A DNA stretch of 64,000 nucleotides, taken from NCBI RefSeq assembly GCF_029210485.1, contig NZ_JARGET010000005.1, positions 310,001-374,000 on the forward strand, given 5' to 3'. The notes beneath the pieces were generated by a model. The model had not been told where the DNA came from. It worked only from the letters and a program-made list of their open reading frames with translations, and did no database searches. Origin of the DNA: Hoeflea sp. YIM 152468. GTDB lineage: Bacteria > Pseudomonadota > Alphaproteobacteria > Rhizobiales > Rhizobiaceae. This document shows positions 1 through 64,000 of the stretch, piece by piece. The position numbers and the translations under genes are program-made. Within the stretch, counting starts at the first letter, position 1, and every line of letters begins with the position of its first letter.

Positions 1-1
1 C

Positions 2-523
2 TTCCTGCTGCCGCAGGGCAAGGCGTTGCGCGCAAACGCTGCCAACAAGGCCCGTTTTGAAGCCGAACGCGTGGTGCTGGAAGCCCGCAACCTCGAGCGC
101 AAGACGGAAGCCGAACAGGTTGCTGAAAAGCTCGACGGCATGACCTTCGTTGTCGTCCGTTCGGCCGGCGAAACCGGTCAGCTTTATGGTTCGGTGGCGG
201 CGCGCGACGTGATGGCGGTGCTGGCCGAAAACGGTTTCAACATCGGCCGCAGCCAGGTCGACATGAACAACCCGATCAAGACCATTGGCCTGCACACCGT
301 GCCGCTGGCGCTGCATGCTGAAGTCAATGTCGAAGTGACCTTCAACGTTGCCCGGTCTGCGGACGAAGCCACACGCCAGTCCAAGGGCGAGGATCTGTCT
401 TCCGCAGACGCCATCTACGGCGTCGATGAAGAAGAAGCTGCAGCCGCAGCGGAAGCCGCAGCCAACGACCCGGACTACAATGACGACGAAGACGGTGAAG
501 GCGGCGAAGACTACACCGCCTGA
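2..523 (+). CDS. rplI: 50S ribosomal protein L9 (5'-truncated by window edge)
   Basis: Large-subunit ribosomal protein L9, an elongated two-domain protein that binds 23S rRNA. The open frame runs from the window edge and opens with [11 protein letters not shown], the conserved end of the L9 N-terminal domain, so about 20-25 residues are missing upstream. The long connecting helix ([20 protein letters not shown]) and the C-terminal domain follow. The last ~40 residues are an acidic Ala/Glu/Asp-rich tail, as in other rhizobial L9 proteins. A strong intrinsic terminator follows about 30 bases after the stop, so this is the last gene of its operon. The family call is secure. Confidence 0.95.
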
Positions 524-551
524 TTCCGCGCTATCTGACCGCATCCATGCG

Positions 552-585
552 ACGCCCGGGGCCCTGTGTGTCCCGGGCGTTTTTG
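552..585 (+). terminator. Intrinsic terminator of rplI
   Basis: A perfect 9-bp GC-rich inverted repeat (ACGCCCGGG at 552-560, CCCGGGCGT at 572-580) with an 11-base loop is followed by a T run. It lies just after the rplI stop and between convergent genes. Confidence 0.85.
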
Positions 586-602
586 TCTGCCGGTTCCCTG
601 CA

Positions 603-1874
603 TCAGACCAGGATCACCGGGGCCAGTCCGCCGCCGGGGGTGCGGAAATTCGTGGTCTGGCCCGAATACATCCGCGCCACGGCAAACAGCGGCTTTCCGG
701 CATAGGCGTAGAGCCGGACATCATATTTCAGCCGGGCCGGCACACCGTCCACCAGCAGGCCGCGATCGGCGGGCGGCACAAAATCCTGGGCGACGTAATC
801 CCCTTCCAGGATGTTCTTCCATACCTGCCTTGTCAGTTTGCTGCCGCGGTAGGCCGCGCGGCTTCCATAGCCGCCCGAAGGTTTGAAAAACAATGTCTTG
901 CGCGCTTTCCAGGTGGCTTCGGGTTCGATGGCGCCCACCGGCTGCGTTTGCGGAATCATGGCGCGGAGAGCCGCAGGCACTGCACCGGGCTGGCCCTCGA
1001 CACCCCCCAGCAACATCAGGTTGCGCTTGTCGGCATAGAGCGCATGGTGGCGCGGCGAGGGTGAGATGACTGCAGCATCATCGCGATAGGCCTGGCGCAA
1101 CGCCCGACTGGAATCGGCTTCAAGCTGAAAATCGGTGAGACGGTTGTAGACCATGTCGATGATCTCATTGCCGTGCCACAACCGTCCGTCGCGGCAGTCG
1201 AGCGCCAACGGATCGACAATTCTAGTGCGAATGCCGCGTGCCGTGAGCAGTTCCGCCGCCAGCAGCATATCCGGATAGAGGTACTGGTTTTCGGGATTGT
1301 CATCGACGATGGCAACGGTGCGCAGCGGGTCACCCGGCCTGAGCGTGTTCCATTCATCCAGAAACATCGACACCAGCCTGTCATCGAGGCCGGGTTCGGC
1401 GAAATCCGGCCGGTTTGCTGCGCCGGGCAGGCAGTCAGAGCCGACACCGGCAAATTGCTTGGCGAGGAACGCCGCACCGGCGTTGGTGTTGATTTCAATC
1501 AGCCGCGGACCATCTGATGAGACATGGAAGTCAAACCCCATCAGCACACTGCGACTGGCGCGCTGGCGCGTCAGGTCGATGCCCGGATTGCGGGCCTGGA
1601 TGGCCGCCTCATAGGGCGCGGAGGCCGTGCTCTGGGCGACCGCTTCCACCAACTGCGCCATTTGCTGATAGTCGGCGCGGGAGAGAAACACGGCGGTGCC
1701 GGCATATAGCCCTGGCCGGTCTTGCAAAAGACCCGCAAGCTGCGGATCGCCGCTGCCGGATGCAACCCGGAGACGAAGCTGGTCTGGGTCCAATGGCAGG
1801 CAATGGCATGAGCTGTTGATCGCTTCGACCGGCGTCGCGCCGCAGCAAGCTGCCTGATTTGCCTGGCTCAACAT
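603..1874 (-). CDS. Circularly permuted ATP-grasp-like protein, function unknown
   Basis: A 423-residue protein with ATP-grasp hallmarks in an unusual order. A metal-binding ExN-type motif (EINTNAG) is at residues 127-133. The nucleotide-lysine and glycine-rich loop (KPSGGYGS) comes much later, at 331-338, followed by DVR at 385-387 and TNFRTPGGG at 408-416. In canonical ATP-grasp ligases such as RimK the ExN motif ends the domain, so this chain looks circularly permuted. The N-terminus is cysteine-rich (ACC at 9-11, CHC at 23-25). ATP-grasp enzymes usually form acyl-phosphate intermediates for amide or thioester ligation, but no substrate can be read here. The start overlaps the end of the ArsR gene by 7 bp, so the two are translationally coupled. 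The fold call is inferred from motifs; the function is unknown. Confidence 0.6.
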   Translation of the reverse strand: MLSQANQAACCGATPVEAINSSCHCLPLDPDQLRLRVASGSGDPQLAGLLQDRPGLYAGTAVFLSRADYQQMAQLVEAVAQSTASAPYEAAIQARNPGIDLTRQRASRSVLMGFDFHVSSDGPRLIEINTNAGAAFLAKQFAGVGSDCLPGAANRPDFAEPGLDDRLVSMFLDEWNTLRPGDPLRTVAIVDDNPENQYLYPDMLLAAELLTARGIRTRIVDPLALDCRDGRLWHGNEIIDMVYNRLTDFQLEADSSRALRQAYRDDAAVISPSPRHHALYADKRNLMLLGGVEGQPGAVPAALRAMIPQTQPVGAIEPEATWKARKTLFFKPSGGYGSRAAYRGSKLTRQVWKNILEGDYVAQDFVPPADRGLLVDGVPARLKYDVRLYAYAGKPLFAVARMYSGQTTNFRTPGGGLAPVILV

Positions 1875-2197
1875 TCGCAGGCCCGCTGCACGGTCCGGCG
1901 CAGACCCTCATGGCCGCCACAGCAATCGTGCATGATGAACGCGAACAGCGCGCCCAGCGTGTCGTACTGGGCACAATAGATCATCTGCTTTCCCTCACGG
2001 CGGACCCGGACCAGCCCGGCATCGGCCATCAGTTGCAACTGGGCGGACACGGTTTTGAGCTTCTGTCCGGTCGTTCCGGCCAAGGTGCCGACCGATGAGC
2101 CCTGTTCACCGGCCTGCACCAGCGTCTGGAGCAACGACACGCGCCCTTCATGGGCCAGAACCGCGAGAATCTTGACGGCAATGTCTGTCTTCATCAT
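1868..2197 (-). CDS. ArsR-family transcriptional regulator
   Basis: A 109-residue winged-helix regulator of the ArsR/SmtB type. The pattern LAHEGRVSLLQTLVQAGEQG, then SVGTLAG and KTVSAQLQLMADAGLVRVRREG is the classic HTH plus wing. The C-terminus has cysteines (DCCGG and the terminal CEC) that could bind a metal or act as a thiol sensor; this is inference. Two adjacent ATG codons open the frame. The RBS-like AAAGGA lies directly before the first, so the second (2194) may be the true start. A long dyad covers the start region, which suggests autorepression of the two-gene operon with the ATP-grasp gene. Confidence 0.85.
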   Translation of the reverse strand: MMKTDIAVKILAVLAHEGRVSLLQTLVQAGEQGSSVGTLAGTTGQKLKTVSAQLQLMADAGLVRVRREGKQMIYCAQYDTLGALFAFIMHDCCGGHEGLRRTVQRACEC

Positions 2198-2226
2198 TCC
2201 TTTATTCCATGGAATGTTAGAATGAT
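2193..2226. promoter_or_regulatory. Hyphenated dyad, probable ArsR operator
   Basis: The perfect 12-bp palindrome ATTCCATGGAAT (2204-2215) is flanked symmetrically by ATCATTC (2193-2199) and GAATGAT (2220-2226), all centred on 2209.5. It overlaps the start codons and RBS of the arsR-like gene, where an autoregulator would bind. Binding is inferred. Confidence 0.6.
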
Positions 2227-2316
2227 CAAGGGCGACGAACTGCCGGGCTTGCAGGGCATCGGAGTTGCGCCAATCCGCCTCTTCCCCCGCTCCCCGCCAT
2301 CGGATAGAAACACCCT

Positions 2317-3225
2317 ATGGCAAACTTGACGCTTGAGATGGGTACGGCGGAGCTGGCAGCGCTTCTGCATTTCTACGCCGACAGCGGCGTCGGAGACCTG
2401 TGTGAAGACATGCCGGTCGACCGGTTCGTGCAATCAGCCGAGATCCTTCAGTCGCGGGCCCGGACCCGGCAACAGACGGCCACGGGTGCGCCGGTTGCAG
2501 CCGGCCAGCCGTCCGGCCACGCCCCATCTCAACCGGCAGCCAGCGCCGGGCGCAAGGCCGCGCCGCAGCCGATTGCACCGGCGCCGCAGGCCTCGCAGCT
2601 GACCATTCCCGGGGAAGCCGCGTTCGAGGATGCACGCAGGCTCGCCGCCGGCGCCCAATCGATCCCGGAGTTGCGCGCCGCACTCGACGGCTTTACCGGC
2701 TGCAATTTGCGCCACAGCGCCAAGACACTGGTGTTCGCCGACGGCAATCCCGATGCGGACGTGATGTTCATCGGCGAAGCGCCGGGCCGCGAGGAAGACA
2801 TTCAGGGCGCGCCTTTTGTCGGCCGTGCGGGGCAATTGTTCGACCGCATGCTTGAAGCCATCGGCCTTGACCGGGACCATGCCTATGTCACCAACATGAT
2901 TCCCTGGCGACCTCCGGGCAACCGCACGCCGGCAGTGCATGAAATCGAGTTGTGCCGGCCGTTCATCGAACGTCACATTGCGCTGGCTCAGCCGAAGATC
3001 GTGGTGATGCTGGGCAACATCGCCAGCAAATCGCTGCTGGGCTCCGACAAGGGCATCCTGTCCCTGCGCGGCACCTGGATGGACTACACAGCGGGCCTTG
3101 AGCCGATCCCGGCGCTGCCCACCCTGCATCCGGCCTATCTGCTGCGCAATCCCGTGCAGAAGCGGCTGGCCTGGGCCGATCTGCTGTCGCTGCAGGTGCG
3201 GCTGGACCGGCTCAAGACCGGTTGA
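2317..3225 (+). CDS. Uracil-DNA glycosylase, family 4-like
   Basis: Base-excision repair enzyme that removes uracil from DNA. The 302-residue protein has a poorly conserved Pro/Ala/Gln-rich N-terminal third and then the UDG core: VMFIGEAPGREEDIQG (substrate and water-activating loop), FVGRAGQLFDRML, TNMIPWRPPGNRTP, and the C-terminal HPAYLLRNP motif that inserts into DNA. Classical family 4 enzymes carry four cysteines for an iron-sulfur cluster. Here only GCNL (before the core) and ELCRPF are visible, so cluster binding is doubtful. It is divergent from the arsR-like operon. The following 160 bp carry a repeated octamer. Confidence 0.85.
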   Translation: MANLTLEMGTAELAALLHFYADSGVGDLCEDMPVDRFVQSAEILQSRARTRQQTATGAPVAAGQPSGHAPSQPAASAGRKAAPQPIAPAPQASQLTIPGEAAFEDARRLAAGAQSIPELRAALDGFTGCNLRHSAKTLVFADGNPDADVMFIGEAPGREEDIQGAPFVGRAGQLFDRMLEAIGLDRDHAYVTNMIPWRPPGNRTPAVHEIELCRPFIERHIALAQPKIVVMLGNIASKSLLGSDKGILSLRGTWMDYTAGLEPIPALPTLHPAYLLRNPVQKRLAWADLLSLQVRLDRLKTG

Positions 3226-3272
3226 ACAAGCTCGGTCTCGGCGCCCGAGATGACGGATTTATTTTGCCAACG

Positions 3273-3338
3273 TCGCAATCGGGCCTTCCTGTCGCAATCC
3301 GAGATGAGAGGGTCTACCGAAGAATCGCAATCGCAATC
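3273..3338. repeat. Four copies of the octamer TCGCAATC
   Basis: TCGCAATC occurs at 3273, 3292, 3325 and 3331 in the gap between the UDG gene and the MFS gene. Spacing is irregular. They could be regulator sites for the MFS gene or chance. Confidence 0.35.
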
Positions 3339-3404
3339 GAACCTGCCTGATCCGGAGGGATTACCGGACTGGCGGGTTGAAAACCGTTGGCAGGAAAAGC
3401 CGCC

Positions 3405-4685
3405 ATGATCCAGTCCGTTCGATCGGTGGCATCGCTGCTGCTGTCAACCTTTTTCCTGCTGACCGCGATGGGACTGTCGGGTTATCTGATCCCGATCAGG
3501 GCCGTGGCCGAGGGCTGGTCGACATTTGCCATTTCCCTGATCGCGACCGGGTATGCCATTGCGTTCACTGCCAGTTGCATCATCACGCCGAGACTGGTGC
3601 TCAAGGTTGGTCATGTGCGGGTGTTTGGCGCGCTCACGACAATCATGGCCATGTCGTATCTGCTGCACTCGCTGATCGTCCATCCCGGCGTCTGGGTGCT
3701 GACCCGCGCCATGGCCGGATTCTCGATCGCTGGCGGTTACATGATCATCGAAAGCTGGCTCAACGAAAAGGTCAGCAACGAAAACCGCGGAGCGCTGTTT
3801 TCGGTCTATATGGTGGTGAGCATGTCGGCGGTGATGATCGGGCAATACATCGTGCCCTTCGGCAATCCGATTGGGCCGACCCTGTTTATCGTCTGCACGC
3901 TGATCTGCTCGATGGCGGTGATGCCGACGCTGTTGTCGAGCGCACAATCGCCGCAGCCCCTGACCCAGGTGAAGTTCGATGTTCCTGCGCTTTACCGGCG
4001 TTCGCCAGCAGCGGTGATCGGGACCTTGCTGGCAGGCGTGATCGCCAGCGCCTGGGGCGGATTGGGGCCGGTTTATGCCACGCAACTGGGGCTTTCGACC
4101 CTCGAGGGCGCTTCAATGCTGGCCGTTGCCATGGTCGGCGGCGCAATTTTCCAGTATCCGCTGGGGCGCGCCTCGGACCGGATGGATCGCCGCAAGGTGA
4201 TGATTTTCGCCGGCTTCGTCGGCATCATCGCCTGTTCGATCACCTTGACCTTCGGTGTGGACAACAGGATCATCTTCTTTGCCAGCATGCTGTTTTTGGG
4301 AACGGTGCTGTTTCCGATCTATTCGCTCAATGTCGCGCACGCGAACGATCACGCCCACGCGGATGAATTTGTGGAAGTGTCCAGCGGCCTGATGATCACC
4401 TATGGCGTCGCCACCATGATCGGCCCGCTGATCACCGGTGTTGCCATGGACCGGTTCGGGCCGCATGCCCTGTTCGTTGTTGTTGCCCTCTGCTTTGCCG
4501 TCTACGCCGGACATGCGGCCTGGCGGATCAGCCGCCGCCAGCAAGCGCCGGAGGAAACCCGGTCCGACTTCCTGGCGATGGCGGTGATGCGCGACCAGAC
4601 CCCGCAGAGCGCCGAGCTCGACCCGCGGTCCGATCCGGCCTATGGCGACCACACCGAGGAAAAGGACGAGGAAACCGAGGCCTGA
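3405..4685 (+). CDS. MFS transporter (YcaD-like)
   Basis: A 12-helix major facilitator superfamily permease of 426 residues in the inner membrane. The pattern of hydrophobic segments, the loop GRASDRMDRRKVMIFAGF between halves, and the conserved ESWLNEKVSNENRGALFSVY in the N-terminal half fit the YcaD/YfkF group of MFS proteins, whose substrates are mostly unknown. The tail after residue ~380 is charged and rich in Asp/Glu. The start at 3405 is chosen because AGGA lies nine bases before this ATG; an upstream TTG at 3387 is less likely. It stands alone and converges on the universal stress gene. Confidence 0.85.
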   Translation: MIQSVRSVASLLLSTFFLLTAMGLSGYLIPIRAVAEGWSTFAISLIATGYAIAFTASCIITPRLVLKVGHVRVFGALTTIMAMSYLLHSLIVHPGVWVLTRAMAGFSIAGGYMIIESWLNEKVSNENRGALFSVYMVVSMSAVMIGQYIVPFGNPIGPTLFIVCTLICSMAVMPTLLSSAQSPQPLTQVKFDVPALYRRSPAAVIGTLLAGVIASAWGGLGPVYATQLGLSTLEGASMLAVAMVGGAIFQYPLGRASDRMDRRKVMIFAGFVGIIACSITLTFGVDNRIIFFASMLFLGTVLFPIYSLNVAHANDHAHADEFVEVSSGLMITYGVATMIGPLITGVAMDRFGPHALFVVVALCFAVYAGHAAWRISRRQQAPEETRSDFLAMAVMRDQTPQSAELDPRSDPAYGDHTEEKDEETEA

Positions 4686-4728
4686 TCGGTTGCCTGGTGA
4701 TCCGTCTCTGCCAGCCTTGCGCGCTCAG

Positions 4729-5142
4729 TCAGCGAACGACGAAGACCGAGATGCCCAGATGGGTGACAAGATAACCGGCATTTGAGCCGAAGAAATGGTC
4801 CCTGAAGGCTGGAACATGCGACGCCATCACCACCAGGTCGATGCCGCCCTCCTTGGCCGCCTGTTGCAGGCGCACGTCGAGATCAACGGCGGGATCATGC
4901 GAGGTCAGGGCCATCGGCTCGAAGGCGACGCCACGCTTGTCTGTCTGATCCCGGGCAAATTCGGCAAGCCGCGCCTGATACTCTGCCGGATTGTGCACGC
5001 CATGCCCAGGTGCGGTGCTGATCACGCCGGCAACGGTCAGCGAAGCATTGTAGAGCCGCGCAAGATCAGCCGCAGCCGCCAGCGCCTTGTCGAGTTTGTC
5101 GGCGTGATCAAGATCCACCGGTACCATGATGCGCTTGAACAT
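4729..5142 (-). CDS. Universal stress protein, UspA family
   Basis: A 137-residue single-domain Usp. It opens with FKRIMVPVDLDH, the usual first strand, and ends with the strand ISVFVVR. The glycine-rich nucleotide-binding loop is GSNAGYLVTHL; the classical GxxGxxxxS is partly degraded, so ATP binding is uncertain. The start at 5142 is supported by the RBS AGGAGG eight bases upstream; the frame could open 14 codons earlier but without an RBS. A palindromic TTGA-N6-TCAA box lies ~100 bp upstream, which suggests induction under low oxygen, a common pattern for such proteins. Confidence 0.9.
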   Translation of the reverse strand: MFKRIMVPVDLDHADKLDKALAAAADLARLYNASLTVAGVISTAPGHGVHNPAEYQARLAEFARDQTDKRGVAFEPMALTSHDPAVDLDVRLQQAAKEGGIDLVVMASHVPAFRDHFFGSNAGYLVTHLGISVFVVR

Positions 5143-5508
5143 CGCGAAGTCCTCCTCAAAATCCGCCGAGACCCGGTTCGGCAAGCCGGTTGCCCCGGAA
5201 ATGGGACCACCTGATCATCAAACCGGAGAAAGCGCCAGCACGCCTTGATCATGGTCAAACGAGGGATGTTTGGAGCATGTGCAGGCGAGCCGGTGGAGCG
5301 CGACTGCAATCTCGTCGCTGCGGCGCGCCTGACTGGCGCCGGATCAGGCCCAAGGCCGCGGACGTCCTCGCGGCTGGCCGACGCCGGGACAACCGTGCTC
5401 GGGGTGCCGATTAGACCGCGACCGGAACTCGCAGAACAGGCAACTGGACCTGACCCCGATTAACCCCGGACGATGCAGGGTCAGCTGCACAGTCCGGAGC
5501 ACGGTGGT
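5143..5508. other. Intergenic region without a gene
   Basis: About 366 bases between the universal stress gene and the secreted protein gene. It holds the RBS of the stress gene and a TTGA-N6-TCAA box. Short open frames on the plus strand have no RBS or recognisable similarity. No RNA gene was seen. Confidence 0.6.
5245..5258. promoter_or_regulatory. FNR/FixK-type box (anaerobox)
   Basis: TTGATCATGGTCAA matches the TTGA-N6-TCAA core of the FNR/FixK/FnrN family binding site. It lies 103 bp upstream of the universal stress protein start. Occupancy is inferred. Confidence 0.55.
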
Positions 5509-6060
5509 TCAATCGATCAGGGTTAGCACGCAACTTGCGTTGTACTGGTTCCACGACAACAAGCCGAAGACAACCTGGGTGTCGACGCCGGCCCAATTCG
5601 CGTATTCGCCGTCAGTGAAATAGCAAGCCCACGAGTTGTTGACATGCTGGACCACGTTGTCGGCGTCCTGTCCCCATGTATCCCCCAGCGAGGCACGCCA
5701 GTTGCGAAGGGTGTTGTTGTAGTAGAAGAGGAATTCGCGCGAGGCGGTTCGACCGGTACCGTCCCAATCATACATCCCGATGCGCACTTGGCACCCGTCT
5801 CCGTCGCCGCAAAGTTTCTCTACAACGGCGGTTGGAACAGGAATGGTGCTGCCCCGGCTGCTCTTGGGGGCAAAAAACGTTTGCCGCCCCGGCTCCACGG
5901 CCTCTGTCATCTTCATGAATTCGATGTCGGATTCTGAGGTGGACAAAGCCCCCGCCTCCTGCATGACCCGCGGAGGATCGATTTGCTGTGCATGGCTCGC
6001 ACCAGCATTCAAAAGCGACACCGCAGACACCAATATCGTGAAAAATCCAAGATTTCTCAT
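5509..6060 (-). CDS. Secreted hypothetical protein
   Basis: A 183-residue protein of unknown function. Residues 1-24 form a typical Sec signal peptide ending SHAQQ, so the mature protein is probably periplasmic or exported. The mature part is aromatic-rich (FLFYYNNTLRNWR, NNSWACYF) and has four cysteines (LCGDGDGC pair, ACYF, SCVL) that could form two disulfides. The repeated Asn/Trp pattern resembles small secreted beta-rich proteins, but no family is recognised. Its codon choice is less GC-biased than its neighbours, so it may be acquired. It is monocistronic with ~190 bp of upstream sequence that is AT-richer. Confidence 0.65.
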   Translation of the reverse strand: MRNLGFFTILVSAVSLLNAGASHAQQIDPPRVMQEAGALSTSESDIEFMKMTEAVEPGRQTFFAPKSSRGSTIPVPTAVVEKLCGDGDGCQVRIGMYDWDGTGRTASREFLFYYNNTLRNWRASLGDTWGQDADNVVQHVNNSWACYFTDGEYANWAGVDTQVVFGLLSWNQYNASCVLTLID

Positions 6061-6247
6061 CGGACATTCCTTTCTCTGTGTTGGTTCTAGAAGTCAGGCA
6101 TCATGTGCGGTACCGCCCACAAACACTACCTTAAGGTGTCCTATTTGTAAATTGCAACTTATAATAATATTGGCCGCATCCAGATCTCCCCTGCCGGGAC
6201 GTCCCAGCCGGGTGCTGCGATGAGACAGCCTTGACGCTGCGGAATGT

Positions 6248-7279
6248 TCAGCCCTGTGGCGTGACCAGCCTGCGCTGCGCCCTGCGCTCAAGTCCGAGCG
6301 CATGCTCGCGAAGAATGACGAACACCCCTGCCCCGACCACAATGGCGGTACCGGCCAGCATGCTCGAGGTCGGCACATCGCCAAAGACGAAATAGCCGAA
6401 CACAATGCCGAGCACGATCGATGTGTATTCGAACGGCGCAATGGTCGAGACATCGGCATGACGGTAACTCTGGGTCAGCAGGATCTGCCCGAGGCCGCCG
6501 CAAAACCCTGCCAGTGCCATCAGTCCAAGGGTTTTCCAATCCGGCACGACCCAGCCAAACGGCAGGGACGCCAATGAGAGCAGCGTTGCAGTCAACGAAA
6601 AATACAACACGATGGTCGGAGTTTTTTCTGTCAGCACCAGTTTGCGCACAAGGATCATCGCCGTGGCGCCGAAGGCAGCGGACGCCAGCACCGCCAGTGC
6701 GCCGAGCGCCTCGCCGGAGCCGAAACCGTCACTGAACAGGCTCAGCCGCGGCCAGGTGATGATCAGCACGCCGCCCAGGCCAACGGCCACCGCCGACCAG
6801 CGGAAGATCCGGACCGTCTCGCCCAGAAACAGCGCTGCAAACACCACGGTGAGCAGCGGCATCGCATAGCCGATGGCGATCGCGTCGGGCAAAGGCAGCC
6901 GCATAATGCCATAAAAGCCGAGCCCCATGGCCATGACACCGACCAGACCACGCCGGACATGCGAAAGCGGACTTGGCGTGCGCCAGGCGGTGTCGAGTTG
7001 ACCGCGCAGCAGCAGATAGACCAGAATCGGCACGATGGCGAAGGCGGAGCGGAAGAACACGATCTGACCGGCCGGGATACCGTCGCCCGACGCCTTGATC
7101 AGCGTCGACATGGTGACGAAGACGGCCACCGACGTCACCTTGAGCAGGATTCCAATCATCGGCGAAGCGGCGGACCCGATGGCGGATGGCGTCGTTTTGT
7201 GCTGTTTTGCTTCTGTTGCCGGGGATCGGGTCGCCGGGGATTGGGTCGCGGGGGTTTCGGATGCTGGAGTTTCTGTCAC
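6248..7279 (-). CDS. EamA/DMT-family transporter
   Basis: A ten-helix drug/metabolite transporter superfamily permease. Two EamA repeats are visible, the first from about residue 43 (GILLKVTSVAVFVTMSTLIK) to LGGVLIITWPRL, and the second from LGALAVLASAAFGATAMILVRK to the C-terminus. The substrate is unknown; related proteins export amino acids or metabolites. The first ~35 residues are low-complexity with repeated PAT units (ETPATQSPATRSPATE) encoded by short DNA repeats. The real start could be nearer the first helix. It is alone between two unrelated genes. Confidence 0.85.
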   Translation of the reverse strand: MTETPASETPATQSPATRSPATEAKQHKTTPSAIGSAASPMIGILLKVTSVAVFVTMSTLIKASGDGIPAGQIVFFRSAFAIVPILVYLLLRGQLDTAWRTPSPLSHVRRGLVGVMAMGLGFYGIMRLPLPDAIAIGYAMPLLTVVFAALFLGETVRIFRWSAVAVGLGGVLIITWPRLSLFSDGFGSGEALGALAVLASAAFGATAMILVRKLVLTEKTPTIVLYFSLTATLLSLASLPFGWVVPDWKTLGLMALAGFCGGLGQILLTQSYRHADVSTIAPFEYTSIVLGIVFGYFVFGDVPTSSMLAGTAIVVGAGVFVILREHALGLERRAQRRLVTPQG

Positions 7280-7459
7280 CTGAATTCTTTCACAACCGGA
7301 ACGGCATATTGGGCAAGGCCGCCCGAGCCTGGTGGGAGGACTGAGCGCGCGGCACAGCGCCGTCCACCATAGCCTGATGATGGATCCTCGTCTGATCTAT
7401 AATGCTGATGATCATTTTCCATTGCGCTGATGAACCATGCCCAAAGTCTTCGCCCCAGA

Positions 7460-9757
7460 TCATGAGTTGAGAGCTTCCCAGATCCGCTGCGGCGACGCCG
7501 GCATTTCGATGTGACGAACCCCTCGGGCGCGGTCAAGCGCATCGATCAGCGCGTTGGCCACGGCCGGACAGGAACCGATGGTGGCTGCTTCGCCCGCACC
7601 CTTGATCCCCATGACGTTGGTGGTCGAAGGCACGTTGCGGGTCTCAAAGTCGAAGAACGGGACGGTGTCGGCGCGCGGCACGGCGTAGTCCATGAAGCTC
7701 GCGGTCAGCAACTGCCCGCCCTCGGAGTAGATCACACCTTCCGTGAGACACTGGCCGATGCCCTGCACAACGCCACCATGGATCTGGCCCAGCAACAGAA
7801 CCGGGTTCACGGTGACGCCGAAATCATCCACAATCGTGTACCGGACGATCTCGACCGCACCGGTCTCGGGATCAATTTCGACCTCGCAGACATGGGTGCC
7901 GTTGGGATAGGTTGCCTCGTCCTGCACCACATCGGCCTTGCCGGTGCGGTCCGCTTCGGACCTGGCGGCGCGGGCGATGTCGGCATAGCTGACAAACCGG
8001 TCGGTGCCGACGATGCGGGCGGAGCCATCGACCAGCTCGATATCGGCAGCAGAGGCTTCCAGCTCATCGGCGGCCAGCTTCTTCATCTTGTCGGACAGCT
8101 CTTCGGCAGCCGCCGACACGGAGACGCCGCCGAGCGGGATCGAGCGCGATCCGCCGGTGCCGCCGCCTTCTGCCAGGTCGGCGGTGTCGCCCTGGCGCAC
8201 CCTAATCCTGTCGAAATCAATACCGATCCGGTCGGCGACGAACTGGCTGTAGGCGGTGGCGTGACCCTGGCCATTGGTCTGGGTGCCGATGTAAAGGGTG
8301 ACGCCGCCATCGGCGTCCAGCGTCAGCTTTGCAGGCTCCGAGCCGGCGAAGGCGCAGGCCTCGATGTAGACCGCAGTGCCCAGGCCGCGAACCTTGCCGT
8401 GCAATCCAGCCTCGGCGGCGCGGCCGGAAAAGCCTGCCGCATCGGCCTTGTCCAGGGCGCGGGTCATGTGGCCGTCAAACTCGCCGACATCATAGGTGCG
8501 GCCACCGGGTGTCCTGTAGGGAAACTGTTCCGGACGGATGAAATTTCGCCGCCGCAACTCAGCCACCGGCAGACCGGTTTCGCGCGCCGCCGCATCGATC
8601 AGCCGCTCGATCAGGAATGCCGCCTCGGGACGGCCCGCGCCACGATAGGCGTCAACCGGCGTGGTGTGGGTGTAAACCCCGCGCAGTTTGAAATCGAGGT
8701 TCCGGATGTCGTAGACACCGGTGGCCATGGAGCCGCCAAACACCGGGATGAAGGGCGCGAACTGACTGAGATAGCCACCCATGTTGGCGAGCAGGTCGAT
8801 TTTCAGACCCAGAATCCTTCCGTCGCTGTTCAAGGCAAGCGATGCACTGACCTTGTTGTCGCGGCCATGTGCGTCGGCAAGGAAATGTTCGGTGCGGTCG
8901 GCCACCCATTTGACCGGACGGCCAAGCCGGCGCGCAGCCTCCAGCGACAGCGGGTATTCCCGGTAATTGAACGCCTTGGTGCCAAACCCGCCGCCGACAT
9001 CGCCGGTCTTTACCCGGAAATCCTCGAGGTCCATGCAAAAGACGTCGGTGGCCAGGGTCTTGCGGATGCCGTGCACGCCTTGTGAACCGACCGTCAGGGT
9101 GAATTTTTCGGCCTCGGCGTCCCATTGCGCCAGACAGGCACGGGTTTCCATGTAGTTGGAAACCAACCGGTTGTTGAGAAAATCGATGCTGGTGACGTGG
9201 TCGGCTGCCGCGAATGCCTCTGCGGTCGCCTCGCTGTCGCCGACCCGGTACAGGAAGGCCTGGTTGGTGCCCAGATCCGGCCAGACCAGCGGCCTGCCCT
9301 CGTCCAGAGCCGTGGCCAGATCGGCGTGCGCCGCCTCGATCTGCCAGTCGATGTCGATGAGTTCGGCGGCCTCCTGGGCCTGGGACAGCGTGTCGGCAAC
9401 GATGAACGCCACCGCATCACCGACATGGCGAACCTGGCCATCACACAACAGCGGGATATGCTTGAGCGCATGACGCGTTCCATCCGGCTGTTTGAGCGCG
9501 ACCTGGCACGTCACCGGGCCGAGATGGGTGAGGTCCTGTGCGGTCAGCACCAGATGCACGCCATCGGCGGCGCGCGCCGCACCCAGATCCCTGAACTGAA
9601 AGCGCGCGGCGGCATGGGCCGAGCGCACAACAAAACCGTGCAACTCTGCCTCTGCGCGGACATCGTCGGTAAACGACCCCTCGCCCATAACCAGCTTGCG
9701 GTCTTCCTTGCGCAACGCAGACGCGCCCACGCCGAATTTAGGTGTCACCATGTTCAT
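7460..9757 (-). CDS. Xanthine dehydrogenase-family molybdopterin-binding subunit
   Basis: Large (Mo-binding) subunit of the molybdenum hydroxylase family (xanthine/aldehyde/CO dehydrogenase-like), 765 residues. Visible are the N-terminal a/b-hammerhead part with VMGEGSFTDDV, the cofactor loop GDVGGGFGTK, AYRGAGRPEAAF, the glycine/serine loop GGTGGSRSIP, and near residue 720 the GAGEA motif with the catalytic glutamate. The loop is AYRGAGR rather than AYxCSFR, so it is not a form I CO dehydrogenase. No FAD-binding or [2Fe-2S] small subunit gene is adjacent. The start at 9757 (MNMVTPKFG) fits the family; the frame could open 36 codons earlier. The substrate is unknown. Confidence 0.9.
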   Translation of the reverse strand: MNMVTPKFGVGASALRKEDRKLVMGEGSFTDDVRAEAELHGFVVRSAHAAARFQFRDLGAARAADGVHLVLTAQDLTHLGPVTCQVALKQPDGTRHALKHIPLLCDGQVRHVGDAVAFIVADTLSQAQEAAELIDIDWQIEAAHADLATALDEGRPLVWPDLGTNQAFLYRVGDSEATAEAFAAADHVTSIDFLNNRLVSNYMETRACLAQWDAEAEKFTLTVGSQGVHGIRKTLATDVFCMDLEDFRVKTGDVGGGFGTKAFNYREYPLSLEAARRLGRPVKWVADRTEHFLADAHGRDNKVSASLALNSDGRILGLKIDLLANMGGYLSQFAPFIPVFGGSMATGVYDIRNLDFKLRGVYTHTTPVDAYRGAGRPEAAFLIERLIDAAARETGLPVAELRRRNFIRPEQFPYRTPGGRTYDVGEFDGHMTRALDKADAAGFSGRAAEAGLHGKVRGLGTAVYIEACAFAGSEPAKLTLDADGGVTLYIGTQTNGQGHATAYSQFVADRIGIDFDRIRVRQGDTADLAEGGGTGGSRSIPLGGVSVSAAAEELSDKMKKLAADELEASAADIELVDGSARIVGTDRFVSYADIARAARSEADRTGKADVVQDEATYPNGTHVCEVEIDPETGAVEIVRYTIVDDFGVTVNPVLLLGQIHGGVVQGIGQCLTEGVIYSEGGQLLTASFMDYAVPRADTVPFFDFETRNVPSTTNVMGIKGAGEAATIGSCPAVANALIDALDRARGVRHIEMPASPQRIWEALNS

Positions 9758-10051
9758 ATGAGCTCTCGATGATGAGTTGGTGGCCTTTGCCGCACGCGCG
9801 ACTCCTGCCCCATACTTATCGCCGCCGCCGCAATTGTCGAGAGAAAGCGCGAAAATCGGCCTCATTGCCTGCCGGCGACCACGTTTGGTGGCCAGGTTCA
9901 GCAGGATTCAGCAGCTTCCAGAAATATATTTTTCTGGGATTCGTCACACCCCGGCGCCGCGCATCGCGCAGCGGTTTTCTTAACTTCGTGTCAGGAACCA
10001 TCATGATAGCGTCCCGCCGGGGCAATGAAAAATCGCGGGGACACAGATCAT

Positions 10052-12694
10052 ATGCGGACTGATACCGGACAAGTTTACAAGCTCACGGATTACAAGCCTA
10101 CCGACTTTGTGGTCGAGCGGATTGATCTGACTTTCGAACTTGATCCGAAGCAGACGAAAGTTGTTTCCCGCGTCATCTTGCACCGCCGCGAAGGTGTGGA
10201 TGCCCATGCCGAACTTGTGCTCGACGGCGACGAGCTCAGCCTCGACAGCCTGCAACTCGACGGCAATGACATTGATCCCTCGTTGTACGAGACCACACCG
10301 GAAAGCCTGATCATTCGCGGCCTGCCCGACAGCGGCCCGTTCGAGATCACGGTGAGCACGACGCTGTCGCCCGAATCCAACACCCAGCTGATGGGGCTCT
10401 ATCGCACCAACGGAGTCTACTGCACCCAATGCGAGGCCGAAGGCTTCCGCCGCATTACCTATTTTTACGACCGGCCCGATGTGCTGGCGGTCTATACGGT
10501 CACCATCATCGCCCGCAAGGACGATGCCAAATACCTTCTGTCGAACGGCAATTTCCTCGGCGGCGGCAATTATGACGAAGACCGGCATTTTGCCGCCTGG
10601 TTCGATCCGCACCCCAAGCCCTCCTATCTTTTCGCGCTTGTCGGCGGAGATCTCGGGCTGATCGAGGACAGCTTCACCACCATGAGCGGGCGCGAGGTGG
10701 CGCTGAAGATCTATGTCGAGCACGGCAAGGAAGGCCGCGCCGGCTACGCCATGGATGCGCTCAAGCGGTCCATGAAGTGGGATGAGGACGTCTATGGCCG
10801 GGAATATGATCTCGACATTTTCCAGATCGTCGCTGTCTCCGATTTCAACATGGGCGCCATGGAGAACAAGGGACTGAATGTCTTCAACGACAAATACGTG
10901 CTTGCCGATCCGGAAACCGCCACCGACGCCGATTATGCCAACATCGAAGCCATCATCGCGCATGAATATTTTCACAACTGGACCGGCAACCGCATCACCT
11001 GCCGTGACTGGTTTCAACTGTGCCTGAAGGAAGGTCTGACGGTCTACCGCGACCACGCCTTTTCGGCCGACCAACGCTCCGCCCCGGTCAAGCGCATTGC
11101 CGAAATCCGGCTTTTGAAAGCGCATCAGTTTCCCGAGGATGCCGGCCCGCTTGCGCATCCGGTTCGTCCAGAAACCTATCGTGAAATCAACAACTTCTAC
11201 ACAGCGACGGTGTATGAAAAAGGGTCCGAGGTGGTCCGCATGATCCGCACCGTGCTGGGCGCGGATGATTTTCGCAAGGGGATGGATCTGTATTTCGAAC
11301 GGCATGACGGCGACGCCGCGACAATCGAGGATTTCCTCGCCTGCTTCGTCGAAGCCAGCGGCCGCGATCTCAAGCAGTTTGCCCTGTGGTACAGCCAGGC
11401 CGGCACGCCCTCGGTCTCGGTGTCCACCGACTGGAACGAAACCAGCCGCACATTCAAGGTGTTTCTGGAGCAGTCGCTCGCACCAACACCGGGGCAATCG
11501 CGCAAGGCGCCGATGCATATCCCTCTGGCCTATGGCCTGATCCTGCCGGACGGCAGCGAGTTCGAGGGACAGCCGGACGGCGCCGTTGCCACCGATGGCG
11601 TCTTCCACCTGACCAAGCGCAAACAGAGCTACAGCTTTACCGACGTCTGCGGGCGCCCGGTGCTGTCGATCAACCGGGGCTTCTCGGCGCCGGTCAACAT
11701 CGCCATGGAGCAGAGCGCGGACGACCTTGTCCATATCGCCCGCCATGACAGCGACGGGGTATCGCGATGGCAGGCACTCAACGAACAGGCAACCCGGCAT
11801 CTGGTCACCGCATCCAAGCTTGCCCGCGACGGGCGCAATCTTCCCTCGGCCTCGGAGCTGGCCGGCATTCTCGTCGACACCGCTGCTGACGAAAGCCTCG
11901 AACCGGCTTTCCGCGCCCAGGCACTGAGCCTGCCGAGCGAAAGCGACATTGCCCGCGAGATCGGCTCCAACATCGATCCCGACGCCATCCACGCCGCGCG
12001 GCAGGCGGTGATGTCGGAGATCGCCGCCGCCGGGCTCGACATCTTCACCGATCTGGCCGGTCGCGCGCCGGCCGGGCCCTACAGACCCGATGCGGAGAGT
12101 GCGGGCCTGCGTGCACTGGCCGGAACCGCGCTGAGCTATGCCTTGATGGCCGAAGGCCAGCCAGATCGCGCCAAGGCCGCCTTCGATGCGGCCGACAACA
12201 TGACTGTCCTGTCGCAGGCGCTCCAGGTGCTGACACATCATTTTCCCGCGTCACAGGACGCGAAAGAAGCACTTGCCACGTTCAAAGCCCGGTTTGAGAC
12301 CGACCCGCTGGCGATGGACAAATGGTATTCCCTGCAGGCCACGGTGCCGGGCGCGCAAACACTCGCTTGCGTCGAGAGCCTGCTCAACAGCCGGGAATTC
12401 GACCGCAGCAACCCAAATCGCATACGTGCGCTGATCGGCGCCTTCTCGGCCGGCAATCCGACCGGTTTCAACGCTGCGGATGGCGCCGGTTACCGGCTGC
12501 TGGCGAGCGAAGTGATTGACATCGACAGGCGCAATCCGCAACTGGCGGCGCGGCTGCTGACCGCCATGCGGTCGTGGCGGTCGCTGGAGGCGGAACGGCA
12601 GGAGCAATCCCGTCTGGCGCTGGTTTCGATCCGCGCGGCCAACAATCTTTCGCCCGATGTCAGCGATATCGTCGATCGAATGCTGGCAAGCTGA
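10052..12694 (+). CDS. pepN: Aminopeptidase N (M1 family)
   Basis: Cytoplasmic zinc aminopeptidase that removes N-terminal residues from peptides. The 880-residue chain has the substrate-binding GAMENKGLNVFN motif and the zinc site HEYFH-x18-E (H304, H308, E327), one of the clearest signatures in the window. The C-terminal helical domain typical of the E. coli PepN subfamily fills residues from about 540 on. The start at 10052 (MRTDTGQVYKLTDY) aligns with E. coli PepN; an in-frame ATG at 10025 is also possible. It is divergent from the molybdenum hydroxylase gene, with about 290 bp between the two start codons. Confidence 0.95.
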   Translation: MRTDTGQVYKLTDYKPTDFVVERIDLTFELDPKQTKVVSRVILHRREGVDAHAELVLDGDELSLDSLQLDGNDIDPSLYETTPESLIIRGLPDSGPFEITVSTTLSPESNTQLMGLYRTNGVYCTQCEAEGFRRITYFYDRPDVLAVYTVTIIARKDDAKYLLSNGNFLGGGNYDEDRHFAAWFDPHPKPSYLFALVGGDLGLIEDSFTTMSGREVALKIYVEHGKEGRAGYAMDALKRSMKWDEDVYGREYDLDIFQIVAVSDFNMGAMENKGLNVFNDKYVLADPETATDADYANIEAIIAHEYFHNWTGNRITCRDWFQLCLKEGLTVYRDHAFSADQRSAPVKRIAEIRLLKAHQFPEDAGPLAHPVRPETYREINNFYTATVYEKGSEVVRMIRTVLGADDFRKGMDLYFERHDGDAATIEDFLACFVEASGRDLKQFALWYSQAGTPSVSVSTDWNETSRTFKVFLEQSLAPTPGQSRKAPMHIPLAYGLILPDGSEFEGQPDGAVATDGVFHLTKRKQSYSFTDVCGRPVLSINRGFSAPVNIAMEQSADDLVHIARHDSDGVSRWQALNEQATRHLVTASKLARDGRNLPSASELAGILVDTAADESLEPAFRAQALSLPSESDIAREIGSNIDPDAIHAARQAVMSEIAAAGLDIFTDLAGRAPAGPYRPDAESAGLRALAGTALSYALMAEGQPDRAKAAFDAADNMTVLSQALQVLTHHFPASQDAKEALATFKARFETDPLAMDKWYSLQATVPGAQTLACVESLLNSREFDRSNPNRIRALIGAFSAGNPTGFNAADGAGYRLLASEVIDIDRRNPQLAARLLTAMRSWRSLEAERQEQSRLALVSIRAANNLSPDVSDIVDRMLAS

Positions 12695-12839
12695 CCATCG
12701 GGGCTTTTTTCCGGTTGCTTCTGGACACCTGCATCACGCAGCGCGCTGGCGCGGCCGAAGCGGCGGCGTGTTCGCCATGCCAAAGCGGTGATTTGCCCCT
12801 GATAATTCCCCGCAAGTCGAATTGCCGAAATCACAGAGC

Positions 12840-12940
12840 GACTCGAATCTGAGAAAAACTCAACAAATTCAGCTCATTATGAAATGTTAACTTTTACCAC
12901 TGGACAAGCAGAATCACCTTTGATTCATTAGGCTAGATTC
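12840..12940. promoter_or_regulatory. Cluster of five GANTC (CcrM) sites upstream of pleC
   Basis: GANTC occurs at 12840, 12845, 12911, 12922 and 12936, inside a locally AT-rich stretch ahead of the kinase gene. GANTC is methylated by CcrM in alphaproteobacteria. At this base composition about one site per 290 bases is expected. Confidence 0.5.
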
Positions 12941-12983
12941 GAAGATGCGGTAGTTCGGATCCCAACGGGGAAATACAGAATTC

Positions 12984-15329
12984 ATGACGGATGCGCAGCA
13001 ATTTTCTGCGGCCGAAGGGTCGAGCCATGCTCTCAAGCATGAGGTGAAGCGGACGCCGGGCAGAGCCTTGTCGGGCCATGCCAAGCTGTTTGCGCAGCCA
13101 GCTTACGCGCGCTTGATCGGAGCGGAACCGTTTCTCAAGCGCCTGATCCCGATCCTCATCGTTGCCTTTCTGGTGGTGGTGGCGGCTGCCCGCTACATGA
13201 ACATCAGTGATGGCCAGGACCGGCTGAAGCAAGCCGCCGAGCATATCACCGCGCTGTCGCTGGCTGCCGCAAGCGCAACCCTTGCAGCGGATCTGACGCC
13301 GGTGCGGCAAGCCTTGCGCTGGGAAACCGAAGCGCGGCTCAATCGGGTGATCAGCGCCATGCCAGACACCGCTGGCCGCTCCGTTCTGGTCGTCGGGGAG
13401 GACAACCGGGTGTTTGCCGCCACTGCGGGCGGACGCCATCTCGTCGGCCGGGCGATCACGGACCTGGTGTCGGAGTCCTCGCCACTTTGGTTGTTCGGCG
13501 ACCGTGCAGGTGTCCAGAGCCTCGATTTCAGCGGCACCCCGGTGCTCGCGGCGATGAAGCGCCTGCCCGACGGCGCCGGCGCGGTCCTTTCGCTCACGCC
13601 AATGTCGGAGATGAACGCAGCCTGGCGGCAATCGGTGTCCGTCAACGTGACCCTGTTCATCGCCACATCGTCGATTCTGCTGGTCATTCTTTACGCCTAT
13701 TTCAGCCAGGCCGGCCGGGCTCAGGAGGCCGATGAGATCTATCTCGAAAGCCACCGCCGCGTCGACATGGCGCTGTCGCGCGGACGCTGCGGCCTGTGGG
13801 ACTGGGACATGGCGCGGGGACGTCTGTACTGGTCCAGCTCGATGTATGAAATCCTCGGGCTGAAGCCGCGTGACAGTGTGATTTCCTTTGGCGAGGCGGC
13901 GCATCTGATCCATCCCGACGATGGCGACCTCTACGAGATTGCCCAGAAGGTCGCGAGCGGGGAAATCAAGCAGGTCGATCACCTGTTCCGCATGCGCCAC
14001 GCCGAGGGACATTACGTCTGGATGCGGGCGCGCGCCCAGGTGGTCGATCCGGCATCGCCGCAGACCCATCTGATCGGTATCGCCATGGATGTCACCGAGC
14101 AGCACAGGCTGCAACAGCGTACCGTGGAGGCCGACCAGCGCCTGTTCGATGCCATTGAAAGCACCTCGGAGGCTTTCGTGCTGTGGGACCGCGACGACCG
14201 GCTGGTGCTGTGGAACAAGCATTACCAGGAAATTCACGGTCTCCCAGCCGACATTCTGGCGCCCGGAACCGCGCGCGAGATGGTCGAGGCGGCCGCCACC
14301 CGTCCGGTGGTGGAGCGGCGTCTTGCGGTGCCCTGTTCAAAAGGCCTGGCACAGACCTACGAGGTGCAACTGGGCGATGGCCGCTGGCTGCAGATCAATG
14401 AACGCCAGACCCGGGACGGCGGCCAGGTTTCGGTGGGAACCGACATCACGCCCCTCAAGCGCAACCAGGAGCGTCTGCGCGACAGCGAAAAACGCCTGAT
14501 GGCGACCATTGGTGACCTGACCTCGTCCCAGGCGGAACTCAAGCGCAAGGCCGCCGAACTGTCCAAACTCAATCTGGACTACCAGATCGAATCCGAGCGC
14601 GCCGAAGCCGCAAGCAAAGCAAAATCCGAATTTCTGGCCAATATGAGCCATGAACTGAGAACGCCGCTCAATGCCATCATCGGCTTTTCCGAAGTGTTGC
14701 AGGCCCGCATGTTCGGTCCGCTGGGCTCTGACAAATACGAGGAATACGCCGACGACATCCACAATTCCGGCATTCACCTGCTGACGGTGATCAACGATAT
14801 TCTCGACATGGCCAAGATCGAGGCAGGACAGCTCCATATCGACCGCGAAAACGTTGATCTGGGACCGCTGCTTGAGGAAACCCTGCGGCTTGTGGCAATC
14901 CAGGCCGAGAGCAAGGGGATCGAGGTTGAGCAAAGCATCTCGCCGCGGTTGTCACTTCCCGCCGATCGCCGGGCCATGAAGCAAATCCTGCTCAACCTGT
15001 TGTCGAATGCGGTCAAGTTCACCGGACCCGGTGGCCGGATCATGGTTCGTGCCCGCAAGGTCTCCCGCGCCGTGACGTTGACCATCGAAGACACCGGCAT
15101 CGGCATCCCCAAGGCGATGCTGAGCCGCATCGGCCAGCCTTTCGAACAGGTGCAGACCCAGTTCTCCAAATCGACGGGAGGCTCCGGCCTCGGTCTGGCG
15201 ATCTCGCGCAGCCTGGCCGAACTGCATGGCGGAGCGATGAAGGTGAGATCGAAGGAAGGCGTCGGCACCATTGTCAGTGTCCGGATTCCGATTGACGGCA
15301 GCGAAAACGAAGCCATCGCTGCGGAATAG
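12984..15329 (+). CDS. pleC: PleC-like PAS sensor histidine kinase
   Basis: Membrane-bound hybrid-lacking histidine kinase of 781 residues. Two membrane helices (about 54-71 and 218-237) enclose a periplasmic domain. Two PAS-like regions follow (about 255-370 and 375-500), then a coiled linker, the DHp domain with FLANMSHELRTPLNAIIGF (phospho-acceptor H556) and the signature FGPLGSDKYEEYADDIH of the PleC/DivJ/PdhS group, then the HATPase domain with GIGIP and GGSGLGLAIS. In Caulobacter and Sinorhizobium PleC acts as kinase/phosphatase on DivK and PleD. Its place next to glnE and near pepN and degP fits the rhizobial pleC neighbourhood as I recall it. The kinase call is certain; the PleC identity is probable. 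Confidence 0.75.
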   Translation: MTDAQQFSAAEGSSHALKHEVKRTPGRALSGHAKLFAQPAYARLIGAEPFLKRLIPILIVAFLVVVAAARYMNISDGQDRLKQAAEHITALSLAAASATLAADLTPVRQALRWETEARLNRVISAMPDTAGRSVLVVGEDNRVFAATAGGRHLVGRAITDLVSESSPLWLFGDRAGVQSLDFSGTPVLAAMKRLPDGAGAVLSLTPMSEMNAAWRQSVSVNVTLFIATSSILLVILYAYFSQAGRAQEADEIYLESHRRVDMALSRGRCGLWDWDMARGRLYWSSSMYEILGLKPRDSVISFGEAAHLIHPDDGDLYEIAQKVASGEIKQVDHLFRMRHAEGHYVWMRARAQVVDPASPQTHLIGIAMDVTEQHRLQQRTVEADQRLFDAIESTSEAFVLWDRDDRLVLWNKHYQEIHGLPADILAPGTAREMVEAAATRPVVERRLAVPCSKGLAQTYEVQLGDGRWLQINERQTRDGGQVSVGTDITPLKRNQERLRDSEKRLMATIGDLTSSQAELKRKAAELSKLNLDYQIESERAEAASKAKSEFLANMSHELRTPLNAIIGFSEVLQARMFGPLGSDKYEEYADDIHNSGIHLLTVINDILDMAKIEAGQLHIDRENVDLGPLLEETLRLVAIQAESKGIEVEQSISPRLSLPADRRAMKQILLNLLSNAVKFTGPGGRIMVRARKVSRAVTLTIEDTGIGIPKAMLSRIGQPFEQVQTQFSKSTGGSGLGLAISRSLAELHGGAMKVRSKEGVGTIVSVRIPIDGSENEAIAAE

Positions 15330-15553
15330 ACGTCCTGCCGGCGCTGGTTCGGCCACGAGCGGATTCCGCTCGGATGCCGGGCCTTCGCAATGCGCTTGAG
15401 CCGCGGGCGCAAACCAGGTTGTCCATGACGCACGCTTGGCAGAATTGCGCCCGACAGCACGAGGAGCACACCACGCCCAGGCCGATGCAACGGTTGATGG
15501 CGAAAATGACCGGTCCATCAAAGCGCAGACGTGGCCGTCACCGGCGTCCGACT

Positions 15554-18500
15554 CTAGCTGGTCACCTTTTTGAAAATCGCCCTCACCCGCTTTGCCGTGG
15601 CTTTGAAATCGGCTTCGAGGCTCGCCAGATCCGGCGCGTCGCCGGCCCGGGTGACAAGATCGATCAGTCCGGCCGGCGACTCCCTGGGCGCGAACCCGCC
15701 TTCCGCACACAGCCGCACGATCTGCGCGTGGCCGCTCCACAGCGCCAGCGCCCGGCGCAACTCCTCCGTCGCCTCATCGCCCAGCGCATCGGGGCCGAGG
15801 GCTTTCAAGGTCGCATCCGTATTGGTGCATTCGCTGCGTTCGAACGCGGGAATGACCGGAGCCGTTTCGGCAACGCTGAGCAAACCGGCAGCGCCATCGT
15901 CCTCCGGCGCCGGCAGCCAGCCATCGGCGCGGGCCTTGAGCGAAAGATACTGCGCCAGAAATTCGATATCGATGAGACCGCCGGGGATGAGCTTGACGTC
16001 CCAGATATCGTGCGGCGGCTTTTCCTGTTCGATCAATTGGCGCATTTCGACCAGATCGGCGAGCAGCGTGGCCTCGTCGCGCGGCTTTGCCAGAACCGCA
16101 TCGATCAACGCCCGGGCTTCAAGACGCAGGCTGTCTTCGCCGGCGACCGTGCGGGCGCGGGTCAGCGCCATGTGTTCCCAGGTCCAGGCTTCCTCGACCT
16201 GGTATTTCAGGAAGGCGCGGATCGACGTCGCCACCGGACCCTTGTTGCCTGATGGGCGCAACCGCAGGTCCACCTGATAGAGAATGCCTTCCGCGGTGGG
16301 CGCTGACAGCGCAGCCACCAGCCGTTGGGTCATGCGGGTGTAATAGCGCACCGGATCGAGCGGCTTGAGGCCATCCGATTCCTCGGCTGCAGGATCGTGA
16401 TCGTAGAGCAGGATGATATCGATGTCGGAGCCGGCGGTCAGCTCGTAGCTGCCGAGCTTGCCCATGCCGAGCACGGCAACACGGCCGCCGGGCACCTTGC
16501 CGTGGGCGTCTTTCATTTCCGCACGCACCGCCTCAAGCGCCGCAGCGATGATCAGATCGGCAAGATGGGAGAAGCTGCGCGCGGCGCGTTCCGGAGCGAT
16601 CGCGCCGGTCAGCAGGCGCACACCGATGAGGAATTTCTGCTCCAGCGCCACAATCCGGAGCCGGTCGAGAATTTCCTCATAGGCCTGCGCCCCTTCGAGG
16701 AACCCGCCAAGCCGTTCGGACAGGTAATCGCGCGTCGGCAACTCCGCCATCAAGCCCGGGTCCAGCATGCCGTCGAAGACATGCGGTTTGCGGGCGATGA
16801 TTTCGGCCAGCCTTGGCGCCGAGGCCATGATCGTCACCATCAGCGACATCAGTCCGGAATTGTTGCCAAGCAGCGAGAACAGCTGGATACCGGCGGGAAG
16901 ACCGGAAATGAAGGCATCGAACCTGAACAGCGCCTCGTCCGCGCGCTTGGTGGCGCCGAAAACCCGAAGCAGTTCCGGCGTAAGCTCGGTCAGGCGCTCC
17001 CGGGCCTCCACCGACTGGGTGGCGCGGTAGCGGCCATAATGCCAGGTGCGGATGGTTCGCGATATGTCGGACGGACGCTCAAACCCCAGTTCCGACAAGG
17101 TCTTGAGCGTGCCGGGATCATCATCTTCTCCGGTGAACACCAGATTGCCGATGCCGCCCGACAGTCCCTGCTCCTTCTCGAACAACTCCGCATAGCATTG
17201 CTCGACACGGGCAAGCACGGCGACATAGGTCCGGCCGAAGCTTTGGGTGTCGGCCTCGCCCATCATGAGAGCAACGCGGGCAAGCTCTGCCTCGCTTTCA
17301 GGCAAGGTGTGGCTTTGTTCGTCCCGCACCATCTGGATGCGGTGCTCGACGTCACGCAGATACCAGTAGCTCTCGGCAAGTGTCCTGGCCGTCGCCGGGT
17401 CGATCCAGCGGGCGCGCGCCAGCGCCACCAGCATCTCGTCGGTACGTCTGAGCCGCAACCGCGGCATCCGCCCGCCGGCGATCAATTGCTGGGTCTGGAC
17501 AAAGAATTCGATCTCGCGAATGCCGCCGCGGCCGAGCTTGACGTTGTGGCCCTTGACCGCAATGTCGCCGAAGCCGCGATGCGCATGGATTTGCCGCTTG
17601 ATCGAATGAATATCCGAAATGGCGGCGAAATCGAGATATTTGCGGAAGACGAAAGGCACCAGCTCCTTGAGGAAGCGCTTACCGGCGGCCAGATCGCCGG
17701 CCACCGGACGGGCCTTGATATAGGCGGCACGCTCCCAGTTCTGACCGCGGCTTTCATAGTAATTCACCGCCGATTCGACCGGAAAGGCCAGCGGCGTCGA
17801 ACCGGGATCGGGTCTCAGCCGCAGATCGGTCCGGAACACATAGCCGTCGCCGGTGCGCTCCTGCATGATCCTGACCAGACGCCGGACCATGCGGGCGAAC
17901 ACATCGGTCGCCTCGTCGCGGTCATTGACCACACCGGCTTCGGGCTCGAAAAACACGACGATGTCGATATCGGACGAGTAGTTGAGCTCATGGGCGCCAT
18001 GTTTGCCCATGCCCAGCACAATCAGGCCCGATGCCGTGGAGGGCGCCTCGGGGTCCGGCAAAGTGAGCTTTCCGGCCTCATGGCCGGCGCGCAGCAGGTG
18101 ATCGAAAGCCGCACCCAGCGTCGCATCCGCCAGATCGCTGAGCGCCTCCGTGGTCTGTCTGGCATCCGTCAACCGGGCCAGATCGTGCAACGCCAGGGTC
18201 AGGGAAACGCGCCGCTTGGCCTTGCGCAAATCGCGCATCAGTTCGGCTTCGCTGGCGAGAGCGGCGTCGCCATTGCGCCAGCCGGCGCGAGCCTCCGCGA
18301 TGGTTTTGGCCACCAGCACGGGAGCGGTGGTGGTCAGCGCCAGCGACAGCGAAACCGGATCGGCGAGCGCGATTTCACGCAGATAGGGCGACAGCGCCAG
18401 CGCCGCCAGCAGAAAGTCCCGGCCGGCACTGTCCTTTGCCAGCACGGCGGCGATGGCCGGATGATCAGCGGCAAGCGGTTTGAGATCAGCGGCCACCGAT

Positions 18501-18580
18501 TTGGCGGCGGTCTGTGACGGCGCGCGAATCGGATTCTTTTCCAGATCGGTCAGCAGTCCGGTATCAGCGGTGTCAGTCAT
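15554..18580 (-). CDS. glnE: Bifunctional glutamine synthetase adenylyltransferase/deadenylase
   Basis: GlnE adenylylates and deadenylylates glutamine synthetase in response to PII and glutamine. The 1008-residue protein has two nucleotidyltransferase domains: the deadenylylase half with LNYSSDIDIVVFF near residues 199-210, and the adenylylase half with LTAGSDIDIILLY near 715. The conserved GRGGIREIEFFVQ and the C-terminal GGLIDIEFLAQY motif that follow each are present. The length is slightly above the ~950-990 usual for rhizobia. Its ATG overlaps the stop of the upstream histidine kinase gene (ATGA), so it is co-transcribed with the two-component pair. Confidence 0.95.
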   Translation of the reverse strand: MTDTADTGLLTDLEKNPIRAPSQTAAKSVAADLKPLAADHPAIAAVLAKDSAGRDFLLAALALSPYLREIALADPVSLSLALTTTAPVLVAKTIAEARAGWRNGDAALASEAELMRDLRKAKRRVSLTLALHDLARLTDARQTTEALSDLADATLGAAFDHLLRAGHEAGKLTLPDPEAPSTASGLIVLGMGKHGAHELNYSSDIDIVVFFEPEAGVVNDRDEATDVFARMVRRLVRIMQERTGDGYVFRTDLRLRPDPGSTPLAFPVESAVNYYESRGQNWERAAYIKARPVAGDLAAGKRFLKELVPFVFRKYLDFAAISDIHSIKRQIHAHRGFGDIAVKGHNVKLGRGGIREIEFFVQTQQLIAGGRMPRLRLRRTDEMLVALARARWIDPATARTLAESYWYLRDVEHRIQMVRDEQSHTLPESEAELARVALMMGEADTQSFGRTYVAVLARVEQCYAELFEKEQGLSGGIGNLVFTGEDDDPGTLKTLSELGFERPSDISRTIRTWHYGRYRATQSVEARERLTELTPELLRVFGATKRADEALFRFDAFISGLPAGIQLFSLLGNNSGLMSLMVTIMASAPRLAEIIARKPHVFDGMLDPGLMAELPTRDYLSERLGGFLEGAQAYEEILDRLRIVALEQKFLIGVRLLTGAIAPERAARSFSHLADLIIAAALEAVRAEMKDAHGKVPGGRVAVLGMGKLGSYELTAGSDIDIILLYDHDPAAEESDGLKPLDPVRYYTRMTQRLVAALSAPTAEGILYQVDLRLRPSGNKGPVATSIRAFLKYQVEEAWTWEHMALTRARTVAGEDSLRLEARALIDAVLAKPRDEATLLADLVEMRQLIEQEKPPHDIWDVKLIPGGLIDIEFLAQYLSLKARADGWLPAPEDDGAAGLLSVAETAPVIPAFERSECTNTDATLKALGPDALGDEATEELRRALALWSGHAQIVRLCAEGGFAPRESPAGLIDLVTRAGDAPDLASLEADFKATAKRVRAIFKKVTS

Positions 18581-19980
18581 GAGCCCCCCGGCAGCACCAT
18601 GATCGCGGCAAGGCCGGGATTGTCCCCGGCCTCGGAAACCGCATCATCCAGCGTCAGACGCCCACCATGCAGCGCCGCCACCGCCTGAACAAGGCTCAAT
18701 CCCAGCCCAGTCCCGGGTTTCGACCGGCTTTCATCGAGCCGCACGAACCGCTGCACCACATCCTCGCGCCGGGCGGCGGGGATGCCCCGGCCATTGTCTG
18801 CGACCGCCAGACGCAACTCTCCGGCCTGACGGGCCAGCGTAATGATGATCTCGGGATCAGGACCATCGCCGGCATATTTGATGGCGTTGTCGATGAGGTT
18901 CGACAGCGCCTGGGACAGCAATTCGCGATTGCCGCGGATCGAGATACCCGGCGCAATCCTTGCCGTGAGTTTGACGCCCTGCTCCTCGGCGACCGGCTCA
19001 TAGAGTTCAACGGCATCCTGCGCCAGCCCGGAGAGGTCGACATCGCTCATCTGCGCCGTTGACGATCCGGCCTCGACCCGGCTGATCATCAGCAACGCAT
19101 TGAAGGTGCGGATCAGTTGATCGCTGTCGGCGATCATCTGCTCAAGCGCCTGCTGATGCGATTCCGGGCCGCCATCCGCCGCCAGGGCAGCTTCGGCACG
19201 ATTGCGCAGCCGCGTCAGCGGCGTCTTGAGATCGTGCGCGATGTTGTCGGACACTTGCCGTAGGCCTTCGTTGAGCCGTTCGATCCGGCCCAGCATGGTG
19301 TTGAGCGACAGGCTCAGACGATCAAATTCGTCGCCGGAGCCATTGACCGGCAGGCGTTGGGAAAGGTCGCCGGCAAGGATCTTCTCGCTGGCTGCGGACA
19401 TGTGGTCGATGCGCTTGAGCGCCCGCCGGCCGACAAAGAACCAGATCGCCAGCGCGCCCGCGAACATGATCGCCAGGGCCATGACCAGCGCCTGACGCAC
19501 CAGTCCGCGCACCTGCTCCCGTTCGCCGATATCGCGGCCGACCATCAGCCGCATGCCATTGGGCAGAAAAACCACCTGCGCCAGGGCCCGGTGATTTTCA
19601 TTCGCACTCTCACCGATGCGCTGATAGTGGAACGGCTCCGCACTCCAGCCCTCGGCATCAAGCACGCCCGGCTGCAAGGCGGCAATGTTGCCGGCGATCA
19701 GCTCACCCGTTGGCACGGCAATGGCGTACAGATTGGCGCCGGGCTGGCGCGAGCGCCGCTCGATGACGCGGACCAGTCCGGCCACGCCGCCGCCGCGATA
19801 GGCACCGGCGACAATGCGCAACTCGCTGGCAATGGCCGTCTGGGTGCGGTCACGCTGCATGCCTTCGGAAATGGCGGTGACATAGAACACCAGCACGATG
19901 GCACAAAGCGCGAAGAGGCCGAGATAGAGGGCCGACAGCCGGACTGCGGTCGTCGACAGCATGGCGCGCAGCCTGATCAT
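18577..19980 (-). CDS. OmpR-type partner sensor histidine kinase
   Basis: Inner-membrane sensor kinase of 467 residues. Helices at about 13-37 and 162-184 flank a ~125-residue periplasmic sensor. HAMP follows (to about 237), then the DHp helix DNIAHDLKTPLTRLRNR with phospho-acceptor H249, and the HATPase domain (N box NLIDNAIKY, G1 DNGRGIP, G2 GTGLGLSLV). It lies 52 bp downstream of its response regulator and overlaps glnE by 4 bp. The order degP, regulator, kinase, glnE matches what I recall of the Sinorhizobium degP1 region. The signal is unknown; the link to DegP hints at envelope stress. Confidence 0.9.
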   Translation of the reverse strand: MIRLRAMLSTTAVRLSALYLGLFALCAIVLVFYVTAISEGMQRDRTQTAIASELRIVAGAYRGGGVAGLVRVIERRSRQPGANLYAIAVPTGELIAGNIAALQPGVLDAEGWSAEPFHYQRIGESANENHRALAQVVFLPNGMRLMVGRDIGEREQVRGLVRQALVMALAIMFAGALAIWFFVGRRALKRIDHMSAASEKILAGDLSQRLPVNGSGDEFDRLSLSLNTMLGRIERLNEGLRQVSDNIAHDLKTPLTRLRNRAEAALAADGGPESHQQALEQMIADSDQLIRTFNALLMISRVEAGSSTAQMSDVDLSGLAQDAVELYEPVAEEQGVKLTARIAPGISIRGNRELLSQALSNLIDNAIKYAGDGPDPEIIITLARQAGELRLAVADNGRGIPAARREDVVQRFVRLDESRSKPGTGLGLSLVQAVAALHGGRLTLDDAVSEAGDNPGLAAIMVLPGGS

Positions 19981-20032
19981 CGGCGGGCGCAGCCTGCGGC
20001 CAACAGAACACTTCGCGTTGATCGCACGACCC

Positions 20033-20710
20033 TCAACCTCCGGCCTTCATCATATAGCCCGCGCCGCGCACGGTGCGCAGCAGAGATTCGCCAAAATCCT
20101 TCTCAATCTTCGAGCGCAGTCGTGAAATGTGAACATCGATGACATTGGTCTGCGGGTCGAAATGATAGTCCCAGACGTGCTCGAGCAGCATGGTGCGGGT
20201 GACCACTTGGCCGGCGTTCTTCATCAGATATTCGAGCAAGCGGTATTCGCGCGGCTGCAGCGCAATCTGCTGGCCGGCACGGCGGACTTCATGGCTCAGG
20301 CGGTCCAGTTCGAGATCGCCGACCCGGTAGGTGGTTTCCTGTTCGCGCCCGCCCTTGCGGCGGCCCAGAACTTCGATCCGGGCAAGAAGCTCGGAAAACG
20401 CATAGGGCTTGGTCAGGTAGTCGTCGCCGCCAGCGCGCAGGCCGGTCACCCGGTCGTCGACCTGCCCCAGTGCCGACAGGATCAGCGCCGGCGTATCGTC
20501 GCCATTGCCGCGCAATTCGCTGATGATCGACAGTCCGTCGCGCTTGGGCAGCATGCGGTCAACGACCAGCGCATCATAGCTGTTCTCGGAGGCGAGGAAA
20601 TACCCCGAGTCCCCATCGCTGGCGTGATCAACGGTAATGCCGGCCTCGCGAAAGGCCTTGGACAGATAGGCAGCGGTTTCCAGATCGTCTTCAATGATGA
20701 GAATCTTCAT
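20033..20710 (-). CDS. OmpR/PhoB-family response regulator
   Basis: A 225-residue response regulator. The receiver domain (1-~118) has the acidic pair EDD at 7-9, phospho-acceptor D51 in LVVDRMLP, and K about 100 in YLTKPY. The winged-helix DNA-binding domain (from ~130) has REYRLLEYLMKNAGQVVTR and VDVHISRLRSKIE. It is first in the unit with the sensor kinase and glnE. A perfect 10-bp inverted repeat lies 22 bp upstream of the start and could be its own operator. The TctD/CpxR-like subgroup is not resolved. Confidence 0.92.
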   Translation of the reverse strand: MKILIIEDDLETAAYLSKAFREAGITVDHASDGDSGYFLASENSYDALVVDRMLPKRDGLSIISELRGNGDDTPALILSALGQVDDRVTGLRAGGDDYLTKPYAFSELLARIEVLGRRKGGREQETTYRVGDLELDRLSHEVRRAGQQIALQPREYRLLEYLMKNAGQVVTRTMLLEHVWDYHFDPQTNVIDVHISRLRSKIEKDFGESLLRTVRGAGYMMKAGG

Positions 20711-20731
20711 GGCGCAATCCTAATCCATGTC

Positions 20732-20757
20732 TCGTTCAAATTGAATCATTTGAACGA
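20732..20757. promoter_or_regulatory. Perfect 10-bp inverted repeat upstream of the response regulator
   Basis: TCGTTCAAAT (20732-20741) and ATTTGAACGA (20748-20757) are separated by six bases, 22 bp before the regulator start. It may be an operator for autoregulation or a leader hairpin. Confidence 0.55.
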
Positions 20758-20866
20758 AAACGTATATGCCTTGATTCAAAGAGATACGTGTTCCTTGCGC
20801 TTCCCGATTGGATGCGTGGCGCTGTAAGGCGCTTTGTGTCTCAATGGAACCGCCGGAAAATCAGAC

Positions 20867-20907
20867 AAAAAAACGCGGCGGGCATGTGGGGCGGCCCGCC
20901 GCGTTTT
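20867..20907 (-). terminator. Intrinsic terminator of degP
   Basis: An 11-bp perfect stem (20873-20883 with 20894-20904) is followed on the minus strand by a run of seven T. It lies about 55 bp after the degP stop. Flanking A and T runs could make it work in both directions. Confidence 0.85.
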
Positions 20908-20959
20908 GGCCTCCGGCCCCGCGTCACCGCGGGACCGGATGCAAACGGATCGGAGCCAA

Positions 20960-22528
20960 TCAGCCCTGATCGATGGGCAGAGCGACAAAGCGCGACCGGT
21001 TCTCGTTTTCAACCTGGAACAGAGCGGCTTTGCGGCCATCCTTGGCAGCCGCATCAATGATGCTGACGACGTCGGCGGCTTTGGACACATCCTGATTGTT
21101 GACGGCGAGAATGACATCGCCGGCGCGCAGGCCGCGTTCTTCAGCCGCACTGTCAGGCGCCACGGACGTGATGACAAGACCGGCTCCGGTTTCGGCAGGA
21201 ACCACGGTCAGGCCAAAGCTGTCGAGAGTGGCTTCGGCCTGCGGCTCGGAAGGTGTCGTTTCGTCACCCGGTGTCAGCGCGGCCATGTCCGTGGGAAGCG
21301 ACCCCAGCTCGACCTTCACGGTTTCGCTCTTGCCGTCGCGCCAGACCGTGATGTTAACGGCCTTGCCCGGATCCATGGCGGCGATCTTCTTGGCCAGGTC
21401 CCGCGGATCCTTGACCTTGTCCCCATCGACAGCGGTGACCACATCGCCGGCCTTGATGCCGGCCTTTTCGGCAGGTGCATCCTTCTGCGGATCAGTGACC
21501 AGCGCGCCTTCCTCGGCGGCAAGGCCAAGCGACTCGGCGATGTCGGCGGTGACAGGCTGGATCTGAACACCAAGCCAGCCGCGCTCGACCGAACCGCTCT
21601 TGATCAGGTCATCAATGACGGCCCGGGCGGTCGTGGCCGGAATGGCGAAAGCGATGCCGACATTGCCGCCCGACGGCGAGAAGATCGCCGTGTTGATGCC
21701 GATCACTTCACCCGACAGATTGAAGGTCGGTCCACCCGAGTTTCCGCGGTTGACGGCCGCATCAACCTGGATGAAATCGTCATAGGGTCCGGCGCCAATA
21801 TCGCGGCCACGAGCCGAGACAATTCCCGCAGTGACAGTTCCGCCGAGACCGAACGGGTTGCCGACTGCAACAACCCAGTCACCGACACGGATCTTGGAAT
21901 CATCGGCAAAGTCCACATAGGTGAACTTGCGCGCTTCCTCGACCTTGAGAACGGCCAGGTCGGTGCGGGGGTCGCGGCCAATCAGCTTGGCATCAAGCTC
22001 GGACCCATCGTCCATGATAACGGTGAAGGACGCGCCATCTTCGATCACATGATTGTTGGTGACCAGCAGGCCATCTTCGGAGATGAAGAAGCCCGATCCC
22101 TGGCTGACAGGACGCACCCGTCCAGGACGGCGCTTGCCTTCCGGCCCACGGCGATCCCGTTCAGTCCGACGGTCACCGTCGGGACGGCTCTTGTCGCCAA
22201 AGCCGCGGCTGAACTGGTCAAAAAAGCGCTTCATCGGATGATCGTCGGGGAGATCCTCGAACCCCCTGCCGTTGAAATCGAAACCAAAACGGCCGTCGTC
22301 GGAAACCGGCTTGACCTCGGCCTGCACACGCACAGACACGACAGCCGGAGAGACTGCTTCAACCACATCGGCGAAACTCGGAGCCTGCGGCGCTTCAACC
22401 CGGACTGCGTCAGCAAACGCACCGGAGATCGGCGCAGGCACACCGGTGGCAAGCAGGGCAGCGGCAACGCCGGCGATCGCGGTCGTACCCAGAAAGCCCT
22501 TGGAAAATTTGCGTGGTGTCTTCGACAT
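20960..22528 (-). CDS. degP: DegP/HtrA serine endoprotease
   Basis: Periplasmic protease/chaperone that degrades misfolded envelope proteins. The 522-residue precursor has an N-terminal signal/anchor (about 10-38, ending ISGAFADA). The trypsin-like domain has the triad H160 (TNNHVIEDG), D190 (RTDLAVLKV) and S264 (GNSGGPTF). An Arg/Asp/Gly-rich insert occupies about 112-140 before it. Two PDZ domains follow (about 290-380 and 415-515). A 7-bp dyad (AGCCGGA/TCCGGCT, 22554-22569) lies in the leader 26 bp before the start. It is followed by a terminator and then the two-component pair. Confidence 0.93.
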   Translation of the reverse strand: MSKTPRKFSKGFLGTTAIAGVAAALLATGVPAPISGAFADAVRVEAPQAPSFADVVEAVSPAVVSVRVQAEVKPVSDDGRFGFDFNGRGFEDLPDDHPMKRFFDQFSRGFGDKSRPDGDRRTERDRRGPEGKRRPGRVRPVSQGSGFFISEDGLLVTNNHVIEDGASFTVIMDDGSELDAKLIGRDPRTDLAVLKVEEARKFTYVDFADDSKIRVGDWVVAVGNPFGLGGTVTAGIVSARGRDIGAGPYDDFIQVDAAVNRGNSGGPTFNLSGEVIGINTAIFSPSGGNVGIAFAIPATTARAVIDDLIKSGSVERGWLGVQIQPVTADIAESLGLAAEEGALVTDPQKDAPAEKAGIKAGDVVTAVDGDKVKDPRDLAKKIAAMDPGKAVNITVWRDGKSETVKVELGSLPTDMAALTPGDETTPSEPQAEATLDSFGLTVVPAETGAGLVITSVAPDSAAEERGLRAGDVILAVNNQDVSKAADVVSIIDAAAKDGRKAALFQVENENRSRFVALPIDQG

Positions 22529-22740
22529 GTATCAACCTCTTGTTTTGCATCTCAGCCGGAGATCCGGCTCTTGGATGATACAGATAGGCGCTTAGCGGTT
22601 ACGACAAGCTTTCCGGATCATTAAACCTTTGTAATGTTTGCCGCCTTGCCTTCGCCACAATGGCTGGGCGCGCTTTGTTGAGCGCCCGCGATGCACCGAC
22701 AAAGTTCCCGCATGTGGCGCGGCCTGACCACCCGGACCGT

Positions 22741-23970
22741 CTACCGAACAGTGGTCACGACCTTCGCACCTTGTTCAAGCGTGCGGTGGACCGGACATTT
22801 TCCGGCGATCTCCGCTATCTTGTCGGCAAGCCCTTCCGGCGTGCCGCCATCAATCGAAATGACCCGCTCGAACCGATCGATCTTGCCGCCTTTACCGCGC
22901 TCGTCATCGGTGCATTCCAGACAGTCCGCCGCATGCACCTTGCCGTGGCGCACCGTGACGGTGACCAGACCGAGTTCGATCTTCTTGAACCGAACATACA
23001 TGCGCAGCGTCATCGCAGTGCAGGCGCCAAGCGCTGCTGCCATCAGGTCATAGGGAGAAGGGCCGGTGTCAGCGCCACCGACATCGGCGGGCTCGTCGGC
23101 GAGGAATCTGTGCGGCCCGGCCTGCACCGAGACCTGAAACTTGCCCTGCCCGGTCTCGCCGACAACCACGTCCTCGACGTCCTCGCCATCCACGCGCGGC
23201 GTCTCGCGCGCCAGATAGCGCGACGCCCAGGAGGCGATCACGCCGGCGACATAATTGGCATCGGCGGGGTCGGTCAGCAGGTGATCGGCGCCATCAAGCG
23301 AGACAAAGCTCTTGGGGTGTTTGGCGGCTGTGAAGATCGCCGAGGCATTGTCGATGCCGACGGTTGCATCACGCGGCGCATGCAGCACCAGCAACGGCTT
23401 TTTCATCCGCCCGATCCGGTCGGCCAGGCGGGTGGCGTTGAGATCGTCGATGAACTGGCGCTGGAGCGTGAAAGTGCGGCCACCCAGATTGACTTCGGCT
23501 TCACCCTTGGCCGTGATCTCGTCGACCTTGCCGCCGAAATGCTCAATCACATGGCTGGCCTCCGACGGTGCCGCCAGCGTGACAACGGCTTTCACCGAAG
23601 CGAGTTGGCCAGCAATGGAAAGCACCGCCGCTCCGCCCAGAGAATGGCCGATCAGGATCTCCGGCGCGCTGTAATGCACCTCCAGCCATTCGGCCGCGGC
23701 GCGCAAATCCTCGACATTGGAGGAAAAATTGGTCGAGGCGAATTCACCGTCGCTGGACCCCAGTCCGGTGAAATCAAACCGCATCACCGCAATTCCGGCA
23801 CGCGCCAGTTCTCCCGAAATCCGCTTGGCTGCGAGCGTGTCCTTGGAACAGGTGAAGCAATGGGCAAACAGCGCCCAGGCGCGAATTGCGCCCGCCGGCA
23901 GATCAAGCCTCGCGGCCAGTCTTGCACCGGAATGGCCGTCGAAGTCCGCCCTAACTGTGTGTGCCGTCAT
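22741..23970 (-). CDS. Fused alpha/beta hydrolase-OsmC family protein
   Basis: A 409-residue fusion. The N-terminal part (1-~255) is an alpha/beta hydrolase with nucleophile elbow GHSLGG (S110), an acid in HAPRDATVG and histidine in DGADHLL. The C-terminal part (~265 to the end) is an OsmC/Ohr-type domain with two candidate peroxidatic cysteines, one in GACTAMTLRMY and one in DCLEC. OsmC proteins reduce organic hydroperoxides, so the fusion may hydrolyse and detoxify the same lipid-like substrate; this is inference. Such fusions are known in proteobacteria. The start at 23970 has AAGGGG upstream. It is monocistronic, near the ccm operon end. Confidence 0.88.
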   Translation of the reverse strand: MTAHTVRADFDGHSGARLAARLDLPAGAIRAWALFAHCFTCSKDTLAAKRISGELARAGIAVMRFDFTGLGSSDGEFASTNFSSNVEDLRAAAEWLEVHYSAPEILIGHSLGGAAVLSIAGQLASVKAVVTLAAPSEASHVIEHFGGKVDEITAKGEAEVNLGGRTFTLQRQFIDDLNATRLADRIGRMKKPLLVLHAPRDATVGIDNASAIFTAAKHPKSFVSLDGADHLLTDPADANYVAGVIASWASRYLARETPRVDGEDVEDVVVGETGQGKFQVSVQAGPHRFLADEPADVGGADTGPSPYDLMAAALGACTAMTLRMYVRFKKIELGLVTVTVRHGKVHAADCLECTDDERGKGGKIDRFERVISIDGGTPEGLADKIAEIAGKCPVHRTLEQGAKVVTTVR

Positions 23971-24019
23971 GTCGTACCCCTTTTTCTCCACATCCACTGG
24001 TCAGATCGGGGCAACTCTA

Positions 24020-24508
24020 TCAGGCCTGGCGATCACGGTCCTTCAACAGTTTCGCGAGCTCGGCTTGTTCGGCATCTGTCAGTCCGCCCGCATCGGCGAC
24101 AGAGACGCTGTTGGAGCGGCCGCGTGCACCAATCACCATAGCTGTCGCGCCCAACAGCAACACCAGCACAGGTGCGCCCCACAAGAGCAGCGTCAGCGCG
24201 GTAAATCGCGGCTTGAGAAGCACGAATTCGCCATAGCGCGAGACCACATAATCGATCACGTCCTGATCGCTGTCGCCGGCGACCAGCCGTTCGCGCACCA
24301 GAAGTCTGAGATCGCGGGCAAGCTCGGCATTGGAATCGTCGATCGACTGGTTCTGGCAAACCAGGCAGCGGAATTCGAGCGACAGGCTGCGCGCCCGCGC
24401 CTCAAGCGCGGGATCGTCCAGCACCTCGTCCGGATTGACCGCAGCGGCCGGCCCGACAACGGCCAGCATCAACAGCATGGCAACGAACGCCTGACGCAGC
24501 AGACTCAC
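24020..24508 (-). CDS. ccmH: Cytochrome c maturation protein CcmH (CycL)
   Basis: Membrane-anchored thiol oxidoreductase that reduces apocytochrome c for heme ligation. The 162-residue precursor has a signal sequence (about 1-22, ending PAAA), the redox motif [15 protein letters not shown], the conserved [12 protein letters not shown], and a C-terminal membrane helix (about 105-128). It starts with GTG at 24508, overlapping the ccmF stop by four bases (GTGA). It is the last gene of the ccmIEFH unit, called cycHJKL in rhizobia. Confidence 0.93.
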
Positions 24509-26487
24509 GCCGCCACCCCTGCAGGTTTTCTGGCCCGCGCCCGGTTGGGGGCACCGACGCGCAAGCGCCGGTCGGACAGCGACAGGATGCCGCCCAACAC
24601 CATCAAGATGGTGCCGTACCAGATGAAGGTCACCCAGGATTTCCACCAGATCCGCACCACCAGCCCGCCATCGGCTTCAGGCTCGCCGAGCGAGATATAG
24701 AGCTGGCTGGCGCCGAAGGTGAGAATGCCCGCCTCGGTCGTGGGCATCCCGCGCGCCTGATAGAACCGCTTCGACGAGGAAATCTCGGTCACCTCGACGC
24801 CGCCGCGCGAGACGGTGAACACACCCGTCTGGGCAGTGAAATTGGGGCCCTGCTCGTCGCGAAGTCCTTCAAAGCGCAACTCATAGCCGCTGGCGTTGGC
24901 GATATCGCCGGGCTTCATGCCGATCACGGTCTCGGTTGAAAACACGCTTGCCGCGACAACGCCGATCATCGTGACACCGAGCCCCATATGGCCGAGCGCC
25001 GATCCGAAGGCCGAGCGCGGCAGACCGATCAGCCGGTGCCAGGCGATGCCCGGCTCGACCCGGCCAATACCGGCACGCAGGGCCAGATCGGTGATCGCGC
25101 CGACAATGAGGAAAACCCCCAGCGCAATCCCGAGTCCTGCCAGCACCGGAGCCCCGGTCTTGAGGAAGACAACGCCAAGTCCAACCAGCAGCGCAATGCC
25201 GGTGGCAAAGTAAAGCCTCTGGGCGGCTCCGGCCAGATCGCCGCGCTTCCAGGCCAGCAACGGCCCGAACGGCACTGCCAGCAACAGCGGTATCATCAGC
25301 GGTCCGAAGGTCAGATTGAAGAACGGCGGGCCGACGGAAATCTTGGTGCCGGTGAGGGACTCAAGCACCAGCGGGTACAGCGTGCCGATCAGCACGGTTG
25401 CGGCGGCCGTGGTTAGGAACAGATTGTTGAGCACCAGCGCGCCTTCGCGCGAGATTGGCGCAAACATGCCGCCGGCTTTCAGGGTTCCGGCCCTGAGACC
25501 GAACAGCGCCAGCGCGCCGCCGATGAAAATCACCAGGATGCCGAGGATGAACACGCCGCGTGTGGGATCAGTGGCAAAGGCATGCACCGAAGTCAGCACG
25601 CCGGAGCGGACCAGGAATGTGCCGAGCAGCGAGAACGAGAAGGTCAGGATGGCAAGCAGCACGGTCCAGATTTTCAGCGCCTCGCGCTTTTCCATCACCA
25701 ACGCCGAATGCAGCAGTGCCGTGCCCACCAGCCAGGGCATGAAGGAGGCGTTCTCGACCGGATCCCAGAACCACCATCCGCCCCAGCCGAGCTCGTAATA
25801 AGCCCAGTAGCTGCCCATCGAAATGCCGGCGGTGAGGAAGATCCAGGCTGTCAGTGTCCACGGCCGCACCCACCGGGCCCAGGCAGCGTCAATGCGGCCT
25901 TCGATCAGCGCGGCGATGGCAAAGGCAAACGAGATCGAAAAGCCGACATAGCCGAGATAGAGCAGCGGCGGATGAATGGCGAGACCAATGTCCTGCAGGA
26001 TCGGGTTGAGATCATTGCCTTCCAGCGGCGCCGGATCGAGGCGCAGAAACGGATTGGAGGTGCGCAGCACGAAGAGCAGGAACGCCACCGTGATCCAGGC
26101 CTGCACCGACAACACATTGGCCTTGAGCGTGTCGGGCAGATTGCGGCCAAACAGCGCCACCAATGCGGAAAACAGCGTCAGGATCAGGATCCAGAGCAGC
26201 ATCGAGCCCTCGTGATTGCCCCACACGCCGGTGACCTTGTAGAGTAACGGCTTGAGCGAGTGCGAGTTCTCGACCACATTGCGGACCGAGAAATCCGACG
26301 TCACATAGGCATGAGTGAGCGCGCTGAACGCAATAGCCACCAGCATCAGCGACGTCACTGCGGCCATCGGACCGACAGCCATCAGACCAGCATCGCGGCG
26401 GCGCGCGCCGATGAATGGCACCACCGATTGAACCACCGCTGTCGCCAGCGCGAGAATAAGGGCAAAGTGGCCGAGTTCAGTGATCAT
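24505..26487 (-). CDS. ccmF: Cytochrome c heme lyase subunit CcmF (CycK)
   Basis: Large inner-membrane component of the heme lyase that takes heme from holo-CcmE and attaches it to apocytochrome c. The 660-residue protein has about 15 membrane helices and the heme-binding WWD signature [20 protein letters not shown] near residues 230-250. Histidines in periplasmic loops expected to ligate heme (for example GNHEGS and [10 protein letters not shown]) are visible. The start at 26487 is preferred because GGAGAAG lies just upstream; nine extra codons are possible. Co-directional with ccmE, 48 bp downstream of it. Confidence 0.96.
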
Positions 26488-26535
26488 GGCGTCTTCTCCA
26501 ATGCCGCGCGGCATTCCTTGCGTCCACGTCCAGGT

Positions 26536-27006
26536 CTATTGTGTCTGCGCCCCGGTGCCCGGTACCGGATCACCTTCCTGCCACACACCTTGCGCCTTGA
26601 GCGCATCGGCGACCTCCTTGGGCATGTAATTCTCATCGTGCTTGGCCAGCACCGAATCAGCTAAAAATGTGCCTTCTTCCGGCGAGAACGTGCCTTCTGT
26701 GACCACCCCCTGCCCTTCCCGGAACAGGTCAGGCAAAATCCCGACATACCGCACCTTGACCGAGGCATTGGTATCGGTCACCTGGAAAGTGACGGACGAA
26801 TTCTGCCCCCGCGTGACGGAGCCCTGCTCAACCAGCCCGCCAAGCCGCACTCTGGTGCCCGGCGCCAGCGGCTTGGCCAGCACGTCGGTAGGGGAATTGA
26901 AAAACACGATCTGGTCGCGCAACGCGGTTGTCACCAGCGCGGCGGCGCCGGTCAGAAAGATGGCGCCGGCGGCTATGATTGACAGTCGTTTCTGCTTGCG
27001 CGTCAT
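26536..27006 (-). CDS. ccmE: Heme chaperone CcmE (CycJ)
   Basis: Periplasmic heme chaperone with an N-terminal membrane anchor (about 8-28) and an OB-fold domain. The covalent heme-binding histidine is H123 in [11 protein letters not shown], with the following Y127. The length of 156 residues is normal for the family. The start overlaps the ccmI stop by four bases, so translation is coupled. Confidence 0.95.
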
Positions 27007-28625
27007 TGGCCATCCTCGGCAGGTTCAAGTCCCAGTTCGACGGCGAGCACCGCCAGGGCCCGGCCGCCATCGCTGCCGTCGGGGAAGGCAAGCCTTGCTT
27101 GTGCAAGAGCGGTTTCAGCCGCAGTCCGGTCCCCGAGCACGGCATAGGACCGCACCAGGCGCAGCCAGCCTTCGAGATTGTCAGGATTGTCCGCCAGCTT
27201 GGCGTCGAGCGAGGCCACCATGGTGCGAACCATCGCAGCCCGGTCTTCGCCTGACATCTGGGCCGCTTCGGCAATGTCCGTGCTGGAGGGCCCGCTCAAT
27301 TCGGGGTGCGGCTTTGCGGCGGGCTCCTGCGCCCTGATCGGGGCGGAGGCAGCGCCGGCGCCGGGCAGGATGAAGGGCGTTCTGGCGGCATCTGACGGCG
27401 TGTTCACGCTCAAGTCCTGGATCGCGGCCGCTGCGGGCGCCATCGGAACGCCACCAAGCGTTGGCCGCGCCACCAGTTCCAGCTCACCAGCGAGAACGCT
27501 CAATGCCTGATGCTCGGGACCGGACGGCGGGAACACTGCAAAAGCGCGATCGAGCGCGACCTGCGCCTTGTCCCGCTGTCCCGTCACCACATGCGAGCGC
27601 ACCAGTCTGAGCCACCCGGAAATGTCGTCGGGATTGTCGGCAAGCTTGGCCTCCAGCCCCTCAACCATCGAGCCGATCATCGCCTCACGCTCTTGCGAGC
27701 TCATGTTTTGTGCTGCCGCAATATCGGCGGCCGTCGGATTGCGCGGTGCGGGGCCCCCCAGACTGGACAAGGGCGCGGCGCGACTATCCTGTTCCAGGGC
27801 TGCAAGCCGGCTTTGGACGGCGGGGACCCAGGGGGCGTCGGCTGGCGCGGTGGCCAGCATGCCTTTGAACGCAACCTGGGCTTCTGTCGTCTTGCCCGAT
27901 TGCTCCAGTCCGATAGCCAGAAAGAATTGCGGCCGGGGGTCGGTCGAATCAAGCTCGCGGGCGGTCTGGAATGCCAGATTGGCTTCCTCGGTCATAACCC
28001 CGCCGGCCGCCGAAAACAGAGCCTCACCAAGACTTGCCAGCCGCGTCGGTGACGGCCCAAGCAGCGAAATCGCCTTTTGAAATGCCGCCGCTGATTCCGC
28101 ATGGCGTCCGGTCCTGAGATAGATCGGTCCCAGCACATCCCAGCCACGGCCATCATCAGGGTTTTCCGCCAGATGCTGCTCGGCGCGGGCAACCAGTGCG
28201 GCAATGTCGGATGTTGGCGGTTCGGCCTGCAGCCGCGCTGAGAGCGGAAGTTGCCCCAGCCCCGGTTGGCCAAGCTCAATATAGGCCGTCACCGCCGCCA
28301 GGGGCATGAAGACCGCCATGCCGATCACCGCCGCCCGCCGAACACCTCGGCTCATGCCCCGCCCGGCGTCAGCCTCAGCCATCTCAACCTTGCGCGCCGC
28401 CACAAGCAGCCGGCGCGAAATCTCGGTGCGCGCAACCTCGGCCTGAACCGGATCGACCAGACCATCGGCCAGGTCGCGGTCAATTTCGCTCAACTGATCG
28501 TTGTAGACCTCGACATCATGCGATTCCGGCACGTCTGGATCGATCAAACGCGCACGCATCACCGGCCCAAGCAGGGCCAGGGTCGCAATGGCAGTCATGA
28601 TTGCGGCAATTACCCAGAACAACAT
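27003..28625 (-). CDS. ccmI: CcmI (CycH) with duplicated C-terminal domain
   Basis: Apocytochrome c chaperone of the heme lyase. It has two membrane helices (about 2-22 and 96-116) around a cytoplasmic loop with the leucine-zipper-like region, then TPR motifs (about 135-275). The C-terminal periplasmic part is unusual: the block at about 298-384 and the block at about 448-534 are clearly related, each with a DIAxAxxMS start, [16 protein letters not shown] and a closing VLAxELxL. A Pro/Ala-rich linker joins them. The chain of 540 residues is much longer than the ~370-420 usual for CycH, which fits an internal duplication. First gene of the ccmIEFH unit. Confidence 0.92.
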
Positions 28626-28794
28626 GTGGCTTCAATATCCGAGCATGGTTTGTTTTCCAACAGCAATCAGGTCTGAAAACGAAATTGGGGCGTTTGGTCG
28701 CGTTGCGATCCATGCGGCCTGGGACAGATTTCCCGGCAATCCGATCCATCTGGCCGTACACGTCATGGCACCGGGCAACGGGCGGATCCGCCTG

Positions 28795-29244
28795 TCAGCT
28801 CAGCAGGGTCCAGCTGCCGTCATCATTGCGGCAGGCTGCGCCCTGGCCTGTCACGGCTCGTCCGCCGATGGTGGCGGCATGAGTATATTGGCGGCAGTTC
28901 TGCTGCCCGACCTGATAGGGGGTGCCGGCAGACACTTCGCCAACGGCTCCACTGGTCTGGCTGCGCCAGGCGACCTTCTGGCCGAGCGGCGCCTTTTCCA
29001 GCGCCTGGTATTCGGCTTCCAGCACACGAATTCTATCTGACGCGGTCAGGCTGTTGACCGCGTCCGGAGGCAGGATTCCGCCGTTAAGGGCGTTGAGAAT
29101 GGCGCCGCTGCCGCCGATTTTCAGCGTCGAAACCGGCGCGAATGACAAGGGCTTGGTTTTGCCGATTCCAGTGCAGCCCGTGAGCGCCAGCGAAAGAACC
29201 GTCACAACACAAAGCGTCGCCACCCTCGAAAATGAAACCACCAT
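28795..29244 (-). CDS. Outer-membrane lipoprotein, surface antigen-like
   Basis: A 149-residue lipoprotein. The signal peptide ends in the lipobox LTGC (C about 23). The last ~45 residues (GQQNCRQYTHAATIGGRAVTGQGAACRNDDGSWTLL) match the C-terminal pattern of the rickettsial 17-kDa surface-antigen family, with its conserved cysteine pair. The middle is Ala/Leu-rich and not assigned. The start at 29244 is chosen because the lipoprotein signal begins there, with GAGG about ten bases upstream. It lies between feuQ and ccmI. Its function is unknown; proteins of this kind help maintain the outer membrane. Confidence 0.75.
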   Translation of the reverse strand: MVVSFSRVATLCVVTVLSLALTGCTGIGKTKPLSFAPVSTLKIGGSGAILNALNGGILPPDAVNSLTASDRIRVLEAEYQALEKAPLGQKVAWRSQTSGAVGEVSAGTPYQVGQQNCRQYTHAATIGGRAVTGQGAACRNDDGSWTLLS

Positions 29245-29397
29245 GCTGTTGCCGTCCTCTTTCCTTGTGCGCGGCCACTTCAGCGCCTGCAGCCATTGCA
29301 CACTTTCTGCCGTGACGCTGTGGCGGCATTGTGACGCAATGCTGGACCAAACCGTGAGCATAGTGGATTTTGACACCAGCACCGGCAACACTTCGGT

Positions 29398-30780
29398 TCA
29401 AGCCTGCGTGATCAGCGCCGGCACCGTCAGTTGCGCAGACAATCCGCCGCTTCGGGCTTGCGCCAGGGCAAAAGTGCCCTCGTATTCGGAGGCGATCTCT
29501 CCAACAATCGAGAGCCCCAGGCCGGTTCCCGGCTTGGACTCATCCAGCCTGCGCCCGCGCTTGATGGCTTCGCGCATGCCATCCTCGTCGAGACCCGGGC
29601 CGTCGTCCTCGATAGCGATGCGGTACATCGGCTTGGGTGCGTCGCAAGCCGGCGCCATGCGCACCCTGACCACCACCTCGCGGCGGGCAAATTTTGCAGC
29701 ATTTTCCACCAGATTGCCGAGCGCCTCTTCCAGGTCCTGAGTTTCCATGGCCAGGAGGGCATTGCGCGGCTCGATGTCACTGGAAAAGCTCAGTTCCGGA
29801 TTCAGCTTGGCCATCACCCGCAGCAGCCGCTCGATCACCGGAGCAGCTTCGGTCCGGGCCAGTACGCTGCCCCGCTGGGCGGCGATGCGCGCCCGGTCGA
29901 GATAGGTCTGAACCTGGGCCTGCATGGTTTCAGCCTGAGTGCGGACCAGACTGGCGTGCGACGGCGTCATGTCGCGGGATTCATTGATCAGCACGGCAAT
30001 CGGGGTCTTGAGCGAATGCGCCAGATTCCCGACCTGCATGCGGGCGCGCTCGATGACACGCTGATTGGCTTCGATGAGGGCATTGATTTCGGCAGCCAGC
30101 GGCGCGATCTCACGCGGAAAAGTGCCGTCAAGCCGATGCGCCTCGCCGGCGCGAATCCGGCCCAGCGCCTGCCGCGCCTGGTCGAGTGGCCGCAACCCGT
30201 AGAGAATGGCGACGGCATTGACCAGAAGGCTGCCCAGCCCGAACAACGTCAGCACCAGGTAGAGATTGGTCGAAAACGCAGCGATTTCGGCTTCCAGAAC
30301 CTGACGATTTCCGGCCACGCGAAACCGGGCGGCGTGCCCCTGATTGTCGAGTTCCACTTCGGTTTCGACAACTTCGAGTGGATTTCCCGCATCATCCTCG
30401 GCCCGGTAGTGACGCTGATAGCGCTCGTTGAAAGGCAGGCTTTCCATCGCCGGTGAACCAATCGCCGCCGCACCTATGGAAATCGACGCCAGTCTGGGCC
30501 CGCCCAACGCGCCCAGAGGCTCCACCAGCCAGATCCAGCCGCTGCCGGGTTGGTCAAACACCAGATCGCCCAGTTGCGGATTGCCCGCGAGATGGCCGTC
30601 CGCATCCACTGTCACCGCATTGATGACGCTGTTGAGATGGGCACGCAGCAGATCGGCAAAGGCGCGCTCGCTGCCCGCCCGGTAAAGCTGCGAAATCACA
30701 ATGGCAATGGCGACGAGCGCGATCACCGCCCAGACCGAGGCAAACAGCAGAACCCGCGCGGTAAGGGATCCGCGCTTCAT
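29398..30780 (-). CDS. feuQ: FeuQ-like sensor histidine kinase
   Basis: Inner-membrane sensor kinase of 460 residues. Helices lie at about 10-31 and 172-194 around a ~140-residue periplasmic sensor. HAMP follows, then the DHp helix VGNLAHSLKTPIAVL with phospho-acceptor H255, a PhoQ-like H-box, and the HATPase domain (NLVENAAKF, DDGPGLD, GTGLGLSIV). It overlaps the regulator stop by four bases. FeuPQ is known next to cycHJKL in Rhizobium, where it affects iron uptake, and in Sinorhizobium FeuPQ drives cyclic glucan export genes. The gene name rests on this neighbourhood and the motif pattern. Confidence 0.8.
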   Translation of the reverse strand: MKRGSLTARVLLFASVWAVIALVAIAIVISQLYRAGSERAFADLLRAHLNSVINAVTVDADGHLAGNPQLGDLVFDQPGSGWIWLVEPLGALGGPRLASISIGAAAIGSPAMESLPFNERYQRHYRAEDDAGNPLEVVETEVELDNQGHAARFRVAGNRQVLEAEIAAFSTNLYLVLTLFGLGSLLVNAVAILYGLRPLDQARQALGRIRAGEAHRLDGTFPREIAPLAAEINALIEANQRVIERARMQVGNLAHSLKTPIAVLINESRDMTPSHASLVRTQAETMQAQVQTYLDRARIAAQRGSVLARTEAAPVIERLLRVMAKLNPELSFSSDIEPRNALLAMETQDLEEALGNLVENAAKFARREVVVRVRMAPACDAPKPMYRIAIEDDGPGLDEDGMREAIKRGRRLDESKPGTGLGLSIVGEIASEYEGTFALAQARSGGLSAQLTVPALITQA

Positions 30781-31463
30781 CCGGGATCGCCTGATTTGTC
30801 GTCCTCGGGCGGCGTCATGCGATAGCCAAGTCCACGCACGGTCTCAATCAACTCGACGCCGATCTTTTTGCGCAAGCGGCCGACAAAGACCTCGATTGTA
30901 TTGGAATCCCGGTCGAAATCCTGATCATACATATGCTCGACCAGCTCGGTGCGCGACACCACCTTTCCCATGTGATGCATCAGATAGGACAACAGCCGAT
31001 ATTCATGGCTGGTCAGCTTCAGGGTGCTGCCGTCAACGCTGGCCTTTGACGCTTTGGTGTCAAGCCGAACCGGGCCGCAGACCATCTCGGACGACGCGTG
31101 TCCGGACGCGCGGCGGATCAGCGCTCGAATGCGCGCCATGACTTCCTCCACATGAAACGGCTTGGTGACATAGTCATCGGCACCGGCGTCAATGCCCGCC
31201 ACCTTGTCGCTCCAGCGATCCCGCGCCGTCAGGATCAGCACCGGCATGAGCCGCTGGTTGGCCCGCCATTTCTCCAGCACCGTGACACCGTCCATTTCCG
31301 GCAAGCCGATGTCGAGGATCACCGCGTCATAGGGCTCCGTGTCGCCGAGAAAATGGCCTTCCTCGCCATCATAAGCGCGGTCGGTCACATAGCCCTGCTC
31401 ACCAAGCGCGTCGGCCAGTTGGCGATTGAGATCCTTGTCATCCTCAACAATCAATATCCGCAC
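30777..31463 (-). CDS. feuP: FeuP-like OmpR-family response regulator
   Basis: A 228-residue response regulator. The receiver has EDDKD at 7-11, phospho-acceptor D51 in AVILDIGLPEMDG and the lysine of YVTKPFH. The winged-helix domain has LTSHEYRLLSYLMHHMG and NTIEVFVGRLRKKIG, a PhoP-like subgroup pattern. It overlaps its kinase gene by four bases and follows a small periplasmic protein gene. FeuP is the Rhizobium regulator adjacent to cycHJKL; identity rests on context. Confidence 0.82.
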   Translation of the reverse strand: MRILIVEDDKDLNRQLADALGEQGYVTDRAYDGEEGHFLGDTEPYDAVILDIGLPEMDGVTVLEKWRANQRLMPVLILTARDRWSDKVAGIDAGADDYVTKPFHVEEVMARIRALIRRASGHASSEMVCGPVRLDTKASKASVDGSTLKLTSHEYRLLSYLMHHMGKVVSRTELVEHMYDQDFDRDSNTIEVFVGRLRKKIGVELIETVRGLGYRMTPPEDDKSGDPG

Positions 31464-31587
31464 GTGACTTGCTCCCCAGTGTTAGGCTCTATGTCTTCCG
31501 GCTGCCGGCTTTCAGCATCGACTCGGGCGTGGCCGCCAGTTTTCGATCACAAGGCGGGTGGCCCCGCAACTTTGAAATCGCGCAGAT

Positions 31588-31875
31588 TCATTGAGGAACG
31601 GACACGCTGACCTTCTTCGGCCGCTCATTGCCTTTGCCCGGCACCAGCACGGTGATGACGCAGACCACCTGACCGCCTTTGGTTTGCGCGGCGGCCGACA
31701 ACAGCTGTCCACCGGTCTGGCTTACCACCTGGTTGGCAGCGCCCGAGCAGTCGGCTGTAACACGGTCGATGGCGGTGCCATCGGGTGCGCGCAAGTCCGG
31801 CCCTGCGGATGCGACCGGCGGAGCCATCGCGACCTGCACTGCCAGAAGCCCAATACTGAGAATATTCACGGTCAT
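31588..31875 (-). CDS. feuN: Small periplasmic protein, probable FeuN
   Basis: A 95-residue protein with a signal peptide (about 1-24, ending ASAGPDL) and a mature part of about 70 residues with two cysteines (DCSGAA, VVCVITVLV). In Sinorhizobium a small periplasmic protein, FeuN, is encoded directly upstream of feuPQ and restrains FeuQ. This gene has the same place, size and export signal. I did not compare sequences, so the name is by context. The start at 31875 is chosen because the signal peptide begins there. Confidence 0.55.
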   Translation of the reverse strand: MTVNILSIGLLAVQVAMAPPVASAGPDLRAPDGTAIDRVTADCSGAANQVVSQTGGQLLSAAAQTKGGQVVCVITVLVPGKGNERPKKVSVSVPQ

Positions 31876-31977
31876 GATCTGCCCTGAAGCGGTTGGTATC
31901 TTATCTTGGACCCAGTGATACAAGATCCTGCCTGAACCGCAAATGAATGACTGCCGGGGCAAGGCCGGTCAAGTGTG

Positions 31978-32184
31978 TCAGCCGATCCGGTGCTTTGCAG
32001 CGAGACGCCCGATGATGGCGACAAGTCCGCCCAGCGTGGCGCCGAGCGCGCTCAAAAGATCGATCAGCGCTTCGCGGTCGGCATCGCCGAGATCGATCCC
32101 GGCGAGACCAAGCGCGCTGGCGGCCAGCGTGACAATGGCGCCCCACAGGGTTCGGGACCGCCACCAGGGTTTGATATCGGTCAT
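31978..32184 (-). CDS. Small membrane protein, holin-like
   Basis: A 68-residue protein with two predicted membrane helices (about 11-28 and 42-60) and a charged Arg/Lys/His-rich C-terminus (GRLAAKHRIG). The start WWRSRTLWGAIV resembles small membrane proteins found with phage lysis genes, so a holin is plausible. It is 30 bp downstream of g15 on the same strand and has a strong RBS (AAGGAG seven bases before 32184). In Rhodobacter capsulatus the GTA lysis genes lie elsewhere, so a holin at the end of the main cluster would be different. No lysozyme-type endolysin is adjacent. Confidence 0.55.
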   Translation of the reverse strand: MTDIKPWWRSRTLWGAIVTLAASALGLAGIDLGDADREALIDLLSALGATLGGLVAIIGRLAAKHRIG

Positions 32185-32214
32185 GGCTACACTCCTTTTC
32201 AAGGTGGTTGCAGT

Positions 32215-35200
32215 TCAAATCTGACAGGTTTGAGTCCGTGCCGTTCCCCAGGGCAGATGTTTCCCCGCCTGAGCCACGCGGAAGCTCAGTGCGCTCTGGC
32301 TGCCGCCGAAATCGGCGATTTCGTCAGCGGCCGGATAGAGCCAGCCGGGCGTTGTGGTTTCAGCGGTCCGCATCACGGTGCCGGCCTTGAGTATGTCGAT
32401 CCGGTAGCGCTCGAAGCCCTCGTCATTGCCGATCTCCGCCGGCGCCCAGCTGTCGGCCGCGAGCCGGCCGCGCCGTATCCATGACAGGGCAACGCCGTCG
32501 AGCTGCCGTCTGGCGCGCAAATGCACCGGCGACAGCGGCATCAGGGCTCGCTCGCCACCGGCAAAGGTGACCGGCGCCGCCCCGCCACTGACGCCACTGG
32601 CGGCTTCCGCGATCCAGTTGAATTCGCGCCCTGCGTCATCAAGCGAAAGCCCCAGCGGCTTGATCGCCCCGTCAAGAACCAGCAAGCGTGCGCCCTGGGA
32701 GGCGCCGGCGCGCATCGCGTCATCGGTTCCGGCCTGGCCGCGCAGCAGGTTTTGCAGCCGCCACCGGCCAGCCGAAATTTCCTCGGCGGTCTCGAACTGA
32801 ACGATTTCCCAGGCGTCGGCATCGGAGCTGATCGCCACTGCATTTGCGCCATTGAGCACCGACAGCCGGCTGGCTGTGGACAACCCGCCGGACGCCAGGT
32901 CCACGACAATCGAAGCGCCTGGGTCAAACCGGCCTTCGCTATCACCGGGTGGCAAGGCCGCGGCGAGGCTGCCGATTTTCGCCGGTGCCTCCAGCGTGGC
33001 GCGGGCGGCATAGCCCTCCGCTTCCACCGAACTCGACAGCACGACCGGACGCCAGGGGACGCCGAGCGCCCCGGCTCTGGCCCACCCGGTCTCGGTGGAA
33101 CCAGACAGGACCGGCAGATCGGCAAAGACAACCTCCGGCGCAAAATGGGCATTGGCATCATTCGCAGATCGCGGCGTCAGCGTCTCGTCGATGGCACCCG
33201 CCGCCGCACCCGCATGCGCGACAGCCTCGATGCGGCGGACGTCGCCATCTTCGGTGCGGGCGATGCGGTAGAGGTTTGTTGGCGCCTCTTCCAGGGCGAA
33301 GCGGACCGTGTCGCCCGGTTGAAGCCGGACTGCCTGCGGCGGCAGGGCGAACCGAACCTGTCGCCGCTGCAGCCGATGATCATGCAGCCAGCGGTCCGCA
33401 GTCACACGGGCCAGTCCCGGCTCGAGCGCCAGGCCCAGCGGCAGGTCGCGCTGGCGTTGCGGCTCGCCTTCGAGACGACGTGAGCGCGCCGACGCCGCGG
33501 CGTAGTCGTTCAACGGATCGGCAAAAAGGATCATGGCCTCATTGGCAAAGCCGCTGGCCTCGCCGCGGATCTCCTCAAACAACGGCCCGGCATCGGGGTC
33601 AGCCACCAGATCAAGTGTCCGTGGTGCCGCGCCAAGCTGCAAGCGGGAAACGAAATCGAGACCATTGGCACTTTCGCGCACATCAATGGCAAAAGCCTCG
33701 GTCAGGGGCTGCAGCACCGCACGCGGCGACGCCGGGCTGGCGATCACGTGCCCGCTCACCATGCCGTCGACCCGGTCGACGTTGAAACTGGTCATGCCCG
33801 CTTCCGTCAGAACGGCGGCGATCAGGTCCTTGAGCGCCACCGTGCCCAGACGGCCGTTGAGCCAGTGACCGGTGCGCCAGTTGGGGCCATCGGACCAGAT
33901 CTGCGACGACAGTGGAAACGCCGGAAAAGGCCGGGCATCCCAGGTCCAGATATGGATATGGTCGCCGGCCACCATGCCATCGGCATTTGCCGGGCCGGCC
34001 CAATACTCGAGATGAGCCTGCAAAAAGGCGCGCTGACAGAGATCGTCACGACCACCGCTCGAATACCAGGGGAGTGCTGCTTCCGACGATTTCGGATCGG
34101 GAAACAGATTGGGCTGGTTGGCCCCCTTGTCCACCGCAGGGCAGCCGAGTTCGGTCAGCCAGAACGGTTTCGAACCTGGCACCCAGGGGCTCGGGCTTGC
34201 AGCCTCGAGGCCGCCGGTCCGGTCGAAATGCTGGTTCTGCCACCAGCCGCGCAGATCCTTGATCCGGTAGAGCCAGTCCTTGCCCGCAAGCCCGTCGCTG
34301 ATCGGGAGCCGCTGACGGGCGTCGCGGCCCGGCTTGTCGGCATAATACCAGTCATAGCCCTCGCCGCCGGTGATGGCCGCACGCATCGCCTCCGGATCAT
34401 TGGCAAATCTGGCGCCGTCGGGATTGCCCGCCGTCAGGTCGCCATCGCGCCAGTCGCTGAGCGGCATGTAATTGTCGATGCCGACGACCCCGATGGCCGG
34501 ATCCGCCCACAGCGGATCGAGATTGAAAAAGACGTCTCCTGATCCGTCATCAGGGCGATAGCCTGCATATTCGCTCCAGTCGGCGGCATAGGTCACCGTC
34601 GTTTGCCCGCCAAGCAGCGCTTTCGTCTCCGCCGCCAGCTGGATCAGCTGTTCGACGAAGGGAAACGCGCCGGTGTCATCGCGCAACCGCGTCAGCCCCT
34701 TCATTTCCGAGCCGATGATAAATCCGTCAACGCCGCCAGCCGCGATAGCCAGGCCCGCATGATGCAGAACCAGCCGCCTGTAGCCCTCATCGCCACCGGT
34801 CCAGGTGACACTGTCGCCGGAGACAACCAGATCCGACACCAGCGTTTCGCCACACAGGCTGTCGATCTCGGTACGCATCATCGCGGTGCCGTCCGGCGAT
34901 CCGGGCAAGCCGGGTGCTGGCAACGCCGTGATGCGGCCGCGCCAGGGATAAACCGGCTGGCTTTGAGCGCCACCCGGATCAGGCAGGCCATTGCCCGCGG
35001 GCACATCCATCAGCACGAAGGGGTAGAGCACCACTTTCAGCCCGCGCGCCTTGAGATCGCGGATCGCCTCGATGACAGCGGTATCGTCGGGGGTGCCGCC
35101 ATAGGCCGGGCCGCCGTCGGCCTTGCGGCTGACCAGATGCGCCGTGCCGCGGTCGAGCGAGCCAACCTTCCAGGGCCGGGTCTCGTCGGTTCTGGCGACA

Positions 35201-36066
35201 ACCTCGACACCGGGGCGAAAGCGGCAATGGCCGGCACGCAGATCATCACCGAACCAGGAGGAGACCAGTGCCATCGATTTGAGATTGGGACACAGGGCCT
35301 GCAATTCGTTGATGGATTGGCTCCAGTCGGTCGAGGCCTGACGCATGTTGCGGTTGAGCACCCGTGCCGACCCCAGGCCCAGGGTCTCGCGCACCGGTGT
35401 GGTGGCATAGCCATGTTCGGTCGAGCCGGGAATGATCGCCACCGCCTCGATCGCCGGTTCCAGCGGGCCCACGGGCCGGACCACCTCGAAATGCAGGGCG
35501 GGGATGCGGTTGCCGAAATCATCCAGCGGCAGCCGCTCGAACACCACATAGGCAAGGCCGCGCCAGGCCGGCACGCGGCCTGCCCCCTGTTTGGCCTCGA
35601 TCAGCGGATCGGGCAATTGCGTCGCGGTTCCGTGATAGATCCGCATCTCGAATGTCTCGAGATCGAGTTCGCGCCCGTCGGCCCAAACCCGTCTGACAAA
35701 GGCAATCGGGCCTTCGCACAGGCCGAGCGCAAAATTGGCATGGTACTGATAGCTCTCGACCTTGGGCCCCCTGCCCTTGCCGCCCTGACGTTGCTGCGTC
35801 ACGGTCTCCTCAAAGCGCGTCGCCCAGATCAGCGTTCCGGCGATCCGCATCGCACCATGGACCCTGAGAACCGGCGAGCCTTCGTCTGCCGAGGGTATGC
35901 GCGCACCGCTCAGACCCCGGCCACGCACGGTGCGTGTGGCGTTGATCAGGCTCATGTCAAGCATGCCGCCGACGGTGGCGCCGAGCGCCGACCCGAGCGC
36001 GGTGCCGACCGGGCCGAAGACGCCGCCGAGGGCTGCACCCGCCACCTGCAGAAGAAGTGTCGCCAT
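32215..36066 (-). CDS. GTA g15: tail tip/host-specificity megaprotein
   Basis: A 1283-residue homologue of GTA gp15, which forms the tail tip (megatron) that contacts the host. The N-terminal ~60 residues are Gly/Ala-rich and hydrophobic (GAALGGVFGPVGTALGSALGATVGG). A TIM-barrel/glycoside-hydrolase-like domain lies roughly at 430-750 (for example LYPFVLMDVPAGNG to the GRDDLCQRAFLQAHLEYWAG region). Beta-rich phage-tail and carbohydrate-binding modules follow. The length matches other alphaproteobacterial GTA g15 proteins. It follows g14 with 23 bp between them. The exact host ligand is unknown. Confidence 0.9.
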   Translation of the reverse strand: MATLLLQVAGAALGGVFGPVGTALGSALGATVGGMLDMSLINATRTVRGRGLSGARIPSADEGSPVLRVHGAMRIAGTLIWATRFEETVTQQRQGGKGRGPKVESYQYHANFALGLCEGPIAFVRRVWADGRELDLETFEMRIYHGTATQLPDPLIEAKQGAGRVPAWRGLAYVVFERLPLDDFGNRIPALHFEVVRPVGPLEPAIEAVAIIPGSTEHGYATTPVRETLGLGSARVLNRNMRQASTDWSQSINELQALCPNLKSMALVSSWFGDDLRAGHCRFRPGVEVVARTDETRPWKVGSLDRGTAHLVSRKADGGPAYGGTPDDTAVIEAIRDLKARGLKVVLYPFVLMDVPAGNGLPDPGGAQSQPVYPWRGRITALPAPGLPGSPDGTAMMRTEIDSLCGETLVSDLVVSGDSVTWTGGDEGYRRLVLHHAGLAIAAGGVDGFIIGSEMKGLTRLRDDTGAFPFVEQLIQLAAETKALLGGQTTVTYAADWSEYAGYRPDDGSGDVFFNLDPLWADPAIGVVGIDNYMPLSDWRDGDLTAGNPDGARFANDPEAMRAAITGGEGYDWYYADKPGRDARQRLPISDGLAGKDWLYRIKDLRGWWQNQHFDRTGGLEAASPSPWVPGSKPFWLTELGCPAVDKGANQPNLFPDPKSSEAALPWYSSGGRDDLCQRAFLQAHLEYWAGPANADGMVAGDHIHIWTWDARPFPAFPLSSQIWSDGPNWRTGHWLNGRLGTVALKDLIAAVLTEAGMTSFNVDRVDGMVSGHVIASPASPRAVLQPLTEAFAIDVRESANGLDFVSRLQLGAAPRTLDLVADPDAGPLFEEIRGEASGFANEAMILFADPLNDYAAASARSRRLEGEPQRQRDLPLGLALEPGLARVTADRWLHDHRLQRRQVRFALPPQAVRLQPGDTVRFALEEAPTNLYRIARTEDGDVRRIEAVAHAGAAAGAIDETLTPRSANDANAHFAPEVVFADLPVLSGSTETGWARAGALGVPWRPVVLSSSVEAEGYAARATLEAPAKIGSLAAALPPGDSEGRFDPGASIVVDLASGGLSTASRLSVLNGANAVAISSDADAWEIVQFETAEEISAGRWRLQNLLRGQAGTDDAMRAGASQGARLLVLDGAIKPLGLSLDDAGREFNWIAEAASGVSGGAAPVTFAGGERALMPLSPVHLRARRQLDGVALSWIRRGRLAADSWAPAEIGNDEGFERYRIDILKAGTVMRTAETTTPGWLYPAADEIADFGGSQSALSFRVAQAGKHLPWGTARTQTCQI

Positions 36067-36089
36067 GATGATGTCTCTCGTTTTGTCCG

Positions 36090-36524
36090 TCAGGGGAACC
36101 GGTGCACCGCCGCGATCCGCCGCCGCCAGGAAGTGACCAGCACGCTTTCGATCACTCCGGCCGGTTCATAGGCATGAATGAAATGGTCGGGGCCGGAGAG
36201 AATGCCGGCGTGCTTGGCCATCATCCCGTCGCGCCAGCGAAACAGGATGATGTCGCCTGCCCGCGCGTCCTGGATCGGAATGGAATTGCCGCAATGCCGC
36301 CGCGCCGCCAGGATCAGCCGGTCGGTTCCAGATCGCTCGGCCCAGTCGGGCGCATAGGGGCCCGGCTCTTCAGCCTGCCGACCGGTGACCTCCCTGTAGA
36401 CACCGCGCACCAGGCCGAGGCAATCGCAGCCGGCACCCTTCTGCCCGCCCTGATGACGATAGGGTGTCCCGATCCAGGCGCGCGCCGCGTCGACAATGGC
36501 CTGCCCCGCGTCCGCGCCGCTCAT
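36090..36524 (-). CDS. GTA g14: NlpC/P60 cell-wall peptidase
   Basis: A 144-residue NlpC/P60 cysteine peptidase. Catalytic residues appear as C35 in GCDCLGLVRG and H105 in MAKHAGIL, with a third polar residue in HFIHAYE. In RcGTA gp14 is the tail-tip peptidase that cuts peptidoglycan during DNA entry. The start overlaps the g13 stop by four bases (ATGA). Confidence 0.92.
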   Translation of the reverse strand: MSGADAGQAIVDAARAWIGTPYRHQGGQKGAGCDCLGLVRGVYREVTGRQAEEPGPYAPDWAERSGTDRLILAARRHCGNSIPIQDARAGDIILFRWRDGMMAKHAGILSGPDHFIHAYEPAGVIESVLVTSWRRRIAAVHRFP

Positions 36525-37411
36525 GGCACGATTGGACGGCCATCATGGACCGTGTCTGAATCGGCATATCCGTAAGCAAAATCGCTGCCGGGCAGGAATG
36601 GAAAACCCTGAAAATTGAATCCGTTGGCGAACTTGGCTGAACAGGCTTCATATGACTTGTCACAGCCGGCGGAGACGTGCATCCGGTCGCCCGGCGCGGG
36701 CAACCGCGCCAGCGGCGTCCACAGCCCAAGCCGCGCACCGGCGGCCTCGACCGCGTGGCTGGAGATGTCGAACGACACGCCTGACAGCAAACCCGACGTG
36801 AAGCGGAGGTGGCCGTTGTCGAACCAGGCTGCCGGCCTGTCCTCAACACCGCTGACAATCAGCGTCATCTCATCGATGACTTCGACAAGGGTGCCGGTCA
36901 GCCTGAATGGTGGGGCTGAAAAATCCTTGCCACAGCGTCCGTCGCCCAAATCAGCATCGCACCGCCGCCCGTACAGCCGACCATGCGGCTGGTCGAGCCG
37001 AGCCGCCAGACTGCGCAGCTCGGCGCTGAACGCCGGTCCGGCAGCACGCACCTCCCCCAGTTCCCGGGTCGACAACAAGGCGTGATCGGAGGGCGTTTGC
37101 CAATTGACCAGAAAGGTCTCGACCCGGGCACCATCATAGCGCCCCAGCGCCAGGTCGTCGCTGCTGATCGCCGCATCGGAGAAGGCCCCGGCCACACTGG
37201 CGGCGTCGGCCTCGAGCCCCAGCCCGGTTTCCACCTCGCTGGCGCGAAACCCGGTGGCGGCGGAAAACACCGTTCCATCGAATTCGAGCGTGTGGTCATG
37301 CTCGGTAAAACCCAGCACCAGGCCATCGGTCCGGGTCAGCCGCCAGGCATGGCAGATCGTCGTCGATGTCTGGGCCAGATGGGCGCTCAAGGTTTGGGAA
37401 ATCTCCCTCAT
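36521..37411 (-). CDS. GTA g13: tail hub protein (DUF2163)
   Basis: A 296-residue homologue of the GTA gp13 hub (phage BR0599/DUF2163 family). It begins with HLAQTSTTICHAWRLTRTDG and shows the conserved ARLDQPHGRLYGRRCDADLGDGRC, whose cysteines may bind an iron-sulfur cluster as proposed for such hub proteins. Its C-terminal part has the conserved HVSAGCDKSYEACSAKFAN. It overlaps g12 by four bases. Confidence 0.9.
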   Translation of the reverse strand: MREISQTLSAHLAQTSTTICHAWRLTRTDGLVLGFTEHDHTLEFDGTVFSAATGFRASEVETGLGLEADAASVAGAFSDAAISSDDLALGRYDGARVETFLVNWQTPSDHALLSTRELGEVRAAGPAFSAELRSLAARLDQPHGRLYGRRCDADLGDGRCGKDFSAPPFRLTGTLVEVIDEMTLIVSGVEDRPAAWFDNGHLRFTSGLLSGVSFDISSHAVEAAGARLGLWTPLARLPAPGDRMHVSAGCDKSYEACSAKFANGFNFQGFPFLPGSDFAYGYADSDTVHDGRPIVP

Positions 37412-38049
37412 GGCTTGATCTCCAGCAATGGCACATTCGGCACCGACCCCGCCTTGAAGGCCGCCAGGCTGATTTCGATGCGGTCGGTGTCAAAGCGCAC
37501 CGGAATGTCGAATTCATAGCCAGCCGTCACCACCCCCCCGGGCGCAGGAACAACTGCCGCCGCAATCGTCACCAGCCCGGCAGTGTGATCGACCGCGTAA
37601 TCGCCCGGGTCCAAAACCAGGCCGTCAATTGCCAGCACGACGCTGCCCTCACCGGGTTTTTCAATCCGGCGAACAGTCGCCCCGCCGGCGTCAGCATAGG
37701 TCTTGCTGAGGTCAAACTGGGCCTGGATCCCGTCGCCGGTCCCAATCTGCTGGTCGATGGCTGTAACCGCCTGTCCCGGCGGGCAGGAAGCGTGATCGAC
37801 CGGATCGCGGAACCGGAACCCGTAGAGCTGGCCGCGCCGCGCTTCGAAAAACGCGGTCAGTTCGTACAGATCCCCGAGACTGCGCAAACCGGTGCCCACG
37901 TCATAGCGCCGCCGCGCATCGGCCCAGCGCGCATTGCGGGTTTCGCCACCATTCGACAGCGCCACGATATCGGTGCGCCGGCCCGGCCCGCCGCTGGCGC
38001 TGAGCGACAGACGCAGCGGAAAGCGGACCTCATGAAAGCCGTTGGTCAT
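37408..38049 (-). CDS. GTA g12: distal tail protein (DUF2460)
   Basis: A 213-residue homologue of GTA gp12 (TIGR02217/DUF2460), the distal tail protein joining tube and hub. The opening GFHEVRFPLRLSLSASGGPGRRT is the family signature, followed by the conserved LYGFRFRDPVDH block. The start at 38049 (ATG) is preferred over the GTG at 38058 because AAAGGTGA lies five bases upstream of the ATG. It overlaps g13 by four bases. Confidence 0.9.
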   Translation of the reverse strand: MTNGFHEVRFPLRLSLSASGGPGRRTDIVALSNGGETRNARWADARRRYDVGTGLRSLGDLYELTAFFEARRGQLYGFRFRDPVDHASCPPGQAVTAIDQQIGTGDGIQAQFDLSKTYADAGGATVRRIEKPGEGSVVLAIDGLVLDPGDYAVDHTAGLVTIAAAVVPAPGGVVTAGYEFDIPVRFDTDRIEISLAAFKAGSVPNVPLLEIKP

Positions 38050-38063
38050 CACGTTCACCTTTG

Positions 38064-38648
38064 CTACAAGCCACGCCGGCCACGGCCAACGGCGCGGGCC
38101 AGCATGGCCGTCACCTGCGCCTCGGATTTTGAAAAGCTTGCCGCATCGGGCGTCGTCACGTTGAAGGTCACCTGGACCGCCGGCGCCGCATTGTCCGCGG
38201 CAACACCCAGCCGCCCGTCGGACCCACGCTGCAGCGGCAGGATTGCTTCCGCACCCGCTTCGCCCATCAGCCCGACATCGCCACCCTGGATTGGAAAATA
38301 CGAAGGCCCGCCGACCACGCCGCCATCAGCAAATTGCGTCAGACGGCCGGGCACGCCGCCATTGGCAAAGGGCAGCAGCCGGCCCAGATTTGCCGACAGG
38401 CCGGCAATCGAGCTGCTTATCAACTGGTCGAGCGGCTTCATCCCCGCATCTAGCGCAATGCCGACCATGCGCGCGCCCAGTGTGCGCAACACATCATCGA
38501 GCTTGCGGCCGTCCACGGTCGCCGATTTCAACGCACCCGACAGCGCGCCGCCAAAGGCATCAGCCTTTTGTCTGAGCTCATAAAGCGCCTGATCAGCGCC
38601 GTTGAGATTCAGATCGACATCAACCTCGAAGTTCGGCTCATCGGTCAT
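38064..38648 (-). CDS. GTA g11: short tape measure protein
   Basis: A 194-residue homologue of GTA gp11, the short tape measure that fits the short GTA tail. It has a coiled N-terminal half (DQALYELRQKADAFGGAL and an amphipathic helix) and a glycine-rich middle (FANGGVPGRLTQFADGGVVGG and GGDVGLMGEAGAEAILPL), which is common in tape measure proteins. The short length fits a short tail. It overlaps the next gene (g10.1) by 11 bp. Confidence 0.88.
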   Translation of the reverse strand: MTDEPNFEVDVDLNLNGADQALYELRQKADAFGGALSGALKSATVDGRKLDDVLRTLGARMVGIALDAGMKPLDQLISSSIAGLSANLGRLLPFANGGVPGRLTQFADGGVVGGPSYFPIQGGDVGLMGEAGAEAILPLQRGSDGRLGVAADNAAPAVQVTFNVTTPDAASFSKSEAQVTAMLARAVGRGRRGL

Positions 38649-38865
38649 CGGTTTTGTCCTTTGCAGATCGGGTGTCGGGAAACAGCGCCATCAGCGCCTC
38701 CAGCCCTTGCCGATTGGTGAGAGTTGGCGCCTCGGCTGCGCCCGTCAGCGCGCTGAGTTCGGGCACACTCAACCGCCAGAACTGGTCGGGAGGCAGCCGC
38801 AGGCGGCCAAGGCCGAAACGGATCACGGACGCCCAGGGGAACAACGTCCGGTCCGGCTCCGTCAC
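38638..38865 (-). CDS. GTA g10.1: tail assembly chaperone
   Basis: A 75-residue protein of the Phage_TAC type (PF09550-like by position and pattern: FGLGRLRLPPDQFWRLSVPEL). It sits between the g10 gene and the tape measure gene, the place of tail assembly chaperones that load the tape measure protein. It overlaps both neighbours by 4 and 11 bp. Confidence 0.85.
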   Translation of the reverse strand: MTEPDRTLFPWASVIRFGLGRLRLPPDQFWRLSVPELSALTGAAEAPTLTNRQGLEALMALFPDTRSAKDKTDDR

Positions 38866-39275
38866 CTTATTGCCGCCTGCGGCCCGGGAGGGTTTTGCCG
38901 GTCGTCGGCAACCGGCTCCTCCCGATCTGATGCTGTGAGTGCAGTCGCGCCGGCGGGCTCGCCGTCAAAACTCGCCCACAGCAGTTCGGTGGCAATCCGG
39001 GCGAAGCCACTCACCCCGCCCTCGGTCGACATCTGGGCCACATCCTCGTCGCTGAGCCGGTTTCCCGCGCCGCGCAATCCGGCGCCAACGATGCGGATGA
39101 TGTCGCTGGCCGAAAGCCGGCCTGCCGCGAACCGGCCCGCCAGATCGGCAAGGTTATCGACACCAAAGCCACTTTCCAGCTCGGCCAGTGCGCCAAGCGT
39201 CAGGCACAACAGTCGGGTCTCGCCATCGAAGATCGCCGCGATTTCGCCGCGATGGCGATTGGGGTGAACAGGCAT
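38862..39275 (-). CDS. GTA g10: tail protein/chaperone family
   Basis: A 137-residue homologue of GTA gp10. The visible core is HRGEIAAIFDGETRLLCLTLGALAELESGFG followed by DLAGRFAAGRLSASDIIRIVGAGLRGAG, the PF11836-type pattern. In RcGTA this protein is linked to tail assembly. The start at 39275 is preferred (GAGG five bases upstream), leaving 7 bp to g9; a start at 39296 would overlap g9. Confidence 0.85.
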   Translation of the reverse strand: MPVHPNRHRGEIAAIFDGETRLLCLTLGALAELESGFGVDNLADLAGRFAAGRLSASDIIRIVGAGLRGAGNRLSDEDVAQMSTEGGVSGFARIATELLWASFDGEPAGATALTASDREEPVADDRQNPPGPQAAIR

Positions 39276-39282
39276 GGCCGCC

Positions 39283-39690
39283 TCACGCCGCGGCAAAGCT
39301 GAGCGCGCCAGCCGATTCCAGCGCGATCTCGAAGGTCATCTCGCCATCGTGACGTCCGGAATATTCGAGTGCTGTGATCTGGAACGGCCCGGTGACGGTG
39401 CCAAAATCCGGGATCGCCACCTGCCAGGCGCGGATCTCGGTGGCAAAGAACACGCTTCGTGTCAGCGCGTCGCTGATCTGATCCTTGAACAGCCCGCCGC
39501 CCGACAGCGACGCCCGCTGCATCCCGGCGCCGCCGAGCAATTCGCGCCAGCGCCCGGCGGATTCGGCGTCGGTGATGTCAACGGCCTGCGCGTTGAAGGC
39601 CAGCCGCCGGACACGCAAGCCGGCGATGGTGACGAAATTCCCGCCATCATCGATCTTGATGAGCAGGTCCTTGCCTTTCTGGGCGGTCAT
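39283..39690 (-). CDS. GTA g9: major tail tube protein
   Basis: A 135-residue tail tube protein of the TP901-1/GTA gp9 type. It has beta-rich sequence with VDITDAESAGRWRELLGGAG, a family hallmark, and GPFQITALEYSGRHDGEMTFEIALESAG at the C-terminus. In RcGTA it polymerises into hexameric rings around the tape measure. It lies 49 bp after g8. Confidence 0.92.
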   Translation of the reverse strand: MTAQKGKDLLIKIDDGGNFVTIAGLRVRRLAFNAQAVDITDAESAGRWRELLGGAGMQRASLSGGGLFKDQISDALTRSVFFATEIRAWQVAIPDFGTVTGPFQITALEYSGRHDGEMTFEIALESAGALSFAAA

Positions 39691-39739
39691 CGAAATGTCC
39701 TTTCCATCTGCTGGTGTGGATTATCGGCGCGCCGCGCGA

Positions 39740-40138
39740 TCACGGCTCGGTCACCGCGCGAAACCGCAGCTGCGCCAGATGCAGCCCGGTCTTGGGCGCC
39801 CGGCGGCTGACGGTTCTTTCGTGGCGGAGATTGATCAGCACCGCGCCCTCGAGCGACAGAGCGGCGTCATGCAGAGCGGCGCGCACCGCAGCGGCCAATT
39901 CGACCGCCTGTTTGCGGCCGTTCTGCTTGCTCCAGGCCTCGATCTGAAAGCGATGTTCGCTGGCATCCTCGTCACCACTGGAAAAATCTCTGGTCGTCAT
40001 CTCGCCCAGCACCAGATAAGGCGGCTCGGCGCGGCTGATCAGCCGGTCGAATATCCGCCCGGCGCCGATGATCGCAATCACATCCGGGTCAGAGCCCAGA
40101 TGCGCGACCACCGCTTTCTGCAAGGCATTGGCGCTCAT
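39740..40138 (-). CDS. GTA g8: tail terminator (DUF3168)
   Basis: A 132-residue protein of the DUF3168 family, homologous to GTA gp8, the tail terminator at the neck. The N-terminal helix ANALQKAVVAHLGSDP and the strand PYLVLGEMTTRDFSS are typical. The start at 40138 overlaps the g7 stop (ATGA). Confidence 0.87.
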   Translation of the reverse strand: MSANALQKAVVAHLGSDPDVIAIIGAGRIFDRLISRAEPPYLVLGEMTTRDFSSGDEDASEHRFQIEAWSKQNGRKQAVELAAAVRAALHDAALSLEGAVLINLRHERTVSRRAPKTGLHLAQLRFRAVTEP

Positions 40139-40473
40139 GGCAGGCTCTCCTCGCATTCGCAGACCAGATAGCGCCGGGTCTCGTCCGGATCACGCGACGC
40201 GCGGATTTCCAGAGTGCGGCCGCGATGGACAAAGCGCATGGCGTGCCGCACATCGTCGCGATAGCGGATGGTGACGCGATGGATGACCGGCGCCATCGCT
40301 GCACCTGCGGTCTCACGCGAGCCGGCGCGCAGCGGTTCAATCCGCCCCCACAGGGTGGCAACAGGCTCCCAGTTCCCGGTCACGCCGCCCTGACCGTCGG
40401 TCAGCTGCGCAGGCGCTTCGAGCAGCAGCCGGGCGCTCAGACAGCCGGCATCGACAAACAACGCCGCCATCAC
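40135..40473 (-). CDS. GTA g7: head closure/stopper protein
   Basis: A 112-residue head-tail joining protein (phage head closure family), homologous to GTA gp7. The pattern GGVTGNWEPVATLWGRIEPL with HRVTIRYRDDVRHAMRFVHRGRTLEI is characteristic. The start is GTG at 40473, or the adjacent ATG at 40470; both overlap the g6 stop. Confidence 0.87.
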   Translation of the reverse strand: MMAALFVDAGCLSARLLLEAPAQLTDGQGGVTGNWEPVATLWGRIEPLRAGSRETAGAAMAPVIHRVTIRYRDDVRHAMRFVHRGRTLEIRASRDPDETRRYLVCECEESLP

Positions 40474-41036
40474 AACGCCCGCCTTTGCCAGGGACCGATC
40501 AGTCGGTCGTAGCCCGCCGGAATGGAAGCCGGTTGCATGTCCGCGGTCACAGCGCCGCGGAATTCATAAAGATGCGCAGAATGGATCAAAATCGCCCGCT
40601 TCAGTTCAGGCGGCACTTCGGCTGCAGTGTTGAAACCGGCGGTAAACTCGATCTCGATACCGTTGATCGGCTGGCTCGGACGTGTCCGGTCCCGCACCAC
40701 CAGCCGCGCCGGATGCGCCGTGCCGTCGAGCAGCAGGCCGGAGAGGTCGAGGTTTTGCTCCACGCCATCGGCGTCATAAAGCAGAATCGCATCAACGGTT
40801 TGCACCGGCGTTCTCATCAAGGGAATCACCTCGCTGCGTGGCCAGTCATCAAGCACCAGGCGAAAGCTCTGGCTCATCAAGGCCATGCCGGTGGCTGCTT
40901 CGAGATGGGCGCGAGCCACCCGGATCAGGCCTTCGAGCAGATCGTCTTCATCGCTCGCATCGATGCGCAGATGCGCTTTCACCTCGGCGAGCGTCACCGG
41001 TTCCGCCAGCGGCGGATCGGTCTGGATTAAGGTCAT
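40470..41036 (-). CDS. GTA g6: head-tail adaptor
   Basis: A 188-residue connector of the phage gp6/phiE125 gp8 type, homologous to GTA gp6. It starts with PVTLAEVKAHLRIDASDEDDLLEGLIRVARAHLEAATG, the classical N-terminal helices of connector proteins. It joins the portal to the stopper. An 86-bp gap with a palindromic repeat separates it from the capsid gene. Confidence 0.9.
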   Translation of the reverse strand: MTLIQTDPPLAEPVTLAEVKAHLRIDASDEDDLLEGLIRVARAHLEAATGMALMSQSFRLVLDDWPRSEVIPLMRTPVQTVDAILLYDADGVEQNLDLSGLLLDGTAHPARLVVRDRTRPSQPINGIEIEFTAGFNTAAEVPPELKRAILIHSAHLYEFRGAVTADMQPASIPAGYDRLIGPWQRRAL

Positions 41037-41071
41037 GGCAGTCTCCGGGATCAGGAAGCGTCTGGGGAAAA

Positions 41072-41099
41072 TCCCTCCCCCGGCTGACCGGGAGAGGGT
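41072..41099. repeat. Palindromic repeat between g5 and g6
   Basis: A GC-rich hairpin (CCCTCCCCCGG...CCGGGAGAGGG) lies in the short gap of the GTA cluster. It resembles the hairpin at 43150 and could act as an RNA processing site. Confidence 0.5.
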
Positions 41100-41122
41100 T
41101 GGCTCGGAAGGAACGCACTCCG

Positions 41123-42367
41123 TCAGGCGGCGAATTTCAGCAGCTTGATCGCCTCGAAATTCTGCACCCCGCCACCGACACGCTTGGTGGTGTAAAACAG
41201 CACAAAGGGCTTGGCCGAATAGGGATCGCGCAGGATGCGCACCCCGGTGCGGTCGACCACCAGATAGCCACGGCGGAAGTCACCGAAAGCGACCGAGGCA
41301 GCGTCGGCGGCGATGTCGGGCATATCCTCGGCCTCGACCACCGGGAAGCCCATCAGCGAGGCCTGCTGCCCCGCGCCGGCCGGTGGCATCCAGAGATAAT
41401 TGCCATCGGCATCCTTGAACTTGCGGATCTGGCTTTGGGTCTTGCGGTTCATCACAAACCGCCCGTTCTGACGATGTCCGGCCTTCAGCGCATAGATCAG
41501 TTCGACCAGCCGGTCCGACGGATCGACGCCAAACGCACCCGCGGCCCCGGTGGCAATATGGCCGAGATTGCCCCAGCTCCAGCTGGCGTCGGCAACGCTG
41601 GGGTAATCGAGGAAGCCGCGCGGCTTGTTGGCCCCGTCGCCCGCCACAAACGCCGCCCCCTCCTGCTCGGCAAAGGCGGCCTCGACTTCGGCGGCGATCC
41701 AGCCCTCGATGTCGAGCGCTGCGTCCTCGACCAGCGAAGCGGTGGCGGCCGGCATGGCGTAAAGCTCCATGGTCGGAAACTGCAGCTCGGCCAGTTGCGG
41801 CGCCGCCGTCTGCGGCCGTGCGTCGGTTTCGCCGACCCAGCCGGTGGCCATGCCGTCCAGGGCAAAGGGCTTTTTCAGCACTGCGCCGGAGACCTGCCGC
41901 ACCGTGGCAATCGAGCGGATCGGTGACAGCTCCGACAGTCGCCTGCCGATGTCACTGTCGAGCTCGTCGGGCACCAGGTAGCCGCCGTCGGCATCGCTGC
42001 CCGCCGACATCGCCTTCAGCTCCGCCTGGCGCAGCCCGGCCTCGTCGCCGCGCCGGACATAGGCGTCAAAGGCCTGGCGAACCGGGCTGGGCGCAGCGCC
42101 GTTGCCGCGCCCAAGGTCGGGACGGGCGCGTTTGACCAGCAGCGCATCAAGCGCACGTTTCTGCTCATCGAGAGCTGTATCGATGCGCGCCATCTTCTCG
42201 TCGGTGATCACATCAGCGCCGCCGCGCCGCTCGATCTCGGCCAGCCGCTCGTCATTGGATTGCTTGTAGTGCTCAAACGCGGACAGGAAGTCCTCGAAAG
42301 CGGCGGAAACATCAGCGTCGACGCTCTTGGTTTCCGGCGCAGGCTGGGTTTTGCAATGCGAAGTCAT
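41123..42367 (-). CDS. GTA g5: HK97-fold major capsid protein
   Basis: A 414-residue major capsid protein of the HK97 fold. Residues about 1-90 form a coiled scaffold-like delta domain (FEHYKQSNDERLAEIERRGG, DEQKRALDALLV), which the protease normally removes. The core follows, with MSAGSDADGGYLVPDELDSDI, the P-domain helices and GFPVVEAEDMPDIAADAASVAFGDFRRGYLVVDRTG. In RcGTA it builds the small oblate head. The start at 42367 has AAAGGA upstream. The frame is open for another 52 codons upstream, up to the TAG that ends g4, so protease and capsid are in one frame. Confidence 0.95.
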   Translation of the reverse strand: MTSHCKTQPAPETKSVDADVSAAFEDFLSAFEHYKQSNDERLAEIERRGGADVITDEKMARIDTALDEQKRALDALLVKRARPDLGRGNGAAPSPVRQAFDAYVRRGDEAGLRQAELKAMSAGSDADGGYLVPDELDSDIGRRLSELSPIRSIATVRQVSGAVLKKPFALDGMATGWVGETDARPQTAAPQLAELQFPTMELYAMPAATASLVEDAALDIEGWIAAEVEAAFAEQEGAAFVAGDGANKPRGFLDYPSVADASWSWGNLGHIATGAAGAFGVDPSDRLVELIYALKAGHRQNGRFVMNRKTQSQIRKFKDADGNYLWMPPAGAGQQASLMGFPVVEAEDMPDIAADAASVAFGDFRRGYLVVDRTGVRILRDPYSAKPFVLFYTTKRVGGGVQNFEAIKLLKFAA

Positions 42368-42529
42368 GGGATGTCCTTTCAACAGGGTGGGTTCGGTAGG
42401 CCGGGAACTGCAAGTCAGCGCACGGGTCAAAGTGCGCAGCTGCTGCTCCAGGCGTTTGAGATCCTCCGGGCCAGCGTCCTGCCTGTCCGAAAGCGCGCCG
42501 TAGCCACGGGCGATCAGCCCGCGCGCCTA
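42368..42529 (-). other. Single in-frame TAG between protease and capsid frames
   Basis: The protease stop is TAG (42527-42529). After it the same frame stays open for 53 codons into the capsid start at 42367, with no other stop. The text after TAG reads ARGLIARGYGALSDRQDAG and then KRLEQQLRTL, which looks like the usual helical C-terminus of HK97-type prohead proteases after LTRDAGLSRR. A G-to-T change of a GAG codon would explain the TAG. Readthrough would give a protease-capsid fusion. Confidence 0.7.
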
Positions 42530-43096
42530 GCGTCGGCTCAGCCCCGCATCCCGCGTGAGCCGGCGTTCAAGTTCGCGTACCGTCAGCACCGGGGCCAGAG
42601 GCAACTTTCCCGCTGCCTTGACGGCGGTCACCCGCGCGCCCGGCTGCATCGGAAACGTCACCACCGAGATCTCCCAGAGATCGGCGCTGAGGATTCGCCG
42701 CACTCCGGCCTTGGCCTCGTTGCGGGCGCGCAGCGTCTGGAATCCGATCGACAGCCCGTCGAGTGCGCCGGACTTCATCAGCGCATGGACTTCGCGGGCG
42801 CGAGCCACGCCGAGAGCCAGCTTGCCTTCCACATGCAGCCCGCGTTGATCCTCGCGGATCGACAGCCAGCGGCCAATCGGCTGATCCGGGTCGTGCTGGT
42901 AGAGCATGCGCACGTCACCGGCGCCGCGGCGCTTGAGCGAAGCGGCGAAGGCGCCGGGCTCGATCACGTCGCGCCCCAGGTCAACCGCGCCGAACAGGCT
43001 GGCATAGCCCGCAAAACTGCCGTCGCCGCTGACGTCCTCCAGTGCCAGATCGACGCGCTTGTGCTGCCGTCCGGATGCGCTCCAGTCGCTTGTCAT
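42527..43096 (-). CDS. GTA g4: prohead protease, C-terminus possibly truncated
   Basis: HK97-type prohead serine protease of 189 residues that matures the capsid. It has AGYASLFGAVDLGRDVIEPGAF at the start of the core, the catalytic histidine in LYQHDPDQPIGRW and serine in DGLSIGF, with the acidic partner in LWEISVVTFPMQPGA. The last helix LTVRELERRLTRDAGLSRR stops abruptly at a TAG. Homologous proteases usually continue with an Ala/Lys-rich helix. It may therefore be a short but active enzyme. The catalytic residues lie upstream of the stop. It is 117 bp from g3.5. Confidence 0.9.
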   Translation of the reverse strand: MTSDWSASGRQHKRVDLALEDVSGDGSFAGYASLFGAVDLGRDVIEPGAFAASLKRRGAGDVRMLYQHDPDQPIGRWLSIREDQRGLHVEGKLALGVARAREVHALMKSGALDGLSIGFQTLRARNEAKAGVRRILSADLWEISVVTFPMQPGARVTAVKAAGKLPLAPVLTVRELERRLTRDAGLSRR

Positions 43097-43149
43097 GGTT
43101 TTATCCTTGCTGTTCTTGAAGTCGATGTTGCCCCGTCAGGGCTTCTAAG

Positions 43150-43170
43150 CCCTCCCGCTTGAGGGGAGGC
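43150..43170. repeat. Palindromic repeat between g3.5 and g4
   Basis: CCTCCC (43151-43156) and GGGAGG (43164-43169) form a short stem in the gap upstream of g4, similar to the hairpin at 41072. Confidence 0.45.
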
Positions 43171-43213
43171 AGACCCTTCGCGGCCGCCCTGCCAAATCGA
43201 GAGGCCGTGAGAG

Positions 43214-43540
43214 CTAGTCTGGGATATCCTTCCCCCGCCCGGTCCTATCGGCAATCCGGGCCAGTGCGCCGAGCGCCCACCAGGCGCTCATGCTGGCGGC
43301 GGCCGATCCGGTCAGCAAGCTTTCGGAGGGTGACAGCATCCCCCTCACCCCCATCCATTGTCCCAGCGCCACACCAACCGGGCCACCAAACACCAGGCCG
43401 CACACGACACCGGCGATGGCGCGGGCCGCAGCCTCACGCACGCCCTTGGGCATCATGTAGACCAGCGAAACCAACGCTCCGGCCAAAGCGCCGGCAATGC
43501 GGGCGGCGGCCATTGCAGGATCGGGATCGATATTCGCCAT
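43214..43540 (-). CDS. GTA g3.5-position small membrane protein
   Basis: A 108-residue protein located between portal and protease, the position of g3.5. It has two Ala/Gly-rich hydrophobic stretches (IAGALAGALVSLVYMMP at about 13-29, and AIAGVVCGLVFGGPVGVALGQW at about 39-60). Small proteins of the DUF6107 type sit here in rhizobial GTA clusters as I recall. The start at 43540 is strongly favoured by GGAGGTGA just upstream. Function unknown. Confidence 0.65.
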   Translation of the reverse strand: MANIDPDPAMAAARIAGALAGALVSLVYMMPKGVREAAARAIAGVVCGLVFGGPVGVALGQWMGVRGMLSPSESLLTGSAAASMSAWWALGALARIADRTGRGKDIPD

Positions 43541-43607
43541 CGCGTCACCTCCGGCGGTCATCCCCGCCTCGCAGATTGATTCAACTGCTTGCGGTCTTGA
43601 ATCCGGT

Positions 43608-44786
43608 TCAGTCCGCAACACGCTGATATCCCACAGCTTCCCGCTTTTCCTCATCGGTCAGGAAATCAGCCGCACCGACCCGCGCCCACAGCCCGTCGCG
43701 TTCGGCAGAAAGCCCCGGCAGCCGGTCGGCGTCATAGTCGATCTTCAGCCCGGCGCCGTGGACTGGCTGCAGCCAGGCGGTCAGGGCTTGCGCCGTGCGG
43801 GCCACCAGCGGCAGCACGGTGAGGCGGCAGAAGGCCCGGTTGGCCTCCTGGTAATTGGCGTAGGTCAGGTCGCCGGGAATGCCCAGAAGCATCGGCGGCA
43901 CACCCAGCGCCAGGGCGATGTCGCGGGCCGCGCCGTTCCTCGCCTCGACGAAATCCATGTCGCGCGGCGTCAGTCCCATCGCCTTCCAGTCGAGCCCGCC
44001 TTCAAGCAGCATCGGCCGGCCGGCGCGGCGGGCGCCCTGATAGCCTTCTTCAAGCTCGGCTTTCAGCCGCTCATATTGCTCCGGTGTCAGATTGCCGCCG
44101 TCTTTCGGCTGATAGACCAGCGCGCCGGATGGCCGGGCGGAATTGTCCAGCAGCGCCTTGTTCCAGTTCATTGCCGCATTGTGCAGATCGAGCGCCATCA
44201 GCGCTGCCTCCAGCGGCGCGAAGCCCAAATGGTCATCGAGCGGATGAAACAGTTTCAGATGCAAGAGCCCCGGCCCGTCTTCCGGGCTCACACCGAAGCG
44301 CTGCCGCCGGCCGCCGGCCTGATGTTCATAGGCGGTGGGCCAGCCGTCCGGTCCGGTGATCACCCGCATCCGGTCCGGCCTGAGCAATTGCAGCCCGGCC
44401 ACTCTTCCACCGGCGTTGACCGGATTGATCCAGGCATTGCCCGAAAGCACAAGGTGGCCATAGAGCGTTTCAAAAAAGCCGGCGCCGGCGCCATTCGGGT
44501 CAGGCCGGCCCAGCAGATCCAGCACCGGATGCCGCTCCTGTTCGCGGCCGCCGTCAAACACCAGCCAGGGCACCGAGGCAGCCGCCTCGGCGATCATCCG
44601 CGTTGCCCTGTGCGCCACCGGATTGCGCATGAAGCCTTCCCGCGCAATGGCCGGGTAAGAGCGCCCGCTCCAGCTTGCGCCCGCGTCACCGGCCAGCGCC
44701 GCAATCGCGCCGGGCAGCCAGCTCTTGGCGGCAGGTGCGCGGTCTCGCGCCGCGCGGGTCCAGGGAAGCCGAAATCCAAATGCCAT
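43608..44786 (-). CDS. GTA g3: portal protein
   Basis: An HK97-type portal protein of 392 residues that forms the dodecameric DNA channel of the head. It shows NPVAHRATRMIAEAAASVPWLVF near residue 55, the conserved LLGRPDPNG(A) and GNAWINPVNAGG in the middle, and FVEARNGAARDIALALGVPPMLLGIPGDLTYANYQEANRAF near 300. It starts at 44786 with AAAGGG upstream. It has 206 bp of repeat-containing sequence upstream. Confidence 0.95.
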   Translation of the reverse strand: MAFGFRLPWTRAARDRAPAAKSWLPGAIAALAGDAGASWSGRSYPAIAREGFMRNPVAHRATRMIAEAAASVPWLVFDGGREQERHPVLDLLGRPDPNGAGAGFFETLYGHLVLSGNAWINPVNAGGRVAGLQLLRPDRMRVITGPDGWPTAYEHQAGGRRQRFGVSPEDGPGLLHLKLFHPLDDHLGFAPLEAALMALDLHNAAMNWNKALLDNSARPSGALVYQPKDGGNLTPEQYERLKAELEEGYQGARRAGRPMLLEGGLDWKAMGLTPRDMDFVEARNGAARDIALALGVPPMLLGIPGDLTYANYQEANRAFCRLTVLPLVARTAQALTAWLQPVHGAGLKIDYDADRLPGLSAERDGLWARVGAADFLTDEEKREAVGYQRVAD

Positions 44787-44856
44787 TGAGTTGCCCTTTC
44801 GGTGTCCGGAATCAAAAAACCGCCTCGGCTGCCCGGGCGGGGTGTGGGTATTTTCC

Positions 44857-44971
44857 CGTCTTCCCGGACTTGATCCGGGATCCAGCGACCCGGCCTCCGC
44901 CGGGTCAGAAGACTCTTATCAACCCAAGGACTTGGGCTGGCTGGATGCCGGATCGGGGTCCGGCATGACGG
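44857..44971. repeat. Large palindromic repeat element, copy A (between g2 and g3)
   Basis: An intergenic element built of a long interrupted outer stem (GATCCGGGATCCAGC at the left, GCTGGATGCCGGATC at the right) enclosing two smaller hairpins, GACCCGGC...GCCGGGTC and CCCAAG...CTTGGG. It could fold as a three-way junction. A related, right-truncated copy lies at 46627. Confidence 0.65.
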
Positions 44972-44992
44972 AATCATTGGATCGCGCCAACA

Positions 44993-46285
44993 TCAAAGAT
45001 GCCGCACCTGCGGTTCGCTTCTGCGGCCGAGCAGCAACTCGGTCAGCGCCCAGACCAGCGCGTCGAGCCGGTCGGGCGAGCGGCCCGAGGACAATCCATC
45101 GGGGCCGAAATCGCACATCTGGTCTTCCAGTGCGCCAAAGTGGCCGGCATGGACCACCCTTCCCTGCTCATAGAGTGCCGCCACCGGTTCGGCGCGCAGC
45201 CACTTTCCGCGCGTCGCCCGCACCTGCCGCACCGGCAGCGCCGGCTCGACGGTCCTGAGCACGCTGGTCACCATGTCGCCGCCCTGGTTGATTTCGGCCA
45301 CCACGCAATCGGCATCGAAGCGGCGGTAAAGCCGCGCTGTCGCTTCGGCCCAGCGGGTCGGGCTTGCGCCCTCGACCGAGCCATCGGCCAGCACCACGGC
45401 GCGGCCATCGGCGTCAAGGCCCGCGGCGATGATGCCGCAGCAGGAATAGCGGGCGGCGCTCGCCGTCGGCGGATCGACCGCGACCACGATGCGGGCAAGC
45501 AGGCCGTGTTTGCGCACCACGAGCGCCTCGAGCTGGTCGCGCCGCCACAACCCGTCCTCGCGGTCGGCAATCAGCTCGCCGTCAAGTTCCTGCCGCCCCA
45601 GCCGGGTGCCGCCATAGCGCGCCCGGATCGCCTCGAGAAACCCCGCCGCCAGATTGGCCGCATTGTCGCCGGTGCTGATCCGCGTCACCCGCGTGGCCGG
45701 GTCTTTCACCAGGGCCAGCATCAGCGGCGTCGCCCGTGGCGTCGTCGTCACCAGTTGCCGTGGCGCTGTCCCGAGCCGCAGGCCAAATTGCAACATGTCC
45801 CAGGTCTCGCGGGCATGCCGCCATTTGCCCAGCTCATCGCACCAGGCGAGATCAAATTGCGGTCCGCGCAGGCTTTCGGGATCTTCCGATGAAAACATCT
45901 GCGCCACCGCGCCTGACGGCCAGACCAGCCGCCGTCGCGTCGCCTCGAAACTCGGGCGCTCGGCACGCGCCACGCCAAGGATGCCCGACACCCCGTCGAT
46001 CATCACCTCGCGGGCATCGCCAAAGGTTTCCGCCACCAGCGCGATGCGGCCATCCCTGCCAAGCCCGGCGATCGCGCCCGAGGCCAATGCGTGCACCCAT
46101 TCGGCCCCGGCCCGGGTCTTGCCCGAGCCGCGCCCGCCCATCAGCAGCCAGGTGCGCCAGGCCCCTTCGGGCGGCAATTGTTCGGGCCGGGCCAGAAACT
46201 CCCAGGCGGTGGCATTCTCGATCAGGGCCGGATCGGCAAGCCGGTCCAGATGCGCCGCGAGAAGCTCGTCGACGGTGTCCGCCAT
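44993..46285 (-). CDS. GTA g2: large terminase (DNA packaging ATPase)
   Basis: A ~430-residue large terminase. The Walker A motif GGRGSGKTRAGAEW is near residue 45. The Walker B strand is FDLAWCDELG with the catalytic acid. The C-terminal nuclease domain follows, with VAVDPPTASAA as one acidic motif and FDADCVVAEINQGGD as another. In GTAs TerL packages headfuls of host DNA. The start is uncertain: 46285 (AAGAG upstream) fits the usual length, 46348 is an alternative, and the frame opens still further upstream. Confidence 0.93.
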   Translation of the reverse strand: MADTVDELLAAHLDRLADPALIENATAWEFLARPEQLPPEGAWRTWLLMGGRGSGKTRAGAEWVHALASGAIAGLGRDGRIALVAETFGDAREVMIDGVSGILGVARAERPSFEATRRRLVWPSGAVAQMFSSEDPESLRGPQFDLAWCDELGKWRHARETWDMLQFGLRLGTAPRQLVTTTPRATPLMLALVKDPATRVTRISTGDNAANLAAGFLEAIRARYGGTRLGRQELDGELIADREDGLWRRDQLEALVVRKHGLLARIVVAVDPPTASAARYSCCGIIAAGLDADGRAVVLADGSVEGASPTRWAEATARLYRRFDADCVVAEINQGGDMVTSVLRTVEPALPVRQVRATRGKWLRAEPVAALYEQGRVVHAGHFGALEDQMCDFGPDGLSSGRSPDRLDALVWALTELLLGRRSEPQVRHL

Positions 46286-46626
46286 GTCGAGACTCTTGCC
46301 ATGCGGAACTGAGTCACCAAACCGCTCTATCTGGTTGTTTTTCAACATCTCTCGACCGCCATCCGGATCCCGCATATCCGGAACCGGGTCACCCCGGTCC
46401 CGATGGCCGGGGTTTGACTCCCGCCGTGGCTGTGGGGCGTAGATCAGGACGCTACGGACTGGCTTTGCATGGCCTGCCCCAGGCCTCGTCCACACCCCAT
46501 ATTTCAGCGCCGCTGCCATCGACCGGATTGTCATGCGTCACTCTCCTGCCGGCCACCTAGTCCACGGGATTATTCTGAGTCGGGTCATCTCCCCCTCCAG
46601 CTCCGTCACGCCGGCACCCACCCCAC

Positions 46627-46710
46627 CGTCTTGCCGGACACCGATCCGGCATCCAGCGACCCGGCGTCTGCCGGGTCAAATCACTCTCTTCAGCCCACGT
46701 CCTTGGGCTG
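46627..46710. repeat. Palindromic repeat element, copy B (between g1 and g2)
   Basis: It matches copy A at 44857 over the left arm (GCCGGACACCGATCCGGCATCCAGC) and both inner hairpins, ending at CTTGGGCTG. The right arm is missing, apparently because it abuts the g1 stop. Both copies are in the same orientation and bracket the terminase gene. Confidence 0.6.
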
Positions 46711-46722
46711 ATGAAAATGCTT

Positions 46723-47340
46723 TCATCCAGCCTCGTCCCGACCCGTAGCACCTGCTTCCGCTTCTTCACCGGCATCTGCCTCGCCAATAGGCTCATCGCC
46801 ACCTTCACCCTGACCCTGACCCTGACCCTGGCGCTGCGCCGCCAGCCGCTCGGCGGCGGCGAGGATCAGTTGCCGCACGGTCTGCCTGAGTTGGTCGCGT
46901 TCTTCGCCGGTCAGGGCTGTGGCAGCGGCGCGGGCCTCGTCCTCGGCAATCAGCCGCTCCATCTGGTCGATCTTTTCCAGCGTGCGGGCGATCAAGGCCA
47001 CCTGATCGACCGCCGCCTTGCCTTCCAGCCCGTCGCAGCCGAGCCGGGCCGCTTCGCGGTCGAGCACGGCGCGCATCCGCCGGAGCATCTCGCGGGTGCT
47101 TTCGGCCGACAGCCCGGCGCCACCGCCCACTACCTCGGGCCCAGTCGTCTCGGGCCCAGCCTGCTCGGACCCGGCCGGATCATCCGCGCCGGAGGGCTCG
47201 CGCTGCTTGAACTCGAACGGCTCCAGCGCCAGCACCAGATCGATCAACCGGTCAATCAGCCCGGCCTCGCCCACAGCCGGCGCAGGCCGGTCCGGTCCCG
47301 ACAGCATAACTCGCCCGGCACCGCCACAGGTCTCGGTCAT
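46723..47340 (-). CDS. GTA g1: small terminase
   Basis: A 205-residue protein in the g1 position. Its central helical part (LSAESTREMLRRMRAVLDREAARLG and IARTLEKIDQMERLIAEDEARAAA) has a coiled-coil pattern suited to oligomerisation. The C-terminus is low-complexity (QRQGQGQGQGEGGDEP, then acidic). In RcGTA gp1 is the small terminase. The start at 47340 has GCGAGG seven bases upstream and replaces a longer possible frame to 47511. First gene of the GTA operon. Confidence 0.8.
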   Translation of the reverse strand: MTETCGGAGRVMLSGPDRPAPAVGEAGLIDRLIDLVLALEPFEFKQREPSGADDPAGSEQAGPETTGPEVVGGGAGLSAESTREMLRRMRAVLDREAARLGCDGLEGKAAVDQVALIARTLEKIDQMERLIAEDEARAAATALTGEERDQLRQTVRQLILAAAERLAAQRQGQGQGQGEGGDEPIGEADAGEEAEAGATGRDEAG

Positions 47341-47383
47341 CAAAGCCTCGCAATGTCCACAATTCGCATCCGATCCGGCCACC

Positions 47384-47415
47384 AAAAAAGCGCCCCGGAC
47401 ACTCCAGAGGCGCTT
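47384..47415 (-). terminator. Terminator-like hairpin in the GTA leader
   Basis: A 7-bp stem AAGCGCC/GGCGCTT with a 14-base loop is followed on the minus strand by Ts (A84-A87 on plus). It lies only 44 bp before the g1 start and downstream of the promoter-like sequence. It could attenuate GTA transcription or end a short upstream RNA. Confidence 0.5.
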
Positions 47416-47487
47416 GGCGCTAAGATCAATTTTCAAACGGCATAGCCGCCTCGTCACACCGGTCCGGACCTTATGGAAACCCGCTCC

Positions 47488-47509
47488 TGTCCGGCACCGT
47501 GTCCGGCAC
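47488..47509. repeat. 10-bp direct repeat in the GTA leader
   Basis: TGTCCGGCAC occurs at 47488-47497 and 47500-47509, spaced by one helical turn plus two bases, just downstream of the promoter-like sequence. A further GGTCCGGACC palindrome lies at 47461-47470. This may be a protein-binding site. Confidence 0.4.
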
Positions 47510-47529
47510 ATTTCTGTGACGATGACATA

Positions 47530-47558
47530 ACCCTACCAGAGCTCCGTCACACCGTCAA
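47530..47558 (-). promoter_or_regulatory. Candidate sigma-70-type promoter of the GTA operon
   Basis: On the minus strand TTGACG (47553-47558) and TAGGGT (47530-47535) are separated by 17 bases. It is the best promoter-like sequence upstream of g1 and predicts a leader of roughly 180 nt. The -10 is weak. Confidence 0.35.
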
Positions 47559-47675
47559 GGATTATATTCCTAGATTTTTGGGTTTGCGATTTTTCTCCTG
47601 ATAATCAGTGATGTGTCAAATACATACGGCCAGTACAACCGGCTCAAACGCGCTTATGAGGACGGCACGGCCTGA

Positions 47676-47798
47676 GTTGAGCCCACGGCGCGGGTCCTCA
47701 TCGAAGGCCGTTACATCCTGATTTTTGAGCCAATGGCTTACGGCATATTGGTCGTGGCTATCGTCTATGGCGGGCGGGACCCGGAGAGTTGGTTGTAA
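47676..47798 (+). pseudogene. ParE/RelE toxin C-terminal fragment
   Basis: The plus-strand frame reads RVLIEGRYILIF, then VVAIVYGGRDPESWL and a stop, a typical C-terminal half of a ParE-type toxin. The N-terminal half is missing and an in-frame TGA stands right before (47673). Upstream in the same frame is RLKRAYEDGTA, which looks like an antitoxin tail. This is a decayed toxin-antitoxin module. Confidence 0.6.
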
Positions 47799-47851
47799 GT
47801 ACGACAATAACTTTTTCACTTAGCCGCCAATCAAGCCCGACCGTTCCACAC

Positions 47852-47882
47852 AAAAAAACCGCCAGAGACTGGCTCCGGCGGT
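47852..47882 (-). terminator. Terminator of the DUF1328 gene
   Basis: A stem ACCGCC/GGCGGT with an inner CCAGAGACTGG is followed on the minus strand by seven Ts. It lies ~70 bp downstream of the small membrane protein gene. Confidence 0.8.
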
Positions 47883-47948
47883 GGTAGGTGTGCTTCGGCT
47901 CCGGGAGTGAGCCTCGGCCGGGGGGGGGGGAACAGGTATGGCGTCGCG

Positions 47949-48110
47949 TCAGGCGATGGCGACAATGCCCAGGACTGCGAGCAGGAACAGCACCAGCACC
48001 ACGGCAATCAGCACCTTGGCGCCGGTCAGCGCCGCGCCGGACAGCCGTCCAAAGCCGAGCAGGCCTGCGACAGCGGCAACAATAAGCAGGATCAGGATCC
48101 ATTTGATCAT
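47949..48110 (-). CDS. DUF1328 (UPF0391) small membrane protein
   Basis: A 53-residue protein consisting of two membrane helices: IKWILILLIVAAVAGLLGF and VLIAVVLVLFLLAVLGIVA, joined by GRLSGAALTGAK. This matches the UPF0391/DUF1328 family found widely in proteobacteria. The start at 48110 has GGAGG nine bases upstream. Function unknown; such genes are often stress-induced. Confidence 0.85.
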   Translation of the reverse strand: MIKWILILLIVAAVAGLLGFGRLSGAALTGAKVLIAVVLVLFLLAVLGIVAIA

Positions 48111-48215
48111 CAGGGCAATCCTCCGTTTGGCAATTCGAGGATCCAACGCCGCCGGCGCGATTTTGTTCCCATCCGCGGATGAGGTTTTTTCGCCCGCCCC
48201 GATCGAGCGGCCGGA

Positions 48216-48668
48216 TCAGACCGCTTCGCCGGGCCAGTCGACCAGGTAGTCCTCGAAGCTTTCGACCACCACATCGGCTTCGCTGACAGTGCGGCCGCGC
48301 ACCGAAACACCGGCCTCGTGCACCGTCTCGGGGTCGCCGGAAACCAGCGGATGCCACCAGTACAGATCGGCGCCCTCATGCACCAGCCGGTAGCCGCAGG
48401 TCGGCGGCAGCCAGGTGATGGTGTCAACCTGAGCCGGGGTCAGCCCGATGCAGTCGGGAACCGTGGCCTGGCGGTTGTCGTAATCGGTGCAGCGGCAGCT
48501 CTCGCCATCCAGCAGACGGCAGGCAATGTTGGTCCAGGCGATCTCGCCGGTGTCCCAGTCCTCGAGCTTGTTGAGGCAGCAGCGGCCGCAGCCGTCGCAC
48601 AGGCTTTCCCATTCTGCCGGGGTCATCTGCTCAAGTGTCTTGGCTTTCCAGAAGCTGGTGGCGCTCAT
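48216..48668 (-). CDS. YcgN/UPF0260 cysteine cluster protein
   Basis: A 150-residue UPF0260 protein. The cysteine cluster [14 protein letters not shown] at 24-37 and further cysteines ([19 protein letters not shown]) suggest a bound metal or iron-sulfur cluster. The role is unknown. The start at 48668 has AAAGGAAG upstream. It is divergent from the penicillin-binding protein gene. Confidence 0.88.
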
Positions 48669-48780
48669 AGCCGTCTTCCTTTTTCCGTTGGCGCTGCCGC
48701 CGGTGGCGCGCACGGCTTGTCCTTTGCCTGAAAATGAGCCAAAAGCATAGGTCACAGGGGGCGAAAACTGTGGTGATATT

Positions 48781-51036
48781 ATGCACCGCGGCACTTCCGA
48801 TGCGCGACGTGATGTCGCCGCCGCCGGCAATGGACAAAGACCCGTGCAAGATCCGTTCAACCAGAACCACCGTCCGCGCAAACGTTCCACCCTTCTGCTG
48901 CGCATTGATTCCTGGATTGATTCCACCATCTGGAACGCCGGTTTCCGCCTGGGCGAGATCTGGGAGGAGATCACCATCTTCTTTCGCCGCTTCCGCACCC
49001 GCGGGGTCTGGAAGGCCGTCTTCGAGGTCGCCGGCGAAGGCATGAACATCGGCACGGCCGGCTTCGTGCTGCTGCTGGCGCTGGCGCTGCCGGCGTTTGA
49101 GGAAACCAGCGGCAATTGGCAGGCGCGGGATGATTTCGCCGTCACGTTCCTCGACCGCCACGGCAATGAGATCGGCCATCGCGGCATCATCCACGAGGAT
49201 TCGGCCCCGGTCGATCAGTTGCCCGACCACTTCGTCAAGGCGGTGCTGGCCACCGAGGACCGGCGCTTCTTTGACCATTTCGGCATCGATTTTCTGGGCC
49301 TGGCGCGCGCCATGACCGAAAACGTCAAGGCCAATTCCGTGGTCCAGGGCGGCTCCACCATCACCCAGCAATTGGCCAAGAACCTGTTTTTGACCAATGA
49401 GCGGACCATCGAGCGCAAGGTCAAGGAAGCCTTTCTGGCATTCTGGCTCGAGGCCAATGTATCGAAAAAGGAAATTCTCAGGCTCTATCTCGACCGCGCC
49501 TATATGGGCGGCGGCACCTTTGGCGTTGCTGCAGCGGCGCAGTTCTATTTCGGCAAGGACATCACCGAGGTCTCGATCGCCGAAGCCGCCATGCTGGCCG
49601 GACTGTTCAAGGCCCCGGCCCGTTACGCGCCGCACATCAATCTGCCGGCAGCCCGCGCGCGCGCCAACGAGGTGCTGTCGAATCTGGTGCAGGGCAATCT
49701 GATGACCGAGGGCCAGGTCATCGGCGCCCGGCGCAATCCGGCCAACGTGATCGACCGCGGCAACCGCGAAGCGCCGGATTACTTCCTCGACTGGGCCTTT
49801 GAAGAGGTCAGGCGCATTGCCGGTCCGTTCGCGCAGCATTCGCTGATTGTCCGGACCACCATCGACCCCGGCCTGCAGCGGGCGGCGGAAGCGGCGGTGG
49901 AAACCGGCCTGCGCCAGGATGGCGAGAGGTACCGGGCAAGCCAGGCAGCGCTGGTGCTGATCGAGAATGGCGGTGCGGTGCGGGCCATGGTCGGTGGCCG
50001 CGATTATGGCGCCAGCCAGTTCAACCGCGCCTCGCACGCGCTCAGGCAGCCCGGGTCCTCGTTCAAGGTGTTCACCTATTCGCTGGCGATGGAAAAGGGC
50101 ATGACCCCCGACAGCACGATCGTCGACGCGCCGATCCACTGGGGCAACTGGAACCCGAAGAACTACAGCCTCGGCTATCGCGGCCGCATCGACATCAAGA
50201 CGGCGCTGGCCAAATCCGTCAACACCATTCCCGTCCGCCTCGCCAAGGAAAAGCTTGGCGAGGATCCGATCGGCCAGATCATGGCGCAGGCAAAGAAGTT
50301 TGGTGTCGAGACCCCGATCCGCCGGGATGTCACCATCCCGATCGGCACATCGGAAGTCACCGTGCTGGATCAGGCCACCGCCTTTGCGGTGTTTCCCACC
50401 GGCGGGTTGCAATCGCGCCGTCACGGCATTGCGCAGATTCTCAACTACAAGGGCGATGTGTTGTATGATTTTGCCCGCGATGAACCGCCGGCCGAACGGG
50501 TGCTGTCGGAAACTGCCGGCATGTATATGAACCAGATGCTGACCCGCGTTCCCTATGTCGGCACAGCGCGTCGGGCCGCCGTCGACGGGGTGTTGACCGG
50601 CGGCAAGACCGGCACCACCCAGGCCTATCGCGACGCCTGGTTCGTCGGCTATACCGGCAATTTCACGGCTGCGGTGTGGTTCGGCAATGACGACTATACC
50701 TCGTCCAACCGGATGACCGGCGGCTCGCTGCCGGCCATGACCTTCAAGCGGGTGATGGATTATGCGCATCAGGGCATCGAACTCAGACCAATCCCCGGCG
50801 TTGACAATCCGCTGCCCGAGCCGAAAGCAGGCCCGCTGGTCGCCGAATCCTCAACCGATGCGAACGGCAACGCGCTACCGGCGGTGCAACGCAGCCGATC
50901 GCTCAACCGCGACACCACGGCCGTGCTGCGGGATCTTGCCGAAAAATTGCAGCGGGCCAATCCGCTCGGCGCCACGGAGCGTCTGGCTGCGGCGCACAGC
51001 CTGTCAGACCTGGTTCCCATTGTCGTGGAACGATGA
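48781..51036 (+). CDS. Class A penicillin-binding protein (PBP1A-like)
   Basis: Bifunctional peptidoglycan glycosyltransferase/transpeptidase in the inner membrane. After a long cytoplasmic N-terminus and one membrane helix (about 88-107), the GT51 domain has the catalytic E159 in [10 protein letters not shown] and [14 protein letters not shown]. The transpeptidase domain has SxxK (S426, QPGSSFKVF), SxN (S479-V-N481) and KTGT (K609). The length of 751 is normal for the rhizobial short PBP1A group. An internal GTG at 48844 (VQDPF) could be the real start. Monocistronic. Confidence 0.93.
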
Positions 51037-51233
51037 TATTTCATCATCCGATTTGGCAATGGGGCAAGACGGTGATGGGAAGCGGGGTTGGCCCACTGCG
51101 CATCAGCCGGCAATTGCGGGGCGTGATGAACGGATATTGCAGGCCGGATGACTGGTCTTTGGCACAGTCTTGTGCTTTGCCTCGGTTCGCGTCGCACGTC
51201 GCGCGTCCGAACTAAACAAGGAAGTCCCGCCAC

Positions 51234-51821
51234 GTGTTCCGTTTGCCCGTCCTTGTTCTGCTCACACTGGCGATCGCCTTTGGCGGCGGCGCCATGTCCG
51301 CCTCATGGACGCTCAAGGCGACCTCCGGTTTCGGCGCCATCAAGCTCGGCTCGTGGAGCGCCTATCCGGAATTGCAAACGGCCGATGCCGATCCCTTTGC
51401 CAAGGCGCATCGCGCTGACAATGGCCGTATCCTGCTCGGCCGTGCCGAAGGCCTCGTGTTCACCGCGCTCAGCGATGAAGCCGGAGCTGCGCTGTCGGGC
51501 CGCTGTGCCTACGACATCTCCGGAACAACACCACCGACGCGATTCTGGTTTCTGCAGGTGACCGATGCTCGGGGCGCCCCGCTTGATACCCCCGCACGGT
51601 TTCCGACCAGCCTCAACTCATGGACGACATTGCGCAATTCCGACGGTGCCTTCACCATCCGGGTCAGTGCCGATCCCAGCCCGGGCAACTGGATCAGGCT
51701 CGACAGCGACGCCGGCATCAGCTTCGTGCTGACCCTGATCGACACGCCTGCGGCGGCGTCGGCAAGCATGATCGAACTCGACATGCCGACGATTAAGCGG
51801 ATCGGATGCCGCGATGCGTAG
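51234..51821 (+). CDS. DUF1214-type periplasmic protein
   Basis: A 195-residue exported or membrane-anchored protein with an N-terminal hydrophobic segment (about 5-22). The region GRCAYDISGTTPPTRFWFLQVTDARG, then FPTSLNSWTTLRNSDGAFTIRVS and GNWI fits the DUF1214 family. The start codon is GTG with AAGGAAG upstream. It overlaps the DUF1254-type gene by 8 bp, so the pair is co-translated. Function unknown. Confidence 0.8.
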   Translation: MFRLPVLVLLTLAIAFGGGAMSASWTLKATSGFGAIKLGSWSAYPELQTADADPFAKAHRADNGRILLGRAEGLVFTALSDEAGAALSGRCAYDISGTTPPTRFWFLQVTDARGAPLDTPARFPTSLNSWTTLRNSDGAFTIRVSADPSPGNWIRLDSDAGISFVLTLIDTPAAASASMIELDMPTIKRIGCRDA

Positions 51822-52368
51822 TCTGCTGCTTGCCATCGCGATCGGCCTGTTGGGCGCGGCCTTTATTCACATCATCATCATTCTGGCGCTGCCGCTTTGG
51901 ACCGGCACCGACAGCTGGACCCGGGTCAAGGCGCTTGGGGCCTCGAACCGCTTCTATGCGCTGGCCAACGAGCCCAACACGACGGGGCTCTACAACGAAA
52001 ACCCCAATGTCCGCACTGCGGTGTGCCATTTCGATGTTTCCGACGGTCCGATCCGCATCATTGCCTCGGGTGATGTCCCGATCTGGACGGTGTCGGCCTA
52101 TGACAGCTCCGCCAACGAAACCTATTCGATGAACGACCGGTCGGCGATCGGCAGCGGCGTCAACATCGCCTTTGTCACACCGGCGCAAATGCTGCAGTTG
52201 CGGCGCATCATGCCGCCCGCGCTCGAGCAGGCGGTGCTGGTGGAACTGACACGGCCCGAAGCCTATGTCGCCTTGCGTGTCATCTCGCCAACTCCCAGCC
52301 ATGAACCGGCCGCACGGGCGTTTCTGGACACGGCGCTGTGCCAGGCCATGAGTTTGGAGTCGGGCTGA
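51814..52368 (+). CDS. DUF1254-type membrane-anchored protein
   Basis: A 184-residue protein with an N-terminal membrane helix (about 4-28). The motif NPNVRTAVCHFDVSDGPIRIIASGDVPIWTVSAYDSSANETYSMNDR fits DUF1254, the partner domain of DUF1214. In many bacteria the two domains are one protein; here they are split in adjacent overlapping genes. Function unknown. Confidence 0.8.
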   Translation: MRSLLLAIAIGLLGAAFIHIIIILALPLWTGTDSWTRVKALGASNRFYALANEPNTTGLYNENPNVRTAVCHFDVSDGPIRIIASGDVPIWTVSAYDSSANETYSMNDRSAIGSGVNIAFVTPAQMLQLRRIMPPALEQAVLVELTRPEAYVALRVISPTPSHEPAARAFLDTALCQAMSLESG

Positions 52369-52825
52369 CCGGCGCTCACTGCTTGCATCTGGACTTCGCC
52401 GCCATCAAATGGCCCGGACTCGTCTGTCTCGCCTCCCGGATGCGGACTGCTGAGATCAGCACCGAGGCGGAAAACCTGCCCCGGCGGCCCAGGATCATGA
52501 AGGTCTCCATGGCCTTGCTGCCCACGCTCATCGACCTTGACCGGCCGCCCGCTGCCAGGCTGGCTCGACCGGGTCGCCACCATGCTGGCGGTGTTGATCA
52601 TGCTGGATCGTGTCCGGGTGGCGGTGGCAGCCAGGGGGCGGCCCTGTTGTCGTCGCCGCGGGCGATACGGTTTGCCAATCGCTGCAGCGACGGACTGATG
52701 ACCGGGACAACTGCGGGGCTTGCCGCAAGATGGCTCTGCTTCAGGTTTCGTTGGATCACTTTCCGGGCGGACATTGATCCGCGGTCCGATCCATCGCTTG
52801 GCGATGGCCTCGTCAAATTTCCGGA
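52369..52825. other. Intergenic region without a recognised gene
   Basis: About 457 bases between the DUF1254 gene and a small convergent gene. Open frames in it lack RBS and any family signal. No RNA gene, repeat or clear terminator was seen. Confidence 0.5.
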
Positions 52826-53059
52826 TCAGCCGTTCTTGCGTGGCTGCCGCTTCTTGCGAACCGGTTTTGCAGGAACGGGGTCGTCAAACATCGGCTCATG
52901 CGGCCGCGATGCATAAGATGTCGAGTTGGCATCAAGCCGCTCGTGGCGGACGCCGGTAAAGATCAGCACCTTGGCTGTATAGTCCGCCGGGTAGCCTGGT
53001 GGAGCTTGACATCTGGAAGGCCGGCATCTGTCCGTATCAAAGAATAGTATTGTCGTCAT
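52826..53059 (-). CDS. Small hypothetical protein
   Basis: A 77-residue protein. It begins TTILFFDTDRCRPSRCQAPPGYP, with a cysteine pair, and ends in a basic tail (KPVRKKRQPRKNG). The strand KVLIFTGVRHERLD in the middle is a pattern I associate with small conserved rhizobial proteins of unknown function. GGAG lies nine bases before the ATG. The reading frame extends further upstream as an antisense of the DUF2336 gene but only this part looks coding. Confidence 0.55.
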   Translation of the reverse strand: MTTILFFDTDRCRPSRCQAPPGYPADYTAKVLIFTGVRHERLDANSTSYASRPHEPMFDDPVPAKPVRKKRQPRKNG

Positions 53060-53209
53060 CTCTGGTCTCCAACTCAGTGGAACAGGAATTACGCTTGACA
53101 TTCTTCTCCCATATTCATCTGCATCAAGCCAGCAGTTGGTTAACAGCTTGCTAACAGTTTGGGGATAAATTGAGGCAAGTGTCTCGTTGCGTCTGAGTAA
53201 GGTGTGCCC

Positions 53210-54376
53210 GTGTCCAACAATTTTCGTGATCTCGAACGTCCCGATGCCGCGCGCCGCAAGGATGCGGTGTTGATGGCTGCCATCAGCGGCCTGGAATGCC
53301 TCGACAAGCCGTCCAGACAGGATCTGGTGCGGTTTTCGCGGCTCTTCCTGCCGCTCTACATGGCTGCCAGCGCCGATACGCAACGCACCGCCTCGGCGAC
53401 TTTGTCGCGGCTGTCGCGGGTGCCGGACGACGTCGCGGACATGCTGATCAATCAACCGATTGCCATCGCCGCTCCCTTCATCGTTCACTATCCGCTGCTC
53501 AGGGAAAGCGCCTTGATCCGTGCAGTCATGGCCAACGGCGCACCGCATGCACGGGCCGCCGCACGCCGTTCGGATTTGTCGCCGCAGGCGATTGCCGCCT
53601 TGCGCGATCTCAAGGATCCGTCCGTCGATGGGCTGCTGGTGCTGCGCGGGCTGATCCCGCAATCCGCACTGGACGCGGCTGAACAACCTGCGCCCGATCA
53701 CGCCGTCGCAGAACGGCCAACCGTTGACGCGCCGCCGCTCGATCCGAGCGAGAAGCTGCGCAGCCAATTGCGGGCCATGGCATCGCGCAGCCCGGCGCCT
53801 GATTCTCCGCTCAGCCGTCCAACGGGCAGCGGCCACCAATCCGGTGCCGCCGATGCGCCCCAGCCCGCCCTGCCCGGCGTGAGTGCCGCAACGGACCCAG
53901 CCGGGCCTTCCAGCGCCGAACGCCGCGTTGCCGATGTGCGGCTGGCGCAACTGGCCCGCCATGCCAAGATCGATCAGGAATCCTGGTTTGCCACGGCGCT
54001 GGCCGATGCCATGGGAACCAGCTATGCGCTGGCCGAGCGGATCATGATGGATTTGTCCGGCAGGCAATTGGCCACAGCCCTGATCGGGCTCGGTGCCCCC
54101 GAAAGCACGATCAGATCCGCGCTGGAGAGTTTCTTTCCGCACCTTGCCAAGGCCTCAACCCGATACACGCGGGCCACGGACCTGATCGAGCAGCTTGACA
54201 GCGACAGTTGCAGCGCCCGTTTGAAGGTCTGGCAGCGCGCCGACCGATACACCAACAGCACACCAACGCATGTCCCGGCGCTCAGCGATGGCAAACCGGT
54301 CAGACAGGCCTCGGGTCAGCGCGCGGCGCCACAGGACATCCGCCGCAAACTGTCGCCGTCGCGCAAGACCGGCTGA
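53210..54376 (+). CDS. DUF2336 domain protein
   Basis: A 388-residue cytoplasmic protein. The helical repeat-like first half (LFLPLYMAASADTQRTASATLSRLSRVPDDVADMLINQPIAIAAPFI and SPQAIAALRDLKDPSVDGLLVLRG) fits DUF2336, a HEAT-like alpha-helical family common in alphaproteobacteria. A Pro/Ala-rich linker (about 160-230) leads to a second helical domain. The start is GTG, with AAGG upstream of 53210; a GTG six bases earlier is also open. Function unknown. Confidence 0.82.
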   Translation: MSNNFRDLERPDAARRKDAVLMAAISGLECLDKPSRQDLVRFSRLFLPLYMAASADTQRTASATLSRLSRVPDDVADMLINQPIAIAAPFIVHYPLLRESALIRAVMANGAPHARAAARRSDLSPQAIAALRDLKDPSVDGLLVLRGLIPQSALDAAEQPAPDHAVAERPTVDAPPLDPSEKLRSQLRAMASRSPAPDSPLSRPTGSGHQSGAADAPQPALPGVSAATDPAGPSSAERRVADVRLAQLARHAKIDQESWFATALADAMGTSYALAERIMMDLSGRQLATALIGLGAPESTIRSALESFFPHLAKASTRYTRATDLIEQLDSDSCSARLKVWQRADRYTNSTPTHVPALSDGKPVRQASGQRAAPQDIRRKLSPSRKTG

Positions 54377-54463
54377 CCCGCAAGCCGGCCCCGAGAGTGA
54401 TTTAGCACACTTGCTAAAATTGAATCATTTGCCCCAGACCGCCGGCCGTGCAGGGCAAGCGTC

Positions 54464-54805
54464 TCACTGCTCCGCGAAGGGGAGATAGGTTTCGGGACTG
54501 TCGGTTTCGATTTCCACCACCCAGATATCGGAATCAAACCGGGCTTCGCGGGCAAGGGCTGCAGAGATCTCGTGTTCGGCCGCGCGCGAAACCCGCATCT
54601 CGAACAGCCGGCCGGCAGGATGCTGTGTCTCAAACGCCGTTTGTGGCGCCGGTCCGGCCAGGCTCTCGCTGCCATCGCGATGGCGGATGCGGACAAAGAT
54701 CGCACCCGCCTCTTCGGCACCGCGTTTCTCGATTGCCGCCATATGCCCTTCAGCAAACAGACGCCGGGTCAGCGCAGCAACGAAAATCCCGGCCTTGAGC
54801 CTCAC
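54464..54805 (-). CDS. DUF1491 family protein
   Basis: A 113-residue protein whose GIFVAALTRRLFAEGHMAAIEKRGAEEAGAIFVRIRHRDGS start fits DUF1491. It ends with the conserved DIWVVEIETDSPETYLPF. It overlaps the stop of the peptidoglycan-binding gene (ATGA). Role unknown. Confidence 0.85.
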   Translation of the reverse strand: MRLKAGIFVAALTRRLFAEGHMAAIEKRGAEEAGAIFVRIRHRDGSESLAGPAPQTAFETQHPAGRLFEMRVSRAAEHEISAALAREARFDSDIWVVEIETDSPETYLPFAEQ

Positions 54806-55714
54806 AGCGCGCCGATCTCGACCAGCTTGTTGAGCACTGTCTCGTTGGGCTGACCCGTGACCGGCAGCCGGTAGTGCTTTTCAAACGCGCTGATCGCCGT
54901 GCGGGTTTGCGCTCCCGCCACGCCATCGATGGAGATGTCGGCATAGGCAATGTTGGAGAGGCCCGCCTGGATCTGCCGGACCAGCTCGCTCGGCCCCGCC
55001 TGCAGGTCTGACTCTGCCGGAACGGTGACCGGCTGCCCGGTGCGCGGGGCGCCCGCAGTGGCAGGTTCGGAATTGGAAATCATGCGGCTGACCACGTCGA
55101 CCGGCGCAGGCTGGGATTTTGCCTCCATCATGATGGCAAGCAGCGCCGCTGTCGCCTCCCCGGTCTGGCTGTAGCCGTTGTCCTTTTCCCAATCGCGAAT
55201 TGCCGCGGCGGATTTGGGGCCCATCAAACCGTCGATCTCACCCGAATACAGCCCATTGCGGGCAAGGATGGTCTGGATCTGGCTCAGCACCGGATCGGCG
55301 GCGGAGCCCGCTTGCGTGCTTTCCACGCCCCTCCCGGGAGCGGCGATGTCTGGCGAGGCCACGACCGGCGGGGTATTGGGAACCGGGATCGACGCAGTCG
55401 GCGTGTCGTCGCTGCGTTCGATCCGGTAGGTGGTCACCGACCGCGCCGGAACTCCATTGACGAACCGGGTTTCACCGGCTTCGGTTTCGGGCCTCAATGC
55501 GGCCAAAGGCGTTGCGGCAGAGGCAACCTCCCGGGTCTTGAGAATCGGCGCCGGATGGCGGCCTGGCTGATGCCACAGCGCATTGGCGGCGACAAAGCCG
55601 AAAATCACCGCAAAGGCCACGCTGCCACCGGCCAGCGAGGGATGTGCGGACACGGCCTGGCCGCACAGTCCCAGAAGGCGGCGGCCAATTCCGGCGTTTT
55701 CATCTTCGAACAAG

Positions 55715-55740
<26 letters not shown>
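54802..55740 (-). CDS. Membrane protein with two peptidoglycan-binding domains
   Basis: A 312-residue protein with a cytoplasmic N-terminus, one membrane helix (about 35-55), a low-complexity linker, and two PG_binding_1-type domains: VLSQIQTILARNGLYSGEIDGLMGPKSAAAIRDWEKDNGYSQTG (about 158-205) and LVRQIQAGLSNIAYADISIDGVAGAQTRTAISAFEKHYRLPVTG (about 255-300). The pattern suggests a wall-binding envelope protein. The start at 55740 is 26 bp inside the kinase gene end, and it overlaps the DUF1491 gene, so the three are coupled. Confidence 0.82.
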
Positions 55741-57658
<1,918 letters not shown>

Positions 57659-57753
57659 CGCCGACTTAAGGAAAGGATAAGCCAGAGCGCCCGCAAACCG
57701 CAAAACCGGATGAATGTGGAGACGATGGTGCACCACAGGCCGGCTTCGGCTAA

Positions 57754-57767
57754 CATGGTTAATGGTT
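57754..57767 (-). promoter_or_regulatory. CtrA-like half-site pair upstream of divJ
   Basis: On the minus strand AACCATTAACCATG contains two AACCAT half-motifs and TTAACCAT, which resembles the CtrA consensus half-site. It lies ~100 bp upstream of the 57658 start. Binding is inferred. Confidence 0.35.
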
Positions 57768-58053
57768 GCTTTCCGACGCCGCCGGCCCGTTGCCTGCAGC
57801 CGGGGAAAGCGGCCAGTGCGATGTCGCCGCCTCTGCCGGACCTGATTGCGGCCTGGATCACCCGGACCGGTTCCGGTTTTCGTTGTTTCCGGTTCTCTGA
57901 AACGGAGTTCACTAAAATTTTCGACAAATTTGTCTCAAAACATGACGCCTGCTTCAAATCCGCCTTGAAATATTTGCGTCATGCTCCCGGTCAAGTTCGG
58001 GAAAATCCGGGCATTTCCGCCCAAGTCTGGCGGTCATAAGGAAGGGCTATTCA

Positions 58054-58377
58054 ATGTGGTTTCTGATCAAGGGAAGTTTTTGGTTTTCGCTGGTGCTGAT
58101 TGCCTTGCCATTTCTTGACACCTCCTCGCAGGAGGCGCTGGAGCAAGCGCCGCCGCTGGAGGTCGGGCAGAGCATGGCGGCCGCCATGGAAGCGCTGGGC
58201 GACATCCGGCAAATCTGTGTCCGCAAACCCGAAATCTGCGAAACCGGAAGCGAGACCTTTGCAGCGCTGGGCGTGCGCGCCAGGGAAGGCGCCCGCATTG
58301 CCTACCGGTTTCTCGACAACAGATTTTCCGAGGAAGAGGCCGCTCTGACCACCGGATCGCTGCCTCAGGTGAACTGA
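58054..58377 (+). CDS. DUF5330 family protein
   Basis: A 107-residue protein with an N-terminal hydrophobic segment (FLIKGSFWFSLVLIALPFL) and a short helical domain with a cysteine pair (IRQICVRKPEICETG). It matches the DUF5330 pattern I know from Rhizobiales near sufE. AAGGAAGGG precedes the start. Function unknown. Confidence 0.75.
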   Translation: MWFLIKGSFWFSLVLIALPFLDTSSQEALEQAPPLEVGQSMAAAMEALGDIRQICVRKPEICETGSETFAALGVRAREGARIAYRFLDNRFSEEEAALTTGSLPQVN

Positions 58378-58455
58378 CTCGCCTGATCGGGGAAGCCATC
58401 TGCCTGGTGCATGATGCTTGTCACTGCCAACTCAAGTCGCGTCTGACGCGCCGCC

Positions 58456-58544
58456 GCCGGGGACCAGCCCTTCCTCCCGGCGGCGCTTTCTTGCCTCCGG
58501 GCGCCGGGGACCAGCCCTTCCTGACGGCGGCGCTTTCTTGCCTC
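58456..58544. repeat. Two near-identical 42-bp repeats, 47 bp apart
   Basis: The unit GCCGGGGACCAGCCCTTCCT plus GGCGGCGCTTTCTTGCCTC occurs at 58456-58497 and 58503-58544 with two mismatches. It lies between the DUF5330 gene and sufE, ending ~100 bp before the sufE start. Probably a tandem duplication. Confidence 0.75.
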
Positions 58545-58642
58545 GCGGTCCAAATAACTGGAGCGCGGGACAAATTGTGCCGGGACGGGGTGCATAATTG
58601 CCCAAATCCACCTATATGACTGGCAAAAGACAGGAAGCCATC

Positions 58643-59071
58643 ATGTCCGCGTTGCAAACCATTATCGACGACTTTGAATACATGGACGACTGGGAGGACC
58701 GCTACCGCTATCTCATCGAGATCGGCAAGGCGCTGCCCGAGATGCCGGAATGCGATCAAGTCGACGCCAACAAGGTGAAGGGCTGCGCCAGCCAGGTCTG
58801 GCTGGTCGCTGGCACCAAGCCCGGCGATCCCGGCGATCCGGTGATGATCTATCGCGGCGATTCCGATGCCCATATCGTGCGCGGGCTGGTCGCCATTGTG
58901 CTGGCGGCGACCTCGGGCGAAAAGGCCTCCAGCGTGGAAAATCTGGATGAGGCGGCGCTGCTCTCCCGGCTCGGGCTGGGCGAGCATCTGAGCCCGCAAC
59001 GGGCCAATGGCCTGCGCTCGATGGTACTGCGCATCAAGGCTCACGCAGCGGCGGCGCGCGCGGCGGCCTGA
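58643..59071 (+). CDS. sufE: SufE family cysteine desulfurase acceptor
   Basis: A 142-residue SufE. It takes sulfane sulfur from SufS for iron-sulfur cluster assembly. The acceptor cysteine is C48 in KVKGCASQVWL. DWEDRYRYLIEIGKALPEMP and the closing GLRSMVLRIKAHA fit the family. The start at 58643 (AGGAAG upstream) is preferred over one 15 codons earlier. The 3' end overlaps the convergent DUF6456 gene by 38 bp. Confidence 0.92.
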   Translation: MSALQTIIDDFEYMDDWEDRYRYLIEIGKALPEMPECDQVDANKVKGCASQVWLVAGTKPGDPGDPVMIYRGDSDAHIVRGLVAIVLAATSGEKASSVENLDEAALLSRLGLGEHLSPQRANGLRSMVLRIKAHAAAARAAA

Positions 59072-59855
59072 GCGGGCGTCTTGGCGCGGCATAATGTCTG
59101 GCCAGCGCCGCCAGGGCAGTGCGCAACATCAGCTTGGCGGAGCGGGCCGGCCAATGGCGCTCACGCTCGACCTCGCTCAGCCGTTTGAGAAAACAGCAGA
59201 TATCGATGAGAACGCCCGACAGTTCCGGCCCGACCTCGCTCAGGGCGGCATTCACCCGCGTCCGTGCCGCCAGCGCCGCCTCCCCCACATCCACCGCACC
59301 GCCCGCCGCGCCCGGTTGCCGGCCAAATAGCACCGGCTCCCAGCGCTGCCCCAGTGACGGCTGCATCTGACCGCGGGTGAAATCGCGCCGCAAGCGTTCG
59401 CCGGCTTCAACCTGCGACGGCTCCAGAAACGCCGCCCCGTCCCTGCCCTTGATCCGTGCCAGGACCGCCAGCGGCGATTCGGCATCATTTATCTTAAGGT
59501 GCCCATGGTCCGGATCGGTGCGGCGGCTCAGCGCCCGGTGCTGATCCTGAAACGCGCTGTCCGGATCGGCCAGCCAGCGTCTGACCGCACACCTCCCCTC
59601 CGGCGTCAGCCGGTAAACCGGCGTGGTCTGCCCCTGCGGATCGACCGACTGTCCGGCTTCGAGCAAACCGCGCGCCTGGGCGGCGTGCAATAGCAGCACC
59701 TCGACTTTGCGCCGCGCGCCGTCGTCGCGTCGCAGGTCATGCTGACCGGCGGCCTGATCCGCGCCAACGCGCACTGCCCGGGCGGGGCCGCGGGCCAGGA
59801 AGCCGAGCAGAGCCGCCATGACCTTGCGCGCCTGGCGCGGTTCAGACGTCGGCAT
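59034..59855 (-). CDS. DUF6456 protein, rhizobial helix-turn-helix type
   Basis: A 273-residue protein. The middle holds YRLTPEGRCAVRRWL, a winged-helix-like pattern, and ends in a helical domain (LIDICCFLKRLSEVERERHWPARSAKLMLRTALAALARHY) typical of DUF6456. Such genes are found next to the DnaA-domain gene in Rhizobiales. The start at 59855 overlaps the upstream gene by 14 bp. Role in regulation is inferred. Confidence 0.75.
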   Translation of the reverse strand: MPTSEPRQARKVMAALLGFLARGPARAVRVGADQAAGQHDLRRDDGARRKVEVLLLHAAQARGLLEAGQSVDPQGQTTPVYRLTPEGRCAVRRWLADPDSAFQDQHRALSRRTDPDHGHLKINDAESPLAVLARIKGRDGAAFLEPSQVEAGERLRRDFTRGQMQPSLGQRWEPVLFGRQPGAAGGAVDVGEAALAARTRVNAALSEVGPELSGVLIDICCFLKRLSEVERERHWPARSAKLMLRTALAALARHYAAPRRPLRPPRAPPLREP

Positions 59856-60447
59856 GATCTGCTCCCAACGGCGCAAAAACGGCGATGATGCAGCGCTCGC
59901 AGCGCTCGACAAACCGGTCGTAACCGGGGTCGTCGCGTCGATCCTCGATCACCGAGCAGGCATGGGAGACGGTGCTGCGGTCGCGATCAAAAGCCCTGGC
60001 AATGGTCTGGTAGGGCACCGACAACACCACATGGCTGAGATACATGGCGATCTGACGCATGTGACAATGCGGCCTGCGCCGGGCGGTGCCGTCGGGCAGA
60101 TCCCGATCACAGGCTGCTGTGAACAGCTCCCGGACCAGCCGCCAGACGACGCGGCAACGGTGCAGATTGACGCAATTGCTGCAATGGCCGGGGGCCGTCC
60201 TGTTCACCCCACTGCGCTGAGCCGGGATGCCGGCCGACAAAGCCGTGCAGCCTGCCAGCCTGACCGATCGGCGCGGACATGGGCATGGCGAAGCCGGCGC
60301 TGCGAGCATGGCCGCGCCCGAGCTCTGCCTGGCTGCTGCCGGCTCCGGGCAAACCGCCCAGTCGCCACCCGGCTTGATGGCCGCTGCCGACCCCAGAGGG
60401 CCAGCTTGCGGGATTGTCGTGATAAACTGGGCGTGATGAGATGTCAT
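59842..60447 (-). CDS. Protein with an isolated DnaA domain IV-like DNA-binding domain
   Basis: A 201-residue protein. The first ~90 residues are low-complexity and may not all be translated. The last ~75 show MRQIAMYLSHVV, then VPYQTIARAFDRDRSTVSHACSVIED, a good match to the DnaA C-terminal helix-turn-helix that binds DnaA boxes. There is no AAA+ ATPase domain and no Walker motif. It could compete with or assist DnaA, or be an unrelated regulator. It overlaps the DUF6456 gene. Confidence 0.8.
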   Translation of the reverse strand: MTSHHAQFITTIPQAGPLGSAAAIKPGGDWAVCPEPAAARQSSGAAMLAAPASPCPCPRRSVRLAGCTALSAGIPAQRSGVNRTAPGHCSNCVNLHRCRVVWRLVRELFTAACDRDLPDGTARRRPHCHMRQIAMYLSHVVLSVPYQTIARAFDRDRSTVSHACSVIEDRRDDPGYDRFVERCERCIIAVFAPLGADHADV

Positions 60448-60814
60448 CGTGAAAATCTCCTCTTATAGGAATATTTTCACATATGCCAAGCTTGTGGACG
60501 TGCATCCAGATACTCGTCGCACCCTTACGTTGTTTTTAGCCGATTTTTCCGCATTCGGGCAGATAATTCGAGGATTATTTTCCTCATTTTTCGTTCCTTT
60601 GCTCCCCGGATCGACTTCCCCATCTCCCCCGCCCGGTGTGGTGCTTCAAACCGCTCCAAAATCGGACTGGACACAAATGGCGGCGCCCAACAGCAAAAAA
60701 CCGCGGCTTCTAACCACGGCTTTTGGGCAGTGCGGGGATTCAGGACCGGTCGCTGCTTTTGCGGATCAGGGTTGACGACCGAACCGCCTGGGCCAGCCTG
60801 GCCCGGTCCTATGC
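60448..60814. other. 367-bp gap with a mucR terminator
   Basis: Holds an AT-rich stretch upstream of the DnaA-domain gene and a terminator-like stem at 60695-60724 (minus strand, AAGCCGTGG with CCGCGGTTT, then Ts) for mucR. A plus-strand open frame at 60449-60775 has no RBS and is probably not a gene. Confidence 0.55.
60695..60724 (-). terminator. Intrinsic terminator of mucR
   Basis: A nine-pair stem with two G-T wobbles and a seven-base loop is followed on the minus strand by a T run. It lies about 90 bp after the mucR stop. Confidence 0.7.
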
Positions 60815-61240
60815 TTACTTGCTGCGCTTGCGCTTCTGGCCGAGGCCCATTTCCTTGGCCAGACGCGACCGCGCCTCGGCATAGGACGGCGCCACCATCG
60901 GGTAGTCGGCAGGCAGTTCCCATTTTTCACGATACTGCTCAGGCGTCAGACCGTGATGGGTCATGAGATGGCGCTTGAGTGACTTGAACTTCTGACCGTC
61001 TTCAAGACAGATCAGGTAATCATTCTGGATCGACCGACGAACCGAAACAGCCGGCTTGGGCTTTTCGATGACTTCTTCCACCGGCAAGGTCGTGCCGCCA
61101 AGCGCTGTGTGCACCTGGGAAATAACACCGGGAAGGTCATTCGCCGCAACCGAATTGTTGCTCACATACGCAGCGACGATTTCCGCAGTCAACTCCATGA
61201 GCAGTTCTGCGCCATTGTCCTTGTTTGCTTCAATCATCAT
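60815..61240 (-). CDS. mucR: MucR/Ros family transcriptional regulator
   Basis: A 141-residue zinc-finger regulator. The N-terminal region (about 1-45) is the oligomerisation domain. The finger is C78-x2-D81-x9-H91-x3-H95 in [21 protein letters not shown], a Ros-type finger with aspartate as the second ligand, followed by [13 protein letters not shown]. The protein ends in a basic KRKRSK tail. MucR is an H-NS-like silencer that binds AT-rich DNA and controls exopolysaccharide, motility and cell-cycle genes. Two ATGs (61240, 61237) follow AGGAG. A 250-bp AT-rich region lies upstream, as expected for autoregulation. Confidence 0.95.
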
Positions 61241-61493
61241 CTGCTCCTAACTGTTGCAACTAGCAAGCCGTCTGGCTCTTGAAATAAAACGGTCACAAAT
61301 GACGTACAATATGCACGATGAGCCGCTCACCGGGACTTACAGTGTTTTATACCTTTAACAAGTACTAGTTCTAATAGAAAAAAACACATATTCGTCATTT
61401 TTTACACAAAGTGATTTCAATTTGTAATTTGAGCGCGCATCAGTGTGGCGCCAAATTTTTTAGTTGTAATGATTAATCTCTTAATTAGCTAAT
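61241..61493. promoter_or_regulatory. AT-rich mucR control region
   Basis: About 250 bases, strikingly AT-rich against a GC-rich background, with runs such as AATTAGCTAATT and several A/T tracts. It lies between mucR and mrpG on the minus strand. MucR binds such DNA, so it is a likely autoregulatory site. Confidence 0.5.
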
Positions 61494-61835
61494 TCACTGC
61501 TTGTCATCACTTGGCGCCATATCATCCATTACCGAGGACGAATGCAACCGGTAACCAACCGAATAGGCAGCCTTTGCCAGAAGATGCGCGGAAACCGGTG
61601 TTGTCAGCAGGAAAAACACGACTCCGGCAAGGGCGCGCGACATGGTGCCGACATCGGGCGCATTGATCGCCAGCGCCACCAACATCAGGCAAGATCCCAT
61701 CGTCCCGGCCTTGGAAGCCGCATGCATGCGCGTATACAAATCGGGCAACCGCAGCAGACCAATCGCTGCCACCAAAGCAAAAAGCGCGCCAATCAACAGC
61801 AACGCCGCAGATATCAGTGTTGCAATATCACTCAT
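61494..61835 (-). CDS. mrpG: Mrp/Pha antiporter subunit G
   Basis: A 113-residue MnhG/PhaG-type subunit with three membrane helices. [37 protein letters not shown] is the subfamily signature. It is part of the multisubunit Na+(K+)/H+ antiporter. It overlaps mrpF by 8 bp and is the last gene of the unit. Confidence 0.92.
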
Positions 61836-62253
61836 GACTGCCCTTTCCCACCTTGCTCCCCGCGACAGATTGTCCGCCGGCGCCGCTGATGGTTTCAATG
61901 CTCGATTTGGTCTTGCCTTCGCGACGCGCCTTGGCGGCTGCGTCGCGCGCTTCGGTCCGGATGTCGTCCTCGGTCTTGCCGCGCGACAGCACAAAGCGCG
62001 CAAACGCCACCGTGGCCAGAAACCCGACCAGGCCAAGGGCAATGGCAACATCGACATACAGCGTATAGCCGGTCTTGATGCCGAACACCGCAATGTAGCC
62101 GATGGCGATCGCAACCAGCATGTCGAGGCCGAGAATACGATCCGGCAAGGTCGGCCCTTTGACGATCCGGTAGATGGTGACCAGAAACGACAGACTCAAT
62201 ATTGCCAAGGCAAGAGTAACCGACGCTTCAAAAATTGCAGCAACGCTGATCAT
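61828..62253 (-). CDS. mrpF: Mrp/Pha antiporter subunit F, extended C-terminus
   Basis: A 141-residue MrpF/PhaF. The three-helix core ends near residue 90 and has the signature [19 protein letters not shown]. The last ~50 residues form a polar Lys/Arg/Asp/Glu-rich tail ([22 protein letters not shown]), longer than the ~90-residue classical MrpF. Overlaps mrpE by four bases. Confidence 0.92.
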
Positions 62254-62723
62254 CGGAACGCCTCCATGATTTTGCGCTCGAACCCTTCGGCGATGTCGCG
62301 CCGTGTGGCGTCCGGATCGGAAGCGTCCAGGGCGTGGACATAGAGGGTCCGGCGGTCCTCCGACACATCGACTGACAAGGTTCCCGGCGTCAGCGTGATC
62401 AGGCTGGCAAGAATGGTAATCTCGAAATCACGGTCGACCTTGAGCGGATAGGCAAAAATACCGGGCTTGAGCTCCATGCGCGGCGACATCACCAGGACCG
62501 CCACCTTCCAGGCCGACAGCACCAGCTCGTAGGTAAACAGAAGCAGCAACGAGATCACCCGGCGGGCCCGCGAGAAATAGCCGACCGAACCGACCTGTTC
62601 GCGGATCAGCGACAGCGCAAAGATGGCCAGCACGAATCCAAACGCGAAATTGAGAAATGTGAACGACCCGGTGACCGCCGCCCAGGCCAGCGCCAGCAGA
62701 ACATTGACCAGAAACAGGCTCAT
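62250..62723 (-). CDS. mrpE: Mrp/Pha antiporter subunit E
   Basis: A 157-residue MrpE/PhaE. It has N-terminal membrane helices ([19 protein letters not shown] and [18 protein letters not shown]), [14 protein letters not shown], and the soluble end [24 protein letters not shown] typical of subunit E. Overlaps mrpD by four bases. Confidence 0.92.
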
Positions 62724-64000
62724 GGCTGCACCTCCGCGGGAAACACCGACAGCACATAGGCCGACGGATCAATCAGACCGCGGGCGGCTTCCTGCGACAG
62801 CGCCATCAGCGGTTCCGGCCAGACGCCAGCGGCAATCGTGAGCGCCACCAGTCCGGCAAGGGCGGCGGTGGCGCCCAGCGGCAGCGGGCTCGCACCGGCA
62901 TCGCCGGACCGGTCGGGCGGGGCGGGACGCCAATAGGCCAGGATCCAGATCCGGCCGACACTGATGGTGGTGAGCAGACCGGTCACGAGGATTGCGCCGG
63001 CCAGCCACCAGGCGCCGATATCAAGCGAGGCCTTGACCAGCATGATCTTGGGCCACAGGCCTGACATCGGCGGCAGACCGGCAACCGAAAAGAACAATAC
63101 CAGCGTCAGGCCTGCAAGCAGGCCATGCCTGGTGTAAAGCCCGCCGGACGACGTCAACTCGAAACTGCCGCCAAGCCGCGCGGCAATACCGACGGCAAAA
63201 TAGAGTGCCGTCATCACCACCATCGAATGGGCGGCGTAGAGGATGGCGCCGGAAAGACCCGCCGGACTGCCAAGCGCCAGTCCAGCCATCATCACGCCGA
63301 TGCCGGAGATCACCAGAAACCCGAGCGCGCGGCGAATGTCGTTCTGCGCCAGCGCACCGATCACCCCAAGCACCATGGTCAAGACCGCAGCGATGGCGAT
63401 CAGAAACGACAATTCCTCGCGCTCGAACGGAAACAGCATGCCCAGTATCCGCAGCAGCGCATAGATGCCGACCTTGGTCAGCAGGCCGGCAAACAGCGCC
63501 GAGACCACAAGACGCGGCGTGTGATAGGAGGCGGGCAGCCAGAAATTGACCGGGAACGCGGCCGCCTTCATCGAAAAGGCCAGCAGGTAGAGCGTCACCA
63601 GGGTCATCAGCGGCGCAGTGCCGCGCAATTCGGACGCCTTCACCGCGATATCGGCCATGTTGAGCGTGCCGAACAGGCCGTAGAGATAGCCCGTCGTCGC
63701 CAGGAACAACGTGGTGGCGATCAGGTTGAGAAAGGCATACTTGACCGCGCCGTCGAGTTGCTTGCGGCCGGACCCCAGAACCAGCAGCCCGAAGGAGGCG
63801 ATCAGCAGCACTTCGAACCAGACATACAGGTTGAAGATGTCGCCGGTCAGGAAGGCGCCGAGAATGCCGGCCATGATCAGCAGCAGAAAGGGATAGAAGC
63901 CGTAGCGGCGACCGCTGTCATCGACATCGCTGCGGCCATAGATCCCCGCCGCAAGGGCGACCAGCGACGAGGTGGCGGCGAAGAACGCGCCAAGAAGGTC
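62720..64000 (-). CDS. mrpD: Mrp/Pha antiporter subunit D (5'-truncated by window edge)
   Basis: Large antiporter subunit of the NuoL/M/N-like family that carries the ion-translocating helices. About 426 residues are visible; the N-terminal part lies outside the window. Readable landmarks are GDIFNLYVWFEVLLIASFGLLVLGSG, with the conserved glutamate in helix 5, the lysine in LNLIATTLFLATTGYLYG and the region FPVNFWLPASYHTPR. It continues as the first visible gene of the mrpDEFG unit. Confidence 0.93.
   Translation of the reverse strand, partial: DLLGAFFAATSSLVALAAGIYGRSDVDDSGRRYGFYPFLLLIMAGILGAFLTGDIFNLYVWFEVLLIASFGLLVLGSGRKQLDGAVKYAFLNLIATTLFLATTGYLYGLFGTLNMADIAVKASELRGTAPLMTLVTLYLLAFSMKAAAFPVNFWLPASYHTPRLVVSALFAGLLTKVGIYALLRILGMLFPFEREELSFLIAIAAVLTMVLGVIGALAQNDIRRALGFLVISGIGVMMAGLALGSPAGLSGAILYAAHSMVVMTALYFAVGIAARLGGSFELTSSGGLYTRHGLLAGLTLVLFFSVAGLPPMSGLWPKIMLVKASLDIGAWWLAGAILVTGLLTTISVGRIWILAYWRPAPPDRSGDAGASPLPLGATAALAGLVALTIAAGVWPEPLMALSQEAARGLIDPSAYVLSVFPAEVQP

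Follow-up and report, generated by a model that had tools for sequence, protein, structure and literature searches.

Gene content of the locus

The stretch of DNA considered here (the window, 64,000 nucleotides of Hoeflea sp. YIM 152468) lies on contig 36 of a draft genome of 4.27 Mb in 40 contigs, and carries on its minus strand, at positions 30777 to 47511, a head-tail cluster of the RcGTA type together with downstream genes, as judged from profile matches and from alignment to a related stretch (L056). Read from 47511 down to about 30777, the cluster comprises terminase, portal, protease, capsid, connector and tail genes, and with L056 as the source of the queries, g2 to g15 were all found in order. 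The protease gene g4 (42530 to 43096, minus strand) encodes an HK97-type prohead protease of the Peptidase_S78 family (PF04586, E 1.3e-34; TIGR01543, E 8.3e-36); it is the sole PF04586 match in the genome in a profile search at E 0.001, and a search for solved structural relatives of its product returned none at E 0.1. The major capsid gene g5 (41123 to 42367, minus strand; PF05065, E 5.1e-91) follows with its own ATG and Shine-Dalgarno sequence, its product being closest among solved structures to the RcGTA capsid Rcc01687 (6tba/6tb9, E 6e-95; next best 4.8e-50). Further along, a distal tail protein of the Rcc01695 type scores above the cut-off of TIGR02217, and the tape-measure profile NF058675 (RcGTA_tape) is matched over positions 51–218 of 220 at 162.5 bits, below its cut-off of 220. 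The source is a marine bacterium, and the cluster would encode a domesticated phage-like DNA-transfer particle.

The rest of the cluster appears intact. Fourteen GTA genes of the window were checked for internal stops, and none was found in the 13 other than g4 (g2, g3 and g5–g15). Aligned with a relative, a longer reading of g3.5 contains one stop; given that the frame is open from 43654 onward, this stop must be located upstream of that position. When the same genes were followed in 14 related stretches, seven (one of them L056, the query source) had g2 to g15 complete and unflagged, four (L057, L058, L059 and L066) had all genes present with some flag, and three (L060, L061 and L065) had genes absent, L060 and L065 being short contigs. 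Matches to g2 in L059 (G003) and to g9 in L058 (G004) are split over two overlapping pieces, whether through genuine frameshifts or through errors of assembly. In g8 of L065 (G008) there is an internal stop, at alignment position 77 of 138, so Hoeflea has other cases of sporadic GTA lesions or of draft errors. The relative's protein that aligns with 30780–31463, downstream of g15, has another match in the window, at positions 20048–20710 outside the cluster (43% identity).

The TAG codon and the frame beyond it

On the minus strand, g4 runs from 43096 to 42530 (189 codons) and is terminated by a TAG at 42529–42527, after which 53 sense codons (42526–42368) lead, in register, to the capsid ATG at 42367. 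The earlier note had described exactly this arrangement, and both its coordinates and its description proved correct; a single uninterrupted frame of protease and capsid is absent from the window, since the TAG intervenes. Comparison among Hoeflea-type sequences divides the open stretch into a 34-codon protease tail (42425–42526), whose frame is intact and which would go untranslated if the TAG terminates, and a 19-codon linker (42368–42424) that reaches the capsid start and contains an internal Shine-Dalgarno sequence, AAAGGA. Taken alone, 53 open codons are no departure from chance: when the 159 nt following the TAG were shuffled by base, the frame remained open in 29% of 20,000 trials. The open stretch becomes meaningful because of the relatives, in which the 34-codon tail changes in a coding manner and 26 of 31 junctions are open.

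Comparison with Hoeflea-type relatives

Among the matches listed, the named records closest to the protease were mostly from Hoeflea. A search of the genus covered 18 genomes, including the window's own, and gave a match in 16; from the 15 other matching genomes, 14 orthologous stretches were taken, G005 being left out (the region is missing from its protease, and the sequence downstream gave no capsid motif). To these were added 24 of 25 Hoeflea-like IMG/VR loci (L177–L200, from the best 80 of 406), the remaining one, L201, ending before the site. Removal of seven exact repeats from the resulting 39 sequences left 32, that is, the window and 31 others, several of which are near-duplicates, making the independent number smaller than 32.

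At the position of the TAG, all 31 other sequences have CAG and none has a stop. A GAG ancestor, and with it the single G-to-T change from which the earlier note had derived the TAG, is thereby ruled out; with CAG in every relative, the change must have been C-to-T. The idea that the relatives' proteases might all end at this position likewise found no case among the 31: in each, the frame extends at least 41 codons beyond the site, and g4 of the window is shorter than every one of their proteases. Among the sequences compared, the TAG is seen in one genome only, and two exact-pattern scans of viral contigs for a conspecific copy of the locus returned none.

In 26 of the 31 relatives there is no stop between protease and capsid, so that g4 and g5 form one frame; the remaining five (L059, L062, L063, L189 and L190) have a stop between the two. 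One of the natural fusions, L097, has its protease domain at residues 26–162 and its capsid domain at 260–652. Because no stop separates g4 from g5 in these fused relatives, translation that begins at g4 must yield a fusion. In L061 (G014, a MAG), the fused frame ends 421 codons past the site, compared with about 470, and g6–g13 were not found, possibly owing to a broken MAG contig.

Origin of the one-frame arrangement

In a FastTree phylogeny of protease plus capsid, the 26 fused relatives group with the window in one clade (local support 0.99), adjoined by L059 (0.76), the root having been placed at L063 by choice and the position of the window within the clade being poorly resolved; L061, with its broken capsid frame, forms a long branch. 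In L059 the protease is terminated by a TGA overlapping the Shine-Dalgarno sequence of the capsid gene, and the capsid lies in another frame, with a spacing that differs by one base. Outside the genus, 124 loci drawn from the best 80 matches of each listing reduced to 104 distinct ones, none of which is fused: each has a stop no more than 127 codons from the active-site-region motif, none ends just after the L-[STN]-R motif, and most are without the helical hairpin discussed below. Since none of these 104 loci is fused, fusion is the derived state and the TAG a later event. The simplest history suggested by these sequences would be that one frame change in the linker joined the two frames, and that the TAG arose afterwards in the lineage of the window.

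One-frame protease-capsid genes also occur independently at two more loci in Hoeflea genomes other than that of the window, L021 (G004) and L022 (G010), probably prophages, where the capsid ATG again has a Shine-Dalgarno-like stretch. A search for further fusions among long open frames gave none in G044 and G037, which stop after the protease core, and in the long frames of G079 and G181 no capsid motif was recognised by eye in the sequence that they run into or from.

Signs of selection on the joined frame

Parsimony changes in the 34-codon tail, counted on 25 of the 27 fused-clade sequences, number 38, 32 and 81 at codon positions 1, 2 and 3, and this third-position excess rules out chance openness as the sole explanation for the protease tail. 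The tail corresponds to two helices in the model of L097, at moderate to low confidence. The linker is less clear-cut. Its codons 35–48 (the 14 before AAAGGA) show 4.4, 2.8 and 4.9 changes per site at positions 1, 2 and 3, again in 25 of the 27 sequences. Stops fall within it in frames 0, 1 and 2 in 0, 6 and 12 of the 27 sequences, respectively, and none of the 27 has a frame-0 stop upstream of AAAGGA; in a neutral simulation at a matched rate, the probability of no stop in any of 25 sequences was 0.06 (kappa 2) or 0.11 (kappa 4). Two length changes in the linker (L064 and L184) are both multiples of three, a chance of 1 in 9. These patterns suggest selection on the fused frame, while chance openness of the linker is also compatible with them.

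The internal capsid start is strongly conserved. AAAGGA upstream of the capsid ATG is present in all 27 fused-clade sequences, and on the tree codons 50–51 are unchanged (25 of 27 sequences). This internal AAAGGA together with the ATG would allow the capsid to be made alone; in the fused relatives, free capsid is very probably produced from the internal start in addition to the fusion, judging from this conservation.

Likely effect of the TAG codon

Residue 160, upstream of the TAG, is the last one covered by the Peptidase_S78 match. In the AlphaFold model of L097, the residue equivalent to the TAG, 188, is the third of a helix spanning 186–199, which is followed by a helix at 208–226. Model confidence (mean pLDDT 53) is 83–92 in the protease core, residues 31–150, and 40–75 across residues 171–230; the model is good only for the protease core, and nothing rests here on its capsid part. 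With the moderate to low confidence that this permits, truncation would take away the larger part of the first helix and the whole of the second, leaving half a hairpin. The damage from such a cut is uncertain, since some natural proteases are about as short or shorter. Among the loci compared, many GTA-like proteases of Rhizobiaceae are without the hairpin, and in two, L347 (G044) and L349 (G037), the chain stops as soon as the catalytic core is complete, so that hairpin and terminal helix are both missing. From these sequences, the C-terminal module of the protease looks optional. L119–L176 and similar Rhizobium/Agrobacterium loci have no LTRDAGL hairpin, and most of them keep a short terminal helix.

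As regards age, the 34-codon tail of the window has no private base relative to 24 other sequences, whereas the next 14 codons and the preceding 30 have two each; because private synonymous bases are likewise lacking in the tail, this has low power as an age test and tells little about selection. That the TAG is young is indicated mainly by its absence in the relatives.

Of the options put forward in the earlier note, recent truncation is the best supported, given that no relative stops here, and readthrough is without positive support. We consider it probable that a recent nonsense substitution turned CAG into TAG in a fused-clade genome whose GTA cluster is otherwise intact, with maturation plausibly impaired; the TAG codon, its absence in the relatives, the intact surroundings and the clade are the observed basis. 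The proposed course of events would be as follows. In the Hoeflea clade, g4 and g5 form one continuous frame, and ribosomes starting at g4 would make a protease-linker-capsid fusion, while the conserved internal Shine-Dalgarno sequence and ATG would permit free capsid. The genome of the window, within this clade, would then have gained a single CAG-to-TAG change in the C-terminal helical region of the protease. Termination there would yield a free protease of 189 residues, without its last helices and without a link to the capsid, and capsid would come solely from the internal start. Impairment of GTA head maturation is the least certain step.

The nearest rival agrees with this account on the mutation and differs only in its consequence, so that their probabilities overlap: the TAG would be real but harmless, the short protease working and the GTA being productive with separate protease and capsid. 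The end of the Peptidase_S78 match upstream of the TAG and the many hairpin-less Rhizobiaceae proteases, with G044 and G037 ending right behind the core, favour a harmless TAG, but the cut falls three residues into the predicted helix 186–199, leaving half a hairpin in a model of moderate confidence, and the continuation of the frame in all 31 Hoeflea-type sequences compared also speaks against it; on balance we think it rather unlikely. Less likely still is an error of consensus or assembly at the TAG, the genome really carrying the one-frame g4-g5 of its relatives. A codon common to no relative, with intact surroundings, in a single draft genome of 40 contigs is what such an error might look like, but a lone substitution inside a contig of 384,964 bases is atypical of it. 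Lone substitutions are not typical consensus errors of deep short-read assemblies, which speaks against an error if this assembly is of that kind.

There is very little chance, in our estimation, that the TAG is leaky by design, with readthrough making a little protease-capsid fusion and setting its ratio to free capsid. The open frame beyond the stop and the tail without private bases would fit, but an intact tail is equally expected from a young TAG. The genome has RF1, and TAG also terminates g3.5 and g11 of the same cluster. None of the 40 tRNAs found in the draft has the anticodon CTA of a suppressor; Ala-TGC and Ile-GAT tRNAs were likewise not found, so the draft is without some tRNAs. 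RNA folding downstream of the TAG is ordinary (z 0.88). Conservation of the stop among relatives, as is looked for in programmed readthrough, was found in 0 of 31, and as no relative has the stop, nothing shows selection for the TAG. Nothing supports programmed readthrough, and a low-level leak is compatible with the data. An elaboration in which the clade would deliver its protease only as an N-terminal extension of minority capsid subunits, co-assembled into the head and cleaved free, while the leaky TAG of the window lowers the dose of fusion and readthrough sets the protease-to-capsid ratio, appears similarly improbable.

Comparison with known systems

If the nonsense substitution stands, the TAG alone would count as a further sporadic lesion of a domesticated phage, and the one-frame gene of the relatives is the more interesting finding: set in an otherwise standard RcGTA-type cluster beside relatives with separate genes (L059, L062, L063, L189 and L190), it offers a natural comparison of fused with separate delivery of the protease during head maturation. 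Should particles still be made by the strain, this would show how little of the protease C-terminus suffices. In the HK97 scheme, the protease is packaged with the N-terminal region of the capsid protein and then removes that region.

The window resembles RcGTA in its capsid, in its TIGR02217 distal tail protein and in the order g2–g15, and differs from it in the one open frame of g4 and g5 of the Hoeflea clade, broken in the window by the TAG, and in its sub-threshold tape-measure score. Excerpts of the RcGTA structure paper refer to residues 99–106 from the capsid N-termini, and the word protease is absent from its main text (PMC7296036); we infer that the first residues of the RcGTA capsid are cleaved off.

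Fusions of protease and capsid in phages (NF045541; PHROG 617) likewise join an N-terminal protease and a C-terminal HK97 capsid in one chain. The profile phrog_617 matches the L097 fusion (residues 41–651) as well as the protease and the capsid of the window, each alone. In contrast, three natural Hoeflea fusions have no match to NF045541 at E 0.001, and the protease of the window reaches 31.4 bits, far under the cut-off of 525. In Methylobacterium nodulans ORS 2060, according to one report, the prophage-associated clusters LC2 and LC3 have RcGTA-like genes, and their capsid gene is longer and includes a protease domain (PMC11409702); there, that gene lies ahead of the portal gene (PMC11409702), whereas Hoeflea keeps the order portal, protease, capsid. 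A fused g4-g5 in a Hoeflea GTA was not reported in the literature searched, by titles and abstract openings. Protease-capsid fusions are already familiar from phages and from clusters that contain RcGTA-like genes, and Hoeflea is a further case.
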